From positions 1 through 64,000 of the forward strand of contig NZ_JAJVDH010000001.1 in assembly GCF_022758145.1 (NCBI RefSeq): a DNA stretch of 64,000 nucleotides, read 5' to 3'. The first letter of the stretch is position 1, and every line of letters begins with the position of its first letter. The stretch is from Pontibacter vulgaris (lineage in GTDB: Bacteria > Bacteroidota > Bacteroidia > Cytophagales > Hymenobacteraceae). The translations under genes were made by a program, and so were the position numbers. A model generated the notes under the pieces. It was given only the letters and a program-made list of their open reading frames with translations. It made no database searches and was not told the origin of the DNA. Positions 1-64,000 of this stretch are shown piece after piece.

Positions 1-31
1 CTTTATATATAATAGCGTAAGGTTCGCTTAT

Positions 32-1255
32 CTATAACACCTTGACCGCCTCCACGTAATCCTGCAGGTATTTATACTTTGTAGTTAGTTCACCGCTTCT
101 GGCTATAGTTGCTCTTTCCAGCATCCCTCCTTCGTCATTGTTAAATAGCTGCGGAAATACATAGTCTAGCAGGTTACGTCCGAAATCACGGGAGGCATTA
201 CGTGGCAATTCGCAAGGCAGGTTATCTACTGCCATAATAGTAATGTTGTCGCGGCGACTATAGGCTTGTTCCAGTTCTCCTGTTTGCGGGTTGTAATCGT
301 AGGCGGGCTCTATTATAGTAGAAGAGCGTTTGGTTGTAGGTATGGAGCCATCTACATCGCAGGTAATATCAGCAATTGTATCTATTTGAAAATCAGGTTG
401 GCGGGTATCTTCTTCTGTAAAAAGCTTTGGTGCACTAGGGTTCCAATAGGCACAGGCTAATAATAGATCTGTAACGCGGGTGAATTTGCGGAAAGTAGAC
501 TGGTATAGTTCAGGGTGCGTATAAAAATCAGGCGAGTCCCATACTTCTACATCCGGGCGGGTATTGTAATCTCCGGAATGCAACTGTGCATAAACAGGCT
601 CATTAAATTGCTTATATAAGTAATCAAAAACGCTTACTTTTCTGATACCCATTTTATCCAGCACCTCCATGGCCCCACCAGCTACCCTGCCACCACCTGT
701 AACGGCTATCTTTATAGGGGGAAGCTTTACCTTAAAATACTCTTCCTGCATGTCTTCCATTTCGTGGCACTGGTAAGCTGGCTTTAAATCGAACAGGTTC
801 CATTTTTTACCATAGGTAAGTATACCATTATAGGCACCAACTATACCGGCATACCTGCCGAAAGCCACTACACGCTGTCCTTTATTATCTGTCAGGGTTT
901 CGTAATCTATTAAAGTAATGTTCTTGTCAAGTATAGCCCGCAGGAGTTTAGCATTATGGGGCTGCTTTTTTATAGTATGTGAAAAGAAGAAGTATGTTTT
1001 GTTAGGTATAAGCTGATCAATCGGCACTTCTTTAACGCCCATCAGTACATCACACTGGCTCAGATCTTCCTGCATTGGTATATTAAGCTCCCGGTATTCG
1101 TCATCCTTAAAGCATCTTACCTCGCTGGGCTGTACTATTATCTCTGCACCCGGAAACTCCTGCATGGCTTCTATACACTTTTTTGGCGTTAGCGGCACAC
1201 GCTTATCTACCGGCACTTTTCCTTCCTTTATGATTCCGATCTTAACTTTACGCAT
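32..1255 (-). CDS. Saccharopine dehydrogenase / lysine-ketoglutarate reductase-like oxidoreductase (AlaDH/PNT fold)
   Basis: A 407-residue protein of the alanine dehydrogenase/PNT superfamily, closest in pattern to the lysine-2-oxoglutarate reductase half of eukaryotic AASS and to Lys1. Residues 5-130 form the N-terminal half, with the segment FFFSHTIKKQPHNAKLL, followed by VVAFGRYAGIVGAYNG. A dinucleotide-binding loop reads AVTGGGRVAGGAMEVL near residue 190. The family uses NAD(P)H with 2-oxo acids and amino acids, so a role in lysine or amino-acid catabolism in the cytoplasm is inferred. No saccharopine-cleaving partner lies beside it. It starts with ATG and is divergent from gcvP, sharing a 259 bp spacer. 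The family is clear but the exact substrate is not. Confidence 0.75.
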   Translation of the reverse strand: MRKVKIGIIKEGKVPVDKRVPLTPKKCIEAMQEFPGAEIIVQPSEVRCFKDDEYRELNIPMQEDLSQCDVLMGVKEVPIDQLIPNKTYFFFSHTIKKQPHNAKLLRAILDKNITLIDYETLTDNKGQRVVAFGRYAGIVGAYNGILTYGKKWNLFDLKPAYQCHEMEDMQEEYFKVKLPPIKIAVTGGGRVAGGAMEVLDKMGIRKVSVFDYLYKQFNEPVYAQLHSGDYNTRPDVEVWDSPDFYTHPELYQSTFRKFTRVTDLLLACAYWNPSAPKLFTEEDTRQPDFQIDTIADITCDVDGSIPTTKRSSTIIEPAYDYNPQTGELEQAYSRRDNITIMAVDNLPCELPRNASRDFGRNLLDYVFPQLFNNDEGGMLERATIARSGELTTKYKYLQDYVEAVKVL

Positions 1256-1428
1256 CTGTTTGTGTTCTTGAATTGTTATCGGTTAAAAAGTGTTAAGCAG
1301 TCTGCTAAGGGTTAAAGTATAAGCCCCCTGCGGCAGCGTTTAGATATAATCTACTTTTATATCTTAAGCATTGTAATAGAGCTCGAACTATTTAGCTTTT
1401 AAGCTTCAATATAATAAACATTTACTAT

Positions 1429-1436
1429 TACTTTTG
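1429..1436 (+). promoter_or_regulatory. Candidate -7 promoter element for gcvP
   Basis: TACTTTTG matches the Bacteroidota -7 consensus TAnnTTTG and lies 78 bp upstream of the gcvP start. No clear -33 TTTG was identified, so this is a candidate only. Confidence 0.4.
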
Positions 1437-1514
1437 TAAAAAATGAAAGGGTAGCAACACATCGCTCCTTTTAAGATTTTAAAATCCATAATTCCCAATC
1501 AATAGATCACTGCT

Positions 1515-4430
1515 ATGATATTTAAAACCAAACCTGCAGACGTGTTTAAGGAGCGCCACAACGGCCCTGACAAAGAACAGATGCAGGATATGCTTAAGAC
1601 CATCGGGGTAGACTCGCTGGATCAGCTGATTGAGGAGACCGTACCGGCCGCCATCCGACTTAAAAACCCATTAAACCTGCCAGCAGCTCTGACAGAGACT
1701 GAGTTCCTGAACCAGTTCTCGCAGATCGCGAAGCAGAACAAACTATATAAGTCGTATATCGGCTTAGGCTACAACGACACAATCATGCCTCCGGTTATAC
1801 TTCGTAATATTATGGAGAACCCGGGATGGTATACTGCCTATACTCCGTACCAGGCTGAGATTGCACAGGGCCGTTTGGAGGCTTTGATCAATTACCAGAC
1901 CATGGTAATGGACCTGACAGGTATGGAGATCGCCAATGCATCGTTGCTGGACGAAGGTACTGCAGCTGCCGAGGCGATGGGTATGTTCTTTGCAAACCGT
2001 AAAGGCGCCCGCAAAGCAGCCAACCGTTTCTTTGTATCGGAACTGGTGTTGCCACAAACTATAGATATCCTGCTTTCGCGTGCTATTCCGATCGGTATTG
2101 AACTGGTTATCGGTGATCACCGTGAAGTAGATTTCTCTGATGAAACATTATTTGGTGCGCTGGTGCAATACCCTGCTGCCGATGGTGCCATTTTTGACTA
2201 TACAGATTTCATAGCAAAAGCACACGAGCAGGAAATGTTCGTAGCTGTTGCTGCCGATATTCTTTCGCTTACTTTATTAACACCTCCGGGTGAGATGGGC
2301 GCTGATGCTGTAGTTGGAACTACCCAGCGTTTTGGTGTACCAATGGGCTTTGGTGGTCCGCATGCTGCTTACTTTGCTACAAAGGATTCTTTTAAGCGTG
2401 TTATCCCGGGCCGTATTATTGGTATTTCTGTAGATGCAGCTGGTAACAAGGCTTACCGCATGGCCCTGCAGACACGTGAGCAGCATATCCGCCGTGAGAA
2501 AGCTACTTCCAACATCTGTACTGCACAGGTATTATTAGCTGTTATTGCTGGTATGTATGCCGTTTATCATGGCCCACGTCGCCTGAAGTATATCGGCCTT
2601 AACACACACGCCTTAGCCCAGCAGTTAGAAGATGGCTTGAAAGCATTAGGCTTTGAGCAGCAGAACGAACAGTATTTCGATACGCTGAAAATTGCTGTAG
2701 AAAGCGCTGAGTTGAGAGATGCTATCCGTACTGAGGCTGAAGCGGCTGGTATCAACTTCCGTTATTTCGGTGAGAACAACATCGGTATCTCACTTCACCA
2801 GAACACAAACCTGGCAGATATTAAAGCTATAGTTGCTGTATTTGCGAAGGTGGCCGGTAAATCTGCGGACGTACTAACTATAGATGCGTTACCGGAAGAA
2901 ACTGAAGTAACCTGGGCTGATAGCCTGATCCGTAAGAGCGAGTACCTGACGCACGAAGTGTTTAACAAGCACCACTCTGAGCACGAGATCCTGCGCTACA
3001 TGAAGCACCTGGAGAACAAAGACATTTCTCTTGTTCACTCGATGATCTCCCTGGGTTCTTGTACTATGAAGCTGAATGCTACTGCTGAGATGATCCCGGT
3101 TACATGGCCAGAGATCGGGCAGTTGCACCCGTTTGCTCCAGCTGACCAGACAAAAGGTTATGCACAGATATTTAAAGACCTGGAAGCATGGCTTTGTGAG
3201 ATCACCCGTTTCGATGCAGTATCGCTGCAGCCTAACTCAGGTGCGCAGGGCGAGTACGCTGGCCTGATGGTTATCCGTGCTTACCATGAGTCACGCGGCG
3301 ATCATCACCGCACAGTTGCGCTTATTCCATCTTCTGCACACGGTACTAACCCAGCATCTGCGGTAATGGCCGGCATGAAAGTGGTGATTGTGAAGTGCGA
3401 TGAAAAAGGTAATATTGATGTTGCTGACCTGCGCGCGAAAGCTGAACAATATAAGAATGAGCTGTCTTGCTTAATGGTGACGTACCCATCTACACACGGT
3501 GTATATGAGGAGTCTATCATCGAGATCTGCCAGATCATACATGACAATGGTGGTCGTGTTTACATGGACGGTGCCAACATGAACGCTCAGGTTGGTTTAA
3601 CTTCGCCGGCGCACATCGGTGCCGATGTTTGCCACCTGAACCTGCACAAGACCTTCTGTATACCTCACGGTGGTGGTGGTCCTGGCATGGGTCCAATCGG
3701 TGTGGTAAAAGACCTGGCTCCGTTCCTGCCTGGTCACGCTGTGGTTGATTTGGGTCGTAAGGATGCGATCAACGCTATCTCGGCTGCGCCTTGGGGCTCT
3801 GCATCTATCCTGCCTATCTCTTATGCTTACATTGCCATGATGGGCGGCGAAGGTTTAACAGAGGCTACGAAGATTGCAATCCTGAATGCGAACTATATCA
3901 AGGCTCGCCTGGAGCAGCACTACCCTGTGCTTTACGTTGGCTCTAAAGGCCGTTGTGCACACGAGATGATCCTGGATTGCCGTGAGTTCAAGAAGTATGG
4001 CGTAGAGGTAGAAGATATCGCGAAGCGTTTAATGGACTATGGTTTCCATGCGCCGACTGTATCATTCCCGGTAGCTGGTACGCTGATGGTAGAGCCAACC
4101 GAGTCTGAAGCACAGGAAGAACTGGATAGATTCTGCGAAGTGATGATCTCGATACGAGAGGAGATTCGTGAGATTGAAGCCGGCAAAGCTGACCAGAAGA
4201 ATAACGTGCTGAAGAATGCGCCACATACGATGAAGGTTGTAATGGTAGAGAACTGGGAAAGACCTTACTCTCGTGAGAAAGCAGTATTCCCGATGGCTTA
4301 CCTGCGCGAAAACAAAGTATGGCCAACTGTTAGCCGCATCGACAGCGCTTACGGCGACCGTAACCTGGTTTGCTCTTGTGCTCCGATTGAAGCTTATAAT
4401 GAGCAGAGCCAGGAGATGACTGCAGTTTAA
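1515..4430 (+). CDS. gcvP: Glycine dehydrogenase (decarboxylating), P-protein
   Basis: The PLP-dependent P-protein of the glycine cleavage system decarboxylates glycine and transfers the aminomethyl group to lipoyl-H-protein. The 971-residue length matches the single-chain homodimeric form, with N-terminal (1-450) and C-terminal (480-940) aminotransferase-like halves. The PLP lysine lies in [20 protein letters not shown] near residue 710. [11 protein letters not shown] and the glycine-rich segment are typical. The T- and H-protein genes are not in the window, so the system is dispersed. The lipoate made by LipA at 14.6 kb is needed by H-protein. The coding sequence is nearly free of the TATACTT word common in its neighbours, which fits a highly expressed, codon-constrained gene. 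Confidence 0.98.
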
Positions 4431-4451
4431 AAACATCTTTTTAAATACAGA

Positions 4452-4484
4452 AAAGCCTGACGCAGCAATGTGTCAGGCTTTTTG
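4452..4484 (+). terminator. Rho-independent terminator of gcvP
   Basis: AAAGCCTGAC pairs with GTCAGGCTTT around a short loop and is followed by a T run, 20 bp after the gcvP stop. Confidence 0.85.
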
Positions 4485-4586
4485 CTTTTACTGCTTTTCA
4501 TACATCTTTTATACTTCAAAACTGTTTTTATCAACCTACCACCAATAGCGTATACTTTATACTTGCTGCCACTTAATGATAGAACC

Positions 4587-5165
4587 ATGAAAAGCTTCGA
4601 GATTAAAGGTATTAGCCTGCTTTTACTCCTGACAAGTATAGTAGGAATGATTAGCTGCCAGCCAACTATGAATGTGCAGAGCAGTTTCAACCGCTCAGCC
4701 GATTTTAAGCAGTACAAGACTTTTGCCTGGTATCCGGCAGAGGCAGCCAATAACCTCAGAACCGGCTACGATCCGGAAGTAGACCGACGTGTAAAAACAG
4801 CTGTGGAAGCAGCATTCGTAAAGAAAGGCATCTTACCTGATGCAGCTAACCCGGATATCTTGATCGCTTTTGATGTGGCACTAGAGGAAAAACAGGCAGA
4901 AAATGCAGATTTAGCACCTGGTTTTGGCTATGGGTATAGTTACTGGTATGGCTACCGGTTTAAGTATGATGTGAACGGCGTACCCAACTCCAAAAGTATA
5001 ACCCAATACCCGACGGGCACCTTAATCATCGATCTGGTAAACCCCAAAACAAATGAGCTGGTTTGGCGCGGTGTAGCAGAAGGAGAAATTGAAGCCGACC
5101 AGACAGACGAAAGAGATATCAGAGGTTCGGTAAGCAAAATACTCTCGCAGTACCCACCCAAATAA
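4587..5165 (+). CDS. DUF4136 domain lipoprotein (first copy)
   Basis: A predicted exported lipoprotein of 192 residues. I chose the ATG at 4587 because it gives a signal peptide ending in the lipobox-like GMISC; a longer frame from 4470 would overlap the gcvP terminator. The DUF4136 pattern is plain: an N-terminal segment with FNRSADFKQYKTFAWYP, a middle FGYGYSYWYGYR motif, and a C-terminal LIIDLVNPKTNELVWRG. The molecular role of DUF4136 is not known. The same arrangement recurs in the gene at 5738, so the two are tandem duplicates separated by a small secreted-protein gene. Confidence 0.85.
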   Translation: MKSFEIKGISLLLLLTSIVGMISCQPTMNVQSSFNRSADFKQYKTFAWYPAEAANNLRTGYDPEVDRRVKTAVEAAFVKKGILPDAANPDILIAFDVALEEKQAENADLAPGFGYGYSYWYGYRFKYDVNGVPNSKSITQYPTGTLIIDLVNPKTNELVWRGVAEGEIEADQTDERDIRGSVSKILSQYPPK

Positions 5166-5255
5166 ACCTCTATAACAACCCGGCATAACAAGCACTTTAA
5201 ACAGGTAAAATATACTTGTATTTAGAAAATATAGATTTCGCTATACATATTTTCT

Positions 5256-5263
5256 TACCTTTG
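5256..5263 (+). promoter_or_regulatory. Candidate -7 promoter element
   Basis: TACCTTTG matches the Bacteroidota TAnnTTTG -7 consensus 40 bp upstream of the 5304 start. A TTTC sits about 20 bp further upstream in the place of the -33 TTTG. Confidence 0.5.
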
Positions 5264-5303
5264 TACTGTTACAATTATTTATTGACTTTATTCTTTAATT
5301 GCC

Positions 5304-5669
5304 ATGAAGAAAGCAGCTGTATTACAACTTCTGGTAGCGTTTTGCCTGTTATGCTCTACTGCAAATGCGCAGGTAGTGCAGGCCGGTAATACCCCATTTA
5401 ATTACACTGCTGCTGCGAGAGTAGATGATACTAATAAAGAGAAAGCAACAAATGCTACAGCTGAAAGCAATGCTGCTATACCTCAGGTTACAAAACAACA
5501 CCTGAACCTGTTACCACAAGCTGACTTTATACCTGGCTCTAACAAAACCGCAGGCGAAATAGCTGAGACAAATAATAGCAATGGCAACACCAAATCAATG
5601 GCTGAAGAACTGGAAGCCTGGGTTGCCAACGAACTTATTCTGAAAAAGAGCCGCCGCAAGCTCCGTTAA
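5304..5669 (+). CDS. Small secreted protein of unknown function
   Basis: A 121-residue protein with a clear Sec signal peptide (residues 1-22, ending STANA before Q). The mature part is rich in Asn, Thr and Ala and is probably poorly ordered. The tail is basic (KKSRRKLR). I recognise no domain. It lies between two DUF4136 genes in the same orientation and has its own good promoter-like element upstream, so it may be transcribed independently. The function is unknown. Confidence 0.7.
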   Translation: MKKAAVLQLLVAFCLLCSTANAQVVQAGNTPFNYTAAARVDDTNKEKATNATAESNAAIPQVTKQHLNLLPQADFIPGSNKTAGEIAETNNSNGNTKSMAEELEAWVANELILKKSRRKLR

Positions 5670-5737
5670 TCCCTCTTCGTAATTCAGCTCTCGTTAACCT
5701 TGCCGCGTATAGTAGCTAATAAAAAGGCTACAACATT

Positions 5738-6346
5738 ATGGGAGCTTCTCTGAAAAGGCACGGCATTGGCGCCATTTATACTTTACTTTTCCTCCTTAAC
5801 CTTATTAGCTGCGCACCTGGTTCTGATGTGCAGGCATCTTTCGATCGGGCAACAGATTTCCAGCGGTTTCGCACCTTTGGCTGGTACCAAGCTACGCCTG
5901 CTGCCAATATTCAATCTGGCCAGGCAACTTATAGCACTGATATAGATAAACGGCTAAGACTAGCCATAGAAAGCGAACTGGTAAAGAAAGGCCTCGCGCC
6001 AGCCACATCAGACCCAGACCTGTTATTAGCTTACGACCTCAATATTGGCCAGCCTGCACAAGATATTCCGGCTGATGCATTTGCACCCGGCTTCGGCTAT
6101 GGGTATAGCTACTGGTATGGCTACCGCTATAATTATGATACAAGTCGCCTACCTGACTACCGTACGGTGGCTGCTTACCCTAAAGGCACTCTCATTATTG
6201 ATCTGATAGACCCGGATACAAACCAGCTGGTATGGCGCGGGTGGGTAACGGACGGAATAACAGAAACCAAAGCAGATAGCCGGGAAATAAACAGAGCAGT
6301 TGCAAGCATACTTTCAGGGTATCCGGTGGGTACGGCAGCCAGGTAA
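5738..6346 (+). CDS. DUF4136 domain lipoprotein (second copy)
   Basis: A 202-residue exported lipoprotein with signal peptide and lipobox NLISC at residues 22-26. It is closely parallel to the 4587 gene: FDRATDFQRFRTFGWYQ, FGYGYSYWYGYRYNYD and LIIDLIDPDTNQLVWRG occupy the same places. This indicates a tandem duplication. The short insert around residues 50-65 and the charged GQPAQDIPADA stretch differ from the first copy. The DUF4136 function is unknown. Confidence 0.85.
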   Translation: MGASLKRHGIGAIYTLLFLLNLISCAPGSDVQASFDRATDFQRFRTFGWYQATPAANIQSGQATYSTDIDKRLRLAIESELVKKGLAPATSDPDLLLAYDLNIGQPAQDIPADAFAPGFGYGYSYWYGYRYNYDTSRLPDYRTVAAYPKGTLIIDLIDPDTNQLVWRGWVTDGITETKADSREINRAVASILSGYPVGTAAR

Positions 6347-6358
6347 AAAGCATGAATG

Positions 6359-8644
6359 TTATAGTTTATACTTCAGAGTGAGGCCGCCGTAGTAATTCCG
6401 GTTAGGTGCCGGCTGAAAGTAGCGTCCGCCAAAAGCATTCAGGTCGTTGCCCAGGCTATACTTCTGATCTGTTATGTTATCTGCGCCGGCAAAAACTTCC
6501 AGCTCAAAATGCCTGGCTATACTTTTACGATAACCGGCACGGGCCGCAAGTATAAAGTAACTGTCAGCAAAAACGGTATTTTCATCGTTTAGTAGCGTTT
6601 TATCAACATAATTGGAGGTCAGGTTAAAGTATAAACCCGGTTTGGTATTAAGGTCGAGGCCAGCCGTAAGTGTATGCGGTGCCACGCCTGTAAGCTTATT
6701 GCCTGACAGATCTTCCTGATCTTTTTGATATTCTTTAAACCTGAAATGGCTGTAAGTATAGCTTGTCCATAGCTTGAGCAGTGTTAAAAGCTGGTCCTGA
6801 TTTTCCAGCAAAGTATAACCTAGTGCTGTTTCTATTCCTTTCTGTGCTGTAGAGCCTACATTCCGGAACACCGCCACGCCCAATGCATTCTGCCGGCTTA
6901 CAATCGTTTCGTTCAGGCGGAAGTAAAAGCCTACCACATCATAAGTAAACCTATTATTACTAGTGCTACCTCTTAGCCCAGCTTCATAATTTATCCCTTT
7001 TTCGGCTTCCAGGTCTTTATTCAGACTGCCATCCGATGGAAGCAATTCTTCCTCAGTGGGCGGCGAAAAACCGCTGCTGATGCTGACATGTGCCGACACC
7101 TGGTCAGTAAGCTTCTTCAGCAATGCTACCCGCGGCGATACTACGGCCTTAAAATCGCGGTTATACTTGTACTGCCCCGTAGCTGCCTGCTTTAATCTGG
7201 TAATGTTATACTTTGTATCATTCAGGCTGAGTGCCAGGGTAAGTATAAAATCAGCAGGAAGCTCAAGCTCGGCCTGGCCAAAAATAAAACCGGTTTTAGC
7301 AATTACTTCATCATCGGTGCGCAGGCTGTCGGGCGTGCCTGCATTGTTATTATAAGTGCGGGCTGCTTCAAACCCACGCTGAAATTCTGCACCAAAAGTA
7401 TAAACTGTAGGTATACTTCCTAAACTGGCAGAATGGGTAAAACTGGTACGGCCGCCATATTCCTGGTTTGCCACACGTTCATAATCTGTGTTAAAAGGAT
7501 TTTCGCGGAAGCGGTGCAAAGTATAAACTGAGGTAGTGTTGCGCCAGTTATCACTGAATTTGTATTCCTGCTTTAGCCCAACATTTATACTTTGCAGGTC
7601 GATGGATGCCTGTTGCCGCACGCTGCCAGACATACCGCCCCGCGCCTGACGCGGATTCTGATCGTATTGTTCTTTTGTAATTCCTCCCGGCAGCTCATAG
7701 TACAGATCGGTGTAAAGTATGTTTGCGGCTATGGTTTGCTTATCGGAAATATAAAACTCAGGCGATAAGAGAAGCACATGCCTGTCAAGAGCTGATTGCT
7801 CGCGGTAGCCATCATATTGCTGGCGGGCATACTGCACCAACACATTACTTTTACTGTTACCAGCTGTAGCAGTAGCGGTATACTTCCGGAAACCATACGA
7901 ACCTACTGTCGCTCCAACCTGCACCTGTTGTTTATCTGCCTCGGCACGTTTGGGTTCTAAAAGTATTGTGCCACCGGTACCTGCACCATAAATACTGGCA
8001 GTCGGCCCTTTCAGGATTTCCATACTTCCTATACTTGCCGCATCTATTAAATTAAGGGCAGTAGTGCCATTTGCCTCTGTTAGCGGCATGCCGTTAAAGT
8101 ATAGTTTTATGTTCCGGATGCCGTAAGGCGAGCGTAAGGTACTGCCACGAATTGAGAGGCGGTAACTGGCTGGTGCACGTTCGTCCATGCGTACGCCCGG
8201 CGCTGTATTCACGGCCCTTACCAAAGAGCTTTCATCAAACCTGCTGATCACATCGCTGCCAACTATACTTAGCGCGCCGGCTGTTTCCAGCAGCGGGCGG
8301 TTGCTCTGGTAACCTGTTACAACTACTTCCTGCAAAGCGGCAGCTGTTGGTTGCAGGTATACTTTAAGTTCAGGAGCTGAAACTGGTAGCGTTATAGTTT
8401 GCGTTTGGTAGCTCAGGTAGCTAAAGTATAAAACGGAGGCATCAGCTGTTATCAGCATAAAATCACCGCTTTTGCTGCTTATAGTTTGTTGCCCTGTGTT
8501 TGTGCTGATGGTTACGCCTTCGAGTGGTAATTTGCTTCTGGCATCAAGCACTTGCCCGGCTATACTTGTTTGTGCCCAGGAGTTAAAGGGCAAGGTACAA
8601 AGTATAAATACCGGAAGCAGATAGAGTAGTAAGGTTAATTTCAT
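6359..8644 (-). CDS. TonB-dependent outer-membrane receptor
   Basis: A 761-residue outer-membrane transporter. I chose the ATG at 8644 because it places a signal peptide (MKLTLLLYLLPVFILC, cleavage after NSWA) at the N-terminus; the upstream extension overlaps a terminator. Domains are a carboxypeptidase-regulatory-like beta-sandwich (about 25-105), a plug domain (about 115-225, with VVVTGYQ and ILKGPTASIYGAGTGG), then a 22-strand barrel ending in NYYGGLTLKYKL. The family imports siderophores, metal chelates or small ligands using TonB energy. FecA-like length suggests iron-siderophore uptake, but the substrate cannot be read from sequence and no SusD partner is present. The gene is very rich in the TATACTT/AAGTATA word. 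Confidence 0.92.
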   Translation of the reverse strand: MKLTLLLYLLPVFILCTLPFNSWAQTSIAGQVLDARSKLPLEGVTISTNTGQQTISSKSGDFMLITADASVLYFSYLSYQTQTITLPVSAPELKVYLQPTAAALQEVVVTGYQSNRPLLETAGALSIVGSDVISRFDESSLVRAVNTAPGVRMDERAPASYRLSIRGSTLRSPYGIRNIKLYFNGMPLTEANGTTALNLIDAASIGSMEILKGPTASIYGAGTGGTILLEPKRAEADKQQVQVGATVGSYGFRKYTATATAGNSKSNVLVQYARQQYDGYREQSALDRHVLLLSPEFYISDKQTIAANILYTDLYYELPGGITKEQYDQNPRQARGGMSGSVRQQASIDLQSINVGLKQEYKFSDNWRNTTSVYTLHRFRENPFNTDYERVANQEYGGRTSFTHSASLGSIPTVYTFGAEFQRGFEAARTYNNNAGTPDSLRTDDEVIAKTGFIFGQAELELPADFILTLALSLNDTKYNITRLKQAATGQYKYNRDFKAVVSPRVALLKKLTDQVSAHVSISSGFSPPTEEELLPSDGSLNKDLEAEKGINYEAGLRGSTSNNRFTYDVVGFYFRLNETIVSRQNALGVAVFRNVGSTAQKGIETALGYTLLENQDQLLTLLKLWTSYTYSHFRFKEYQKDQEDLSGNKLTGVAPHTLTAGLDLNTKPGLYFNLTSNYVDKTLLNDENTVFADSYFILAARAGYRKSIARHFELEVFAGADNITDQKYSLGNDLNAFGGRYFQPAPNRNYYGGLTLKYKL

Positions 8645-8734
8645 AGTTACCGAAGATAAGTAGCAAAACGTGCAGCTGCGGTTCTGGGTTAGTAATTTAG
8701 CCTTCTTAACTTTATTATAGCTGCCCCAGAAAGC

Positions 8735-8765
8735 AAAAAAGCTCCGACAGAAACTGCGGAGCCTT
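8735..8765 (-). terminator. Rho-independent terminator of the T9SS cassette
   Basis: On the minus strand GGCTCCG pairs with CGGAGC and runs into TTTTTT, 41 bp downstream of the OmpA-family gene stop. It separates that operon from the TonB receptor gene. Confidence 0.8.
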
Positions 8766-8805
8766 TCCAAACTATGAAAGCTAATGAGATATTTTTCAGT
8801 CAGTA

Positions 8806-10779
8806 TTACCTGATCTTGAATTCTGTTCTTCTATTGAGCTGGTGCTCTTCTTCGGAGCACTGCACACCTTCAGCGCAACCATTTACCAGTCTGGTTTTAC
8901 CGTAGCCTTTTGCTGTCAGCCTTTTTCTGCTGATTCCTTTTGATACCAGGTAATCAACTGCGGCTTTTGCGCGGCGCTCGGAGAGCAGTTGGTTATACTT
9001 CATACCTTCGCGGCTGTCGGTATGTGCGCTCATTTCTATTTTAATTTCAGGGTTATCCATCAGGGTTTGCACCAGCTTATCGAGCTCGGCAGCTGCATCC
9101 TCTCTGATGTCCCACTTATCAAGGTCGTAGTAGATATTCTCCAGCACGATAGCCTTGTTTACTTCATTTTTATCAAACAACAATGCCACCTGCACTGTGT
9201 CGCCGGCTGTTTCCGGTATTACGGCTTGCACCGATTGGTTCAGATAACCGTCTTTTGAGCCCTGGAAGGAGTAAGTGCTGCCTTTACGGCCATCCATAAA
9301 ATACTGTCCCCCTTCATTTGTCATAACCACAGTCGAATCTTTTAGGTTCTTTTGTGCCACAACTAATTTTACCTGCGGCAAAGCAACCTGAATATTTCGC
9401 TTCTGTTCGTTCTGTTTGCGCTCCAGCGTTTTAACAGCTAGCACTACAGGTCGCTGTAAATTACCGAAGCTATAGATATCATCAGTACCATCGGCAGCAT
9501 CGCGGTTCGATGAAAACAGCCCGCTATTGCCTGTGCTGTCGAACATAATACCATAATCGTTTTTAGGCGAGTTAAGCGGGTAACCCAGGTTACGAACTCC
9601 TGTCCAGGCTGTGTGCTTGCCTTCTGCCTGAAACATATCCAAGCCTCCCATGCCGGCATGCCCATCCGAAGCAAAGTATAACTTACCTTCTTTATCTACA
9701 TAAGGAAAGCTTTCGCGGCCTGCCGTGTTTACAGTAGCGCCTGCATTTACAGGTTCGCTCCAGCTGCCATCGGCCTGGCGTGTGGTATAATAAATATCTG
9801 TTTCGCCTTGCCCGCCTGGCATATCCGATACAAAGTACAGCACTTTACCATCAGCAGAGAGTGCAGGATGTCCTACGGAATATTCTTCAACTTTGTTATA
9901 TATAAATGGTTGAATATTGCTCCAGGTGCCGGATTGTTTTTTTGCAGTGAAGATCTCAAGTCGGTTTACATACTCTGTTACCGCCTCCTCTTTCACCCAG
10001 CTGGTAGGGTCAGGGTTTACGTTATTGCGTTTTTTAACCAGGTGCGTTCTGGTAAAGTATAGCATCTGGCCATCTTCGGCAGCAGATGCTGTGGCATTAT
10101 GATACTGTGAATTTATTACTTCCTGCAGCACCATCGGAGATTTCCAGTTACCCTGGTCGTCTTTCTGGGCTGTGAAAAGCTGCAGGTACGGGCGTCCCGT
10201 CCAGCCATAAATATCTTTCTTATTGTCGGAGGTCAGGCCACGGTCAGAAGTAAAAATGATGCCATTGCCGTAGCTCATGGGGCTAAACTCGGAGAAGTTA
10301 GCGGAGTTTATACTTTGCTCGTGCTTCACTTCAGCCACCGGTGATTGTTGCATCCATTTTGTGCTTTGGTCGCAGGCTGCTATCAGCTGCTGGGCACGTT
10401 CGGCCATTTCCGGTGCCTCTTCGCTCCAACGCATATACTGCTCCTTGGCCTCTTTATACTTGCCGTTGCTACGCAGCATTTCAGCGTATTGGTACAGGTT
10501 TACAGGGTTACGGTCTGGCATTGCTACTACTTTGGCATACCAGTTCTCAGCTTCCTGGGTGCGGCGTGTCAGGCGGTAAGCATCGGCAATGCGCTGGGCA
10601 GTTTGCAGATCGGGTTTGCGCTTTGTTACGGCAACCTGGTATTGCTCCAGCGCCAGGGCAAACTCATAGTTCTCGTAATGTTTATTTGCTTTTCGCAACT
10701 CAGATTGGGCCTGTGCAGCGGGAGCTAATCCCAGCATGGCAGCAATCAAAAGGCAAAAGGGTGTAGATTTATAGTTCAT
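8806..10779 (-). CDS. PorE-like OmpA family protein (TPR, PD40 beta-propeller, CRD, OmpA C-terminal)
   Basis: A 657-residue exported protein with a signal peptide ending AAQA. In order: TPR-like repeats (about 28-130), WD40/PD40 propeller repeats (about 155-440, with NGIIFTSDRG, LYFVSDMPGG and LYFASDGHAG), a carboxypeptidase-regulatory-like segment (about 465-535), and a peptidoglycan-binding OmpA_C domain (about 545-657, with HTDSREG, LLSERRAKA and AKGYGKTR). This is the architecture of the T9SS protein PorE, which anchors the secretion machinery to peptidoglycan. The PorP/SprF gene 19 bp upstream and the sorting-domain protein before it make a single operon. It is probably a paralogue dedicated to this one substrate rather than the core PorE. 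Confidence 0.88.
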   Translation of the reverse strand: MNYKSTPFCLLIAAMLGLAPAAQAQSELRKANKHYENYEFALALEQYQVAVTKRKPDLQTAQRIADAYRLTRRTQEAENWYAKVVAMPDRNPVNLYQYAEMLRSNGKYKEAKEQYMRWSEEAPEMAERAQQLIAACDQSTKWMQQSPVAEVKHEQSINSANFSEFSPMSYGNGIIFTSDRGLTSDNKKDIYGWTGRPYLQLFTAQKDDQGNWKSPMVLQEVINSQYHNATASAAEDGQMLYFTRTHLVKKRNNVNPDPTSWVKEEAVTEYVNRLEIFTAKKQSGTWSNIQPFIYNKVEEYSVGHPALSADGKVLYFVSDMPGGQGETDIYYTTRQADGSWSEPVNAGATVNTAGRESFPYVDKEGKLYFASDGHAGMGGLDMFQAEGKHTAWTGVRNLGYPLNSPKNDYGIMFDSTGNSGLFSSNRDAADGTDDIYSFGNLQRPVVLAVKTLERKQNEQKRNIQVALPQVKLVVAQKNLKDSTVVMTNEGGQYFMDGRKGSTYSFQGSKDGYLNQSVQAVIPETAGDTVQVALLFDKNEVNKAIVLENIYYDLDKWDIREDAAAELDKLVQTLMDNPEIKIEMSAHTDSREGMKYNQLLSERRAKAAVDYLVSKGISRKRLTAKGYGKTRLVNGCAEGVQCSEEEHQLNRRTEFKIR

Positions 10780-10798
10780 CGTATAAGGGCGCTATAGA

Positions 10799-11734
10799 TT
10801 AAAAGTATTGCGGAGTAAGCATTTTGGTATCTTTCTTCTTGAAGAAGTAATAGCCAACCGATATCTCGTGCGTGTTAAAGCCATTCAGCCCGTTCAGCAT
10901 TTTGTCATAGGCATAACCCAGGCGCAGCGATTTCTGAATCTGCAGCTCTGCGATCAAGGCTATGGCTGTGCGCTTTTGCATATCGGTGTTATTATCTGTT
11001 TTGCTGAAGAGATCCATACTGGTGCGGTAAGAGCTACCCAGCCACAACTTATCAGCCAACAATACAAATGCGTTCAAATCAACACTGGCAGGAGCTTTGA
11101 AATCTTCTTTTATAAGTACACTTGGCTTAAACTTCAGAAAGGTGCCCATATCAAACACATAACCGGTTGTAAAGTAATAATGGCGGGCGGGCTCCAGCAT
11201 CTGGGCATCTTTAAACTCCAGAAGGTCGGTGGCCGATAAACCTGCATACAGGCGGTCGGTGTGGAAGTATAAACCAACCTTCATGTCCGGTTTTATAGTT
11301 GATTCGCTGTTGCTAGGTATAGAAGGGTCATCTGAAATACCTAATTCAGAGCCATCAATAGCATTCTGCACTATACCTGCTGCCAAACCCAGGCTAAGTA
11401 CGCCGTTATGGCTAACCTGCAATTTTACAGCAGAGTTTACATAAGCTGATAGGGTAGACTGGGCGCCCAGCTTATCGCGGGTAATATCCATACCTAATCC
11501 TAAGCGGTTGTTTGCGGCAATGCCATCCAGGCTCAGCGATTGCGTTGTAGGAGCACCTTCTATACCTGACCACTGCGAACGGTGGAAGGCATTCAGGTTA
11601 AGTACATTTTTGCTGCCAGTATAAGCCGGGTTAATGGCCATACTGTTAAAAATGTATTGAGAGTACTGTGGGTTTTGCTGGGCATTGGCTGTAAAAGTGA
11701 GCAACAGGCCTAGCAGTGTGTAAAGTATTTTCAT
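10799..11734 (-). CDS. PorP/SprF family type IX secretion outer-membrane protein
   Basis: A 311-residue outer-membrane beta-barrel with a signal peptide (cleavage after TANA) and the hallmark QNPQYSQYIFNSMAINPAYTG just after it. The C-terminal half includes KLWLGSSYR and LRLGYAYDKMLNGLNGFNTH, typical of PorP/SprF. In Flavobacterium, SprF is needed for export of SprB, and SprF-like proteins lie next to the type B CTD substrate they serve. Here the gene sits directly downstream of the sorting-domain protein at 11767 (32 bp gap), so it is inferred to secrete or anchor that protein. Confidence 0.93.
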   Translation of the reverse strand: MKILYTLLGLLLTFTANAQQNPQYSQYIFNSMAINPAYTGSKNVLNLNAFHRSQWSGIEGAPTTQSLSLDGIAANNRLGLGMDITRDKLGAQSTLSAYVNSAVKLQVSHNGVLSLGLAAGIVQNAIDGSELGISDDPSIPSNSESTIKPDMKVGLYFHTDRLYAGLSATDLLEFKDAQMLEPARHYYFTTGYVFDMGTFLKFKPSVLIKEDFKAPASVDLNAFVLLADKLWLGSSYRTSMDLFSKTDNNTDMQKRTAIALIAELQIQKSLRLGYAYDKMLNGLNGFNTHEISVGYYFFKKKDTKMLTPQYF

Positions 11735-11766
11735 TTTTCCGGGTGTTTTTCTTTTTAAGGGTTTGC

Positions 11767-14232
11767 TTAGCGGAAAATGGTTATGTAACCGGTAAACTCT
11801 TTTTGTATGCCGTTGCAGAGCTGCACTTTAACTTTATAAAAGTAAGTACCCTGCTCCACCCCGTTTCCGGCCCAGTCGTTCTGATAGTTATTCCTTCTGT
11901 ATACTTCTGACCCCCAGCGGTTAAAGATCACTACTTCGTTTGTTGGGAATTTTGTCAGGTTATTTACTATCCAGGTGTCGTTTTTACCGTCGCCGTTCGG
12001 GCTGATGGCTTTCGGGAAGCTAAGCTCGCCATCTGCCAGGGCAATGTTTATACTTGCTGTAGCTGCAGCGCCTTCGCAGGTGTTGTTGCTGGCAGTTACG
12101 GTTACCTCGCCAAACGCATTTGGTGAAGTGGCTTTTACAGTAATAGCTGTTGTGCCCTGGCCCCCTGTGATGGTGAAGCCTGACGGCACTGCCCATGAAT
12201 AAGAAGTTGCACCAGCTACCGGAGCAATGCTATACTTCAGGCCATCGCATACATTGCTGTTGTCTGCTATCGGGCCGGGAGCTACCGGAGGTATTGTTAT
12301 AGTAGTAGCCAGGATGTTTGCTGCACTGGTACCACAGCTGTTGCCAGCCGTTACACTGATATCTCCGCCGCTGGTACCTGCTGTTACTGTAATGCTGGCT
12401 GTTCCAAGGCCGCTTTCAATTGTCCAGCCGGCAGGCACTACCCAGTTATAAGTTGCTGCGTTACCAGTAACACTGTATACCAGTTTCTCGGCATTGGCGC
12501 AAACTGAAGCCGGGCCGCTTATAGCAGAGAGCGTAGGAGGAGTAACTACTTTAACAGTCTTCTCAATATTATAGCAGTTACCACAGATATCTTTTACACA
12601 CACCCTTATAATGCCTGGCTCTGTGCCCGCATTTAACGTTACAGTATTTCTGTTTTGCGATACGATTCCCCAACCGCCAGACTTTCCGTCTGTCAGTAAG
12701 AAAGTATAAGTAGCGCCAGGTATGTCAGTTACAGTATAAACCAGGTTCTTTGTGCCGGCACAAACTGATGACTCGCCTTCTATGGCTAATACAGGAGCCG
12801 GACAAGTAATCTGAATTACCTCTGTATCTTTATTATCTGTTGGGTCTGTTTCCGGTGTAACTTCACTTTTAACTTCAGCAATGTTTGTGATCTTGCCACC
12901 ATTAGTGCCAAAACTTTTGATCTTAGCAACAATGGTTAATGTTGCCGTTCCATTCTTTGCCAGATCGCCTACAGTATAGATACTGGTAGCTGGGTTATAG
13001 CTTCCTTGTGTAGCTGTGCTGCTAACATATTCTAACTCTGCCGGCAGTGCATCAACTAAACTTACTACTTGCGAAGTATAAGGGCCGGCATTTTTCACAT
13101 CGATTGTATAGGTAACATTGCCACCTATTGTATAAGGCCCGCCGCTGGCTACTTTAGTTACCGAGAGGTTAGCAGCAATTACCGGTATTTCTATCGGGAA
13201 TTTGTCTTCATCATCTGTCGGGTTCGGATCCGGGTTGTCGCCCTCTATGGCAACTTTATTTTCAATCTGTCCAGACGATGCGATTCTGAAAACAATAGTA
13301 AGTGTTACTACTTCTCCGTTCTCCAACCTGCCAATATTCCATTTATTAGTGGCGGTATCATACGTACCTTTTGCTGTAGTAAAGCTTACAAACTGCAGGC
13401 CGGCCGGCAGTAATTCTGTTACCACCACCCCGGTAGCTGCATTCGGGCCGGCATTTTGTGCTGTTATAGTATAAGTTACTTCATCGCCAATTACATATTC
13501 TCCTGCTAGTGCAGTTTTCTTCACCTGCAGATCGGCAATTATCATGGTTGGCAGGTAAATATTGTTGGAGTGAAGATCAACCCCACCGTTTAAAGAAATA
13601 GCTCTTCCAATTAAACTTACACCTGCTCCTAAACTAATATTACCTTCAGAAATGATGGTACCCATGAAATTTGTAGAGCTTCCCAGGTCTACTTTACCTT
13701 TTACGATCCAGAAAATATTTTTGGCCTGTGCGCCATCCTCGGGCAATAAACCTGTGCCGGGTGCCGGAGGGGCTGGCAGAGGCGTGGTCAGATCGCCATC
13801 AATAACAAAAACGAAAGTAGCGTTTACATCCTTATTTCCATTCAGGACAGCAATGCCGTCGAGGTTTACATCGCCATCAAAGTGGTAGATGCCAGGAAAT
13901 GTAACATGCGATTTAAGGTCGGCGCTTGTAATAGATCTGCCGGGTGCATTACTGTAATACGTATGCAATGCCCTGGCATCAAGCAAAGCAGCAGTTGCAG
14001 CTGGCTCATTTATGTTTTTTGCACCCCGTACCATTAAGGTTCCGTTGTCCAGGAACATACCTGCCGGCGCAAGACCTACATCACCTGTAACACCTGTAAT
14101 ACCAGTGTTCTCGATGTAAGTTGAACTTAATACTGCAAAAGTTGAGGCAGTGTTAAGACCCGGATCTGTTTGTCCCAGACTTAGGGTGGTGCCAGCAATC
14201 AGGAAAAGGCAGATTAGTAAAAGTCTATGCAT
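11767..14232 (-). CDS. DUF3494 ice-binding-like surface protein with DUF11 repeats and T9SS type B sorting domain
   Basis: An 821-residue secreted protein. A signal peptide is followed by a DUF3494 domain (about 25-235), the fold of bacterial and fungal ice-binding proteins, with STFAVLSSTYIENTG and FMGTIISEGNISLGAGVSL. Next are two DUF11/CARDB-like repeats (about 237-350 and 352-465, each with NAGP), then PKD/Ig-like modules (about 475-735). The last 80 residues form the gliding-motility-associated C-terminal domain (SPNGDGKNDTWIVNN, VVIFNRWGSEVYRR, GTYFYKVK), which is the T9SS type B signal. The protein is expected on the cell surface or in the medium. DUF3494 can bind ice, but many copies serve adhesion, so antifreeze activity is only possible. 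Confidence 0.92.
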   Translation of the reverse strand: MHRLLLICLFLIAGTTLSLGQTDPGLNTASTFAVLSSTYIENTGITGVTGDVGLAPAGMFLDNGTLMVRGAKNINEPAATAALLDARALHTYYSNAPGRSITSADLKSHVTFPGIYHFDGDVNLDGIAVLNGNKDVNATFVFVIDGDLTTPLPAPPAPGTGLLPEDGAQAKNIFWIVKGKVDLGSSTNFMGTIISEGNISLGAGVSLIGRAISLNGGVDLHSNNIYLPTMIIADLQVKKTALAGEYVIGDEVTYTITAQNAGPNAATGVVVTELLPAGLQFVSFTTAKGTYDTATNKWNIGRLENGEVVTLTIVFRIASSGQIENKVAIEGDNPDPNPTDDEDKFPIEIPVIAANLSVTKVASGGPYTIGGNVTYTIDVKNAGPYTSQVVSLVDALPAELEYVSSTATQGSYNPATSIYTVGDLAKNGTATLTIVAKIKSFGTNGGKITNIAEVKSEVTPETDPTDNKDTEVIQITCPAPVLAIEGESSVCAGTKNLVYTVTDIPGATYTFLLTDGKSGGWGIVSQNRNTVTLNAGTEPGIIRVCVKDICGNCYNIEKTVKVVTPPTLSAISGPASVCANAEKLVYSVTGNAATYNWVVPAGWTIESGLGTASITVTAGTSGGDISVTAGNSCGTSAANILATTITIPPVAPGPIADNSNVCDGLKYSIAPVAGATSYSWAVPSGFTITGGQGTTAITVKATSPNAFGEVTVTASNNTCEGAAATASINIALADGELSFPKAISPNGDGKNDTWIVNNLTKFPTNEVVIFNRWGSEVYRRNNYQNDWAGNGVEQGTYFYKVKVQLCNGIQKEFTGYITIFR

Positions 14233-14557
14233 ATATCGAATTGTAAAGTAATTGGGTCTTTTTGTATATATATATGTAATTATACATATTTATATTGTAA
14301 ATGTACTGATAAAAATAAATAAGTTTGTGTTTATTAATGAAAAATTTAGATGTTTATATATTACAGGCTTCAAAATACACGGATCAGCTGAATGCAGCCT
14401 GCTAATGCTGTTTTCTGAGTCTAAAAGTTGCACTTGGAGTTCTTAAGTACTTGTTAGATACAGTGTTCCATATATACGTAGGCAGATATATTAAAGTTTA
14501 TAAAATAATATATATAGTGATAATTGAAAGGAGCCGTTGCGGTACTAACAGGCATAT
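14233..14557 (+). other. AT-rich spacer upstream of the T9SS cassette
   Basis: About 325 bp without a gene between the T9SS cassette start and the lipA terminator. It is strongly AT-rich with runs of alternating TA (14266-14300). It probably holds the minus-strand promoter of the cassette, but I see no unambiguous element. Confidence 0.5.
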
Positions 14558-14592
14558 AAAAAAGCCCCGGCTGCACAGCAACCGGGGCTTTT
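14558..14592 (-). terminator. Rho-independent terminator of lipA
   Basis: A GCCCCGGCTG / CAACCGGGGC stem is flanked by A5 on one side and T4 on the other, so it can act in both directions. It lies 22 bp downstream of the lipA stop. Confidence 0.85.
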
Positions 14593-14613
14593 ATACTATA
14601 AATGAGTTTTTTA

Positions 14614-15525
14614 CTAAACGTGCACGTGGCGTTCTGCGTGGTAAGAAGAGCGAACCAACGGCCCCGACTCAACATACTTAATGCCGCGTCTCAGGCCTTC
14701 TTCTCTGTAATGCTCAAACAGATCCGGGTGTATAAACTCGGCTACCTCTATGTGCAGTTTTGTTGGCTGCAGGTACTGGCCAAGTGTAAGTATATCGCAA
14801 CCATTCTCTGCCAGATCATCCATTGCCTGGTATACCTGGTCTCTGGTTTCGCCTAAGCCTAGCATTATACCTGTTTTAGTGCGCTTGCCATATTCTTTAG
14901 TACGGCGTGTTTGCTCTAAGCTGCGCTCATACTTGGCCTGCGGGCGCACACGGCGATAAAGTTCTTTTACCGTTTCCATGTTATGCGAAACCACTTCCTG
15001 GCCAGGAGATATCATGGTGATCAGGGCATCCCAGTTTGCTTTCACATCCGGGATAAGGGTTTCTATGGTAGTGGCCGGCGACAGCAGCTTTACCTGTTTT
15101 ACCGTTTCGTGCCAGATGGCAGCGCCACAGTCTTTCAGTTCGTCGCGGTTTACAGAGGTAATTACAGCATGCTTCACACCCATCAGCTGAATGGCTTCAG
15201 CTACACGGCGTGGCTCATCCTCATCATACTCATTCGGGCGGCCTGTGGCTACAGCGCAAAAAGAGCAGCTGCGGGTGCACACATTACCTAAAATCATAAA
15301 GGTAGCCGTACCTGCGCCCCAGCACTCACCCATATTCGGGCAGTTGCCGCTCTCGCAGATGGTATGCAGTTTATATTCAGATACTATGTTTCTTACTTTA
15401 GTGTATTCCTGGCCCACAGGCAACTTTACACGTAACCAGTTAGGCTTGCGTATTTTGCCATTTTCACTCAGCTCGGCGGGAGTAGTGTTAGGCTGTATAA
15501 CCGGAAGTGATATTAATTCATCCAT
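14614..15525 (-). CDS. lipA: Lipoyl synthase
   Basis: A radical-SAM enzyme that inserts two sulfurs into octanoyl groups on lipoyl domains. The 303-residue length fits the family. The auxiliary cluster motif [12 protein letters not shown] is at about 56-67, and the SAM-cluster motif CTRSCSFC is at about 82-89, followed by AVATGRP. MLGLGET in the core and the C-terminal [10 protein letters not shown] are also typical; the serine of RSSY ligates the auxiliary cluster. Its products serve the glycine cleavage system and the 2-oxoacid dehydrogenase at 17.9 kb. It appears monocistronic with its own terminator; lipB is not nearby. Confidence 0.97.
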
Positions 15526-15641
15526 GCTGCAAAGATAGGAAGTTATGCATTAAGACACTGGCAATTGGCCAAGTTTTGTGTTGCCTCTAATACAGAAACT
15601 GCCATCTTAACAAACAACTTAAAAGAAATGTTCGGGGGGTG

Positions 15642-16379
15642 TTATTTTCTGCGACCGTAGTACAGGTTGAGGTACACAGAGGCGAAAGTGCTGTAGTTCT
15701 CGGCCTGCGGAATCATGTTAAGCTTTTTAGTATATTTTTCTACCATAAAGCCAACTTCCATACCTGTTATACTTTCGTTATAGCGGCCATATTCGAAACT
15801 AAGGCCAGCTTTGGCATGCAAGCCAAAGTTTACTTTTGCTTCACCTAAACCAGTGAAAACATTTGCGCTGCCTTCTATAAGTTCGATATCGCGGTGCTGT
15901 ATGGGGTCATACTGCTCGGTACGCACATCAGAATCGGAAGTACGGCTGCCATAGTTGTAACGAATATAGTAAGGTACCAGGAAACCCAGCGACGGCCCTA
16001 CTGCGCCTACAGCATTTACCTGCACGCCCGATTCGGCTGCTTTTTTAAACAGTACATACTCGGCACCATACTGCGGACGCACAACAAAAAGATAATTCTG
16101 CTTACCTGCTATAAAAAAATCGCCGGTGTTGGCGCTGTACAAGCGGTTCTCTTTCGGATGCTTTACCTCCACAATTTCCAATCCGCCGAACTGGTACAAG
16201 CCATCTCTTACTAAATATGCCGAACGCCCAAACACACCGCCAACCAGGCCGCCATTCGAGTTAAAGTTTATACCATAGCTCAGCTCATTCCGAAAAGTTT
16301 CTTCTTCAGAGGATTGTGCTGCTGCCGGTAGTGTTACACACAGCGCAACGGCCAGGACTAATGCGAGGTATCTTAGCAC
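15642..16379 (-). CDS. Predicted outer-membrane beta-barrel protein, function unknown
   Basis: A 245-residue exported protein with GTG as first codon and a signal peptide ending PAAAQ. The mature part has alternating hydrophobic and glycine/aromatic segments (NELSYGINFNSNGGLVGGVF, KVNFGLHAKAGLSFEYGRY) and ends VYLNLYYGRRK, like a small barrel of 8-10 strands. I recognise no named family beyond the general Bacteroidota outer-membrane type. It is convergent with nothing and 116 bp from lipA, probably its own unit. Confidence 0.7.
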   Translation of the reverse strand: MLRYLALVLAVALCVTLPAAAQSSEEETFRNELSYGINFNSNGGLVGGVFGRSAYLVRDGLYQFGGLEIVEVKHPKENRLYSANTGDFFIAGKQNYLFVVRPQYGAEYVLFKKAAESGVQVNAVGAVGPSLGFLVPYYIRYNYGSRTSDSDVRTEQYDPIQHRDIELIEGSANVFTGLGEAKVNFGLHAKAGLSFEYGRYNESITGMEVGFMVEKYTKKLNMIPQAENYSTFASVYLNLYYGRRK

Positions 16380-16449
16380 CTTTTTATAATTTATAGTTTG
16401 CTTAAATCTATCTAAATTTACGCTCTTAACAAAACAATCGTTAGCACTT

Positions 16450-16854
16450 ATGGCAACAATTAACAGTACCTATAAAGGCGACTTACGCACTCAGGCTCAG
16501 CATATTGCATCAGGCAACACTGTTATTACAGACGCTCCTGTAGATAACAACGGTCGTGGCGAGGCTTTCTCTCCATCTGACCTGGTTTGTGCCGCTCTCG
16601 GCAGCTGCATGATGACAATTATGGGCATCGTGGCAAACCGCAGCGAAATAAACATTGAAGGCATGGAAATCGAAACCACCAAAATAATGGCTTCAGAACC
16701 ACGCCGTATTGCAGAAATAGTGCTAACCTTTAAAATGCCGGCACGCTCTTACACTGATAAAGAGAAAGCGATGCTGGAAAACGCGGCTCGCACATGCCCG
16801 GTTGCCCTAAGCCTGCACCCGGAGATTAAACAATCTGTTACTTTCTTATACTAA
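16450..16854 (+). CDS. OsmC family peroxiredoxin-like protein
   Basis: A 134-residue OsmC/Ohr-fold protein of the YhfA-like branch. The two conserved cysteines are present: one in SDLVCAALGSCMM (about 44-56) and the second in RTCPVALSLHPE (about 115). The family reduces organic hydroperoxides through a Cys pair. Two nearby cysteines in the first motif make the exact peroxidatic residue uncertain. The gene faces ytxJ, another thiol-redox gene, across a shared hairpin. Confidence 0.92.
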   Translation: MATINSTYKGDLRTQAQHIASGNTVITDAPVDNNGRGEAFSPSDLVCAALGSCMMTIMGIVANRSEINIEGMEIETTKIMASEPRRIAEIVLTFKMPARSYTDKEKAMLENAARTCPVALSLHPEIKQSVTFLY

Positions 16855-16880
16855 GTATAGCAGGCATAGGTGCTATACTT
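16853..16880. terminator. Bidirectional hairpin between osmC and ytxJ
   Basis: AAGTATAGCA and TGCTATACTT form a perfect 10 bp stem with an 8 nt loop between the two convergent stops. The stem is built from the over-represented word and its complement. No strong T run follows, so termination is likely but not certain. Confidence 0.55.
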
Positions 16881-16886
16881 TAGCCA

Positions 16887-17228
16887 CTATGCCTGTACTT
16901 TCTTTTTAACGGTATCTAAGCTGATGCCCAAATGTGAGGCATCGTAGGTACAAACCCCATCCTCTACCAACAGCAACTGCGGCGACTCGTGCCTAACGTG
17001 CAGCACCTCTGCTATCTCATTCGATACCGGCCTGTAGCGCAGCAGATCAAGATAATACGGTTTTACATGGTCTAAGCCTGCATCCTGCCACTGGCGCTCT
17101 AGCCTGCTTTTAGCGGTAGCACTGATGGAGCAGGAAGTACTGTGCTTGAAAATAACTACAGGTGTACTTTTAGATTCCTCTATCACTTTTTCTAACTGCT
17201 CGGTACTTGTAAGCGGATGCCAATTCAT
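16887..17228 (-). CDS. ytxJ: YtxJ family bacillithiol-system redox protein
   Basis: A 113-residue thioredoxin-fold protein of the YtxJ (monothiol bacilliredoxin) family. The active-site region reads FKHSTSCSISATAKSRLERQ, with a single Cys (CSIS) at about residue 32, followed by the typical VSNEIAEVLHVRHESPQ. The family is thought to remove bacillithiol from mixed disulfides in the cytoplasm, so the host probably makes bacillithiol. It begins with ATG and lies 38 bp after the end of the osmC-side hairpin on the opposite strand. Confidence 0.9.
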   Translation of the reverse strand: MNWHPLTSTEQLEKVIEESKSTPVVIFKHSTSCSISATAKSRLERQWQDAGLDHVKPYYLDLLRYRPVSNEIAEVLHVRHESPQLLLVEDGVCTYDASHLGISLDTVKKKVQA

Positions 17229-17265
17229 TTCTATTCCTTTCTGTGTATTCGTATTTATTGATCTT

Positions 17266-17556
17266 TTATTGCAGCCTTTTTATCTTTTTCACTTTAGGCT
17301 TGCGCGGCATGGCCTGCCCGTCCTGGCTAAATTTATACTTACCACGCTCATCGCGGACGGCTTTTTTACGTGCTGCTTTCCCTTTTTTAAAAGTATAAGC
17401 TTCCGTATTCAGGTGTGTTTCTTTATATGCGGCCTCTGTCTTATCTGCCTGTTTCAGGAAACGCTTCTTATACAACTTGTGCTTGCTGGTTTCTTTATGG
17501 CTGATCTGCGCCGATGCGGAGCCGATTGCCATAAACAGTAACACAAGCAATAGCAT
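17266..17556 (-). CDS. Small basic exported protein, unknown function
   Basis: A 96-residue protein. I chose the ATG at 17556 because AAGGAG lies just 5 bp upstream, a good Shine-Dalgarno and unusual for this group, and because it makes the signal peptide MLLLVLLFMAIGSASA start cleanly. The mature part is extremely rich in Lys and Arg (HKLYKKRFLKQADKTE, KKGKAARKKAVRDERG, RKPKVKKIKRLQ). No domain is recognisable. It may bind nucleic acid or cell-wall polymer, but that is guesswork. It is followed 38 bp downstream by ytxJ. Confidence 0.65.
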   Translation of the reverse strand: MLLLVLLFMAIGSASAQISHKETSKHKLYKKRFLKQADKTEAAYKETHLNTEAYTFKKGKAARKKAVRDERGKYKFSQDGQAMPRKPKVKKIKRLQ

Positions 17557-17646
17557 CAGCTCCTTAGAATATACAACCAATGGCCTGCACATAAAGCTTA
17601 TATTTTTAGGTGTTATACTTAAGTAACCAATTACTGGTTCGGCAGT

Positions 17647-17868
17647 TTACATGCGCTTCTTTTTTACGAGGCCATTTTTACCCATTGGCACTTGTATACC
17701 TTGCATGGTAGCGCCGGAATTAGGAGCTTTCTTTTTAAATACTTTAAAAATGCCGCCACTACTGCCGGCTGGTTTAGGGCAAGGTATGCCTTTACGCTGG
17801 CAGCTGCCTGTGCCCAGCAAAATGGCAAGGCACAACAACGGAAGTATAAATAACCGGGACTTTAGCAT
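17647..17868 (-). CDS. Small basic lipoprotein, unknown function
   Basis: A 73-residue protein with a signal peptide and lipobox LGTGSC (cleavage before Cys at about 24). The mature part is short and Lys-rich (FKVFKKKAPNSG, GKNGLVKKKRM). I chose the ATG at 17868 over the TTG two codons upstream. It lies 28 bp downstream of the E1 gene on the same strand and may be co-transcribed with it. No known family. Confidence 0.6.
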   Translation of the reverse strand: MLKSRLFILPLLCLAILLGTGSCQRKGIPCPKPAGSSGGIFKVFKKKAPNSGATMQGIQVPMGKNGLVKKKRM

Positions 17869-17895
17869 ATCCAAGGGTGAAATTCGGGTTTTGAT

Positions 17896-19875
17896 CTAGT
17901 AAGCAAGTATGGCTTCTACCTTTTCGCGGAGGCGTTGCTTAGGCAGGAATTCCTGCTCCAGCGGCGGCGCGAAAGGTACGGCAGTATCCAGGCTGGCAAC
18001 GCGTGCCACCGGACCATCCAGGTACTGGAAGCAATGTTCTGCAATCCAGGCTGCAATTTCGCCCCCAATACCACCGGTTAAGGTATCTTCATGTAATACG
18101 ATTACGCGGCCTGTTTTAGCTACAGTTTTCTCCACAGCTTCTTTATCCCAAGGCAACAGCGTGCGCAGATCCAGGATATCCATACTTAACTCCGGCATTT
18201 CCTGCTGTAGTTGCTTGGCCCAGTGCACCCCCATACCATACGTAATAATAGAAAGGTCTGTACCTTCAGCTGCCAATCTTGCCTTGCCGATTTCCACAGT
18301 ATAGTAATCATCCGGAATCTCTTGTGAGATAGAACGGTACAGCATTTTGTGCTCGAAGTACATAACGGGGTTCGGGTCTTCGAGGGCTGCATTCAGCAGG
18401 CCTTTGGCATCGTATGGAGTTGATGGGTATACTACCTTAAGCCCCGGCGTATGGAAAAACCAAGCCTCGTTGCTTTGCGAATGGAACGGGCCTGCAGCAG
18501 AACCGGCACCTGTAGGCATACGCACTACCACATCGGCATTCTGGCCCCAACGGTAATGGCTTTTAGCCAGGTTATTCACGATCTGGCTAAAGCCTGCGCT
18601 CACAAAATCTGCAAACTGCATCTCTACCATACTTTTCTTACCCTTAACCGACATGCCCAGGCCTATACCAAGTATAGCCGATTCGCAAAGCGGTGTATTA
18701 CGCACACGGCCTTTACCAAATGCTTCTACAAAACCTTCTGTTACTTTAAACACACCACCATACTCGGCAATGTCCTGGCCCATCAGCACCAGGTCTGGGT
18801 AGCGCTCCATACTTTGGCGAAGCGCATCTGATATGGCATCTACAAATCGTTTCTCGGTTTTGGCTCCCGAAGCAGGCTCTATTACTTTTTGCTCAAATGG
18901 CTGGTACATGTCGGCCAGTTCTTCCTGCTGGTCGGCAACCGGCATTGGAGTGGCAAAAGCAGTTTGCAGGCCTTCTTCTATTTCAGCCTTTATCTCTTCT
19001 TTTATACTTTCCATGGTCTTTTGCGTCAGCACTAACTCTTCTAAGAGGTACTGTTCAAAAGTTTCCACAGGGTCTTTTTTAGCCCATTTTTCGAAAAGCT
19101 CCTGTGGCACATACTTGGTACCACTGGCTTCTTCGTGGCCACGCATCCTGAAGGTAATGGCCTCTATCAGCATTGGGCGCGGGTTCTTGCGCATACTATA
19201 AGCAGCCTGGCGCACCGTATCGTATACTTCCAGTATGTTATTACCATCTATCTGCAGGGCATCTATGCCATAAGCAGGGCCTTTATCAATAAAATGGTTG
19301 AATTTAAACTGTTCGTTGCTTGGCGTAGATAAACCATAACCGTTGTTCTCGATCATAAAGATCACCGGCAGGTTCCAGACAGCAGCCACATTCAGCGCCT
19401 CATGGAAATCGCCTTCGCTGGCACCACCATCACCGCTGTAAACCAACGTTACTTTTTCCTTGTTATCTAACAAATCAGCCAACGCAATACCATCGGCAAC
19501 AGCCAGTTGCGGGCCCAGGTGCGAGATCATACCTACAATGTGGTGTTCGTTGGAGCCAAAATGGAAAGAGCGGTCGCGGCCTTTTGTAAAGCCGGTCTTC
19601 TTGCCCTGAAACTGCGCAAACAGCCTGTCGAGGGGCATGTTACGGCTAGTGAAAACACCCAGGTTGCGGTGCAGGGGCAAAATATACTCGTCTTGCTCCA
19701 GTGCCATGGCAGAACCAACAGAGATAGCCTCCTGGCCAATTCCGGAAAACCATTTGCTTACGCGGCCTTGGCGCAGCAGCACCAGCATGCGTTCTTCAAT
19801 TAAACGTGGCTTCAGAATGCCTCTGTAAAGTGCCAGAAGTTCGTCGTCGGTATATTCTTTGCGGTTAAAGTTCAT
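17896..19875 (-). CDS. Fused alpha-beta E1 component of a 2-oxoacid dehydrogenase (branched-chain type)
   Basis: A 659-residue thiamine-diphosphate enzyme in which the E1-alpha and E1-beta chains are one polypeptide. The alpha part (1-320) holds the TPP motif GDGGASEGDFHEAL ... ENNGYGLSTP. The beta part (340-659) holds MGQDIAEYGGVFKVTEGF and the transketolase C-terminal domain (LDLRTLLPWD, LHEDTLTGGIGGEI). The enzyme decarboxylates 2-oxoisovalerate-type or related 2-oxoacids and passes the acyl group to a lipoyl E2. E2 and E3 are not in the window. Fusion of the two chains is common in Bacteroidota. The choice between branched-chain and pyruvate substrates is inferred from family resemblance. 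Confidence 0.92.
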   Translation of the reverse strand: MNFNRKEYTDDELLALYRGILKPRLIEERMLVLLRQGRVSKWFSGIGQEAISVGSAMALEQDEYILPLHRNLGVFTSRNMPLDRLFAQFQGKKTGFTKGRDRSFHFGSNEHHIVGMISHLGPQLAVADGIALADLLDNKEKVTLVYSGDGGASEGDFHEALNVAAVWNLPVIFMIENNGYGLSTPSNEQFKFNHFIDKGPAYGIDALQIDGNNILEVYDTVRQAAYSMRKNPRPMLIEAITFRMRGHEEASGTKYVPQELFEKWAKKDPVETFEQYLLEELVLTQKTMESIKEEIKAEIEEGLQTAFATPMPVADQQEELADMYQPFEQKVIEPASGAKTEKRFVDAISDALRQSMERYPDLVLMGQDIAEYGGVFKVTEGFVEAFGKGRVRNTPLCESAILGIGLGMSVKGKKSMVEMQFADFVSAGFSQIVNNLAKSHYRWGQNADVVVRMPTGAGSAAGPFHSQSNEAWFFHTPGLKVVYPSTPYDAKGLLNAALEDPNPVMYFEHKMLYRSISQEIPDDYYTVEIGKARLAAEGTDLSIITYGMGVHWAKQLQQEMPELSMDILDLRTLLPWDKEAVEKTVAKTGRVIVLHEDTLTGGIGGEIAAWIAEHCFQYLDGPVARVASLDTAVPFAPPLEQEFLPKQRLREKVEAILAY

Positions 19876-20067
19876 CTTCGGAAAGCAAATTTTCGTTATA
19901 GTTAGGCAAGTTAATGTATTAGCGGTTGCCCTGAAATATCCGGCTAATTTATACTTTTGTTCTTAAAATAGATATTAGACGTAAGACTTTAGCCATTAGA
20001 CTTTCTTCAGGTTTAAATTGTGCAGTCTAACATCTGGTATCTAATTAGCTAACGTCTTAACAGAATC

Positions 20068-21327
20068 ATGATACAATTTAAAGAGTTTACATTAGAAAAC
20101 GGCCTGCAGGTTATAGTGCACGAAGATCTTACTTCGCCTATGGCTGTTTTAAATATACTTTACAATGTTGGCTCGCGCGACGAAGACGAAGACCACACAG
20201 GTTTTGCCCATCTTTTCGAACACCTGATGTTCAGCGGGTCTAAAAACATACCTGTTTACGATGAGCCATTGCAGCGTGTAGGTGGCGAGAACAATGCCTT
20301 CACCAGCCCCGACATTACAAACTATTACCTCTCGTTGCCAGCTCAAAATATCGAAACCGGTTTCTGGCTCGAGTCTGACCGCATGCTGGAACTGGCCTTC
20401 AGTGAAAACGGCTTGGAGGTACAGCGCAAAGTGGTAGTAGAGGAGTTTAAGCAGAATTACCTGAACCAGCCTTACGGCGATGTATGGCTGAAGCTGCGCC
20501 CCCTGGCATACGAAAACCACCCATATAAATGGGCTACTATTGGCAAAGAGATCTCGCATATCGAAAACGCTGTAATGGATGATGTAAAAGCTTTTTTCAG
20601 GAAGCATTACTCACCGGCCAATGCTATACTTGTAGTGGCAGGCAATGTAACGTTTGAGCGTGCAAAAGAACTTACAGAGAAATGGTTCGGCCCTATTCCG
20701 TCGGGTGTGAAGTATGAGCGCAACATACCTGCCGAGCCTGCGCAAGCCGGCCCGCGTGTGCTGGAAACTACAGCCGATGTGCCACTTAGTGCCATTTATA
20801 AAGCTTACCATATGCCAAGCCGCACGCACCAGGATTACCATGCCGTAGACCTGATCAGCGATATACTGGGCCGTGGAAAATCGAGCAGGTTATACAACAA
20901 GCTGGTGAAAGAGCAAAAACTTTTCAACTCAATTACTGCTTCTGTTTCGGGTTCTATAGAGCCGGGCCTTTTGATTATACAAGGCAAACTGCACGAAGGT
21001 GCCGACATACACGAAGCCAACGCTGCCATTGAAGCCATTAACCAGGAACTGATGGAGCAACTGGTGGACGAGGAAGAACTGAACAAGGTAAAAAACCAAG
21101 CAGAAACCACGATTGTATTCTCCGAAATAGAACTTCTGAACCGTGCTATGAACCTGGCCTACAGCAAACTCCTAGGCGACACAAACCTGGTTAACCTGGA
21201 AGGTGAGAAAGTACAGGCTGTTACACCGGCAGATATTCTGCGTTGCGCCAAACAGGTACTAAGCCCGAATAACTGCTCTACATTACTATACCGTGCAGAG
21301 AAGAAAGAAGAACCTGTAACAGCTTAG
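20068..21327 (+). CDS. M16 family zinc metallopeptidase (insulinase-like)
   Basis: A 419-residue peptidase with the inverted zinc motif HLFEH at about 49-53 in GFAHLFEHLMFSGSKN and the distal Glu in VVVEEFKQN near residue 126. Two M16 half-domains follow: the catalytic one (1-220) and the inactive one (230-419, with AYHMPSR and LGRGKSSRLYNKL). There is no signal peptide, so it is probably cytoplasmic. The length matches single-unit bacterial M16B proteins that work as dimers. A 16C-type partner is not adjacent. It is followed by a good terminator. Confidence 0.93.
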   Translation: MIQFKEFTLENGLQVIVHEDLTSPMAVLNILYNVGSRDEDEDHTGFAHLFEHLMFSGSKNIPVYDEPLQRVGGENNAFTSPDITNYYLSLPAQNIETGFWLESDRMLELAFSENGLEVQRKVVVEEFKQNYLNQPYGDVWLKLRPLAYENHPYKWATIGKEISHIENAVMDDVKAFFRKHYSPANAILVVAGNVTFERAKELTEKWFGPIPSGVKYERNIPAEPAQAGPRVLETTADVPLSAIYKAYHMPSRTHQDYHAVDLISDILGRGKSSRLYNKLVKEQKLFNSITASVSGSIEPGLLIIQGKLHEGADIHEANAAIEAINQELMEQLVDEEELNKVKNQAETTIVFSEIELLNRAMNLAYSKLLGDTNLVNLEGEKVQAVTPADILRCAKQVLSPNNCSTLLYRAEKKEEPVTA

Positions 21328-21348
21328 TGAGCTGAAAGTATAAAGTAT

Positions 21349-21388
21349 AAAAAGCGGTTGTAACCACACCGGTTGCAGCCGCTTTTTT
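21349..21388 (+). terminator. Rho-independent terminator of the M16 peptidase gene
   Basis: GCGGTTGTAACC pairs with GGTTGCAGCCGC (two mismatches, partly G-U), preceded by A5 and followed by T6. Confidence 0.85.
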
Positions 21389-21442
21389 GTTTTATGGCAA
21401 GCTGATATAAGGATAAGCTCTCCTCTGGAGAGTAGCTAGAAG

Positions 21443-21625
21443 GTCCTTTGCAAACGGCAAGCTTCAATTTTAACTTCTATGCTTCGAGTCAGCTTTCGCC
21501 TCGCCGGCAGGCCTTCCTTTTTTCTTGATAAAAAAGGAAGCAAAAAATCAAGACACTTCGAAACTCGCTGAACGCTCAAACATCGAATCGTCAGTTGGTG
21601 CACCTGGCTGAAGCTTTTGCTTCGT
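21443..21625 (+). repeat. Dispersed intergenic repeat A, copy 1
   Basis: About 180 bp that recurs in inverted orientation at 29010-29190. Shared blocks include AGCTTTCGCCTCGCCGGCAG, GCCTTCCTTTTTTC, GAAGCAAAAAATCAAGACAC and GAACGCTCAAACATCGAATC. The centre (TTTTTTCTTGATAAAAAA) can form a hairpin. An open frame exists in it, but sequence drift between the copies does not favour coding. It lies 55 bp past the M16 terminator. Confidence 0.85.
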
Positions 21626-21637
21626 AGTTCAAGTATA

Positions 21638-21667
21638 AACATCCCCTAGCCCCCTTCAAAGGGGGGG
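21638..21667 (+). repeat. Short repeat D, C-rich/G-rich hairpin, copy 1
   Basis: AACATCCCCTAGCCCCCTTC followed by AAAGGGGGGG. It matches, inverted, the element at 28857-28890, and sits between repeats A and B in both loci. Confidence 0.75.
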
Positions 21668-21718
21668 TCATACTTTACTAGAGCAATACCTATAGTTTCA
21701 TAGTTCCAACCTTCGCGC

Positions 21719-21738
21719 GGACAGGTCACGACCTGTCC
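21719..21738. repeat. Palindrome between repeats
   Basis: GGACAGGTCACGACCTGTCC is an inverted repeat with 8 bp arms and a 4 nt loop inside the composite repeat region. No counterpart was seen in the second locus. Confidence 0.6.
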
Positions 21739-21780
21739 CTACAACTGGTTCCAATTACACAGCCGCTAACGAAGAAGTAT

Positions 21781-21927
21781 CCTTTCCAGTCCTTGGGTTG
21801 AGCGCCTTGTGAGATTCCGGTGCCGCAGGCATTTCGAGGTACGAGCAAAGGAAGGGAACACAGCGCGATGCCAAAGGACGAGCCCCCGCGGGCTTGGAGC
21901 GAGCCAAAGCAAACTATGAAACAATTG
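21781..21927 (+). repeat. Dispersed intergenic repeat B, copy 1
   Basis: About 147 bp matching, inverted, 28675-28824. Shared blocks are CCAGTCCTTGGGTTGAGCGC, CAGCGCGATG, GGGCTTGGAGCGAGCCA and AGCAAACTATGAAAC. The middle diverges between the copies. It lies about 140 bp before the MarR gene. Confidence 0.82.
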
Positions 21928-22030
21928 GTAAGTAAGACTAAGGAAGAAAGCAAAACTGGAAGTATAGCTTAACAGCACCAAATATAAACCAGCCTTATCT
22001 TCACTTCATTCAAACTTTTTCCCCTCAACA

Positions 22031-22044
22031 TTTGTATATACAAA
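22031..22044. promoter_or_regulatory. Predicted MarR operator upstream of its own gene
   Basis: TTTGTATATACAAA is a perfect 14 bp palindrome ending 26 bp before the MarR start codon, the usual place for autoregulation. A near-identical palindrome precedes the aldo/keto reductase gene. Confidence 0.65.
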
Positions 22045-22070
22045 GATACGACTTACATTTGCCACACTTT

Positions 22071-22520
22071 ATGCGCATAGAAGACGAAATAAAACAGAAA
22101 GACTTTAAAGACGATTACCGCCGTCTGCTCGTGAACCTGTTGTTTACCAACAACTGGGTAAACCAGCAGCTTTTGCCTTTCTTCAAAAATTTTGGCCTTA
22201 CGCAACAGCAGCATAATGTTCTAAGTATTCTGCGCGGGCAACATCCGGCTCCGGTTTGCTTCGGCGATATTCAGGAGCGCATGCTGGACCGCAACTCTAA
22301 CGTTACCCGGCTCATTGATAAGCTGATCGAAAAAAACTACGTTACCCGCGATATCTGCCCATCAAACAGGCGCATGATTGAGGTTCGGATAACACCAACA
22401 GGTTTGCAATTATTAGAACAGATAGACGAGGAACTCCCAAAACTATACCAGCGTTTTCATAGCCTCACGAAAGAAGAAGCCGTTATAGTAAGCAATATGC
22501 TGGATAAGCTCAGAAGCTGA
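22071..22520 (+). CDS. MarR family transcriptional regulator
   Basis: A 149-residue winged-helix repressor. I chose the ATG at 22071 over the upstream one at 22032, because the latter would put the operator palindrome inside the coding region. The DNA-binding part spans about 40-110 (QQQHNVLSILRGQHP, RNSNVTRLIDKLIEKNYV, wing CPSNRRMIEVRITPTG). Cys residues in PAPVCFGDI and RDICPSNR could act as thiol sensors, as in other MarR proteins that respond to quinones or peroxides; this is inference. The neighbours are an aldo/keto reductase and an Old Yellow Enzyme, which suggests an electrophile-responsive regulon. Confidence 0.93.
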   Translation: MRIEDEIKQKDFKDDYRRLLVNLLFTNNWVNQQLLPFFKNFGLTQQQHNVLSILRGQHPAPVCFGDIQERMLDRNSNVTRLIDKLIEKNYVTRDICPSNRRMIEVRITPTGLQLLEQIDEELPKLYQRFHSLTKEEAVIVSNMLDKLRS

Positions 22521-22540
22521 GCTATTTTTTTACCGTAATA

Positions 22541-22554
22541 TTTGTATACACAAG
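22541..22554. promoter_or_regulatory. Predicted MarR operator upstream of the aldo/keto reductase gene
   Basis: TTTGTATACACAAG matches the palindrome at 22031 at 12 of 14 positions and lies 28 bp before the aldo/keto reductase start, so the same repressor probably controls both. Confidence 0.6.
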
Positions 22555-22581
22555 TAATGTATAAACCTTTAAAATAAACCC

Positions 22582-23400
22582 GTGAAAGAAATAAAGATAA
22601 AAGACGCTTTGATACCTGCTCTTGGGTTTGGCACTTTTCAGTTAGATAGCACACAGGCAAAAACAATGGTGGAAGCAGCTTTACACGAAGGCTACCGCCA
22701 CATAGATACGGCACAAATTTACCGCAACGAAGAAGCTGTAGGGGAAGCCATAAAAGCATCCGGCGTAGCCCGTGATCAGGTATTTCTGACCACCAAAGTA
22801 TGGCGTGAAAGCCTGGGCGCAAAAGATTTTCTGCCATCGGTAGAAGAAAGCCTGCGCAAGCTCAAAACCGATCATGTAGACCTGTTGCTTATACATTGGC
22901 CAAACGCTGCTGTACCGGTAGCCGAGTATATGGAGCAGTTAATGGAAGCGCAGCAGAAAGGCTACACCAAATTTATTGGCGTAAGTAACCACACCATCGC
23001 TCTTCTGGATGAAGTACTGGCAACCGGCGCAGATATTATTACCAACCAGGTAGAGTACCACCCGCTTATCAACCAGACCAAACTTTATACTTACCTGCAG
23101 GAGCACAACATTACGCTTACCGCTTACAGCCCGATTGCACAAGGCAAAGTAATTGGTAACCCAACGCTTAAAAGTATAGGCGCTAAGTATGGCAAATCGG
23201 AAGTACAGGTAACATTGCGCTGGCTCATGCAGCAGGATAATGTGCTGGCTATTCCGCGCACAACTAAAACAGAAAATCTTATATCAAACCTGCAGATCTT
23301 TGACTTCGAGCTTACCCCGGATGAAATGGAAAGTATAAACGGACTTCGCAGAGAGAATCTGCGTGTCATCAATCCGTCTTTCGGGCCGCAATGGGACTAA
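22582..23400 (+). CDS. Aldo/keto reductase
   Basis: A 272-residue TIM-barrel NADPH-dependent reductase of the AKR5/2,5-diketogluconate-reductase type. Catalytic tetrad regions are visible: HIDTAQIYRNEEAVG (Asp and Tyr, about 41-50), FLTTKVW (Lys), and LLIHWP (His, about 105). The C-terminal cofactor part reads AIPRTTKTENLISNLQIFDF. It starts with GTG. Such enzymes reduce reactive aldehydes and ketones such as methylglyoxal in the cytoplasm. Its position 61 bp behind a MarR gene with a shared operator supports stress-induced detoxification. Confidence 0.93.
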   Translation: MKEIKIKDALIPALGFGTFQLDSTQAKTMVEAALHEGYRHIDTAQIYRNEEAVGEAIKASGVARDQVFLTTKVWRESLGAKDFLPSVEESLRKLKTDHVDLLLIHWPNAAVPVAEYMEQLMEAQQKGYTKFIGVSNHTIALLDEVLATGADIITNQVEYHPLINQTKLYTYLQEHNITLTAYSPIAQGKVIGNPTLKSIGAKYGKSEVQVTLRWLMQQDNVLAIPRTTKTENLISNLQIFDFELTPDEMESINGLRRENLRVINPSFGPQWD

Positions 23401-23510
23401 GTCAATTTTGGATTGCTACATAACTGAACGAGTAAGCAGAAAGTTTAACCCTGAATGGGTCTAAAGCTTATACTTGCTTCATTATTAACAGATTAACAAT
23501 TAACTATATT

Positions 23511-24629
23511 ATGGCACAACCGCTTTTAAAACCGATAAAATTACACGATTTAGAACTTAAGAACCGCGTGGTAATGGCCCCGATGACACGCAGCCGCGCT
23601 GATAACCCGGGCAATGTGGCTACCGACCTGATAGCAACATACTATGCACAACGTGCCGGCGCCGGCCTTATCATTTCAGAAGGCTCGCAGATATCGGAGC
23701 AGGCTATAGGTTATATTAATACGCCGGGCATTTACACGCAGGACCAGGTAGCAGGCTGGAGAAAAGTAACCAATGCCGTGCATGCAAAAGGCGGCAAAAT
23801 ATTTCTGCAGTTATGGCACGTTGGCCGTATGTCGCACCCAGATTTCCATAACGGAGAATTGCCGGTTGCCCCATCGCCCATCAACCCGAACGATAAATCA
23901 TACACACCCCAGGGCTTTAAAGATACCGTTACGCCACGCGAACTCACGCTGGAAGACATCAGCCAGATTGTACAGGACTTTAAGAACGCAGCCAAAAACG
24001 CTATAGATGCCGGTTTCGATGGCGTAGAAGTGCATGCCTCCAATGGGTACCTGTTGCACCAGTTCTTTGTATCTACAGCTAACGTTAGAACTGATGAGTA
24101 CGGCAGAAGTATAGAAAACAGAGCGCGCATACTTTTCGAGGTGCTGGATGCTATAAAACAAGTGGTGCCTGCAGAGCGAGTGGGTGTTCGCCTGAACCCA
24201 AGCCTGCACAACTCTTTTGGCATTACGCTAAATGAAGAATCTATCCCAACTTTCGATTATATTGTTGAGAAGCTAAACAACTATAACCTGGCATACCTGC
24301 ACCTTTCGGAGCCGTTTACAAACGTAAGCGCTGTACCATATGCCGAGCCGCATATTGCCAAACGTTACCGCCCTATTTACAAAGGCAACCTGATCATTAA
24401 CGCTGGCTTTAAGCAGGAAAGCGGAAACAAGGTAATAGAAGAAGGCGATGCTGATATGGTAGCTTTTGGTGTACCGTTTATCTCGAACCCTGATCTGCCG
24501 AAGCGCTTTGAGCTATATGCCGAACTGGCCGAGGCCGACAAGAACACGTTTTATTCCACAGGCCCGGAAGGCTACACCGATTACCCTACCTTAGAAGAAG
24601 AGCAGAACGAGGAAGAAGCTCGTGCTTAA
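23511..24629 (+). CDS. Old Yellow Enzyme family alkene reductase (NemA-like)
   Basis: A 372-residue FMN-dependent ene-reductase. The N-terminal block MAPMTRSRADNPGNV, the flavin-contact LWHVGRMSHP, and EVHASNGYLLHQF near residue 180 are all present; the last normally reads HGANGYL. GVRLNPS and the C-terminal AFGVPFISNPDLP complete the barrel. The family reduces activated double bonds of quinones, maleimides, nitroesters and enones using NADPH. It lies 110 bp after the aldo/keto reductase on the same strand, with no MarR-type palindrome seen in front of it, so it may be read through from that gene. Confidence 0.95.
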   Translation: MAQPLLKPIKLHDLELKNRVVMAPMTRSRADNPGNVATDLIATYYAQRAGAGLIISEGSQISEQAIGYINTPGIYTQDQVAGWRKVTNAVHAKGGKIFLQLWHVGRMSHPDFHNGELPVAPSPINPNDKSYTPQGFKDTVTPRELTLEDISQIVQDFKNAAKNAIDAGFDGVEVHASNGYLLHQFFVSTANVRTDEYGRSIENRARILFEVLDAIKQVVPAERVGVRLNPSLHNSFGITLNEESIPTFDYIVEKLNNYNLAYLHLSEPFTNVSAVPYAEPHIAKRYRPIYKGNLIINAGFKQESGNKVIEEGDADMVAFGVPFISNPDLPKRFELYAELAEADKNTFYSTGPEGYTDYPTLEEEQNEEEARA

Positions 24630-24650
24630 ACTCCTGTTTATACTTTAAAA

Positions 24651-24690
24651 TGAGCCGGTTGCCTTTGGGTAGCCGGCTTATTTTATTTTA
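24651..24690 (+). terminator. Terminator after the alkene reductase gene
   Basis: GAGCCGGTTGCC pairs with GGTAGCCGGCTT (with G-U pairs) and is followed by a T-rich stretch, 21 bp after the stop. Confidence 0.75.
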
Positions 24691-24894
24691 TACTTGCCTA
24701 TACTTGCCAGAACCTGAATGTAGTATAAGAGTATGTTCAATTTGGTTTTGCAAGCGAAGATTAAACTTACTCTAAAGGTATAACATCAAAAAACTGCGCA
24801 AGCACTACAACTTTAAGCCAATTTAAATTACATTTACCTTTTATACCTGCTGCGTTCGGGCAGGCTTACTCCCAATATTTCATAGCTTAGATTG

Positions 24895-25380
24895 ATGAAA
24901 CTGAAGATAAGAACCGGCTTTGGCTACGATGTGCACCAACTGCAGGAAGGGCTGGATTTCTGGCTGGGTGGTATTAAGATTCCGCACACGCACGGTGCCC
25001 TGGGCCATTCCGATGCCGATGTACTGATACACGTGATCTGCGATGCACTGCTGGGTGCTGCCAACATGCGCGATATCGGCTACCACTTTTCCGACAGGGA
25101 TCCCAAGTATAAAGGCATTGACAGCAAAATTCTGCTGAAAGAAGTGATGCATCTGCTCTCTCGCGAAGGCTATGAGATCGGAAACATCGACTCTACTATT
25201 TGCCTGCAGGAGCCAAAGATAAACCCGCACATTCCGGCCATGAAAGCTTGCCTGGCCGAAGTTATGGGGATACCGGAACATGATATTTCTATAAAAGCCA
25301 CCACTACCGAGCACCTAGGCTTTGTGGGCAAAAAAGAAGGCGTGGCTGCATTTGCTACCGTACTGATCCAAAAACTATAA
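24895..25380 (+). CDS. ispF: 2-C-methyl-D-erythritol 2,4-cyclodiphosphate synthase
   Basis: A 161-residue trimeric enzyme of the non-mevalonate isoprenoid pathway that cyclises CDP-methylerythritol phosphate with loss of CMP. The metal site is visible in GFGYDVHQL (Asp, His) and GHSDADVLIHVICDALLG. DIGYHFSDRDPKYKGIDS and the end KATTTEHLGFVGKKEGVAA are family hallmarks. I chose the ATG at 24895; the TTG one codon upstream is the alternative. It is followed 35 bp later by an M28 peptidase gene, possibly co-transcribed. Other isp genes are elsewhere. Confidence 0.97.
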   Translation: MKLKIRTGFGYDVHQLQEGLDFWLGGIKIPHTHGALGHSDADVLIHVICDALLGAANMRDIGYHFSDRDPKYKGIDSKILLKEVMHLLSREGYEIGNIDSTICLQEPKINPHIPAMKACLAEVMGIPEHDISIKATTTEHLGFVGKKEGVAAFATVLIQKL

Positions 25381-25415
25381 CCTTTTAAAACTTACCTCTC
25401 ACCTTAAACAAAATT

Positions 25416-26972
25416 ATGAAGTACAATCACCTGTATGCGGGAATCGTGCTGGCTGCCCTTTCTGCCGGCTGCGCTAAAACACCTACCGCTTCTGTAAAAG
25501 CTCCGATCACGGATGCTGCTCAACTGCAGGCAGCTGCCCCAACGTATGCTGCCACCATTACTGCCGCCGACCTTTCCAAGCACCTCCACATCATCGCTTC
25601 GGATGAGTATGAAGGCCGCAACACAGGCGAGAAAGGCCAGAAAATGGCAGCTGAGTACATCTCTAAGCAGTTCCAGGCAGATGGTTTAGCTGGCCCGGTT
25701 AAAACTGGCAGCAACCCATACTACCAGACTTTTGACCTTGAAAAAGGCAAGTGGGGGCAAGGCTACATTACAGTTGGCAACAAGAAGTTTATGATGATGC
25801 AGGACTTCTTCCCGCTGGGCGCATCTGTTTATGGCACCGAGCAAGGTGTTGAAGCAGTATTTGTAGCTAATGCAGCCAGCGCAGCTAACCAGAACCTGCA
25901 GGGCAAAATGATTGTAACGCTGGTAAACTCGCTTACCGACACTGAAAAGGCAATGAACGATATGGGCGAACTGGCTAAAACCAGCGGAGCCGCCAGCGTG
26001 TTATACATCCTCAATCCTGCCGACTTTACAACCATGTCTACGCGTTATGCCAACCGTTTAAAGCAGTCATCGGTTTCGCGTAAAAACAATGGAGCCAGCA
26101 AGCGCGCAACAAACCTGGTAGCATCTGCTACAGTAGGTGCAGCTATACTTGGTACAACTCCTGAAAAACTTTTTGCAGCAAACACCAAGTCAACTTCTTT
26201 TAAACCTGCTGCAGGCGTTAAAATCCTGACAGAGCGTGTTGTTACGCCATTGCCTACCGAAAACGTGCTGGGTTATATCGAAGGATCTGATAAAAAAGAT
26301 GAAATAGTGGTAGTTAGCGCGCATTACGACCACGTAGGCGTAGACTCAACCCAGGAAGGCGATAAGATATTTAACGGTGCCAATGATGATGGCTCCGGCA
26401 CAGTAGCTGTACTGGAGCTGGCCCAGGCTTTTGCACAAGCTAAAAAAGATGGTAAAGGCCCACGTCGCAGCATGTTGTTTTTAACTGTAACCGGCGAAGA
26501 AAAAGGCCTGCTGGGCTCAGAGTATTATTCTGAAAACCCGATTTTCCCGTTAGCTAACACGGTTGCCGATGTAAACATCGACATGATCGGCCGCATGGAC
26601 TTTGATTATGAAAAGAACAACGACAGCAACTATATTTATGTGATTGGTGCTGACAAGCTTTCTTCAGAATTGCACAAAATTAACGAAGAGGCAAACCAGA
26701 AGTATACTAACCTGAAGCTCGATTACAAGTATAACGACGAGAAAGATCCGAACCGTTTCTACTATCGCTCAGACCATTACAACTTTGCAAAGAAAGGCAT
26801 TCCGATCATTTTCTACTTTAACGGTGTACACGCAGATTATCACAAGGCATCAGACTCAGTAGATAAGATCATTTTTGAAAGTGCTGAAAAAGTGGCTCGC
26901 CTGGCGTTCCACGTGGCATGGGAACTGGCAAACCGCGACAACCGCATTGTAGTAGACAGCAACAAAAAATAA
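25416..26972 (+). CDS. M28 family metallopeptidase lipoprotein
   Basis: A 518-residue exported aminopeptidase-type lipoprotein. The signal peptide ends with lipobox LSAGC at about residue 19. A PA-like insert lies at about 120-215 and the M28 catalytic domain at about 285-510. Zinc ligands and catalytic residues are seen in VVSAHYDHVG, NGANDDGSGT, VTGEEKGLLGSEYY, NIDMIGRMDF, and the final histidine in VHADYHKASDS. Such enzymes release N-terminal residues from peptides in the periplasm or at the outer membrane. Confidence 0.94.
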   Translation: MKYNHLYAGIVLAALSAGCAKTPTASVKAPITDAAQLQAAAPTYAATITAADLSKHLHIIASDEYEGRNTGEKGQKMAAEYISKQFQADGLAGPVKTGSNPYYQTFDLEKGKWGQGYITVGNKKFMMMQDFFPLGASVYGTEQGVEAVFVANAASAANQNLQGKMIVTLVNSLTDTEKAMNDMGELAKTSGAASVLYILNPADFTTMSTRYANRLKQSSVSRKNNGASKRATNLVASATVGAAILGTTPEKLFAANTKSTSFKPAAGVKILTERVVTPLPTENVLGYIEGSDKKDEIVVVSAHYDHVGVDSTQEGDKIFNGANDDGSGTVAVLELAQAFAQAKKDGKGPRRSMLFLTVTGEEKGLLGSEYYSENPIFPLANTVADVNIDMIGRMDFDYEKNNDSNYIYVIGADKLSSELHKINEEANQKYTNLKLDYKYNDEKDPNRFYYRSDHYNFAKKGIPIIFYFNGVHADYHKASDSVDKIIFESAEKVARLAFHVAWELANRDNRIVVDSNKK

Positions 26973-27033
26973 ATATACTATAAGGCTACGGCAGCCGTTT
27001 ACCAGAAATAAAGTATAGCTGTAGTGGCTTTTA

Positions 27034-27065
27034 GAAAAACACCCTAACTTTAAGGGTGTTTTTCT
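27034..27065 (+). terminator. Rho-independent terminator of the M28 peptidase gene
   Basis: AAAAACACCCT pairs with AGGGTGTTTTT around a short loop, followed by further T. Confidence 0.9.
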
Positions 27066-27125
27066 TTTGAATAGCATCCCCTGAATGCAGCTATAATTCA
27101 GGAAATACCGTAGGGTAGTATCGTT

Positions 27126-28499
27126 ATGAGTAAACTAAAACAGTTTCTGCTGGATGCGGAAACGAAAGCATTCGATTTAGGCCACCGCAATACCATTAAG
27201 TTCAACATCGGCAAGTATAACGCAGCCGTACAGCGTGGCCTCACCCAGTATACCGATCACGAACTCGCTCGCGAAAGGGCATCTTATATAAAAACAAACA
27301 CCATCAATAACCTTGATAAGTATCTGATGGAGTTTGAGGCCAATTTTACTGCCCGTGGCGGTAAAGTTATCTGGGCACGCGATGCGCAGGAGGCCCTGAA
27401 AGAGATTGGTGAGATCATGAAGCGCAAGCGCGCCCGCTCTATTGTTAAGTCAAAATCGATGACAACAGAAGAGGTGCACCTGAACGATTATCTGGAGAAA
27501 AATGGCATTGAAACTGTAGAAACGGATCTGGGTGAGTACATTGTGCAGTTGGCAGAGCAGCGCCCTTACCACATTGTAACACCGGCCATGCACATGTCTA
27601 AAAAAGACATTGCCGACCTGTTTGTTGAGAAGCTTAAAATAGCCCCGACCGATAGTGCCGAAGAACTGGTAGGCGTAGCACGCAGGTTGCTCCGCGATAA
27701 GTATACATCAGCTGAAGTAGGTATAACCGGTGGCAACTTCCTGATTGCGGATGTTGGCGGTATAGCCGTAACCGAGAACGAAGGTAACGGCCGTTTATCA
27801 ACCACCTTCCCTAAAACGCATATTGCCATAGTTGGCATCGAGAAAATGATTCCGTCGGTGATGGATCTGGATTTGTTCTGGCCATTGCTTAGCACCAGCG
27901 GAACAGGCCAGAACGTTACTATCTATAACACCATTTTTACAGGCCCACGCCAGCCAAAAGAGAAGGACGGACCGGAAGAAATGTATGTGGTACTACTGGA
28001 TAATGGCCGCACGGAACTGCTGGCACAACCCGAAAAACGCGAGGCACTAAATTGCATCCGTTGTGGCGCGTGTCTTAACATCTGCCCGGTTTACAAAAAC
28101 ATTGGTGGCCATACTTACGAAACTACTTACAGCGGCCCAATTGGTTCGGTTATTACGCCACACTTGAGCGGCATGGCCGAGAACAAGCACCTGAGCTTTG
28201 CCAGCTCGTTGTGCGGTGCCTGTACTTCTGTTTGCCCGGTTAAGATCAACATTCATAATCTGCTGTTGCTAAACCGTAAGCAAAGCGTAGATCAGGGTCT
28301 GGCCGACAGCCAGGAGAAACTTGCCTTTAAGTACTGGACCAAAGCCATGAAAAGCCGCAAGCTCCTGAACCTGGCACCCGCCGGCATCAAGAACTTTGTG
28401 GTAAAACATTTCACGAAAGATACCTGGAGCAAACGCCGCGAACCGGTTCACTTCCCGCCTAAAACGTTTAACCAAATGTGGAAGGAAAGGAAGAAATAG
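27126..28499 (+). CDS. lutB: LutB-type iron-sulfur protein (lactate utilization)
   Basis: A 457-residue protein with an N-terminal LUD domain (about 60-300, with SKSMTTEEVHLND and GITGGNFLIADVGG) and a C-terminal pair of 4Fe-4S clusters: CIRCGACLNICP near 305 and CGACTSVCP near 355. LutB is the middle subunit of the LutABC L-lactate oxidation complex. LutA and LutC, normally neighbours, are not in the window, so the complex is split or this paralogue works in another redox pathway. It has its own terminator and ends at the edge of the second composite repeat. Confidence 0.92.
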   Translation: MSKLKQFLLDAETKAFDLGHRNTIKFNIGKYNAAVQRGLTQYTDHELARERASYIKTNTINNLDKYLMEFEANFTARGGKVIWARDAQEALKEIGEIMKRKRARSIVKSKSMTTEEVHLNDYLEKNGIETVETDLGEYIVQLAEQRPYHIVTPAMHMSKKDIADLFVEKLKIAPTDSAEELVGVARRLLRDKYTSAEVGITGGNFLIADVGGIAVTENEGNGRLSTTFPKTHIAIVGIEKMIPSVMDLDLFWPLLSTSGTGQNVTIYNTIFTGPRQPKEKDGPEEMYVVLLDNGRTELLAQPEKREALNCIRCGACLNICPVYKNIGGHTYETTYSGPIGSVITPHLSGMAENKHLSFASSLCGACTSVCPVKINIHNLLLLNRKQSVDQGLADSQEKLAFKYWTKAMKSRKLLNLAPAGIKNFVVKHFTKDTWSKRREPVHFPPKTFNQMWKERKK

Positions 28500-28517
28500 A
28501 AGTATGATCCTTCAACT

Positions 28518-28550
28518 AAAAGCCTGCGTAACTGCAGGCTTTTGCTTTTT
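28518..28550 (+). terminator. Rho-independent terminator of lutB
   Basis: AAAAGCCTGC pairs with GCAGGCTTTT, followed by a T-rich tract. Confidence 0.85.
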
Positions 28551-28674
28551 ATCACAATTTGTCATTTCGAACTATAGTGAGAAATCTGATATAGTTACAT
28601 AGTTGCTTACTTCTGCTATTGGCAAGCAGGCTATACTTGCATAGTTGACTTCATCCTCAGTCTTACTAGTTTCT

Positions 28675-28824
28675 TGTTTCATAGTTTGCTATGGCTCGCT
28701 CCAAGCCCGCGGGGCCTCGTCCTCGGGCATCGCGCTGTGGCGAGTCCTGCCTTCGGCTCCGCCTGCAGGCTGCCCTTAACGGGCACCGGACACACCAAGG
28801 CGCTCAACCCAAGGACTGGAAACA
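28675..28824 (-). repeat. Dispersed intergenic repeat B, copy 2 (inverted)
   Basis: The reverse complement of the element at 21781-21927: GTTTCATAGTTTGCT, TGGCTCGCTCCAAGCCCGCG and GCGCTCAACCCAAGGACTGG are shared. The middle part is diverged and more GC-rich here. Confidence 0.82.
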
Positions 28825-28856
28825 GGTTCGATAGCTGCTGGCTATGCAAAAGAATC

Positions 28857-28890
28857 AACCCCCCCTTTGATGGGGGCGAAGGGGGATGTT
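28857..28890 (-). repeat. Short repeat D, copy 2 (inverted)
   Basis: The reverse complement of the C-rich element at 21638-21667, in the same relative place between B and A. Confidence 0.75.
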
Positions 28891-28938
28891 CAAACCGCAG
28901 CTATAAAACTTATACTTCAAGTATAACCAAAACCAGTC

Positions 28939-28958
28939 CCCTCTCCTTGAGGAGAGGG
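28939..28958. repeat. CCCTCTCC/GGAGAGGG hairpin
   Basis: An 8 bp perfect stem with a 4 nt loop, followed by CCAGGGTGAGGTG. I saw no counterpart in the first composite repeat. Confidence 0.6.
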
Positions 28959-29009
28959 CCAGGGTGAGGTGAAAACAGTACCTACAAAGCAACGGCCTTA
29001 GCCAGGTGC

Positions 29010-29190
29010 ACCCATTGACGATTCGATGTTTGAGCGTTCAGCGAGTGGGGGTAGGGGCCCTCGATAAACGAAGTGTCTTGATTTTTTGCTTCCTTTTTTA
29101 TCAAGAAAAAAGGAAGGCCTGCCGGCGAGGCGAAAGCTGATTCAAAGCAAAACAGTTGAAATCGAAGCTTACCGTTTGCAAAGAGCCATT
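29010..29190 (-). repeat. Dispersed intergenic repeat A, copy 2 (inverted)
   Basis: The reverse complement of 21443-21625. Relative to copy 1 it carries about 15 extra bases (GGGGGTAGGGGCCCTCGAT) between the GCGAGT and AAGTGTCTTG blocks. With B and D it makes an A-D-B ... B-D-A arrangement around the 22.0-28.5 kb genes. Confidence 0.85.
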
Positions 29191-29230
29191 AGGCAAGGAG
29201 AGAACTTGGATGAAGCAAAACAACTATAAA

Positions 29231-29264
29231 ACAAAACGGCCTGCTATACTTTAGCAGACCGTTT
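29231..29264 (-). terminator. Rho-independent terminator of the asparagine synthetase gene
   Basis: AAACGGCCTGCT pairs with AGCAGACCGTTT around a loop that contains TATACTT, 57 bp downstream of the minus-strand stop. Confidence 0.8.
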
Positions 29265-29320
29265 ATACTACGCTGTTATCCGGATTATCTCCGTTGTCAT
29301 TATCATCCATAACTTATACT

Positions 29321-30274
29321 TTAAAACAGTGATGTTGCGAAAGGCTTACGGGAGAAAACTGTTACCTCATCTACATCTTTCAGGCGACAGATAAAGCGGG
29401 TCATGCGCTCTACTCCAAAGCCACCGCCAGCTGTTTTTGGCAAGCCGTCTTCTCTGGCAATATCAAGATAGTGCTTAAATACCTTTTCATCGGTGCCCAC
29501 ATCGGCCATACGTTTTCTTATCTGGTGGTATTCGTTTTCGCGCTCGGCTCCTGATAAACCCTCGCCAAATCCTTCCGGCCAGATCAGATCATAGTTCAGG
29601 TAAGTACCCGGTTTTGCAGGATCTTCTTTGTCGTAAAACTCGCGTTTGTGGTTTAGCAGCCAGAATGGGGTTTCCGCCTCTTCTGATTTCAGCCGCTCAT
29701 AATCTGGGCCATAAGCAGCTTCCAGTTTTTCGGTGCGGTAAACAGGCCATTTCTCATACTGTGGCAGCAACTCTCCACGCAACTCCAGTAGTATTTCAGG
29801 CAACTCTGCGTTCAGGCGAGCAAAAATAAAGTTTACCAGTTCCTCCATAAACTCCATTACATAGAAGCGGTCTTTGCCTTTAAACTCAAAATCGATTTGT
29901 GTGAACTCGAATAAGTGGCGGCCGGTTTCGGCACGGTCAGCAAACTCCAGGCGCACGTTCGGCGACACAATGTAAAGGCTTTTCAACTCCGGGTTCAGCA
30001 GGGCCAGTTGCTTATGAAAGATCATCGATTTGGTCAGGCTCCAGGGTTTATCGGCATAGCCGATCGTGGCATCTACCACGCCATGGTTAAGCGGGTCGGT
30101 GATGGGCGAGAGCATAAGCGGCATAAGCTGCGTAAGGCCTTTCCGGAACATAAAGTCGTGGGTGGCGCGCACAATGCCCTGCTGCACTTGTAGTACTTTA
30201 GGAAGAGAGGCACGCCGCAGGTGGTGCAAAGTTGCATCCAGCACCGTTGGTTCGGCAAGTGTTTTTGATTCCAT
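29321..30274 (-). CDS. AsnRS-like asparagine synthetase (archaeal AS-AR type)
   Basis: A 317-residue class II aminoacyl-tRNA-synthetase-like catalytic core without an anticodon-binding domain. I chose the ATG at 30274. Class II motif 2 is visible in VSPNVRLEFADRAETGRHLF followed by EFTQIDFEF (about 105-135), and motif 3 in GGGFGVERMTRFICRL near 290. This matches the AsnRS paralogue described in Pyrococcus that makes asparagine from aspartate and ammonia with ATP (AMP-forming), and is unlike E. coli AsnA in sequence. The divergent Lrp/AsnC gene 164 bp away repeats the asnA-asnC arrangement of enterobacteria and supports this role. Bacterial activity is inferred. Confidence 0.8.
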   Translation of the reverse strand: MESKTLAEPTVLDATLHHLRRASLPKVLQVQQGIVRATHDFMFRKGLTQLMPLMLSPITDPLNHGVVDATIGYADKPWSLTKSMIFHKQLALLNPELKSLYIVSPNVRLEFADRAETGRHLFEFTQIDFEFKGKDRFYVMEFMEELVNFIFARLNAELPEILLELRGELLPQYEKWPVYRTEKLEAAYGPDYERLKSEEAETPFWLLNHKREFYDKEDPAKPGTYLNYDLIWPEGFGEGLSGAERENEYHQIRKRMADVGTDEKVFKHYLDIAREDGLPKTAGGGFGVERMTRFICRLKDVDEVTVFSRKPFATSLF

Positions 30275-30335
30275 TTTTTTAAAGATTTTACAATTTATTG
30301 AGGATTTATACTTCACAAAAGTAACAGATGTTGCT

Positions 30336-30360
30336 ATTTATTACCAATTTGATAAATAAT
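30336..30360. promoter_or_regulatory. Candidate AsnC-type operator in the divergent spacer
   Basis: An imperfect AT-rich palindrome, ATTTATTACC with GATAAATAAT around AATTT (7 of 10 arm positions match), lies midway between the asparagine synthetase gene and the divergent Lrp/AsnC gene. Lrp-family sites are often of this degenerate type. Confidence 0.4.
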
Positions 30361-30438
30361 ATTTTTCTCTGTTATTATATTCATAATTTAAAGTATGTAT
30401 ATTTGAAACTTTGATAAAAACAGGAAGTATAGAGGCTT

Positions 30439-30897
30439 ATGAATTACGAAATTGATAAACTGGATAAGCAGATTTTAACGATGCTGATGCAGGACGTAAC
30501 GCGTCCGTACACTGATATAGCAAAAGAACTGAGCGTTTCGGGCGGCACTATACACGTGCGCATGAAGAAATTAAATGAGCTCGGAGTGGTAAAAGGGTCG
30601 CAGTTGCTGGTAAACCCAACAGCCGTGGGCTACGATATATGTGCTTTTATTGGTGTGTTCCTGGAGAAGGGCTCAGAGTATAAAGAGGCGGTAGCACAGA
30701 TGCGCCAGATACCCGAAATTGTAGAGCTGCATTATACTACCGGCTCTTATAGTATGTTTGCCAAAATAATATGCCGCGATACGCAACACCTGCGCGAAAC
30801 CCTGAATGAGAAAATGCAAACAATACCGGGTGTGCAGCGCACCGAAACTTTTATCTCGCTGGAGGAAAGTATAAACAGGCAGGTGGCTATAATTTAA
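30439..30897 (+). CDS. Lrp/AsnC family transcriptional regulator
   Basis: A 152-residue regulator. The N-terminal helix-turn-helix (about 5-60) reads LDKQILTMLMQDVTRPYTDI then LSVSGGTIHVRMKKLNELGV. The RAM/ligand-binding domain (about 70-145) holds GYDICAFIGVFLEKGS and VELHYTTGSYSMFAKI. These proteins form octamers that sense an amino acid. The divergent asparagine synthetase suggests that it responds to asparagine or aspartate and controls that gene, as AsnC does for asnA in E. coli; this is inferred from position. Confidence 0.93.
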   Translation: MNYEIDKLDKQILTMLMQDVTRPYTDIAKELSVSGGTIHVRMKKLNELGVVKGSQLLVNPTAVGYDICAFIGVFLEKGSEYKEAVAQMRQIPEIVELHYTTGSYSMFAKIICRDTQHLRETLNEKMQTIPGVQRTETFISLEESINRQVAII

Positions 30898-30930
30898 AAC
30901 GCCACCTTACTTAACGGTAAGGCGGCGTTT
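30897..30930. terminator. Bidirectional terminator between asnC-like and aminotransferase genes
   Basis: AAACGCCACCTTAC pairs with GTAAGGCGGCGTTT (one mismatch) between two convergent genes. Confidence 0.85.
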
Positions 30931-30952
30931 ATACTTTAAGGTTTTATACTTC

Positions 30953-32212
30953 TTATTTCAACTTTTCTAAAGCGCTGCGCAGTCTTGTTAACGATGCTTC
31001 TATGGCCTCTGCTGAAGCGCCCCCAACCGACAGCCTGAACCAGCATACTTCCTTACCAGAACCGAAAGCAGAGAACGGTACCACAGCCAGCTTCGCCTCA
31101 TGCAGCACATAAAAGGTTATATCCTGGCTTGTCTGTAAAATGGTGCCGTCTGGTGTGGTTTTGCCTGCCAGGTCTAACTTAACCGACAGGTAAATAGCAC
31201 CCATTGGCTCTATGGCATCTACTGCATAACCTTCTTCTTTCAGCGCTTTAAAACCGTTGTAAAGTATATCGAGGCTGCGCTGTACCTTCGCTTTAAAACC
31301 CTGCATAAAAGTATCTATGGCTTCTGGCTTGTTCAGGAAAGAAGCGGTAGCCATTTGCTCGGCTTTTGGAGCCCAGGCGCCTACGTGCCCAAGTATAGCC
31401 TTCATTTTATCCATCACTACGGTTGGCCCGAAAGCATAGCCTACGCGTACGCCGGTAGCCGCAAAACACTTAGAAGTACCATCTATGTAAATTACATAAT
31501 CGCGTAACTCAGGGCGCAGGTTAACCGGGTCGTAATGTTTGTGCTCAGTGCCGAAGGTCAGCATCCAGTAGATCTGGTCGTAAAGTATGTAAAGCGGTTT
31601 TTCTCCTGTGGCACGGTTGCGGTTCTCGGCAAGTACCAGGTCGCAGATCTCTTCCAGGTCTTTTTTGGAGAACATGGTGCCGGTTGGGTTTAGCGGCGAG
31701 CAAAGTGCCAGCATGGTTGCGCCCTTCAGGTGAGGGGCCACATCGGCCGCGGTTGGCATAAAGTTATTCTCTGGTTTGGTCTCTACCATTACAGGCGTAG
31801 CACCAGACAGGTGGCAGTAGTGGTTGTTGTTCCAGGATGGCGTCGGGAAAACTACTTTATCGCCCGGGTCTACTAAAGCCAGGTATGTAGCATAAATTAA
31901 TGGCCTTGAACCACCGGCCACTAAAATATCTGCGTCAGGGTAAGTTAAGCCCAGGTGCTTTTGCGTGAAGGCTGTTACTGCTTTGCGCAGCTCAGCTACT
32001 CCATTTGCTGGCGGGTAGTTGGTGTAGCCCAGGTTATAGGCCTCAGCTATGCCATCGCGCAGCTCTGCCGGAATCGGGAAAATACCAGGGTCAAAATCAC
32101 CGATGGTGAGGTTACAGATATCTTCGCCACGGGCTATCATTGCATTTACCTCGCCGGCCACCCGTATAATTTCGGAGCCGATTAGGGTTTGTGCCATTCT
32201 GGAAACGGTCAT
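30953..32212 (-). CDS. Class I/II pyridoxal-phosphate-dependent aminotransferase
   Basis: A 419-residue fold-type I aminotransferase. Visible motifs are CSPLNPTGTMFSKKDLEEI near 170-190, YILYDQIYWM with the PLP-pyridine Asp, and the PLP lysine in DGTSKCFAATGVRVGYAF near 240. The C-terminal FRLSVGG has the arginine that holds the substrate carboxylate. The exact amino acid is not decidable; aspartate or aromatic transamination is common in this group. It is cytoplasmic and transcribed toward the terminator it shares with the Lrp/AsnC gene. Confidence 0.93.
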   Translation of the reverse strand: MTVSRMAQTLIGSEIIRVAGEVNAMIARGEDICNLTIGDFDPGIFPIPAELRDGIAEAYNLGYTNYPPANGVAELRKAVTAFTQKHLGLTYPDADILVAGGSRPLIYATYLALVDPGDKVVFPTPSWNNNHYCHLSGATPVMVETKPENNFMPTAADVAPHLKGATMLALCSPLNPTGTMFSKKDLEEICDLVLAENRNRATGEKPLYILYDQIYWMLTFGTEHKHYDPVNLRPELRDYVIYIDGTSKCFAATGVRVGYAFGPTVVMDKMKAILGHVGAWAPKAEQMATASFLNKPEAIDTFMQGFKAKVQRSLDILYNGFKALKEEGYAVDAIEPMGAIYLSVKLDLAGKTTPDGTILQTSQDITFYVLHEAKLAVVPFSAFGSGKEVCWFRLSVGGASAEAIEASLTRLRSALEKLK

Positions 32213-32295
32213 ACTGCTTCGGTTTTTGGTTTAATAGCAAGTTACGATTTCCGGAAAAGTATAGCCCACATTACCGGCAAAAAACCTGCAAAAGC

Positions 32296-32337
32296 AAACC
32301 GCCCGGGCAAGCTGTTTATACTTATCCGGGCGGTTTT
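32296..32337 (-). terminator. Rho-independent terminator of the DUF4407 gene
   Basis: AAACCGCCCGG pairs with CCGGGCGGTTTT around a loop of about 17 nt, downstream of the minus-strand DUF4407 gene and upstream of the aminotransferase start. Confidence 0.8.
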
Positions 32338-32354
32338 ATACTTTATAAATATAG

Positions 32355-32482
32355 CGCAAGCTTCATCGCTCGTGTTTAGTATAGCGTAGCCTCTGGCCAC
32401 TACTTAACAGGTATAGTTTATCTAATCTACAACTTTAATAGCCAGAGGTCTCACTATAGAAAATTAAGTGCGAAGACACTCG
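32355..32482. repeat. Dispersed intergenic repeat C, copy 1
   Basis: A degenerate copy of the element at 34600-34733. Shared blocks are CTCGTGTTT, GTATAGCGTAGCCTCTGGCC (GTATAGGGTGGCCTCTGGCC in the other) and GCGAAGACACTCG. The centre differs in length and sequence. Confidence 0.7.
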
Positions 32483-32504
32483 TAACGTTTATGCTTTTCC
32501 AGAT

Positions 32505-33680
32505 TTACCACTTATAGTAGCCATTTTCTTCGCCATCGTTCAAAACTTCCGATGCCGTATTAGGGCTTCTGTTTACCTCCGCCAATTTACGCTCTTTCCA
32601 GACTGCAGCCGATTCGCGGGCAACTTCCAGGTGAGCATCAGACTTCAGGCGCTCTTTCTCTTTCTGGGCGGCAACCTCATGCTCGGTACGGGCAGCAAAT
32701 TTGGCCTCGGCTACTGCATGGTGGGTGTCATACTGTTTCTGGCGCTCTGCCACGCGTTGCATTTCCTGTGTGGTGCGTTCATGCTCCACACCTTTCAGGA
32801 TATCATCGTAAGGGCCTTTGTTTGAAATCAGCTTTGTAAAGATCGGAGCGGTTTCGAGGCAGATGAAAAGCAGGGTTATAAAGAAAACCGGCAGCCAGGG
32901 TAATTTATCCATCGCATCAATACGCGCCATCAGACCATCGTAATTCTGGAAACTGGCCTGCCCTTCGGCTACTACCTTATCCTGGTTCATCATCAGGTCG
33001 GCAATACGCTTTTCTTTTACCAGAATCCTGTCTGCAGCACTGGCCTGAAGTAGTTTGAGTTCTTCATCTACTTTATCATACTGGCGCTTCTTTTCTTCGT
33101 AAATCGGGCCTTTACCAACTTTACCTGTACCACCCGTGCCATCCGATTCGGCAGCAACGGCTTCATATAGTTTATTACGCTCCAGCATTTTTGCCTCAAT
33201 TTCTTTCCGGATGCCGGCAATTTCACTCTTTACCGAATCTACTTCAGCAAATTGTTTGCCCACCAACGCTTTGTGCTGAATAGCCAGTTCTGCCTGTTTC
33301 TCTTTAAGTATAGCCTGTATCTCTTTGTCAAAAATCTTCAGCTCCAATGGCTTTGAGATAACTACAGCTAAAACCAAAGCCAGCAATATGCGCGGCGTTA
33401 CCATCAGCAGCTCTTTCCAGAACCTGCCCTCTTTCCGCAACGTGGAAACTATAAATCGATCGAGATTAAAAATAACAGCACCCCACAGCAAACCAAAGGC
33501 CGTGGCCATAACTGCTGAATCGAAAACTGTGTAAAGGGCATAGCCACCGGAAATGCTGGCCAGAACGCCTGTAAAGAACACGGTGGCGCCAATACCGGCG
33601 TATTTAGTATGTTCCGATCTGGAGCATTTTTCGAGGATAGTGTCATCGGAACCGGCGCACCACCAGAAGAATTTTTGCAT
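32505..33680 (-). CDS. DUF4407 domain membrane protein
   Basis: A 391-residue membrane protein. I chose the ATG at 33680 because it gives the family's usual opening MQKFFWWCAGSDDTILEKC. Two N-terminal membrane segments (about 30-80, YAGIGATVFFTGVLASISGG and AFGLLWGAVIFNLDRFI) and a third near 95-115 precede a long charged coiled-coil (about 125-245). Another membrane segment follows at about 258-280 and then a second charged helical tail rich in Glu, Lys, Arg and Ala. The DUF4407 role is not known; its shape suggests a membrane-anchored scaffold. It has its own terminator. Confidence 0.9.
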   Translation of the reverse strand: MQKFFWWCAGSDDTILEKCSRSEHTKYAGIGATVFFTGVLASISGGYALYTVFDSAVMATAFGLLWGAVIFNLDRFIVSTLRKEGRFWKELLMVTPRILLALVLAVVISKPLELKIFDKEIQAILKEKQAELAIQHKALVGKQFAEVDSVKSEIAGIRKEIEAKMLERNKLYEAVAAESDGTGGTGKVGKGPIYEEKKRQYDKVDEELKLLQASAADRILVKEKRIADLMMNQDKVVAEGQASFQNYDGLMARIDAMDKLPWLPVFFITLLFICLETAPIFTKLISNKGPYDDILKGVEHERTTQEMQRVAERQKQYDTHHAVAEAKFAARTEHEVAAQKEKERLKSDAHLEVARESAAVWKERKLAEVNRSPNTASEVLNDGEENGYYKW

Positions 33681-33817
33681 TATAATTTTACTGCTTGAGA
33701 ATGCCTGCAACAGGCCATGATTTGTAATAGTACAAAGGTATTCAGTTTATACTTCACAACAAGCATAAGCAACTAAAAATCAACAGGCTAAATAAATAAA
33801 TCTGCAATTCAGGTTCG

Positions 33818-34552
33818 TTAATTCAATGCAGCTTCGGTTACGGCTTCATCCAGCTTTTCGTAGAGCAGCAACGATGCCATAGCGCTTGCCAGAACCATAC
33901 GGGTATCAGGTGCCAGCTCGGGGTGCATCCATACATTGCCGTTATTTATGACCTGCACTGCCCCAACTATAGCATTGCCATCTTTAAACTCATACCCAAT
34001 AATATCCGACACAGGCAGATTTTTGCCCTCAAATTTATAGACAGGAGCTATAGTATAGGTAGTAGTGCCGTTAGAAAGCTCTCCTTCAAACTTTTTGCGC
34101 TCGAGGTAATGGCGTGGGTCTACAGTTAGCAAATGCCACTGACCGCTTTCCGGCGAGGTAAAATGGCTGGCATAATACTCCATGTTAGGAGCTACTTCAA
34201 TTGTAACGCCGGTGTTATCTTTAAGCGATTTGTGTTGAAGTTTGCTGGCGCCAAATACATACCATTCGCTACCCTGGCCATTCTGCAGGCTAAACTGGTA
34301 TTGCTGCCTTGCTTTAATATTGTTGTAGCTAAAGATAGAGAAGCCACCCATGTTGCGCCAGCCGCGGTACACATTCGCCACCGTATACTTGCCGATTGTA
34401 AAGCTGCCATTGGGCTTAAAGGTTTTTCGGCCTGCTACAGGCAACACTTCGGCCTGCTGTTTAAAAGAAGACTCAACCGCCATTGGAGGAACTGAACAGG
34501 AAGCCAATGCAAGCGCGCCTGCCAGCGAAATTAGTAGTAGGTACTTTTTCAT
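33818..34552 (-). CDS. Lipoprotein of unknown function
   Basis: A 244-residue exported lipoprotein. I chose the ATG at 34552 because it starts the signal peptide MKKYLLLISLAGALALASC, which ends in a lipobox. The mature part contains a beta-rich region (TIGKYTVANVYRGWRNMGGF, YQFSLQNGQGSEWYVFGA) and a C-terminal helical segment (RMVLASAMASLLLYEKLDEA). I do not recognise a family. The 5' side borders repeat C copy 2. A role in the envelope is all that can be said. Confidence 0.75.
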   Translation of the reverse strand: MKKYLLLISLAGALALASCSVPPMAVESSFKQQAEVLPVAGRKTFKPNGSFTIGKYTVANVYRGWRNMGGFSIFSYNNIKARQQYQFSLQNGQGSEWYVFGASKLQHKSLKDNTGVTIEVAPNMEYYASHFTSPESGQWHLLTVDPRHYLERKKFEGELSNGTTTYTIAPVYKFEGKNLPVSDIIGYEFKDGNAIVGAVQVINNGNVWMHPELAPDTRMVLASAMASLLLYEKLDEAVTEAALN

Positions 34553-34599
34553 AGTTTTTATAGTTGGTGTTTGATCACTTCTGTAGGCAAAATTATAGA

Positions 34600-34733
34600 T
34601 TCCATAGCGCGAGCCTCCTGGCTCGTGTTTCGTATAGGGTGGCCTCTGGCCACTGTAATACAAAAAGCACTATTGTTAATAAGGGCCGGAGGCCCAACTA
34701 TAGTAAGTCACGAGCGAAGACACTCGCGCCATG
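34600..34733. repeat. Dispersed intergenic repeat C, copy 2
   Basis: About 134 bp containing several nested palindromes: GCGAGCCTCCTGGCTCG, GTGGCCTCTGGCCAC, GGGCCGGAGGCCC, and CACGAGCGAAGACACTCGCG. It is related to 32355-32482. It sits between the lipoprotein gene and the sdaAA terminator. Confidence 0.72.
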
Positions 34734-34802
34734 AAAATTGGAACTATAACTTTCTAATAATAAGAGCCCTAAACTATGAAAACAGTTGCCTGAGCTGTAA
34801 AA

Positions 34803-34838
34803 TAAAAGAGGCAGAAAGTATACTTCCTGCCTCTTTTG
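34803..34838 (-). terminator. Rho-independent terminator of sdaAA
   Basis: AAAAGAGGCAG pairs with CTGCCTCTTTT; the loop region contains the self-complementary AAGTATACTT. It lies 19 bp past the stop. Confidence 0.88.
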
Positions 34839-34856
34839 CTACTATTATTTTATACT

Positions 34857-35762
34857 TTATACTTCGTCTTCGTCAGGCAGTATTTCTACATCCTGCACCA
34901 ATACAAAGTTTTCTATTTCGCGGGCTTTTGGTGTGTTGGCCAGGCCGCCTTCGGCAGTCTCTTTGTACTTGCGTTCCATACTTTCGCCTACTTCGCCCAG
35001 GGCTGCCACACACTGGTCTACAGGTATAACAGGGTCTACGCCGGCTATGGCCAACTGAGACGATGAATAGGCAATAGCGGCTGCACTGGCATTACGAACG
35101 ATGCATGGTACTTCCACCAATCCGGCAACAGGGTCGCACACCAAACCCAGCATACACTGTATTGTTATGGCCACCGCATTAAACACCTGATCTACGTTAC
35201 CGCCAAGGCAGTAAACTATAGCTCCGGCCGCCATAGCAGCCGCGCTGCCGGTTTCGGCCTGGCAACCACCTACGGCACCTGCCAGCGATGCATTCTGCTC
35301 TATAATAAGCGCGATGCCTGCCGCAACCAGTAAGCCTTCGTGTATCTTTCTATCGGCAAGGCCATGAAGCTCCTGCAAAGTTGTTAGCGTGCCTGGCAAA
35401 ATACCTGATGCGCCTGCCGTTGGAGCAGCCACCACGCGGCCCATGCACGAGTTAACTTCTTTAGCACCCAAAGCCCGCGACACCAGCATCTGGAACTCCG
35501 GCGACAATACCGTAACCGGCGAGTTGGCCACTTTTTTAGCGCCATTGTTCACCATGCCCGAGCGCGAAGTCATGTTTTCGGTGAGGCCGGTTTTTACGGC
35601 ATCCTTCATCACTTCGTAAGCTTTGGCTATGTTTTCCCAAATAAATTCTTCGGTGCGGCCTTTCTGCTCAATTTCGTAATCGAGTACAGGCTGATATAGT
35701 GGTTCGCCGGTTTCAGCGCAATGCTTGCTCCAGCTCTTAAAGTCGTTGAATAGTAATGACAT
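34857..35762 (-). CDS. sdaAA: L-serine dehydratase, iron-sulfur-dependent, alpha subunit
   Basis: A 301-residue enzyme subunit converting L-serine to pyruvate and ammonia with a 4Fe-4S cluster. I chose the ATG at 35762. Family blocks are MTSRSGMVNNGAKKV, GRVVAAPTAGASGILPGTL, and the cysteines expected to ligate the cluster in GGCQAETGSAAAMAAG, GLVCDPVAGLVEVPC. The length corresponds to the alpha chain only; E. coli SdaA-type enzymes carry a beta domain in addition (about 450 residues). No beta subunit (sdaAB) is adjacent, so it must be encoded elsewhere or be dispensable. Confidence 0.94.
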   Translation of the reverse strand: MSLLFNDFKSWSKHCAETGEPLYQPVLDYEIEQKGRTEEFIWENIAKAYEVMKDAVKTGLTENMTSRSGMVNNGAKKVANSPVTVLSPEFQMLVSRALGAKEVNSCMGRVVAAPTAGASGILPGTLTTLQELHGLADRKIHEGLLVAAGIALIIEQNASLAGAVGGCQAETGSAAAMAAGAIVYCLGGNVDQVFNAVAITIQCMLGLVCDPVAGLVEVPCIVRNASAAAIAYSSSQLAIAGVDPVIPVDQCVAALGEVGESMERKYKETAEGGLANTPKAREIENFVLVQDVEILPDEDEV

Positions 35763-36034
35763 AAAATGCTTTCTAAACCTATTTGCCGCAAGCCGCGACA
35801 AGAGCATTAAAGATAAATCAAATTTCAGGAAACAGCTATACTTTGCCCCAAGTTACAAACACTATCCGCCCTGGTATTTGTTCGGTTTGCTCTCATCAAG
35901 TTCAGTAAAATTCTGACTCAAGTATAAAGCTTACCAATTTAAGGTGGCTGCTTCTGTTTTAACCCGGGGCTGGCAGACTGCGTTATTCGGGAGAGAGTTT
36001 ATACTTTGGCAGCTAATTTATACTTGTAAATACG

Positions 36035-36322
36035 ATGGATAAGCAAAATAAAAAGCGCGTAGCCATGCGCGTGCACGGCAAAGTACACGGTGTATTCTTC
36101 AGGGCCAGCACCCAGGAAAAGGCCGAAGAACTGGGCCTGACCGGTTTTGTGCAGAACGAAGCTGACGGTACTGTTTACCTGGAAGCCGAAGGAGACGCAC
36201 AAGCCCTGGAAATGCTGAAAGCATGGGCACATGTTGGCCCTCGCGCGGCACAGGTTGAAAAGGTAATAGTGAAGGAATTAGACGAACTGGAAGGCTTTGT
36301 GAAGTTTGAACAGAGGAGGTAG
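36035..36322 (+). CDS. acyP: Acylphosphatase
   Basis: A 95-residue enzyme hydrolysing carboxyl-phosphate bonds of acyl phosphates. The catalytic Arg is in GKVHGVFFRAST (about 17-25) and the catalytic Asn in FVQNEADGTVYLEAEG (about 41-50). The size is standard. It stands alone in the cytoplasm, with a 66 bp gap to the AT-rich gene downstream. Confidence 0.94.
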   Translation: MDKQNKKRVAMRVHGKVHGVFFRASTQEKAEELGLTGFVQNEADGTVYLEAEGDAQALEMLKAWAHVGPRAAQVEKVIVKELDELEGFVKFEQRR

Positions 36323-36388
36323 GGTTAGGAAGATGTATAATAATAGATTAACTTTATACTATATTGAGATGTAATTTATCTTACCAAA

Positions 36389-37402
36389 ATGAGCACAAGA
36401 ATCCTGCACTGTTCCACATCTGTTGAGAACTATAATATTTGTATTGAACAACAGGTAGCTGGATTTTCCCATCGTGGTCCACAACCTAATGATTTGATTT
36501 ACCTAGTTGTTAAAGTTGGAAAGAAGACACTTTGCGGAGCTCGATTCAAGCTTGATAAGCTTACGGATTTGAAGCCTTGGCCAGACGGCGAAAGATATAA
36601 ACATACTTTGAGCCTAAAAGAACTAGAATACTGTAAACCTTTTGACATTTCCATACTTTCACAAGCAGGAGGAAATTCATGGAGCATTAAATACATTCAA
36701 GGCTCTAAACCAATATCAGATCAACTTGCAAGCGATTTATTAAATCAGGAGTTTATAAATAATAAGATTGATAAGTTTATTCCTTTTGAATTAGACACTC
36801 CTGTAGTTCCTAAAATTGAAGCACAGGCTTTGACAGAACTTGCAGATACTCTTATTGAAGAGCCACCGCTTACGCGCGATTCAATAAAGATTCAAGCAAC
36901 TATAGCCAAAATCGGAGAAGGTATGGGCTTTAAAGTGTGGCTTCCAAGGAATGATAGAAACAGAATTTTTGAAGTATGGACACCTAAGCAAGGCTCTGTC
37001 TTAAAAGATTTACCTCTAAACTATAATCTCGATACTCTGCAAACAGTTGAAAATATAGATGTGCTTTGGATAAATGATCGAACAATAGTCAGAGCTTTTG
37101 AAGTAGAACATACAACTTCCATTTATTCAGGCATTTTGAGAATGGCTGATTTGATGGCACTGCAGCCAAACATATCTATTAAAGCACATATAGTTGCTCC
37201 TAATGAAAGGAGAGAGAAAGTAATGCAAGAATTATCCAGACCTGTTTTTAAGCATACTTTGGCTCCTTCGTGCACTTTTATTTCTTACGCAGCAATAGAA
37301 GAGCTTGCACAGCAGAAGATGCTCAAATTCATTAAAGAATCTATTCTAGATGATTTATCTGAGTCTGCACTTACATCAAAAACTATAGGAACTATAGTTT
37401 AA
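36389..37402 (+). CDS. Predicted PD-(D/E)XK nuclease with an EVE/PUA-like N-terminal domain
   Basis: A 337-residue protein I do not recognise by name. The C-terminal half (about 170-310) looks like a restriction-endonuclease fold: a helix IAKIGEGMGFKVWLPRND, a strand ENIDVLWIND, then FEVEHTTSIYSGILRMADLM, giving a D...ExE pattern in place of D...ExK, and finally IVAPNERREKVMQELSRPVF. The N-terminal part (1-125, with NDLIYLVVKVGKKTLCGARF and KPWPDGERYKHTL) resembles a small EVE/PUA-like beta-barrel, a fold that reads modified bases. Together this would suggest modification-dependent cleavage, but both assignments are by eye. Base composition is clearly more AT-rich than its neighbours, indicating transfer. 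It ends 7 bp before a Crp/Fnr gene. Confidence 0.55.
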   Translation: MSTRILHCSTSVENYNICIEQQVAGFSHRGPQPNDLIYLVVKVGKKTLCGARFKLDKLTDLKPWPDGERYKHTLSLKELEYCKPFDISILSQAGGNSWSIKYIQGSKPISDQLASDLLNQEFINNKIDKFIPFELDTPVVPKIEAQALTELADTLIEEPPLTRDSIKIQATIAKIGEGMGFKVWLPRNDRNRIFEVWTPKQGSVLKDLPLNYNLDTLQTVENIDVLWINDRTIVRAFEVEHTTSIYSGILRMADLMALQPNISIKAHIVAPNERREKVMQELSRPVFKHTLAPSCTFISYAAIEELAQQKMLKFIKESILDDLSESALTSKTIGTIV

Positions 37403-37409
37403 TTCTCCC

Positions 37410-37964
37410 ATGCTCCGCGCCCTTCTCCAGCAAATCCCATACTTCACCCCGGAAGATATAGCTGCGTTTGAACCGCTCTGGAAGAAGCAGGTGCACCTGA
37501 ACCGTTATGACTTCCTGATACGGCAGGGGCAGGTAGAGCAGGGTTTATACTTTGTAACCAGCGGTGCGCTTCGCATTTACTACCCGCTCCCCGACGAAGA
37601 TATTTGTGTAGGCTTTGGCTACCCGAACACGCTGATGATCTCGTTTCCGTCTTTTGTAGATGGTAAGCCGTCGGCGTATTACATACAGGCGCTTAAAAAG
37701 AGCGAGCTGCTGGGCATCAGCAAAACCGATTTGGTAAACCTGATGGAGGAGCGGCCCAACATTAAACGTTTCTGGTACGAGCAACTGGAGAAAGCACTGG
37801 TAGGTAAAATAGATCGCGAAGTAGACTTATTGTTACCTGAGCCGGAGCAACGCCTGCAACGCGTTATGCAGCGCAGCCCGCACCTGTTCCAGCACATCCC
37901 TAAAAAGTATATTGCCTCGTACCTGCGCATGTCGCCTGAAACGCTGAGCCGCATTAAAGTATAA
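37410..37964 (+). CDS. Crp/Fnr family transcriptional regulator
   Basis: A 184-residue regulator with an N-terminal cyclic-nucleotide-binding-like barrel (about 15-120, with YDFLIRQGQVEQGLYFVTSG) and a short C-terminal helix-turn-helix ending IASYLRMSPETLSRI, typical of the Bacteroidota Crp/Fnr branch. No cysteine cluster for Fe-S binding is visible. It begins only 7 bp after the predicted nuclease gene, but its base composition is that of the host, so the pairing may be chance. Ligand and targets are unknown. Confidence 0.9.
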   Translation: MLRALLQQIPYFTPEDIAAFEPLWKKQVHLNRYDFLIRQGQVEQGLYFVTSGALRIYYPLPDEDICVGFGYPNTLMISFPSFVDGKPSAYYIQALKKSELLGISKTDLVNLMEERPNIKRFWYEQLEKALVGKIDREVDLLLPEPEQRLQRVMQRSPHLFQHIPKKYIASYLRMSPETLSRIKV

Positions 37965-38031
37965 ATACAGGATTAAACAGCAGGTAATGATCTATTTTAT
38001 ACTTTATGGCTGCTACCAAAACTAAGCATAG

Positions 38032-38080
38032 AAAATCCAAAGCCCATCAGTTTAAGCATAACTGATGGGCTTTGGATTTT
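38032..38080. terminator. Strong bidirectional terminator
   Basis: AAAATCCAAAGCCCATCAGT and its exact complement form a perfect stem of 21 bp around TAAGCAT, with A and T flanks, between convergent genes. Confidence 0.92.
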
Positions 38081-38097
38081 TATGAAACTTCTTAAAA

Positions 38098-38784
38098 TCA
38101 GTTAAGGCTATTAAAGTATATAACCAGTTCTGTTAAATCAGCATCGTTCTTTACGTTCAGCTTATTTGTTGTTATATACGCCTCTAGCTCAGGTTGTTTT
38201 GTTCCTAAAGCCGTGATAACTGATTTCTTGTCTTTCTTTATTTTAACCATTTTATCAGGCGTGGCAATGTAGTACTTTACACTTTCCTTAATCTGCTTGG
38301 TTTTTGCATGTGAGCTGGTAGACCGCTCCTCAACAATAGCTTTGGAAGACCTTTTCAATAACTTCGTATCGCCATCAGCAAGAACCTCATAAAACGCTTT
38401 TACACTTTCTCCATCTACTGCAGGAAAACCGTTTCGGAACCTTCTTATGGAAGCCTTATTTCCGGGCTCCTGGATTGTAAACTCGTGAACAGGCTCCATA
38501 AATAACTGGCGCTTGTTACCATCTGCGTTAAATACCAGCTCATCTTTCATCTGGTCAAATAACAGGCTCATGCCATCGTAAACAATGCCGTTTGCCAGCG
38601 TTACCGACCCTTTAGACCAGGTATTATATAAGTATGGAGAACCTTCAACACCGAAGGGCTTGCTCGACATTATATTTACATCATTTGCATCAACAGCAAT
38701 ATTAACTCCCTGTGCATTAGTGCTAATAACACACCCACACATAAAGGCCGCAGACAGCGTTACTTTTAACAGAATCGATTTCAT
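38098..38784 (-). CDS. Exported protein of unknown function
   Basis: A 228-residue protein with a signal peptide (MKSILLKVTLSAAFMCGCVI, cleavage near NA before Q). The start at 38784 is preferred, with 38793 as an alternative. The mature part has KGSVTLANGIVYDGMSLLFD and ELVFNADGNKRQLFMEP followed by a charged lysine-rich region. The pattern resembles small Bacteroidota exported proteins with a single beta-sheet module, but I cannot name it. It has its own terminator on the 3' side. Confidence 0.7.
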   Translation of the reverse strand: MKSILLKVTLSAAFMCGCVISTNAQGVNIAVDANDVNIMSSKPFGVEGSPYLYNTWSKGSVTLANGIVYDGMSLLFDQMKDELVFNADGNKRQLFMEPVHEFTIQEPGNKASIRRFRNGFPAVDGESVKAFYEVLADGDTKLLKRSSKAIVEERSTSSHAKTKQIKESVKYYIATPDKMVKIKKDKKSVITALGTKQPELEAYITTNKLNVKNDADLTELVIYFNSLN

Positions 38785-38963
38785 ATTAACCAAAGTTATA
38801 AAGCAATAGAATTTTAAAATCTATATTACCCAGGTAATTTATATATAAGATTTTGCAAATACAATCTTCCTAAATTAATATGAAAAGCAAAATCAGTTAT
38901 TAAACAGTATAAAGCTTCTATAAATCTTGATTTCCGTCAAGGATCGGGAAGTATAACCAGCTG

Positions 38964-38971
38964 TATCTTTG
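38964..38971 (+). promoter_or_regulatory. Candidate -7 promoter element of dinB-like gene
   Basis: TATCTTTG, a match to TAnnTTTG, lies 18 bp before the start codon, so the leader would be very short. Confidence 0.5.
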
Positions 38972-38989
38972 TAGTGTACAAATAAAACT

Positions 38990-39550
38990 ATGAAAACCAT
39001 GATCACAGTAGAACAGCTATCCCAGAGAGCTCAGAACCTGCACGACAGAGCCGCCGAATTTGCCAGCTTAGACCTGCAACAGTTAAATTACAAACCAGGC
39101 CCCGACAGCTGGAGCATACTTGAATGCCTGGAACACCTGAACCGTTACAGCCGCTACTATAACCCTGCGCTGGCCAAGGCCATTGCCGCCAACCCTGCCA
39201 GCAATCCTACACCTAGTATAAACTATAGCTGGCTCGGTAAAAAATCGCTGGACATGGTACGGCCTGAAAATATGAAAAAGCACAAGACCGTAAAGCACAT
39301 GAACCCCAACAACAGCCATCTCGGTTTAAATACCATACAAGAGTTTTTGCAACACCAGCACCAGTTACTGCACCTGCTGCATGCGGCCATAGGCTCCGAC
39401 CTGAACAAAAAAGCCATACCTGTAGAGTTCTTTAAATTACTGAAGCTGCGAATTGGCGAAACGCTGGAGTTTGTGATAGTGCACCAGGAGCGCCACCTGC
39501 AGCAGGCGTTGCGAGTGAAAGAACAGGTAGTGCGCCAGGCTGCCGCTTAA
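38990..39550 (+). CDS. DinB family protein
   Basis: A 186-residue four-helix-bundle DinB/YfiT-like protein. Metal-ligand histidines expected in the family are seen in ILECLEHLNRYSRYY (about 50) and in FVIVHQERHLQQAL near 165. The linking sequence NYKPGPDSWSI is also typical. Members include bacillithiol- or mycothiol-dependent S-transferases and metal-dependent hydrolases. Given ytxJ elsewhere in the window a thiol-transferase role is possible but unproven. Confidence 0.9.
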   Translation: MKTMITVEQLSQRAQNLHDRAAEFASLDLQQLNYKPGPDSWSILECLEHLNRYSRYYNPALAKAIAANPASNPTPSINYSWLGKKSLDMVRPENMKKHKTVKHMNPNNSHLGLNTIQEFLQHQHQLLHLLHAAIGSDLNKKAIPVEFFKLLKLRIGETLEFVIVHQERHLQQALRVKEQVVRQAAA

Positions 39551-39659
39551 AGTTGTTGTTTCCTATAACACATACTTTTATACTTCTGCTTAAAATTTGC
39601 TTTCTTGCGGCCGGTTTGATGTTTAAACAAACTACAACAGGCAAGCACGCGCAAAGGGT

Positions 39660-40304
39660 ATGAAACAGAAGGCAATAGACTACGGATTTTTCCTGACAGG
39701 AATGGCTATGTTTGGCCTGGGCAACGCCCTGGCCGTGCAGGTAAAATACCTGGGCTTGCACCCGTGGGAAGTGCTTAACATGGCTTTGTTTCAGAAGTTC
39801 GGGTTTAGCCTGGGTACCTGGAGCACCATAGTTGGGTTAGTGTTCGTGATTATTTCCTGGTTTATGAACCGGAAGTATGTGAACATTGGCACTTTCCTGA
39901 ATGCTCTGCTGATCGGCCCTTTTACTGACCTGTTCTTATGGCTTGATTTCTTACCTAAAGCTACCGATACCTGGCTTGATTTCCTGATACTGGGCAGTAC
40001 CCTTGTAATTGGCGGTATTGCAGGCGGCCTGTATGTAGCAGCCGGAATTGGAGCCGGTCCCCGCGATGGCTTTATGCTTTCTATTTCGGAGCGTACCAGG
40101 CTATCGGTTAGCAATGCCCGCATTCTGGTAGAACTGATCGTGCTGGGGATAGGCTATGTTATGGGCGGGCCTGCTTTTATCGCGTCATTTTTCTATACCC
40201 TTATCCAAAGCCCGATATTCCAGTTTACGCTTAAGTTCTTCCGCAACGTGCGCATGAGCATGATCGAGAAACGCGAAAAAGAAAAAACAAAAGTATGCGC
40301 CTAG
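39660..40304 (+). CDS. YczE/YyaS/YitT family membrane protein
   Basis: A 214-residue inner-membrane protein with five predicted hydrophobic segments (at about 10-28, 50-70, 78-95, 108-130, 158-195). The conserved GIGAGPRDGFMLSIS and VLNMALFQKFGFSLGTWS are family marks. The function is unknown for most members; a YczE relative in Bacillus affects antibiotic production, but transfer of that role is not justified. The C-terminal tail is charged and cytoplasmic. Confidence 0.88.
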   Translation: MKQKAIDYGFFLTGMAMFGLGNALAVQVKYLGLHPWEVLNMALFQKFGFSLGTWSTIVGLVFVIISWFMNRKYVNIGTFLNALLIGPFTDLFLWLDFLPKATDTWLDFLILGSTLVIGGIAGGLYVAAGIGAGPRDGFMLSISERTRLSVSNARILVELIVLGIGYVMGGPAFIASFFYTLIQSPIFQFTLKFFRNVRMSMIEKREKEKTKVCA

Positions 40305-40337
40305 CCTGAGCTATTGCTCTGTACTTGATCTGCTATC

Positions 40338-41756
40338 TTAAGTATAACTAACCTTTACTTCTTCTTTCTCTCCCGTACTGATATCGATCTTATAAAGCTG
40401 GTGGCTGTTGGTGCTGGTTACCCATAGTTGCCCGCCCAGAAATAAAACATCATTAGGTTCGCTTAGCCCATCTGCCAGCGTCCAGACGCGATGGCGCTCC
40501 ATATCCAGCACTTTTATTTTGCCATTGTAGGTATCGGCAATGTATACATCTGTGTCAATTATCTCCAGGCCTACGCAGTGTTGCAGCAGGGCATCATCTA
40601 CCGGCCCATCTGCATCACCAAAATCGAATAAGCCCCTGCCAAGCGGTGTTAGCACCATACCTGTTTCTAAATTAACAGACCGGATGGCACTGGCTTCCGC
40701 ATCGGCGACATAAAGTATGTTTCCCTTATGAGCAAGCCCGCTGGGTTGGTTAAATGCAGCTTCATGCAGCGTACCGTTGGTAAGGGCTTCGCGGCCGCTT
40801 CCGGCAAAACGGTATACTTTTTCTGTTACAAGGTCCATGCGCAGTAGCTGGTGGTTGCCGGCGCTGGCAATGTATAAGTTGTTTTCAAGTATAAGCAGGT
40901 CCCAGGGGCTGTTGGGATTTACCGGTTCGTTCAGTTTATCATCCAGGAAATAATAATCCAGTTCGCCTGTGCCGGCGGCAGTACTTACCTGTTTCCGATC
41001 CAGGTCTACTTTTCGTATGGCGTTATTTTTAGCATCGGCTACATAAAGTATGCGCCCATGCAGTGCCAGCCCGTGTGGCTCATAAAAGCTGGCATCTGTG
41101 TAACTACCGTTTGCAAAACCTGCTGCGCCGTTGCCTATAGTTTCCAGTATCTGCCCTTGCTGGTTCAGTTTAAGTATGCGGTTATGCCCGCTGTCGGAAA
41201 GGTAAATATGGCCTTCGCTATCGCTTATAAGCTTGGATGGAAAGTATAAAACAGAGTTTTCCCGCGCTTCCACGTGAAACCGGATCGGCTCCCTGTTCAG
41301 AATATCCTTAAATTCTTCCTGCATTTTCAGGATGTGTGGCTGCACAGTTTGGTACACGCTTTCGCCGGCATGTTGCCCTACTACCTTTCCATTGGGATCT
41401 ATGAGCACAATGGTTGGCCATGCCCTTATGCCATACTGGTCCCATAGTTTAAAATCAGCGTCGTTTACTACGGGGTGCTTAATACCAAATTTAAGTATGG
41501 CCTGCCTTATAGTTTCGTTATGCTTTTCGGCTTCGAACTTAGCGGAGTGTATACCTATTACAACCAGTATATCGGTAAATTCTTCTTCCAGCCTTTCCAG
41601 GTCAGGGATAATATGCTGGCAGTTAATGCAACCGAAAGTCCAGAAATCGAGCAGCACAATTTTGCCTTTAAAGTCTTTTACAGACCAGGCGCGGCCGGAA
41701 TTTAGCCAACCATATGGGGTATCAATTTCTGGTGCATTTACACGTCCGGTAAGCAT
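40338..41756 (-). CDS. Thioredoxin-like / NHL-repeat protein (NHLRC2-like)
   Basis: A 472-residue protein joining an N-terminal thioredoxin-like domain (about 10-150) to a six-bladed NHL beta-propeller (about 160-465). The redox site is LDFWTFGCINCQH, a CxxC pair near residue 38-41, and the cis-proline region is YGIRAWPTIVLIDPNGKVVG. Propeller blades are marked by YLSDSGHNRILKL, YVADAKNNAIRKVDL and YIADTYNGKIKVLD. It matches the architecture of NHLRC2, whose exact activity is unclear. No signal peptide is visible, so it is probably cytoplasmic. Confidence 0.92.
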   Translation of the reverse strand: MLTGRVNAPEIDTPYGWLNSGRAWSVKDFKGKIVLLDFWTFGCINCQHIIPDLERLEEEFTDILVVIGIHSAKFEAEKHNETIRQAILKFGIKHPVVNDADFKLWDQYGIRAWPTIVLIDPNGKVVGQHAGESVYQTVQPHILKMQEEFKDILNREPIRFHVEARENSVLYFPSKLISDSEGHIYLSDSGHNRILKLNQQGQILETIGNGAAGFANGSYTDASFYEPHGLALHGRILYVADAKNNAIRKVDLDRKQVSTAAGTGELDYYFLDDKLNEPVNPNSPWDLLILENNLYIASAGNHQLLRMDLVTEKVYRFAGSGREALTNGTLHEAAFNQPSGLAHKGNILYVADAEASAIRSVNLETGMVLTPLGRGLFDFGDADGPVDDALLQHCVGLEIIDTDVYIADTYNGKIKVLDMERHRVWTLADGLSEPNDVLFLGGQLWVTSTNSHQLYKIDISTGEKEEVKVSYT

Positions 41757-41845
41757 AGGTATAGCAGGTTTTAATGTCAGAAATAGTGCCTTACTGTTAC
41801 CGCTTCGTTGCCGGAAAGGTTATGCTGCCAACTGTGCAGAAAGTA

Positions 41846-44254
41846 TTAAAATGCCAGCGATAAAGTAAGCTTGAAAATGAGGTTATCAGAGGCCTTATCA
41901 AAAGCATACGGCCCATAGCGGTAAAAAGCCCCGACACCTATACCTGAAAAAGCGGAGCTGATAACGTTGTTGAGCATAAGACCTGACTCGTAAAACCCTT
42001 TCCGCATGTTAGCAAAGTTTACAGGCAGCTCCTGCTGTTGCTGTTTCAGATCGCCGAAGCCTATGTTGGTGATGGCTACCAGGTCAGGTTTAAAAAAGCC
42101 GGTTTTGAGCAGGCGTTTGCCAAAGTTTTGTTTAAAAAAAATAGCAGCATAACGGTCAGACAGGAATTCGTAAGGCCGCATCGTTTCGAAGCCATCGCTG
42201 GTATACACGGTATAGGTAGAGCTATAGCTGCCATAACCATTGTAAAGGCTCACAAACGGAGCCGCGCCTTCTATCAATCCGCCAGCTAAAGTTAAACTTG
42301 TTTCGCCAAAGCTACGGTGGCTTACCGATGCCTCCAGCCGTGCGTCATACTTGCTGTAACTATACGCTCCGTTCAACAAGCCATCAATGCCGCGAGTATA
42401 TTGCAACCATAGTACAGGGTAAGTTGAGGCTACCGGCATAACCTGGTTAAATTGCTGCATCAGTTGCTCGCCATAGGCATAACGTAAACCAATGCCGGCT
42501 TCTGTAATGTTAAACTCCGGCTGAGCTATACTTTCCTGGGTGGTTGTAAGCAGGGTTGGGCGGCGCTGCTCCTGCCGTAAAATTGTCTGCACCTGCATAT
42601 ACCTGAAAACACGCCCCGAAAGCGAAGCACTGTTGTGGGTAGTATAATCAAGGTTATCCAGCACGGCAGGGCGCAGATCAGAAAGCAAACTGCGTAGTTT
42701 AAAAGGCAAGCGCCGGCCGCCGGGCTCCAACACGTCTTCAAAATGCTCTGCCGCCAGTTTTAAATCAGAGGGCTTGTGCAATACTACAGAAACATCAGCT
42801 CCATACTTTTTCTTTTCATCCCGCAGACCATAGCCCCAGTAACCACCTATACTAAAGCGCTCCGAAAGCCGGTCGTTGGTGTGGGCGCCAATTCCCAGGC
42901 GGGTACCTTCAAACCTGCTCACACGAAACAGCCGGTTAATATCCAGGCTAAGGGGCCCTAGCGGGATCTGCTTTGCCACCAGGTATTCGATGGTCCGGAT
43001 AGTTCTGTCGAGCTTTTGTTTCCTGCCTACACTATCGAGGCGCTGGTAGGTGCGCTGCTCTATGGTGGTTAACGTATCGGGGCGTTGCTGCTGCCAGAAA
43101 CTATCCTGTTGCCGGCCTGCATCGGCGTTTTGTTTGAGGGCGATAATGCTAAAATCGCGGCTGCGCAAACCCGGGTTCAGGTTTACGTTGGTGATGTAGG
43201 TGCGAAGTATACCATAAGGCTGATGGCCACGAAGCAACAAATGCTGCACGGTAATTTCCACATTCAGCTCTTTCGGAAACCATTGCTTTCCGTTTACCAA
43301 TTCAAACTGCTGCTCCAGTTTCAAGCCACGTTTATCATCCCTGGCCGCCGATTCGGCTATAACATTCTGCACTGCCCAGCCATTGCTGTTGATATAAAGT
43401 AAGCCTTTCAGTCCGTCAAAATTCTTCCCGCGCAGAGGCTTAAAAGAGATGATGTATACTGTATCCGGGCCAACTACAGAGGTTTCTTCCAGCAGGAAAT
43501 CATACTTGCGGATACTTCCGGTACTTAAGGGGCTGAGGTAGCGCTTGCCAAAGAACACGGGCATATCGGCGTAAACGGAAAACTCACGGGCTTCGGCGGC
43601 TACTACCCCAAAGCTGGGCTGCTGCAAACCCGAAACCCGCGTGGCCAGTATGGTTTCTTTTGCCTGGTTGGGGCGCAGGTAGGCATAATCGGTTACACTT
43701 TCCATCAGGAAAAGGTATTGCTTTGCCAGCAAGTCACGCATTTTCAGGTATGCCGAGTCCTGTTTCGAGAGCTGCAGGGTATCGCTTAGTTCATACTCCT
43801 GGGCATCGGTTGCGGTAAGTATAAATTTGTTGTAAGTGCGGTAAGTATAAGCCGGGAGATTTTCGGTGCTGTTGTGTTCGCGGTTCTGGTGCGCCAGCCG
43901 GATGATGCGGTGCGCCGGGTTAGTGCCGGAGCGTACAATAACTTCTGTAAGGCGTGCGGCGGCCGGTTGCAGGTTAATATTTATAGTTTCTACCGAGTCG
44001 GGGTAAACAATTTGCGGCGCATAGCCTACATAACTGAACCTTACGCTTTTAACAGGCCGGTTGTGCCGCAGTTGATATTGCCCGTCAAGGTTGGTGGTAG
44101 TGCCCGTTTCGCCATCGTTTACGGCTATATTTACAAAAGCCAGCTTCTCATTTGTCTGGGCATCGCGCACAGTGCCCCGCAGCGTATACACCTGCGCCAG
44201 CAACGGTATGGCTATACTTAACAAACAGAAAAACAGTGTGAGGAGTGGTCGCAT
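41846..44254 (-). CDS. DUF5686 outer-membrane protein with carboxypeptidase-regulatory N-terminus
   Basis: An 802-residue outer-membrane protein. I chose the ATG at 44254 because the signal peptide MRPLLTLFFCLLSIAIPLLA begins there. Residues about 22-105 form a carboxypeptidase-regulatory-like domain (TLRGTVRDAQTNEKLAFVNI), and the remainder follows the DUF5686 pattern (AHRIIRLAHQNREHN, SVTDYAYLRPNQAKETILAT) ending in a barrel (GIGVGAFYRYGPY, LIFKLTLSLAF). The DUF5686 function is not established. It has no SusC/D partner or TonB box. Confidence 0.9.
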   Translation of the reverse strand: MRPLLTLFFCLLSIAIPLLAQVYTLRGTVRDAQTNEKLAFVNIAVNDGETGTTTNLDGQYQLRHNRPVKSVRFSYVGYAPQIVYPDSVETININLQPAAARLTEVIVRSGTNPAHRIIRLAHQNREHNSTENLPAYTYRTYNKFILTATDAQEYELSDTLQLSKQDSAYLKMRDLLAKQYLFLMESVTDYAYLRPNQAKETILATRVSGLQQPSFGVVAAEAREFSVYADMPVFFGKRYLSPLSTGSIRKYDFLLEETSVVGPDTVYIISFKPLRGKNFDGLKGLLYINSNGWAVQNVIAESAARDDKRGLKLEQQFELVNGKQWFPKELNVEITVQHLLLRGHQPYGILRTYITNVNLNPGLRSRDFSIIALKQNADAGRQQDSFWQQQRPDTLTTIEQRTYQRLDSVGRKQKLDRTIRTIEYLVAKQIPLGPLSLDINRLFRVSRFEGTRLGIGAHTNDRLSERFSIGGYWGYGLRDEKKKYGADVSVVLHKPSDLKLAAEHFEDVLEPGGRRLPFKLRSLLSDLRPAVLDNLDYTTHNSASLSGRVFRYMQVQTILRQEQRRPTLLTTTQESIAQPEFNITEAGIGLRYAYGEQLMQQFNQVMPVASTYPVLWLQYTRGIDGLLNGAYSYSKYDARLEASVSHRSFGETSLTLAGGLIEGAAPFVSLYNGYGSYSSTYTVYTSDGFETMRPYEFLSDRYAAIFFKQNFGKRLLKTGFFKPDLVAITNIGFGDLKQQQQELPVNFANMRKGFYESGLMLNNVISSAFSGIGVGAFYRYGPYAFDKASDNLIFKLTLSLAF

Positions 44255-44273
44255 CTGGTAAAGATATAAAAGA

Positions 44274-44312
44274 AATGGCGCCTCGCCCAAAACCGGAAGA
44301 AGCGCCATTTTA
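44274..44312 (-). terminator. Rho-independent terminator of the PAP2 phosphatase gene
   Basis: On the minus strand AAAATGGCGC pairs with GCGCCATTTC around a loop of about 20 nt, between the PAP2 stop and the DUF5686 start. Confidence 0.75.
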
Positions 44313-44360
44313 TACTTTTATACTTAGTTTATAGTTTAGTATTTGCCAGCCTTTAAGAAC

Positions 44361-45206
44361 TTAAAATGTTAACGACATGCCCATACCCGGTTTGCCATTT
44401 GGCAGCACCGTAGGGGCAATTACAGGATTGTTCAGGCCTTTGTTCTGGAATAGTTTATCATGTAGCCAGTATACTGTATTCACCGAAAGTATACCTACGC
44501 CTGCTCCGGCCAGCACATCGGCCATCCAGTGTTCGTTGTTAAGCACGCGCAGCACACCGGTAGCACTGGCTATTGTATAACTGCCTACACTTACCCAAGG
44601 GCTTTTATGGCGGAATTCTTTATCAACTATAGTGGCAATGGTAAAAGCATAAGCCGTGTGGCCCGATGGAAAAGCGGTCGGGTCGCCGTTCGGTCTGTCT
44701 ATGTTGGTTAGCTTTTTTGTAGGCCATACAATAGCGGAAGTAAGCACACCCGAAGCAATCAATAAACCTGTCTGGCGGCGTATGTCGTGGCGGTTCTGAG
44801 ATGAGAATGCGTTAAAGCCATACATGTAAGCTACCGGCAAAAAGAACAGGTAATCGTCTACCTTCGTGCTGAAATTAGGGAAATTTTCGTGGCGTGCATC
44901 GCGGGCATCATGGCTACTGAAAAACCCATTATCCTGGATAGTATAAATACCGGCTCCTATTAAAGCAGCGGCAGGCAAAACGGCACGTGTAACATAGCGT
45001 TTGTTACTACCTTCTCTGAGCTGGGCTTCGGTGAAAGGCTTTTTCTGGCCAGGGTAAACTGTATCGGCAGGGGCAGCGGCAGAATCTGCTAAAAGTATAG
45101 TTTTGCCTGTATTTATAACAGGAGATTCCTGAGTTTGTGCCACTACCGGGCTTGCCAATGCACTCATCCATAACAAGTGCACGGTTATTAACTTAGATAG
45201 CTTCAA
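44361..45206 (-). CDS. PAP2 family phosphatase
   Basis: A 281-residue membrane phosphatase starting with TTG and an N-terminal signal segment ending ASPVVAQ. The three-part catalytic signature is complete: KKLTNIDRP, PSGHTAYAF, and LNNEHWMADVLAGAGVG, containing the catalytic His residues of the type-2 phosphatidic-acid-phosphatase fold. Likely substrates are undecaprenyl pyrophosphate, phosphatidate or lipid-A phosphates at the periplasmic face. It follows nuoD on the same strand with a 79 bp gap, but has no functional link to complex I. Confidence 0.93.
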   Translation of the reverse strand: MKLSKLITVHLLWMSALASPVVAQTQESPVINTGKTILLADSAAAPADTVYPGQKKPFTEAQLREGSNKRYVTRAVLPAAALIGAGIYTIQDNGFFSSHDARDARHENFPNFSTKVDDYLFFLPVAYMYGFNAFSSQNRHDIRRQTGLLIASGVLTSAIVWPTKKLTNIDRPNGDPTAFPSGHTAYAFTIATIVDKEFRHKSPWVSVGSYTIASATGVLRVLNNEHWMADVLAGAGVGILSVNTVYWLHDKLFQNKGLNNPVIAPTVLPNGKPGMGMSLTF

Positions 45207-45285
45207 AGTATAAATGGGTTTTGAAGGGTTATAGTTACAGAAATGCCATACGGAAATCGTGCCCGAAGCGGTTTTGTTTTTATAC

Positions 45286-46497
45286 TTAGCGGTCTACTTC
45301 GCCCAATACAATATCCACGGAGCCAACTATAGCAATCAGGTCGGCAACCATGCAGCCACGGCTAATTTCGGGCAAAACAGAGAGGTTTACGAAGCTTGGT
45401 GCACGGCCATGGCAACGGAAAGGCACATCGCTTTTATCGGTAGTTCTAAAGAAATAGCCCAGCTCGCCGCGCGGGGTTTCGCCACGGAAGTATAGCTCCT
45501 GTGAGCCTACCATACGCAGCTTTTTAAGGCAGGCCGCCTGCGGGTCAAAATCAGGGGTTCGTTTATAGTCGCCGGTTAACCTGTCGAGGCACTGAAGTAT
45601 AATTTTGGCAGATTCTCTACACTCTAACGCGCGCACATAGTTACGGTCCCAGCAGTCGCCGGTGGTGCCAACCATGCCTGTACCAATGGGTACTTCAAAT
45701 TCCAACTCAGGGTATACACTATAACCATCTACGCGGCGCAGGTCATACTTCAGGCCGGAGCCACGCAGCATCGGGCCGGAGCAGCCATAGTTTATCGCTA
45801 CATCCAAAGGCAAAACGCCTACGTTAGCGGTGCGGTAAATAAAGATCTTGTTCTCTAAAAGTATAGTATCTAGTTCATCCAGCTTGGGCAGCAGGTAGTT
45901 TATAAACTCGCGGCAGCGTTCCTCAAACCCGATCGGCAGATCGTAGTATAAACCACCTACCCAGATATAGTTGTAGAGCATGCGCGCCCCCGAAACCCAC
46001 TCCAGCAAACGCTGAATATGCTCGCGGTCGCGGAGCAGCCACAGGAAAGGCGTAAAAGCACCAATATCGATGGCATAAGTACCAATGGCTACAAAGTGCG
46101 AGGCAAGGCGGTTAAGCTCGGCAACCAACACACGGATGTACTCTACCCGCTTCGGTATCTGGTCGGTAATGCCCATCAGTTTCTCTACGCCCATGCACCA
46201 CACATGCTCCGAGTTCATGGCAGCCAAGTAGTCCATGCGGTCTACGTAGGGGATGGTCTGGTTATAGGCCATGTGCTCGGCGTGCTTCTCGAAACAGCGG
46301 TGCAGGTAGCCAATGTGCGGCGCCACTTCCTGAATCACTTCGCCGTCGGTAATCACCTCGAGGCGCAAAACACCGTGCGTGCTCGGGTGCTGCGGCCCCA
46401 TGTTCACGATCATCTCGCCCGCCTTCAGGCCATCCAAACTAAACTTGTTCGGCTCAGACTGCAGCAGGTATTCTTTATAAATAGTTGACTGGCTCAA
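45286..46497 (-). CDS. nuoD: NADH-quinone oxidoreductase subunit D
   Basis: A 403-residue 49 kDa subunit of respiratory complex I that lines the quinone pocket at the membrane arm junction. Hallmarks include [16 protein letters not shown], the [14 protein letters not shown] block, and the C-terminal end DIVLGEVDR. In this window it stands about 2 kb from nuoABC rather than directly after nuoC, and nuoE onward do not follow it. The rest of complex I must lie elsewhere. Confidence 0.97.
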
Positions 46498-46701
46498 GTG
46501 CGAAATGATTAATGATTGCCAAAGTTCGGAAAAATGGGGGAATTATGCAGGGGTTTGTTTCGGTAGCTATTGTTCAAAAAATAATATACATTATTAATAA
46601 AATATATCATTTTTATCATTTTTAGTTTACGCAACTACCATTGTGGGCTAAACGTAACTTTTAAATGCATCAATAAAAATAACGTCAAAAACCAAATAAA
46701 T

Positions 46702-47568
46702 ATGATAATTATACATCCGATAGGCGGATTAGCAAATAGAATGAGAGTAATTGCATCAGCAATGGCTTTAAGTAAGTTAACCAATAAAAGAATTAAACTA
46801 ATTTGGATTAAAAATTCAGATTTGAATTGCGAATTTTTAGATTTATTTAATCCAGTCGAAGAATTAGAAATAATCACAAGTCGAACAAAATTCAGATATG
46901 CAAAATCAACAAATCAAACAAAAATGTATAGAAGAATTTTGGTTTGGATAATAAATAACCTGATTGGGATTAATTACTGTATAAAAGAAAAAGATGTTAA
47001 GGAATATATATGGGAAAAAAAAGCAGATATTATTAAAATTATAAAAGAACATAATAATATCTACTTTCATACCTGCCTTGAACTAACTAAATTTTCTTAT
47101 GATTTGAATCTCGGAAAAAATTTAGAATATTTTTCAAGATTTAAACCAAATGATGAAGTGCAACAAAATATTAATAAAATTACAAAATTATTCAATAATA
47201 ATACAATTGGAATTCATATAAGGCGAACAGATAATCAGAAATCAATTGAATATAGCCCAACTACATTGTTTATTGAAAAAATGATGAAAGAGATTGATAA
47301 TAATAAAAATACAAACTTCTTTTTGGCAACAGATGATTTAGCAACAGAAAATGAACTTAAGAGAATTTTTGGAAACAAAATTATTACTTATGAAAAAGAA
47401 CTAAATAGGAACTCCAAGAAAGGTATTGTAGATGCAGTTGTAGATTTATATTGTCTATCTAAAACGAAATACATTTATGGCTCATATTGGAGTTCATTTT
47501 CAGATATCGCTTCAAGAATTGGAAAAATAGAATTCAAAACAATAAAAAAATCAGAAATACTATATTAA
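46702..47568 (+). CDS. Fucosyltransferase-like GT-B glycosyltransferase (alpha-1,2/1,6 type), AT-rich
   Basis: A 288-residue protein resembling the fucosyltransferase superfamily. The opening MIIIHPIGGLANRMRVIASA contains the motif GGLANRM (usually GGLGNRM), and GIHIRRTDN is the HxRRxD donor motif near 175. SYWSSFSDIASRIG near 265 is the C-terminal signature seen in this group. It would transfer fucose from GDP-fucose to a surface glycan. Base composition is far more AT-rich than the flanking nuo genes, and the TATACTT word is absent, so acquisition by transfer is likely. It splits nuoC and nuoD on the opposite strand. Confidence 0.8.
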   Translation: MIIIHPIGGLANRMRVIASAMALSKLTNKRIKLIWIKNSDLNCEFLDLFNPVEELEIITSRTKFRYAKSTNQTKMYRRILVWIINNLIGINYCIKEKDVKEYIWEKKADIIKIIKEHNNIYFHTCLELTKFSYDLNLGKNLEYFSRFKPNDEVQQNINKITKLFNNNTIGIHIRRTDNQKSIEYSPTTLFIEKMMKEIDNNKNTNFFLATDDLATENELKRIFGNKIITYEKELNRNSKKGIVDAVVDLYCLSKTKYIYGSYWSSFSDIASRIGKIEFKTIKKSEILY

Positions 47569-48020
47569 AATTTAGCATTATTTAGACAATTCTAGCTTAA
47601 GTTTATTATAAAAATTAGTTTAATATTGAACCAAAATTGTATTAACTGGTAGCAATAACATACAATACCCGTAAATCAAAGCATTTATGCTTCTAGCTTG
47701 AGCTGCATAAGCCCCTATTTGATCCAATACAGCAAATTAAGTGTTATTACAACTTGTGGCCTATCATAGATTCATTTATAACTATCCGCCTATATCTGAT
47801 TTATATTTACAGTAATTATTGTACTTAATACCAGCTACCGATTCCTTTTAACTGTCGGGATGATACGTCTTTAAAACAAGCCCCTAATGATGTAGAATTT
47901 AGCTCGTACCTCTGTCCATTTATATTACCCACTAGTTACAAGCTCGTGCCAGCAGAAAGCTGCTAATCATACTTGTACTTAATATTTTGTAAAATTAGTT
48001 CTTATCATAACCAACTATTT
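47569..48020 (+). other. AT-rich spacer with no recognised gene
   Basis: About 450 bp between the glycosyltransferase and the next small gene. It is AT-rich throughout. AGCAGAAAGCTGCT at about 47952 can form a small hairpin. I see no gene remnant, RNA gene or mobile-element end. Confidence 0.5.
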
Positions 48021-48443
48021 ATGCAATTGAAATTACTTTTTTCAAGATGGGTACAGGTAGCAGGTTTACTCCTGATAGGAGGTGCTGTGGCCTGGGCTAT
48101 AAAGCTGGCTGTTATTATTTCCACGAATGGCCAGGTTATTACTACCGGTGCCGCGGCACTGCTCATGAAAATCGGTATCGTGTTGCTTTTGGTAGGCTCT
48201 ACAGGTATAGGGTATTACCTGACTATTAATCGTGGTGTTTTGCTTCGGGTTATTGCTATCATACTTTCCCCTGCCCTGGTTTTTGGCTCGTTTCTGCTAT
48301 TTGGTATGGTAACCAGCCCGTTATTTGAGAACAGTAGTATTAGTTATGCGCAGGAGGAAGCCCCGATTGCAATGGCAGTTATAGTTTACCTGGCCGTGGG
48401 GTTCTTGCTCTACAGGAGTGGCAAACATCGCACCCAATATTAA
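48021..48443 (+). CDS. Small four-helix membrane protein of unknown function
   Basis: A 140-residue integral membrane protein. I chose the ATG at 48021 because the first hydrophobic segment starts right after it. Four hydrophobic segments are visible (about 12-33, 44-64, 72-98 and 118-133). I recognise no family. Its composition is host-like, unlike the glycosyltransferase 450 bp before it. It is convergent with nuoC, 26 bp away. Confidence 0.7.
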   Translation: MQLKLLFSRWVQVAGLLLIGGAVAWAIKLAVIISTNGQVITTGAAALLMKIGIVLLLVGSTGIGYYLTINRGVLLRVIAIILSPALVFGSFLLFGMVTSPLFENSSISYAQEEAPIAMAVIVYLAVGFLLYRSGKHRTQY

Positions 48444-48469
48444 TAGTGCTTTTGTAGTTGCTTTAACAC

Positions 48470-49066
48470 CTACTCCGGTTTCTCCCGCATATCCGGGAAT
48501 TGCTCGTGAAGCTGGTTGATAAGCTTTACAGGCTCGCCCCGGAAACCGCTGTACTCGTTGTGATCGTCGTAGGGCACTTTAATGCCGTGGTAGTAATCCT
48601 GTAGCTTATAATCTTTTCGGAGCGGGTGTCCTTCCCAGTCGGCGGCGCAAAGTATACGGCGCATATCCGGGTGATCTGTGAATAATATACCAACCAGATC
48701 AAATACTTCTCGTTCGTGCCAGTCGGCGGTGCGCCAGATGTGGCTAACAGTTGGTACAGCAGGTATAGCTTCGCCTTCGGAGTTACGTGGTACCTGTACT
48801 TTCAGCATCAGGTGATGGTCGTACGGGATAGAGTATAGGTTATAAGCCACTTCCATCGTACCGACTTCTGGGCCATTATCTATACCTGTAACACAGGAAA
48901 GAAAATCAAAGTAAGTCTGTTCATTGTCGTGCAGCCCCAGGCATACGTCGGCAAGGCGCTCGGTTTGCAGCACCAAGTAAGGCTGCAGGCTATCGGCTTT
49001 CTCAGCAACTATAACTTCAGCGCCAAACTTCTCAACTATAAAATCTCTTAGTTCTCCGAACTGCAC
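48470..49066 (-). CDS. nuoC: NADH-quinone oxidoreductase subunit C
   Basis: A 30 kDa peripheral-arm subunit of complex I. Typical blocks are MEVAYNLYSIPYDHHLMLKV, WRTADWHEREVFDLVGILF, and HPDMRRILCAADWEGHPLRK. I set the start at the GTG at 49066 (198 residues, beginning MQFGELRDFIVEKFGAEV), which avoids overlap with nuoB. A GTG at 49162 would give 230 residues and overlap nuoB by 53 bp; the extra segment lacks family resemblance. The downstream partner nuoD is 2 kb away. Confidence 0.93.
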   Translation of the reverse strand: MQFGELRDFIVEKFGAEVIVAEKADSLQPYLVLQTERLADVCLGLHDNEQTYFDFLSCVTGIDNGPEVGTMEVAYNLYSIPYDHHLMLKVQVPRNSEGEAIPAVPTVSHIWRTADWHEREVFDLVGILFTDHPDMRRILCAADWEGHPLRKDYKLQDYYHGIKVPYDDHNEYSGFRGEPVKLINQLHEQFPDMREKPE

Positions 49067-49109
49067 TTCGTCTGATTTTTGAATGAGTGAATTTTGAATA
49101 ACTGAATAC

Positions 49110-49625
49110 TTATACTTGCTGCGTGCGTTTCGCCATGATTTGCTGCACAGCTCTTGGAGCACGTATCGTTTCCTGGCGGATGATTTCCTGAAGTTTCAGA
49201 AAACCGCCGATCAGCGCTTCGGGGCGTGGCGGGCAGCCGGGCACATAGACATCCACAGGTATAATTCTGTCTACGCCTTTCACCACATGGTAACCGTGCT
49301 CCCAGTACGGGCCGCCACAGTTAGAGCAACTCCCCATTGATATTACGTAACGTGGCTCCGGCATTTGCTCATAGAGTCGGCGCACACGGTCGGCCATTTT
49401 AAAGGTAACCGTACCAGCCACGATCATCACATCAGACTGCCTCGGAGAAGCCCGCGGAATAATCCCGAAACGGTCCAGGTCGTAACCCGAAGCATAGGCT
49501 CCCATCATTTCAATAGCGCAGCAAGCCAGGCCAAACCCCATCGGGAACAGCGAGGTAAGTCGCGCCCAGTTCAGCAGGTCGTCCAGCTTGGTAATTACAA
49601 TGCCGCCTTCTCCGGTTTTATCCAC
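49110..49625 (-). CDS. nuoB: NADH-quinone oxidoreductase subunit B
   Basis: A 171-residue subunit carrying the N2 4Fe-4S cluster next to the quinone site. The tandem-cysteine [12 protein letters not shown], the [14 protein letters not shown] motif and [11 protein letters not shown] supply the ligands. The first codon is GTG. It lies 40 bp downstream of nuoA. Confidence 0.97.
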
Positions 49626-49664
49626 AGTAATGTTGAATTATAAATTATGAGTGACTCTGATAAA

Positions 49665-50183
49665 CTATAGCTCGTTTGTCTTTTGTCCCTCGTCTTTTGT
49701 CTTTGTGTTATAGTTACGTTCGTTTACGCGCTGGTATACATCCATGGGTATTTTTGATCGGCTTTTAGGTATAACCGGGGCAGGTTTTATCCAGTCGAGG
49801 TGGCCTTTTGCCCAGGCATAAGCTAAGCCTAAAACCAGAATACCGATAAAGATAAACATCTCGACCAGCGAGAACCAACCCCAAACGCCATCAGTAGCTT
49901 CAATCAGATCTCTTCGGCCAAACACCGTTGCCCACGGAAACAAAAATGCCAGCTCGACATCGAAAATAATGAAGATAAGTGCCACTACGTAAAAGCGCGG
50001 GTTAAACTGCACCCACGAGTTACCAATCGGCTCTTCCCCCGATTCATAGGTAGTGAGCTTTTCGGCGTTGGGCCGGCTTGGGCGAATCAGCTTTGCCGTA
50101 AACAGACCAATCACCACAAATATGGCACCGCCTACCAAATAGAGCAGGATCGTTCCGAAATCTGAAGTATAGGTTTCCGCCAT
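49665..50183 (-). CDS. nuoA: NADH-quinone oxidoreductase subunit A
   Basis: A 172-residue membrane subunit of complex I with three hydrophobic helices (about 10-35, 75-100, 105-130). The conserved loop [20 protein letters not shown] and [12 protein letters not shown] are diagnostic. I chose the ATG at 50183 over the GTG three codons upstream. The C-terminal extension (about 140-172) is hydrophilic and longer than in E. coli. First gene of the nuoABC unit. Confidence 0.96.
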
Positions 50184-50462
50184 AGTTGCCACTGTTTACA
50201 CAAATTTACAATAAAATATTTACCCCACCTTAAATCAGGATAAGGAGCTTATTAAACCTCGCAGCGCGCGAAGCTCCTAGGAGCGTCTTACTCCGAAACA
50301 ATGGTATTGACATAAAAATCTCAGAGGTTTTGTAAGTGCTGTAAGGCCTTTTGAACAGGCTTATAGTTGTAAGTATAGTTTCATACTTGAGTAACAGGCA
50401 AAACCCTCAACCTGCAACTCATTATTAAGTATATTTAGTAATCCGTAGCCACCAACAGCACT

Positions 50463-51974
50463 ATGAAAATTCTAACTGCAGCACAAACACGCGAGGCCGA
50501 TGCCTATACTATAAAACAGGAAAGTATACCCTCGGTAGAGCTAATGGAGCGGGCTGCGAAAGCTTTTGCAGGTTGGTTCGAAAATAAGTTCACGCCACAG
50601 GATGGAGTATTTATTTTCTGTGGCCCCGGCAATAACGGAGGCGATGGGCTGGCTGTTGCCCGCTTGCTGCAACAGCGAAAGTATAAAACACAGGTATTTA
50701 TAGTTGGCGATACCTCCCAAGCATCCTCGGATTTTAAAGCCAATTTTGAAAAGCTTCCTGCGGAAGTTAAAGTAAACGCTATTCAGAATGACTCTGACTT
50801 ACCTTCTATTCCGGAAGATGCGTGTGCTATAGATGCGTTGTTCGGCACCGGACTGAACAAACCGGTAACAGGTTTATTTGCAACCGTAATCGAAAGTATA
50901 AACAGTAGCAAAGCCTGTATCACTTCTATCGATGTGCCATCCGGGTTATTCACCGATGTTCATACTCCTGCTGAGGGCGCTATCGTAAAAGCAACTTATA
51001 CTATCAGTTTCGAGCTTCCTAAGCTGGCTTTCTTCCTGCCGCAACACGAAGCTTATGTAGGAGAATGGCATGTAGTGCCTATTGGCCTGAGCCAGGAATT
51101 TATAGCTGCTACAGAAACGAACTTCTATTATACTTCTGCACAGAATGCGCGACATATCCTGAAGCCCCGCAAAAAATTCTCGCACAAAGGTACATACGGG
51201 CATGCACTGCTATTAAGCGGAAGCTTTGGCAAAATGGGGGCTACCGTTCTGGCTGCTCGTGCCTGCTTGCGGAGCGGCGTAGGTTTGCTTACTGTTCAGG
51301 CCCCGGCAATGGGTTATACTATACTGCAAACCGCTGTGCCCGAAGCCATGGCCATAGCCGATAAAAACCGGAAAAACCTATCTGAACTCCCCCAGCAGAT
51401 GGAAGTATACAGTGCCATAGGTATAGGGCCGGGCATAGGCAAAGAGAAACCGACCAAAACCTTACTGGGCCAGCTTTTAGCAACCTCTTCTGCACCGCTC
51501 GTCCTGGATGCCGATGCCATCAACATTATTGCCAGCAGCGATCGTTTAAAATCGCAGCTTCCGAAGAACCGCATCATTTTTACACCGCACCCGAAAGAGT
51601 TTGAGCGTCTGGTAGGTACTTCTAAAGACGATTACGACAGGCTACAAAACCTGCGCGAGTTCTGCTGCGAGTACAGTTGTTATATCGTATTAAAGGGGGC
51701 TCACACGGCTATTGGAACACCGGATGGCAAAGTATACTTTAATAGCACCGGCAACCCGGGCATGGCAACAGGTGGCACCGGCGATGTGCTAACAGGTATA
51801 CTTACAGCACTTATAGCGCAGAACTATACATTGGAGGAAGCCTGTATACTTGGGGTTTATGTGCACGGTCTGGCAGGCGATATGGCTAAAATTACAGTTG
51901 GCGAAATAGCGATGATTGCATCTGACCTGGTAGATAACCTGCCAAAGGCTTTTCAGCAACTGGCTATACTTTAA
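50463..51974 (+). CDS. nnr: Bifunctional NAD(P)H-hydrate epimerase / ADP-dependent NAD(P)H-hydrate dehydratase
   Basis: A 503-residue fused metabolite-repair enzyme. The N-terminal epimerase (YjeF_N, about 1-210) carries FCGPGNNGGDGLAVARLL. The C-terminal dehydratase (about 225-495) has the HKGTYGHALLLSGSFGKMGA start and the ATP/ADP site GNPGMATGGTGDVLTGIL. Together they epimerise and dehydrate damaged NAD(P)HX back to NAD(P)H. It lies just upstream of the nuoA promoter region on the other strand. Its stop overlaps the stop region of the convergent UbiA-like gene by 4 bp. Confidence 0.96.
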   Translation: MKILTAAQTREADAYTIKQESIPSVELMERAAKAFAGWFENKFTPQDGVFIFCGPGNNGGDGLAVARLLQQRKYKTQVFIVGDTSQASSDFKANFEKLPAEVKVNAIQNDSDLPSIPEDACAIDALFGTGLNKPVTGLFATVIESINSSKACITSIDVPSGLFTDVHTPAEGAIVKATYTISFELPKLAFFLPQHEAYVGEWHVVPIGLSQEFIAATETNFYYTSAQNARHILKPRKKFSHKGTYGHALLLSGSFGKMGATVLAARACLRSGVGLLTVQAPAMGYTILQTAVPEAMAIADKNRKNLSELPQQMEVYSAIGIGPGIGKEKPTKTLLGQLLATSSAPLVLDADAINIIASSDRLKSQLPKNRIIFTPHPKEFERLVGTSKDDYDRLQNLREFCCEYSCYIVLKGAHTAIGTPDGKVYFNSTGNPGMATGGTGDVLTGILTALIAQNYTLEEACILGVYVHGLAGDMAKITVGEIAMIASDLVDNLPKAFQQLAIL

Positions 51975-52879
51975 GATTTGGCAAGGTATATTAGCGCTGC
52001 ATGCAGCAGCATGGCCCCATCGGCTAAAAGGGCATAGTATACCCGCGGTTTATTTTCTGATGAGAACATTACTACAAGCGCGGCTCCCACTCCGCTTATC
52101 AGCAGTGCAATTCGCGTAGCGCCATCTTCTGTAGATGCAGCCACTACTACATACAGCAACAATAATGACATCGAAAGTAACTTTGTATTCCTGACCCCGA
52201 TCAGCCCCGGAAATGTAAGTGTGTTGGTTTGGCGGTCATAAGTATAATCCCTGATATCGAATAGCAGTGCAAGGGCAAGTATAAATAAAAACCTTCTCGC
52301 GAATAGCAACCATGCCTCGCCGCTCCAGAGTGGTAAACCTGCATCCAGCAACGGGAATAAAGCCGTAACAACCGCCCATACATAAGCTATCAGAAACACT
52401 TTTAGCAAAGGCACACTACGCAGGGGCTTTACTCTTTTGGTTTTATAAATGAAGGGAACTGTATAACCTATCGAAATGATGGCCAGGTGCACTACAAACC
52501 AGAAGTTAAGGCGGAGACCGTAAGCGAAGTATATATACGTAGCTGAAAGTATACTTAGCAACCCAAGTATAGCCAGCCACGGCTTGTGCCGCTGCACCCA
52601 CGAAGCATCAAAACGGTTAATCTTCTGTCGGGGGCGCCTGATCATACTTTGCACACTGCTCAGGTTATAGGTAAACAATGTGGCCAGAAACACAAAGATC
52701 GCCATCGGTACAGATACTTCCAGGCCAGCCAGCATGTAGGTTTCTACAGTAAGCAAGAAGGCACAACATGATATAAAGATGCTACTAAACAGCAATGCTT
52801 CCGCTAGCCAGGCTGCCCCCGATCTGAGGCCTGGCTCGTTATAGCTTTTAAGGGTATTTTCAGTGCTGTTCTTTCTCAT
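51971..52879 (-). CDS. UbiA-superfamily-like membrane protein
   Basis: A 302-residue protein with eight or nine hydrophobic segments, arranged as in UbiA prenyltransferases. The second Asp-rich motif is present as DIRDYTYDRQTNTLTFP near 210, but the first (NDxxDxxxD) is replaced by NLSSVQSMIRRP and NRFD near 75-90, with no matching aspartates. Since this motif binds the Mg2+-diphosphate, activity as a prenyltransferase is doubtful. A changed substrate or a loss of activity is possible. It converges with nnr. Confidence 0.7.
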   Translation of the reverse strand: MRKNSTENTLKSYNEPGLRSGAAWLAEALLFSSIFISCCAFLLTVETYMLAGLEVSVPMAIFVFLATLFTYNLSSVQSMIRRPRQKINRFDASWVQRHKPWLAILGLLSILSATYIYFAYGLRLNFWFVVHLAIISIGYTVPFIYKTKRVKPLRSVPLLKVFLIAYVWAVVTALFPLLDAGLPLWSGEAWLLFARRFLFILALALLFDIRDYTYDRQTNTLTFPGLIGVRNTKLLSMSLLLLYVVVAASTEDGATRIALLISGVGAALVVMFSSENKPRVYYALLADGAMLLHAALIYLAKS

Positions 52880-52940
52880 GCGTTGCCTGCAAGTTCGTAT
52901 ATTCTGCAGCTTTCCTCAAGTATAGAAGTACCTATAAAAC

Positions 52941-52977
52941 GAAAAGCCTGGCATAGTATACATCTACGCCAGGCTCT
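52941..52977 (-). terminator. Rho-independent terminator of ppa
   Basis: AGCCTGGC pairs with GCCAGGCT around a loop of about 15 nt, followed on the minus strand by TTTTCGTTTT. It lies 17 bp after the ppa stop. Confidence 0.85.
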
Positions 52978-52993
52978 ACAGGAAAAGTAAAAT

Positions 52994-53551
52994 TTACAAT
53001 ACGCTTTCTTTGGTTGTTCCGAAAGTGGCGTTATATAATTCTATACTTTGCTGGATGATCTCATACGCCTGCTCGCGGCCCAGGAACTGCTCCACAATTA
53101 CTTCTTTGTGCTCCAGTTTCTTATAATCCTCGAAGAAACGACGCATTTCTAATAAAGTATGCGGAGGTAATTCAGAAATATCGTTAATGTGGCGCACAGA
53201 CATATCGTTGTTGGCAACCGCAATGATCTTATCGTCTTCCTCGTTGTTATCGATCATACGCATAACGCCAATTACTTTTGCATCAATAAGGCACATTGGC
53301 TGCACATCTAATGAACAGATCACCAGGATATCCAGCGGATCTTTATCATCGCAATATGTTTTAGGTATAAAACCGTAATTAGCAGGGTAATTAACCGAAG
53401 AGAAAAGTACTCTGTCCAGTTTGAGCATGCCGCTTTCTTTGTCCAGTTCATACTTTGCTTTAGAGCCTTTCGGTATCTCAATAATAGCTGTTACTACATT
53501 AGGAGCTTCTTCACCGAAACTCACGCTGTGCCATGGATTGTTATTTTCCAT
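52994..53551 (-). CDS. ppa: Inorganic pyrophosphatase
   Basis: A 185-residue family I soluble pyrophosphatase that hydrolyses PPi and pulls biosynthetic reactions forward. The catalytic metal-binding block is [14 protein letters not shown], with [20 protein letters not shown] following. [20 protein letters not shown] and the NYGFIPKT block complete the site. It begins with ATG and lies 54 bp downstream of the alkaline phosphatase gene on the same strand. Confidence 0.97.
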
Positions 53552-53605
53552 ATTCTTTAATTAAACTTTTTCAAATTGCTGCACCACCAGATTGTGGTAC
53601 TTTAT

Positions 53606-55309
53606 CTATTTCATTAATTCTTGCAATGGTTTGCCTACGCTGCCATTCGGCTCCTGGATATAGAGCCATGATGCGATAGTAGGAGCAATATCGGCTACTT
53701 TAACTTCTGCTGAGCTTTCGCCTGGTTTAATGTTCCAGCCATACCAGATTAGCGGAACGTGTGTATCGTAATTGGAGTAAGAGCCATGTGTTGTGCCTTT
53801 AGGTTCTTTACCTTCCCAGCCTTCAAACCAACCTGGCTGCAGCAACACAATAACGTCACCTGATCGCTGGGCATTATAACCACTTTCCAGTCGCTCCATT
53901 AGCCCGCTGCTCCAGCTGGTGCTTTGCATCTGGTCTGCCGGCACAGCTCTTGCCACACCGTTTAGTCGCATTACAATACCGGCCACTTTTTGCTGTACTT
54001 GCGCCCTGTCAAGCTTTTTGCTTTCAATGAGTTTGCGGTTCAGGTATACTTGCTGGTTGGTATACTTTTCGATCCACTTGCCAGTGCCGTAAGCCTTGTT
54101 AAGGTAATGTTCTACCGTATCTTGCAGCATCGTGGAATTTGCTACGCCTGCAGGTACTTTATTAGCCTGCATAAAAGCGGGTACATGTGCAGCACCATGG
54201 TCAGCTGTCAGAAAGAATAGAACATTCTCTTTGCCCACTGATTTTTCAATTTCACTTATAAGCTGTTCAATATCTTTATCCAGGCGCAGGTATAAATCCT
54301 GTGTTTCTATGGAATTCGGGCCAAACGAGTGCCCTACATAATCTGTGGTAGAAAAGCTTACTGCCAGAAAATCGGTATAGTTGCTTTTACCCATATTTTC
54401 TGCTGAAAGAGCAGCAAGAGCAAAATCTTTAGTTATGGTATTGCCGCCTGGCAATGAACGTAGCAACTCATAATCCTTTTCTCTGATCGAAGGTACATCA
54501 TGCGGGAAAACAGGCTTTTTCTCTCCCGGAAGCTGCTGCTCCCAAGCCACATCATCTGCACTGCTCTCTATGTATTCTTCAATTGGAAGTAACGTGTTCC
54601 AAACCTGGCTCAGATACTGGTCGCCATATTTTTTATTATTGAACTCCTGTACCCATTGCGGCAAATTGTTCATGTAATAAGTGCTTGTGATCCAATTACC
54701 AGATGGAGAATCGAACCAATAAGCTGCATTAGCCAAATGACCTGCCGGAAGTATAGATCCCCTGTCTTTAAGTGCTATGCCAATTACTTTAGAACCTTTG
54801 TTTGTTGCCAGCCTCAGCTCATCTGTAATAGTAGTAGTAAGTAAGTTGGCCGGAGACATTAAGCCAGCCTTTGATGTGCTGCCAACTGTATTTACAGTTT
54901 TGTCTTCCACGCAGTATACTGACGTAACATTGTTTCTGTTATACCAGTAATTACCAATTATGCCATTCAGTGAAGGGGTGCTTCCTGTATAGATTGATGC
55001 ATGGCCCGGGCCTGTATAGGTTGGCACGTAGCTATACTGTGTATTCTTAAAATTATAGCCTTCTCTTACCAGCTTTTTAAAACCGCCATTACCATACTTA
55101 CTCCAGTATCTGTACAGGAAATCGTAGCGCATTTGATCCACTACTATACCTACTACAAGTTTTGGGCGGTTTAGCTCTTTACCTATACCTGTATTTGCCT
55201 GCTGTTGCTTATCTGTTTTACCAGGAACCGCACAAGCATTTAAGAGCAATAGTAAGCCTAAGCTAAAAGCCTTTATACTTTTACTATGTAAGAGAGAATC
55301 TATTTTCAT
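53606..55309 (-). CDS. pafA: PafA-type alkaline phosphatase, lipoprotein
   Basis: A 567-residue exported enzyme of the alkaline phosphatase superfamily. I chose the ATG at 55309 for its signal peptide; the lipobox is LLLNAC. Active-site features follow PafA of Elizabethkingia: metal-binding DQMRYD, the nucleophile Thr in GPGHASIYTGSTPS, NGIIGNYWYNR, the Lys-Arg pair in ALKDRGSILPAGH, FSTTDYVGHSFGP, and LTADHGAAH. It releases phosphate from phosphomonoesters, in Bacteroidota typically independent of phosphate starvation. The adjacent ppa gene also serves phosphate metabolism. Confidence 0.92.
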   Translation of the reverse strand: MKIDSLLHSKSIKAFSLGLLLLLNACAVPGKTDKQQQANTGIGKELNRPKLVVGIVVDQMRYDFLYRYWSKYGNGGFKKLVREGYNFKNTQYSYVPTYTGPGHASIYTGSTPSLNGIIGNYWYNRNNVTSVYCVEDKTVNTVGSTSKAGLMSPANLLTTTITDELRLATNKGSKVIGIALKDRGSILPAGHLANAAYWFDSPSGNWITSTYYMNNLPQWVQEFNNKKYGDQYLSQVWNTLLPIEEYIESSADDVAWEQQLPGEKKPVFPHDVPSIREKDYELLRSLPGGNTITKDFALAALSAENMGKSNYTDFLAVSFSTTDYVGHSFGPNSIETQDLYLRLDKDIEQLISEIEKSVGKENVLFFLTADHGAAHVPAFMQANKVPAGVANSTMLQDTVEHYLNKAYGTGKWIEKYTNQQVYLNRKLIESKKLDRAQVQQKVAGIVMRLNGVARAVPADQMQSTSWSSGLMERLESGYNAQRSGDVIVLLQPGWFEGWEGKEPKGTTHGSYSNYDTHVPLIWYGWNIKPGESSAEVKVADIAPTIASWLYIQEPNGSVGKPLQELMK

Positions 55310-55426
55310 GGTATTCTGTTTCGCGTGCGCAAATATAAAAGCACTTACGTGTTTAAACACTCTTTAACAGTAATTTAACTTTACAGAACAAAATAAAACA
55401 TGCAATGGCTTTGTAATAGCTATAAA

Positions 55427-55462
55427 AAAAGAACGCCCACCGGATTGATGGGCGTTGCTTTT
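55427..55462 (-). terminator. Rho-independent terminator of the atp operon
   Basis: AACGCCCA pairs with TGGGCGTT, followed on the minus strand by CTTTTTTT, 18 bp after the atpG stop. Confidence 0.9.
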
Positions 55463-55479
55463 GCTATTTAATGCTGTTG

Positions 55480-56370
55480 CTATTTGGCAGCCAGGGCTTC
55501 GGCACCACCCACGATCTCTAAAATTTCCTTCGTGATGGCGGCCTGTCTTGTCCTGTTGTAAGTCAACTTTAACTGCTTCAGAAGTTCGCCGGCATTTTCT
55601 GTGGCTTTATCCATGGCTGTCATTCGGGCTCCGTGCTCAGAAGCGTTAGACTCTAACACTGCCTTATATACCTGTATCTTTAACGATTTAGGAATAAGCT
55701 CCTGGATAATTTCTTCTTTTGATGGCTCAAATTCATACTCTGCTACCATTGCGGTTGGTGCATGTGCATCCGCAGGCTTCTCTTCTATTGGAAGGAACTG
55801 CTCAGTACGTACAATTTGTGTTGCCACATTTTTGAACTCGTTATAAACAAGCTCTACCTGGTCAAACTCACCGTTGATAAAACCATCCATAGCGCGTTCT
55901 GCTGCGCCACGAACTGTATCAAAAGAAAGATTTGAAAACAGGGTGCTGTAATCGCCGATCATGTTATAGCCTCTTTTAGAGAAGGCATCATTACCTTTTC
56001 TACCGATGGCCATGAAAGATACATTTCCGGCTTCAAATTGGCTTGCATACTTTGTAGTAGCCAGTGTTGTTACAGCTTTAATAATGTTTGAGTTAAAAGC
56101 ACCGGCCAACCCACGGTCAGATGTTACAGCAATAATAAGTACACGATTAACTTCACGCTTTTCTGAATACTTATTAGATACTGAACCCTCTGTAAGCGAA
56201 GATAGGTTTGCCAGGATTCCACCCAGGCGCTGGGCATAAGGGCGCATACGCAGGATATTATCCTGTGCACGTCTAAGCTTCGCAGCTGCCACCATTTTCA
56301 TGGCTTTCGTGATCTGCTGTGTCGACGACACCGATGTAATGCGGCTTCTAACCTCTTTTAAACTTGCCAT
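55480..56370 (-). CDS. atpG: ATP synthase F1 subunit gamma
   Basis: The 296-residue central stalk. The N-terminal helix SLKEVRSRITSVSSTQQITK and the C-terminal helix KQLKLTYNRTRQAAITKEIL form the rotor coiled coil; SDRGLAGAFNSNI is conserved. An extra segment near 190-205 (EKPADAHAPTAMVAE) matches the insert common in this phylum. It is last in the operon; atpD and atpC (beta, epsilon) are not here, a usual split in Bacteroidota. Confidence 0.98.
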   Translation of the reverse strand: MASLKEVRSRITSVSSTQQITKAMKMVAAAKLRRAQDNILRMRPYAQRLGGILANLSSLTEGSVSNKYSEKREVNRVLIIAVTSDRGLAGAFNSNIIKAVTTLATTKYASQFEAGNVSFMAIGRKGNDAFSKRGYNMIGDYSTLFSNLSFDTVRGAAERAMDGFINGEFDQVELVYNEFKNVATQIVRTEQFLPIEEKPADAHAPTAMVAEYEFEPSKEEIIQELIPKSLKIQVYKAVLESNASEHGARMTAMDKATENAGELLKQLKLTYNRTRQAAITKEILEIVGGAEALAAK

Positions 56371-56442
56371 ATAGTTTTTGTTATGAACAAAAGTTAAAGG
56401 TTAAGGAAATGTCTCCTTAACCTTTAACACATAACTTAAATA

Positions 56443-58023
56443 TTACTTCTTGTATTTAGCTGATAGCTCTTTCGCTACCTGACGCATTACACCAGTTGTC
56501 TGGTCATCCAGTTTACCAGCCAGTAGGGCTGTAAGTGTATCCTGGTGCTGAGCACGCATTGTACGCAGGAAGTCTTTCTCGAAAGTTCTTACTTCGTTTA
56601 CAGGAACATCATCCAGCAAGCCGTTTGTAGCGCAGTAGATAATTGCTACCTGCTCTTCAACAGAAACCGGAGAGAACTGTGGCTGCTTCAGGATTTCCAG
56701 GTTACGGCGACCACGCTCAATTGTAAGCTTAGTAGCAGCATCCAGGTCAGAACCGAACTTCGCAAACGCTTCCAGTTCACGGAACTGCGCCTGATCAAGC
56801 TTCAGAGTACCTGATACTTTTTTCATGGCTTTGATCTGAGCGTTACCACCCACACGAGATACCGAGATACCTACGTTAATCGCCGGACGAATACCTGAGT
56901 TGAAAAGGTTCGTCTCAAGGAAGATCTGACCATCTGTAATAGAGATAACATTAGTCGGGATATAAGCAGAAACGTCACCAGCCTGTGTTTCGATAATTGG
57001 AAGTGCTGTTAATGAACCACCACCTTTTACCAAGTGCTTGATAGACTCAGGAAGATCGTTCATGTTACGAGCAATCTCATCTGATGCGTTAACTTTTGCA
57101 GCACGCTCTAATAAACGTGAGTGCAGATAGAATACGTCACCTGGGTAAGCTTCACGTCCCGGAGGTCTTCTCAAAAGAAGAGACACTTCACGGTAAGCTA
57201 CCGCTTGTTTAGAAAGGTCATCATAAACTACCAGTGCAGGGCGTCCTAAATCGCGGAAGAACTCACCGATAGCTGCACCAGTAAATGGAGCAAAGAACTG
57301 CATTGGAGCCGGATCAGAAGCAGAAGCAGAAACTACAACTGTATAATCCATTGCACCACCTTCAGTAAGTGCTTTTACTACCTGTGCTACAGTAGACGCT
57401 TTCTGGCCTACGGCAACATATATACAGAATACAGGCTGTCCTTTTTCGTAGAACTCGCGCTGGTTCAGGATAGTATCGATCGCAACAGCTGATTTACCAG
57501 TCTGGCGGTCACCGATGATAAGTTCACGCTGGCCACGGCCGATCGGAATCATAGAGTCGATCGCTTTAATACCAGTCTGCATTGGCTCGTTTACCGGCTG
57601 ACGGAAGATTACACCTGGTGCTTTACGCTCAAGTGGCATCTCATACAGATCGCCGGCAATTGGGCCACGGCCATCTATTGGCTGACCAAGGGTGTTAACA
57701 ACACGACCTATAATGCCATCACCTACTTTTACAGAGGCAATACGATTAGTTCTTCTTACTGTCGCACCTTCTTTGATCTCGCTGTAGTCGCCAAGCATTA
57801 CGGCACCTACGTTATCTTCTTCCAGGTTCAGAACGAGTGCCTGAAGTCCGTTCTCGAATTCGATAAGCTCGCCAGATTGGGCTTTTGAAAGGCCATAGAT
57901 ACGAGCGACACCGTCACCCACTTGCAGTACAGTACCTACTTCTTCCAGTTCTGCCTCAGTACGGAAGTTTGATAGCTGTTCTCTTAATATGGCTGATACT
58001 TCGTCAGGTCTTACTTCTGCCAT
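56443..58023 (-). CDS. atpA: ATP synthase F1 subunit alpha
   Basis: A 526-residue non-catalytic nucleotide-binding subunit. The Walker A motif [13 protein letters not shown] lies near 170; the sequences [20 protein letters not shown] and [20 protein letters not shown] are universal. It starts 2 bp from the atpH stop, so it is translationally coupled. The TATACTT/AAGTATA word does not occur in this gene. Confidence 0.99.
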
Positions 58024-58025
58024 GA

Positions 58026-58583
58026 TTATAGTTTATTGATATAGGGGTTGTCTTTAAAATTATTTTTCAGCTTGCGCAGGTTATACTTCACAGAGCTGTC
58101 AATTTGCTTATCACCTACACGAAGTACAAAGCCTCCAATAAGAGTAGGATCAATTATTTCTTCGAGTTCGATGAACTTGCCTGTCTGGGTAGCTAAGCGC
58201 TGGCCCAGTTCGTTGCGTAGTTCAGCAGAAAGAGGAGTTGCAGTTGTTACGCTTGCACGCTGGATGTTCTTAATCTCGTTGTACTGCTTCTGGAATTCTT
58301 CTGCGATAAACTCTAAAACTGATTCGCGGTTTTTACGGGCAACAATATTGAAGAAAGCCAGTGTCATCTCCTGCACCTTGCCTTTGAAGATGCCGTTAAT
58401 GATAGCTTGCTTTTTATCTGACTTCACTATTGGATTGCGCAGCAACAACTGAAAATCACGGTTTCCCTGAACAGTGGCAGAGAACAATTTCATATCGTTC
58501 TGCACCTGCTCCAGTATTCCCTTTTCTTCAGCCAGCTCGATCAGCGACTTCGCGTATCTGGAAGCAACTCTAATATCTGACAT
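58026..58583 (-). CDS. atpH: ATP synthase F1 subunit delta
   Basis: The 185-residue peripheral-stalk subunit linking F1 to the b subunits. [15 protein letters not shown] at the N-terminus and the C-terminal [20 protein letters not shown] are characteristic. Lies between atpF and atpA. Confidence 0.96.
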
Positions 58584-58639
58584 ATTGGTTCTTTATATCA
58601 AACAGTGCCAGCTTAAACCGACACCACCTTTTTATACTT

Positions 58640-59134
58640 TTAGTTCAGCGTTACTTCGCGGATGTAATCCTGCGCCAAAGCCTGCTGTGCAGACGGATCG
58701 CTCAGCTCTTTTCTAAGAATACGCTCAGCAATATCAACTGAAAGCGCTGCAGCCATGTTCTTCACTTCCGTGATAGCAGCACGCTTTTCATTCTCGATAG
58801 CCTCACGTGCCTGCGCAATCATGCGGTTACCTTCTTCGTTTGCCTTGTTTTTAGCAGTTTCAATAATGCTGTTACCGGCATCACTTGCTTCTTTCAGGAT
58901 CTTATCGCGCTCCATGCGTGCTTCAGCTAACAGCTTTTCGTTTTCAGCTTTCAGCCCCTGCATTTCAAGCTTTGCTTTTTCAGCAGCGCTTAAAGCCATT
59001 TCAATTGAGTCTTCACGATCGCGAAGAGCTTGCATGATTGGCTTCCAGGCAAATTTGGTAAGCAGGAAAAGAACGACAAGAAACGTTACTAACTGCCAGA
59101 AAAGTAGACCGAAATTTGGGGTTACTAATTCCAT
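58640..59134 (-). CDS. atpF: ATP synthase F0 subunit b
   Basis: A 164-residue peripheral-stalk protein. One N-terminal membrane helix (about 8-28, FGLLFWQLVTFLVVLFLL) is followed by a long charged helical domain rich in Ala, Glu and Lys. The end SDPSAQQALAQDYIREVTLN is typical. It is preceded by a strong hairpin that separates it from atpE. Confidence 0.95.
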   Translation of the reverse strand: MELVTPNFGLLFWQLVTFLVVLFLLTKFAWKPIMQALRDREDSIEMALSAAEKAKLEMQGLKAENEKLLAEARMERDKILKEASDAGNSIIETAKNKANEEGNRMIAQAREAIENEKRAAITEVKNMAAALSVDIAERILRKELSDPSAQQALAQDYIREVTLN

Positions 59135-59223
59135 TGTTTATGAAAATTGAATTTAGGTTCTGTTTATATCGCGTTGCCCCTAAGCAAGCGGCTACTATAA
59201 CTATACTTTCAATTACGTTTTTA

Positions 59224-59259
59224 ATCTCATCGTCCGGACCATGCGTCCGGACGTGAGAT
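59224..59259 (-). other. Hairpin in the atpE-atpF spacer
   Basis: ATCTCA and CGTCCGGAC pair with GTCCGGACG and TGAGAT, giving a 15 bp stem with one bulged T and a 5 nt loop. It lies 16 bp after the atpE stop, within the operon, and has no T run. It is likely an mRNA stability or partial-attenuation element rather than a full terminator. Confidence 0.65.
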
Positions 59260-59274
59260 CAGCAAAAGCTTTAA

Positions 59275-59550
<276 letters not shown>

Positions 59551-59571
59551 TTAAAAAAATAAAAATTCAGA

Positions 59572-60606
59572 TTAATGACCACCGTCGCCATGTCCCATGT
59601 CATCTACATGGTCGTGCTCTTCAACGGCACCACCAATATACATGGCTGACAAAAGTGTAAAGATATAAGCCTGCAGTAAAGCCACGAACAACTCCAGGAA
59701 GTTCATGAAAGTAGCGAAGGCTACGCTTAGCGGACCAACTGCTACGCTCTTGAAAATAAAGATCAAGCTGAACAGCGACAGGATGATAATGTGACCAGCC
59801 GTGATGTTTGCAAAAAGTCGCACCATCAATGAAAATGGCTTGGTAAAGATACCGATCAATTCTACCGGAATCATAATCGGAGCCAACCACTTAGGCACAC
59901 CCGGAGTTGCAAAAATGTGACCCCAGTAGCTTTTGTTACCGCTAAATACTGTAATAAGCAGCGTCATAACAGCAAGCACAAACGTTACAGCAATGTTTCC
60001 GGTTAAGTTTGCACCACCCGGCATAAGGCCAAGCAGGTTGTTAAACCAGATAAAGAAGAAGATAGTAAGCAGGTATGGCATATAGCGCTCATACTTCGGG
60101 CCGATGTTTGCCTTCGCAATTTCATCGCGCACAAACACGATAATAGGCTCAAAGAACGACTGAATACCTCTTGGTGCTTTACCCTTGTTGTTTTTATAGC
60201 GGCCTGCAATTGTAAAGAATACAATTAATAACAGCGCCACACTAAGAAAAAGAGATGCAACGTTTTTAGTGATAGAAAAATCCAGCAGGCCTGCATGATC
60301 TTCGCTTGGCTCGCCTTCAGCATTTGCTCTATAAATATGACCATGCTCTAAAACGTACCCTTTGTAAGGCACAAGCTCATGATGCTCGTTATAGAAGTTA
60401 CTGGAAGAAAATACATTCACCTGGCCGTTATCAACCAGAATTACAGGCAGATACAACACCATGCCATCTGCAAAATGCCAAGTATAATCATCAGCAATGT
60501 GATGCATGATCATATCACCGGGCTTAAACTCCCCGCCTTCAGACGACGCGTTTACACACGTTGAAATCGTCAGAAAAGAAAACAATAAAACGAATAACTT
60601 CTTCAT
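59572..60606 (-). CDS. atpB: ATP synthase F0 subunit a
   Basis: A 344-residue stator channel subunit. I chose the ATG at 60606. The Bacteroidota-style N-terminal extension carries a signal-like segment (KLFVLLFSFLTISTCVNA) and an extra domain with HHIADDYTWHFADG. The essential Arg is in PFSLMVRLFANITAGH. The end is His/Asp-rich (VEEHDHVDDMGHGDGGH), an unusual tail that may bind metal. It is followed by atpE at 39 bp. Confidence 0.96.
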   Translation of the reverse strand: MKKLFVLLFSFLTISTCVNASSEGGEFKPGDMIMHHIADDYTWHFADGMVLYLPVILVDNGQVNVFSSSNFYNEHHELVPYKGYVLEHGHIYRANAEGEPSEDHAGLLDFSITKNVASLFLSVALLLIVFFTIAGRYKNNKGKAPRGIQSFFEPIIVFVRDEIAKANIGPKYERYMPYLLTIFFFIWFNNLLGLMPGGANLTGNIAVTFVLAVMTLLITVFSGNKSYWGHIFATPGVPKWLAPIMIPVELIGIFTKPFSLMVRLFANITAGHIIILSLFSLIFIFKSVAVGPLSVAFATFMNFLELFVALLQAYIFTLLSAMYIGGAVEEHDHVDDMGHGDGGH

Positions 60607-60650
60607 TAAGAGAGATTTATAAGCAAACTTTATAAAGCACACCAATATTC

Positions 60651-61034
60651 TTAGTCCTGCTTTTTCAAATGCGGGCGCAAGTTAGCCAATAAGCTGTAAA
60701 TTTCAAACCCGGTAAAGAGAAAATATAACACGAAGAAGTTGAGAACAAACTGTAACTCGTTCTCTGAGAAGAGATAGACATAAATAAATACTACACCTAT
60801 ACTTAACATCATCCTGAAACCCATGGAGCCGAAGTAGTATAACTGGAAGTTATCGTTGTCATAGCTTATGCCCAGGCGTGTGATATAGAAGGTACCCGCC
60901 GTAATCAGAATAAAGAAGCCGAGAATATACCAGATGTGTGTATGAACTAATGTATTACCTGTAAAATAGGTTAGCATGCCGATCAGCAAGCCTGTTATGC
61001 CCGAGAAAATGAGAAGGTTTCTGAAAAAATTCAC
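60651..61034 (-). CDS. AtpI-like membrane protein of the atp operon
   Basis: A 127-residue protein with four hydrophobic segments (about 5-25, 33-53, 70-90, 92-115), in the place usually taken by AtpI. It starts with GTG, 4 bp from the atpZ stop. Sequence identity with classical AtpI is not obvious by eye; position and size support a helper in c-ring assembly. Confidence 0.7.
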   Translation of the reverse strand: MNFFRNLLIFSGITGLLIGMLTYFTGNTLVHTHIWYILGFFILITAGTFYITRLGISYDNDNFQLYYFGSMGFRMMLSIGVVFIYVYLFSENELQFVLNFFVLYFLFTGFEIYSLLANLRPHLKKQD

Positions 61035-61038
61035 AAAT

Positions 61039-61278
61039 CTATTTTTTGTTTAAAGATGCAATTACCAACACCATAGATGCCACTACCGCCACCAGCAGCA
61101 ACACAATGGTAAACCACGGATTTTGTGTTCCGAAATGCTCATCCAGCTTCATGCCGGCAAAAGCTGCTAAAACCATAGCCCCGATCATCTGAAAGGCCAG
61201 CCCGGAGTACTTCAGGTAAGGCTTTACCGATTCCTGTCGGTTAGGTTTGTGGTTTTCCAGTTCGGGCGTTTTTTCCAT
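61039..61278 (-). CDS. atpZ: AtpZ/AtpI family protein
   Basis: A 79-residue protein with two membrane helices (about 27-45 and 54-75) and the family motif AFAGMKLDEHFGTQNPWFTIV. It is the first gene of the atp operon; AtpZ and AtpI form a complex in Bacillus that affects divalent-cation handling and ATP synthase assembly. The N-terminal 24 residues are hydrophilic. Confidence 0.88.
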   Translation of the reverse strand: MEKTPELENHKPNRQESVKPYLKYSGLAFQMIGAMVLAAFAGMKLDEHFGTQNPWFTIVLLLVAVVASMVLVIASLNKK

Positions 61279-61606
61279 GTAAGTCAGCGGTTTGCAAAAT
61301 TACTTCTTTTTACGACGTTATCTGCAACCTTAGCTAAAATACCGGCTTTTTATCTATTCCTGTAGTCGATGGTTGCGCCTGCAACCAAACACAGCTGTTT
61401 ATAGTTCAATAGCTGGCAACTATACATTTGCTAAGCTAGTGTTACAATATGGGCTTATTTTGTATTTTTGTAGTAACACCTTGCATCTGAAGTGCTTTCT
61501 AAAGAGTTTAAAGCTATACTTCAATGGTTGCTTTTTTCGTTTACCATATATTATATTATAGTATATAAAACTACACAGCCACCGTACACCCTGCACAACT
61601 TACACT
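61279..61606 (+). other. Divergent promoter spacer of the atp operon and sprE
   Basis: 328 bp without a gene. TATTTTTG at 61463-61470 matches TAnnTTTG for the sprE direction. The stretch from 61500 to 61570 is AT-rich. An in-frame stop at 61559 limits the upstream reach of sprE. Confidence 0.5.
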
Positions 61607-64000
61607 TTGAACAAACAATCGCTATACTTATACTTTATATGTGCCTCTCTGCTTTTGCTGGCTGGCTGCTCTGTTGAGCGCAAAAACCCGCTGAGCAAAG
61701 CATATCATAATACTACCGCCCATTACAACGGTTATTTTCTGGCTAGGGAGAAGTTGAAAGCAATTGAGGCGGGCATACAAAGTAAAGTTGTATATGATTA
61801 CAACCAGGTTTTGCCCATTTTCCCGCCCCTGGATTCTGCCACTGCCAAAGCCAACGCCACTGATCTGGAGGATGTGGTAAAGAAAGCCTCCTTCCCGATA
61901 CAATGGCACAAAAACAGCAAATGGATAGATGACAGCTATGTGCTGATAGGAAAAGTACGCTACTACCAACTGAACTTCGGAGATGCAGCCAAAACTTTCA
62001 GGTATGTAAATTCCTCCAGTAAAGATCCTGATGCCCGGCATGAGGCCCTGGTTTGGCTGATGCGCACTTTCCTGGTTACAGAGGAGTTGGATAATGCCCT
62101 GGCAGTGTCAGAGTACCTGAAGAAAGAACGCCTGAACAAGGAAAATGCCCGCGAGTTATACCTGGCACGCGCCCAGTATGCCTATTTGCAAAGCGACACT
62201 GCTTCCATGATCGAGAACCTGCGCCTGTCTTTGCCAAACTTTGAAGAGAAAGATGCGCTGGCCAGAACCCGGTTTTCGTTAGCAAGGCTCTATCAGTTAA
62301 CCAACCAACCTAAAGAGGCTTATGCACAATATAACAAAGTGCTGCGCCGCAACCCGCCCTACGATCTGGGTTTTTTCAGCAGGTTATACATTGGCCAGGT
62401 TTCTGAACTAACCGACACCCAGGACCGCAACCGCATTGCGGGTTTCTATCAAAAACTATTAAAAGACAGCAAAAACACCGAATACCGCGATAAAATCCTG
62501 TACGAAATGGCCCAGTTCGAACTGCGTCAGCAACATTACGACAAAGCACTGGAGCACCTGCAGGCATCGCTTAAAACAACGGGCTCCTTGCAAAACCAGA
62601 AAGCTTACTCATACTTGCTGGCAGGTAAAATATACTTTGAGCACCTGAACAAGTATAACCTGGCGCAGGCTTATTACGATAGTGCGGCCCAGGTTTACCC
62701 GCAAAATGCCCCGGATTATGCAGCTGTAGTAGAGAGGAGCAAAGTACTGACTGATTTCGCTACGCAATACAATACCATCGTATTACAAGACAGCCTGCTG
62801 CGTTTGGCCCGCTTAAGCGAGCCTGAAAGAATGCAGGCAGTACAAACTATAGTGAAGCAGGAGGAAGAGCAAAGAGTACAAAAAGAACAGCTACAGCAAA
62901 ACCAGCAACTTACCCAGCAGAGACAAAACGTTACAGTAAACAGCAACCAGAATAACATTGCTATAGCCAGCACCAGCAGCACCGGTATCTGGTATTTTGA
63001 TAACCCTGCGGCCATGGCAACAGCACGCTCAGAATTTGTGCGCCGTTGGGGCGACAGACCGTTGCAGGATAACTGGCGCCTGCGCAGCCGTGGCGAAACC
63101 ACAAACCAGGTCCAGATTGCGCAGGAAACCGCTATAACCCCAGATCAGCCAGTTATAAGTGCGGAAGAGCGCACAGCAAACCAAGTACAAACTTACCTGC
63201 AGAATATTCCGCAAACCACAGCTGCCATACAGCAAGCCGAGAAACAGGTGGAAGAGGCTATGTTTACCCTGGGCAATATTTACAGTCAGAAACTAAAGGC
63301 GCCAGCACGTGCAACCGAAACTTTTGAACAGTTGCTTAAGCGCTTTCCAAATACCGAGCATGCCGCCGAAACATATTATAGTTTATACTTGCTTTACGAC
63401 AGAGCCGGCGACGAACGCAAAAACATATATTATGCAAAGTTAAAGCAGCAGTTTCCAGGCAGTACGTATGCCCAGTTGGTTGACGATCCTTCGTTCTTGA
63501 GCAAGAATGCAGCTGAAAACGTGAAAGCCCGCATCCTCTACGACTCTGCTTACACTTATTATGAGCAACAGAAGTATAAAGAGGCGAGCAATTTCCTGGC
63601 GCAGTTAGACAGCCAGTACCCGTTAAACGACATCAGTGATAAAGCAGCTTTCCTGGGTGTGATGATAACGGCACGTACTGAAAAACCACAGGCACTGCGC
63701 GAGCACTTGCAGCGTTTTAAATCAGGATATCCTAAAAGCCCGTTGCAAGTCAAAGCCGATCAGTTGCTTGCTACTTATACTGATTTAGAGCAAAAAAACC
63801 TGTTGCGGCAAGAGGCTCCTCAGGTTAAACGTCCTGATGAGACTGCAAAATCAGTTTTAACCATAACCCCTGAAGAAAAAGCTAGCATAGTAATTGCTCC
63901 GGAAACGCAAAAGGAGGAAAGTATAGTTACACCCAGGCAGGAAGAAAAAAAGGAGGCGCAAGCCCAGAATAAGCAATCAGTAAAACAAGGTCAGCCGGAC
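61607..64000 (+). CDS. sprE: SprE/PorW type IX secretion lipoprotein, 5' part (runs off the window)
   Basis: 798 codons of an open frame with no stop before the window end. No ATG is available after the in-frame stop at 61559. The TTG at 61607 gives MNKQSLYLYFICASLLLLAG then C, an excellent lipoprotein signal (lipobox LLAGC at about 18-22), so I take it as the start. TPR-like repeats span about 140-370. The block STGIWYFDNPAAMATARSEF then RRWGDRPLQDNWR (about 463-495) is the signature of SprE/PorW, a T9SS component needed for secretion and gliding. More TPR-like repeats follow at about 550-730, and the last part (about 735-798) is low-complexity and charged. The 3' part is missing only because the window ends. 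Confidence 0.88.
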   Translation, partial: MNKQSLYLYFICASLLLLAGCSVERKNPLSKAYHNTTAHYNGYFLAREKLKAIEAGIQSKVVYDYNQVLPIFPPLDSATAKANATDLEDVVKKASFPIQWHKNSKWIDDSYVLIGKVRYYQLNFGDAAKTFRYVNSSSKDPDARHEALVWLMRTFLVTEELDNALAVSEYLKKERLNKENARELYLARAQYAYLQSDTASMIENLRLSLPNFEEKDALARTRFSLARLYQLTNQPKEAYAQYNKVLRRNPPYDLGFFSRLYIGQVSELTDTQDRNRIAGFYQKLLKDSKNTEYRDKILYEMAQFELRQQHYDKALEHLQASLKTTGSLQNQKAYSYLLAGKIYFEHLNKYNLAQAYYDSAAQVYPQNAPDYAAVVERSKVLTDFATQYNTIVLQDSLLRLARLSEPERMQAVQTIVKQEEEQRVQKEQLQQNQQLTQQRQNVTVNSNQNNIAIASTSSTGIWYFDNPAAMATARSEFVRRWGDRPLQDNWRLRSRGETTNQVQIAQETAITPDQPVISAEERTANQVQTYLQNIPQTTAAIQQAEKQVEEAMFTLGNIYSQKLKAPARATETFEQLLKRFPNTEHAAETYYSLYLLYDRAGDERKNIYYAKLKQQFPGSTYAQLVDDPSFLSKNAAENVKARILYDSAYTYYEQQKYKEASNFLAQLDSQYPLNDISDKAAFLGVMITARTEKPQALREHLQRFKSGYPKSPLQVKADQLLATYTDLEQKNLLRQEAPQVKRPDETAKSVLTITPEEKASIVIAPETQKEESIVTPRQEEKKEAQAQNKQSVKQGQPD

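Follow-up and report, generated by a model that had tools for sequence, protein, structure and literature searches.

A hyper-iterated, conserved genome word with one-letter dialects in Pontibacter

The region described here (the window) is a stretch of 64,000 nucleotides from Pontibacter vulgaris, whose genome of 4.19 Mb is referred to as G000. Throughout it, in genes and spacers, the heptamer AAGTATA and its complement TATACTT (the word) recur. The features of the window that are needed below are as follows.

1..64000, both strands: 170 copies of the word (84 AAGTATA and 86 TATACTT on the plus strand), spread over genes and spacers at a mean of one copy per 378 bp
1515..4430, plus strand: gcvP (glycine dehydrogenase; name confirmed by Pfam), 2 copies only
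6359..8644, minus strand: TonB-dependent receptor gene (Pfam PF00593, PF07715), 22 copies (9.6 per kb)
16853..16880, plus strand: two opposite copies in a spacer, one each in two adjacent predicted hairpins (-21.3 kcal/mol, z -3.6)
24689..24708, plus strand: direct tandem pair, TATACTTGCC twice, seen in the sequence
34816..34825, no strand: two inverted copies that overlap as AAGTATACTT, forming part of a predicted hairpin loop (-19.5 kcal/mol, z -5.2)
36389..37402, plus strand: AT-rich ORF (GC 0.36) with no Pfam family match, 0 copies
46702..47568, plus strand: AT-rich ORF (GC 0.25) with glycosyltransferase-like Pfam matches, all below the curated cut-off, 0 copies
52527..52571, no strand: four-copy cluster with AAGTATACTT among them, from the word positions
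56443..58023, minus strand: atpA (name confirmed by Pfam), 0 copies

An earlier note on this DNA had proposed that the word is over-represented in both orientations, and the excess proved greater than that note could see. The 170 copies of the window compare with a mean of 11.5 and a maximum of 20 in 200 dinucleotide shuffles, and with 11.6 and 39.6 copies expected under first- and third-order Markov models, respectively; the excess is therefore not predicted by the third-order model, which the note had named as a test. A fifth-order model comes near the observed number (146.8), because the signal is already present in the six-mers inside the word. In the TonB gene, where about 20 copies had been estimated, 22 were counted (10 AAGTATA and 12 TATACTT), vs a mean of 0.50 and a maximum of 4 in 1,000 shuffles. 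This gene is the densest among 28 tabulated ORFs, and all six frame/strand classes are occupied in it. As the note had said, gcvP has few copies, and atpA and both AT-rich ORFs have none; the AT-rich ORFs are probably recent arrivals. The copies at 16853-16880 had been considered to build terminator stems: both do lie in predicted hairpins, but the hairpins are two neighbouring ones and the copies are not paired together. The copy reported in a loop near 34803-34838 was recovered as the overlapping pair at 34816-34825.

With regard to an extended consensus, which the earlier note had raised, the letter after AAGTATA in the window is mostly A (89 of 170) or G (45), followed by C (26) and least often T (10). 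Three one-letter variants are also enriched in the window, AACTATA (72), AAGTATG (54) and AGGTATA (37), with about 8-12 expected for each, and the remaining ones reach at most about 2.5 times the first-order expectation. Over four data sets the density is 5.3-7.7 per kb outside ORFs vs 1.7-2.3 inside, the spacers of two of the genomes (G013 and G120) including dispersed repeats and short genes possibly being missed. In the whole of G000 there are 10,614 copies (5,200 and 5,414 in the two orientations), that is, one per 395 bp or 2,533 per Mb. The reversed word, counted alongside as the control in genome counts, occurs 499 times (246 and 253), giving an AAGTATA-to-reversed ratio of 21.

Codon bias alone, which the earlier note had considered a possible explanation, fails to account for these numbers and is rejected as the cause. 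In 204 ORFs from the window and 14 other stretches of the same genome, 447 copies were found vs 75.8 after synonymous-codon shuffling, which was done gene by gene and retains codons introduced by the word itself (contig C9, with 5.9 kb and 0 copies, was left out of this set and included in the pooled counts; contigs C15-C19, read as N, were left out). The word is over-represented in these ORFs in all frames and on both strands, 2.4- to 11.6-fold depending on the combination, and the dipeptides inspected shift little, the largest change being 1.38-fold for Tyr-Thr. The 45.6 kb that lie outside the 204 ORFs contain 172 copies vs 6 of the reversed word.

The occurrence of the word was further examined in other genomes. 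Outside the genus only AAGTATA was counted, together with a k-mer scan of 80 loci (each of at most 13 kb, Pontibacter not being among the locus titles), for which the cyanobacterial-type HIP1 word CGATCGC served as a positive control (26 vs 1.3 expected in locus L200). As judged by eye, the AAGTATA-to-reversed ratio does not exceed about 1.7 in 394 other genomes of the phylum and about 2.5 in 76 genomes from five other genera of the family, a comparison with related genera that the earlier note had proposed, vs 21 in G000. Among the genomes counted, the word is restricted to one genus, Pontibacter (Hymenobacteraceae, Bacteroidota); the host-specific signature suspected by the note is supported. 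In the open-access literature, the matches listed include no account of a word of this kind from Pontibacter or any other Bacteroidota.

Within Pontibacter three spellings were observed, AAGTATA, AACTATA (4 species) and AGGTATA (12 species), the largest number in any one genome being 13,168. Whole-genome counts of AAGTATA range from 4,114 to 11,818 in 22 genomes (G137, also an AAG species, was left out), those of AACTATA from 12,524 to 13,168 in G120, G109, G135 and G018, and those of AGGTATA from 5,748 to 9,303 in 12 genomes, with 3,132 in G133, whose spelling is AGG/GGG. Three genomes carry two dialects, AACTATA and AAGTATA being present in 11,674 and 5,110 copies in G055, 8,118 and 7,552 in G070, and 6,094 and 9,116 in G089; AACTATA occurs 3,531 times in G000. 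Using gcvP as the anchor for a comparison of 50 genomes, we found that the dialect labels require 9 changes on the gcvP protein tree (shuffled mean 27.2, with 0 of 200 shuffles as low). The dialects are congruent with this tree, a single group of 12 genomes (support 73) having AGG and another of 4 (support 85) having AAC, the tree being that of a single protein with many weak forks and a midpoint root, and the labels being based on 20 kb per genome (4.6 kb in G007). AAG is common across this tree, and was probably the ancestral spelling over most of it. It should be noted that G020 was assigned to AAG by hand (14 copies per 20 kb at a threshold of 17; 4,114 in the whole genome).

No dominant word was found in 10 of the 50 species. 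Near the midpoint root these are G139, G138, G065, G118, G002 and G007, the last called word-less on its 4.6 kb alone; further in are G040, G131, G050 and G024. Some of these genomes are above chance, with AAG ratios of 4.0 in G007 (2,905 vs 723), 2.5 in G002 and G024, and 2.1 in G050. Other 7-mers are repeated in one stretch of word-less G040 (L090), with 56 copies of ATATATA and 47 of CAACGGC. The word is also found on the 204-kb plasmid NZ_CP021236 of P. actiniarum, in which positions 1-100000 (L241 and L242) contain 40 AAGTATA vs 9.0 expected, about half the density of its genome overall. When plasmids were searched with the TonB protein or the window DNA, no Pontibacter record was found among the matches listed.

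To understand whether copies are kept, two close pairs of species were compared, G013/G137 (AAG) and G109/G120 (AAC), over 191,741 and 149,676 aligned columns, respectively. In the AAG pair, 370 of 447 G013 sites (0.828) are identical in G137, vs 0.589 of frame-matched shifted windows (offsets in multiples of three) and 0.697 of permuted words; in the AAC pair, 363 of 440 G109 sites (0.825) are identical in G120, vs 0.475 of shifted windows and 0.628 of permuted words. Column profiles revealed that the protection spans the seven letters, within ORFs and beyond, with imperfect edges: in G109 ORFs the next column also reaches 0.96, and in G013 spacers the last letter is at 0.90 and the best flank is at least as good. 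This slower divergence is clearest for the dialect of the pair itself. The AAC pair keeps AAGTATA in 56 of 95 cases, the AAG pair keeps AACTATA in 22 of 31 and AGGTATA in 27 of 45, and five AGG pairs keep AGGTATA in 141 of 207 and AAGTATA in 2 of 8. The exceptions are AAGTATG, kept in 116 of 144 cases by the AAG pair, and AGGTATA, kept in 40 of 54 by the AAC pair; high values were also seen for certain words with small counts (AAATATA, 21 of 24; ATATCAA, 20 of 23). Distance to the next copy, a check for redundancy, had no clear effect on conservation.

Moreover, some sites are respelled in place after a dialect switch. Where AAG sites were aligned to AAC species, 81 of 655 genome-pair cases read AACTATA, vs 0 of 659 permuted words with the same substitution; for AAG to AGG, the numbers are 137 of 673 vs 112 of 2,788. 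Genome-pair counts of respelling and retention repeat the same sites across genomes; distinct sites were also counted. From AAG to AAC these are 8 of 40 (G000), 9 of 36 (G004), 7 of 32 (G104) and 5 of 26 (G013), with 0 of 38, 0 of 35, 0 of 34 and 0 of 20 controls, respectively; from AAG to AGG they are 10 of 42 (G000), 8 of 27 (G013), 5 of 23 (G014) and 6 of 28 (G092), with 14 of 160, 6 of 87, 4 of 76 and 8 of 120 controls. All of these come from the gcvP region (at most 20 kb per genome), and the majority of sites are not respelled.

The earlier note had supposed that the word drifts in relaxed sequence, and had named a small mutational bias among the candidates. Mere drift is not supported by the two close pairs, in which sites diverge more slowly than their frame-matched neighbours. 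Mutational bias is unlikely as a full explanation: if it did no more than create copies, the rate of loss would stay unchanged, whereas selection, drive or word-directed repair would slow it. Thus, a genus-specific, hyper-iterated, conserved and dialect-bearing word is shown here, and the dialect switches within the genus, the in-place respelling, the one-genus restriction and the losses go beyond that note. Its suggestion of an uptake-like word or a binding site is supported. The word is maintained, probably by a vertically inherited, sequence-specific DNA-binding factor; for such a predicted reader it would be the mark to recognise throughout the Pontibacter genome, with the approximate form A-(A/G)-(G/C)-T-A-T-A-(A/G).

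Candidate readers were sought by profile searches for six families (PF00437, PF03772, PF12836, PF01555, PF02384 and PF07669), none of which separates bearers from non-bearers. PF00437, the motor of type IV pili and type II secretion, gave only partial matches of 19-25 bits in all 24 genomes, one of them just above the cut-off; since these are partial and weak, there is no recognisable pilus motor. ComEC (PF03772) is present in 24 of 24 genomes, and a multi-HHH frame of 313-346 aa (HHH_3, PF12836), which we take to be ComEA-like, is intact in 23 of 24. As word-less genomes have both, comEC and the multi-HHH gene also fail to separate the two groups. The exception for both genes is G022, in which comEC has an internal stop and the multi-HHH region is reduced to frames of 75-120 aa with a stop.

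G022:C1:2078034-2078647 and G022:C1:2771217-2771876: broken multi-HHH gene and comEC of the complete genome G022, intact in the other 23 of 24 genomes

On the basis of these two genes, G022 has likely lost DNA uptake. Its AAG-to-control ratio (8.8) is the lowest of the 22 AAG-rich genomes, followed by G020 (11.7), G055 (12.3) and G019 (12.6). In the gcvP region the retention by G022 of sites known from other AAG species is 1.28 times that of the control, 10 of 13 AAG targets lying between 1.75 and 2.46, and its share of one-off sites (0.302) is the highest of the 13. This suggests that the word erodes once uptake is lost. Retention is about as low, in the 20-kb stretch, in G020 (0.96), in which both genes look intact, and in G012 (1.30), and the one-off share is just as high in word-less G131 (0.385) and G139 (0.302); word-less G040 has a retention ratio of 2.54 on 86 sites. 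Among methyltransferases, PF01555 was found in 14 of 24 genomes, being missing in word-bearing G109, G022, G081, G133 and G014; PF07669 in 23 of 26, being missing in word-bearing G022 and G133; and PF02384 in 26 of 26, word-less ones included.

The word looks like the self-recognition mark of bacteria that select DNA for uptake, and a drive similar to that of DNA uptake sequences is the mechanism that we tentatively prefer, at somewhat less than an even chance. The ancestor would have been naturally transformable, with a DNA receptor that favoured word-bearing DNA; such fragments would be taken up and recombined more often, and word-bearing alleles would keep winning, so that copies would build up wherever coding permits. 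Words would erode upon loss of uptake. The reader would be inherited vertically, and its specificity would move one base at a time; old sites would therefore become one-off, and then be respelled or replaced. This reading is favoured by the density, the presence in both orientations, the denser spacers and the asymmetry of the word, by one-letter dialects that follow the gcvP tree and coexist in G055, G070 and G089, by site conservation in two pairs and in-place respelling, and by the presence of comEC (24 of 24) and the ComEA-like frame (23 of 24), both broken in G022, the weakest AAG genome. Against it, no receptor and no recognisable pilus motor were found in 24 genomes, comEC and the HHH gene also occur in word-less genomes, G020 and G012 look as eroded as G022 in the 20-kb stretch, with one-off shares as high in G131 and G139, and protection is undiminished at sites with close neighbours, which a drive acting on fragments might reduce. 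That no demonstration of natural transformation in Pontibacter was found in the open-access literature also counts against it. It is possible, though rather doubtful, that Pontibacter or its ancestor had pilus-independent, sequence-specific uptake with a self word of 7-8 letters in up to 13,000 copies, at least three dialect changes within the genus, and switching visible in the two-dialect genomes.

Similar words are known from the DNA uptake sequences (DUS) of Neisseriaceae and the uptake signal sequences (USS) of Pasteurellaceae. According to the part of PMC3630211 consulted, these are also short and asymmetric and occur in thousands of copies in both orientations; DUS dialects differ by one or a few bases and follow the species tree, some genomes carry two, and a core is constant (CTG in DUS, TATA in the Pontibacter word). 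The same part of that source gives up to 4,265 DUS in one genome, compared with 13,168 copies in Pontibacter. A Bacteroidota member, Riemerella columbina, likewise prefers its own genomic DNA, which outcompetes foreign DNA in transformation; in contrast to Pontibacter, from a different family, its commonest 7- to 10-mers in the portion seen of PMC7965970 are A/T-rich runs at about 2-8 times the expectation from base composition, with no clear uptake word there. The Pontibacter word is shorter (7-8 letters vs 9-12 for DUS and USS). DUS are read by the minor pilin ComP and a USS receptor has reportedly been predicted in one study, whereas the Pontibacter word belongs to Bacteroidota that lack a recognisable type IV pilus motor. 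We do not claim membership of the DUS/USS class, because the pilus motor was looked for and not found.

Several alternatives should be considered. A possible but doubtful one is an intracellular binding site, in which a chromosome-structuring or nucleoid-associated protein, or a replication or repair factor, would bind about every 400 bp and selection would retain the sites. Site conservation and in-place respelling fit any reader, the lack of a recognised pilus motor suits this one, and so does the lack of an effect of neighbouring copies. However, an essential organiser is difficult to reconcile with the losses in G040, G131, G050 and G024, or with thousands of sites having been respelled on at least three occasions within one genus; no candidate protein was found, and the stretch of the mobilizable plasmid also has an intermediate excess (40 in 100 kb vs 9.0 expected).

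Word-directed repair or modification is unlikely. Here a methyltransferase or mismatch-repair nuclease would restore and create the word with no benefit per site, as has been proposed for HIP1, the nearest hyper-iterated word. As given in the part of PMC4390886 seen, HIP1 reaches 300-2,700 copies per Mb, close to the 2,533 per Mb of AAGTATA in G000, and is lost or swapped for another word in some species; Elhai ties HIP words to methyltransferases that recognise parts of them, a link called "a mystery" in the same source. Restoration would also slow loss, and would respell sites upon a change of specificity. But HIP words are palindromic (PMC4390886, same part), whereas the Pontibacter word is asymmetric, its overlapping palindrome AAGTATACTT being rare (3 pairs in the window) and AACTATAGTT commoner in AAC species (33 pairs in G109 and 42 in G120, in 220 kb). 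Unlike the HIP case, none of PF01555 (14 of 24), PF07669 (23 of 26) and PF02384 (26 of 26) tracks the word, and swapped recognition domains would be expected to alter more than one base.

A Chi-like recombination hotspot with an AddAB/RecBCD-type reader appears very improbable. The Pontibacter word shares with Chi words a short and asymmetric form, a high density and lineage specificity; known Chi words are G-rich, which it is not. It also lacks orientation bias over distance: with repeats masked, the chance that two copies point in the same direction is 0.49-0.53 at 1-100 kb in G000, G013, G109 and G120, as the earlier note expected in arguing from equal orientations against polarity, and a polar Chi- or KOPS-type word is accordingly disfavoured. 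Two bins of G109 nominally depart from one half (0.530 at 1-3 kb, p 7e-4; 0.506 at 30-100 kb, p 0.003), and AGG stretches give 0.50-0.55. Before masking there was an excess of same-direction pairs and of 7-, 11- and 20-bp spacings in spacers, as well as an imbalance of orientation per stretch (AAG, p 4e-11); these trace back to intergenic repeats scattered through G013 and G120, and shrank on masking, and permuted control words of G013 still show more short-range co-orientation (0.740 at 4-30 bp). In the joined stretches G013:C1 at about 23-223 kb and G120:C3 at 1.30-1.52 Mb, the repeats form families with several copies of the local word each, with hairpin-like elements of the types TGTCATCTCGA...TCGAGATGACA, GCTGGCGCGAG... 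and CCCACCCC...; 48 regions in G013 and 23 in G120 (protein-repeat regions among them) have three or more further copies. That the excess is a mere artefact, caused by composition, by codon usage or by dispersed repeats, is scarcely credible: although the word sits within the repeats of G013 and G120, this reading is refuted by the third-order Markov (39.6 vs 170), synonymous-shuffle (75.8 vs 447) and site-conservation results, no region of the G000 window has three or more further copies, and 433 of 558 G013 sites remain after masking.

The Pontibacter word bears on a general question, that of the function and origin of hyper-iterated genome words. As 40 of 50 species carry it in three or more dialects, alongside two-dialect genomes and word-less species, its reader can be sought across sister species. 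On the uptake reading, which we tentatively prefer, the biology of DUS and USS would reach into the Bacteroidota and work there through another uptake machine, and the way in which self-recognition of DNA shifts as species form would come into view; a role in chromosome binding would instead point to an organiser that has 10,000 sites. Under either reading, each dialect provides a ready-made test.

Other words with unusual frequencies were also observed. In the window, words containing CTAG, ATATG and runs of A are depleted, and ACCTG/CAGGA words are moderately enriched. In the k-mer scan, a 12.8-kb locus of the metagenome-assembled bacterium isolate SJ803 (L220) contained 33 copies of CTTGTAA/TTACAAG vs 4.7 expected.
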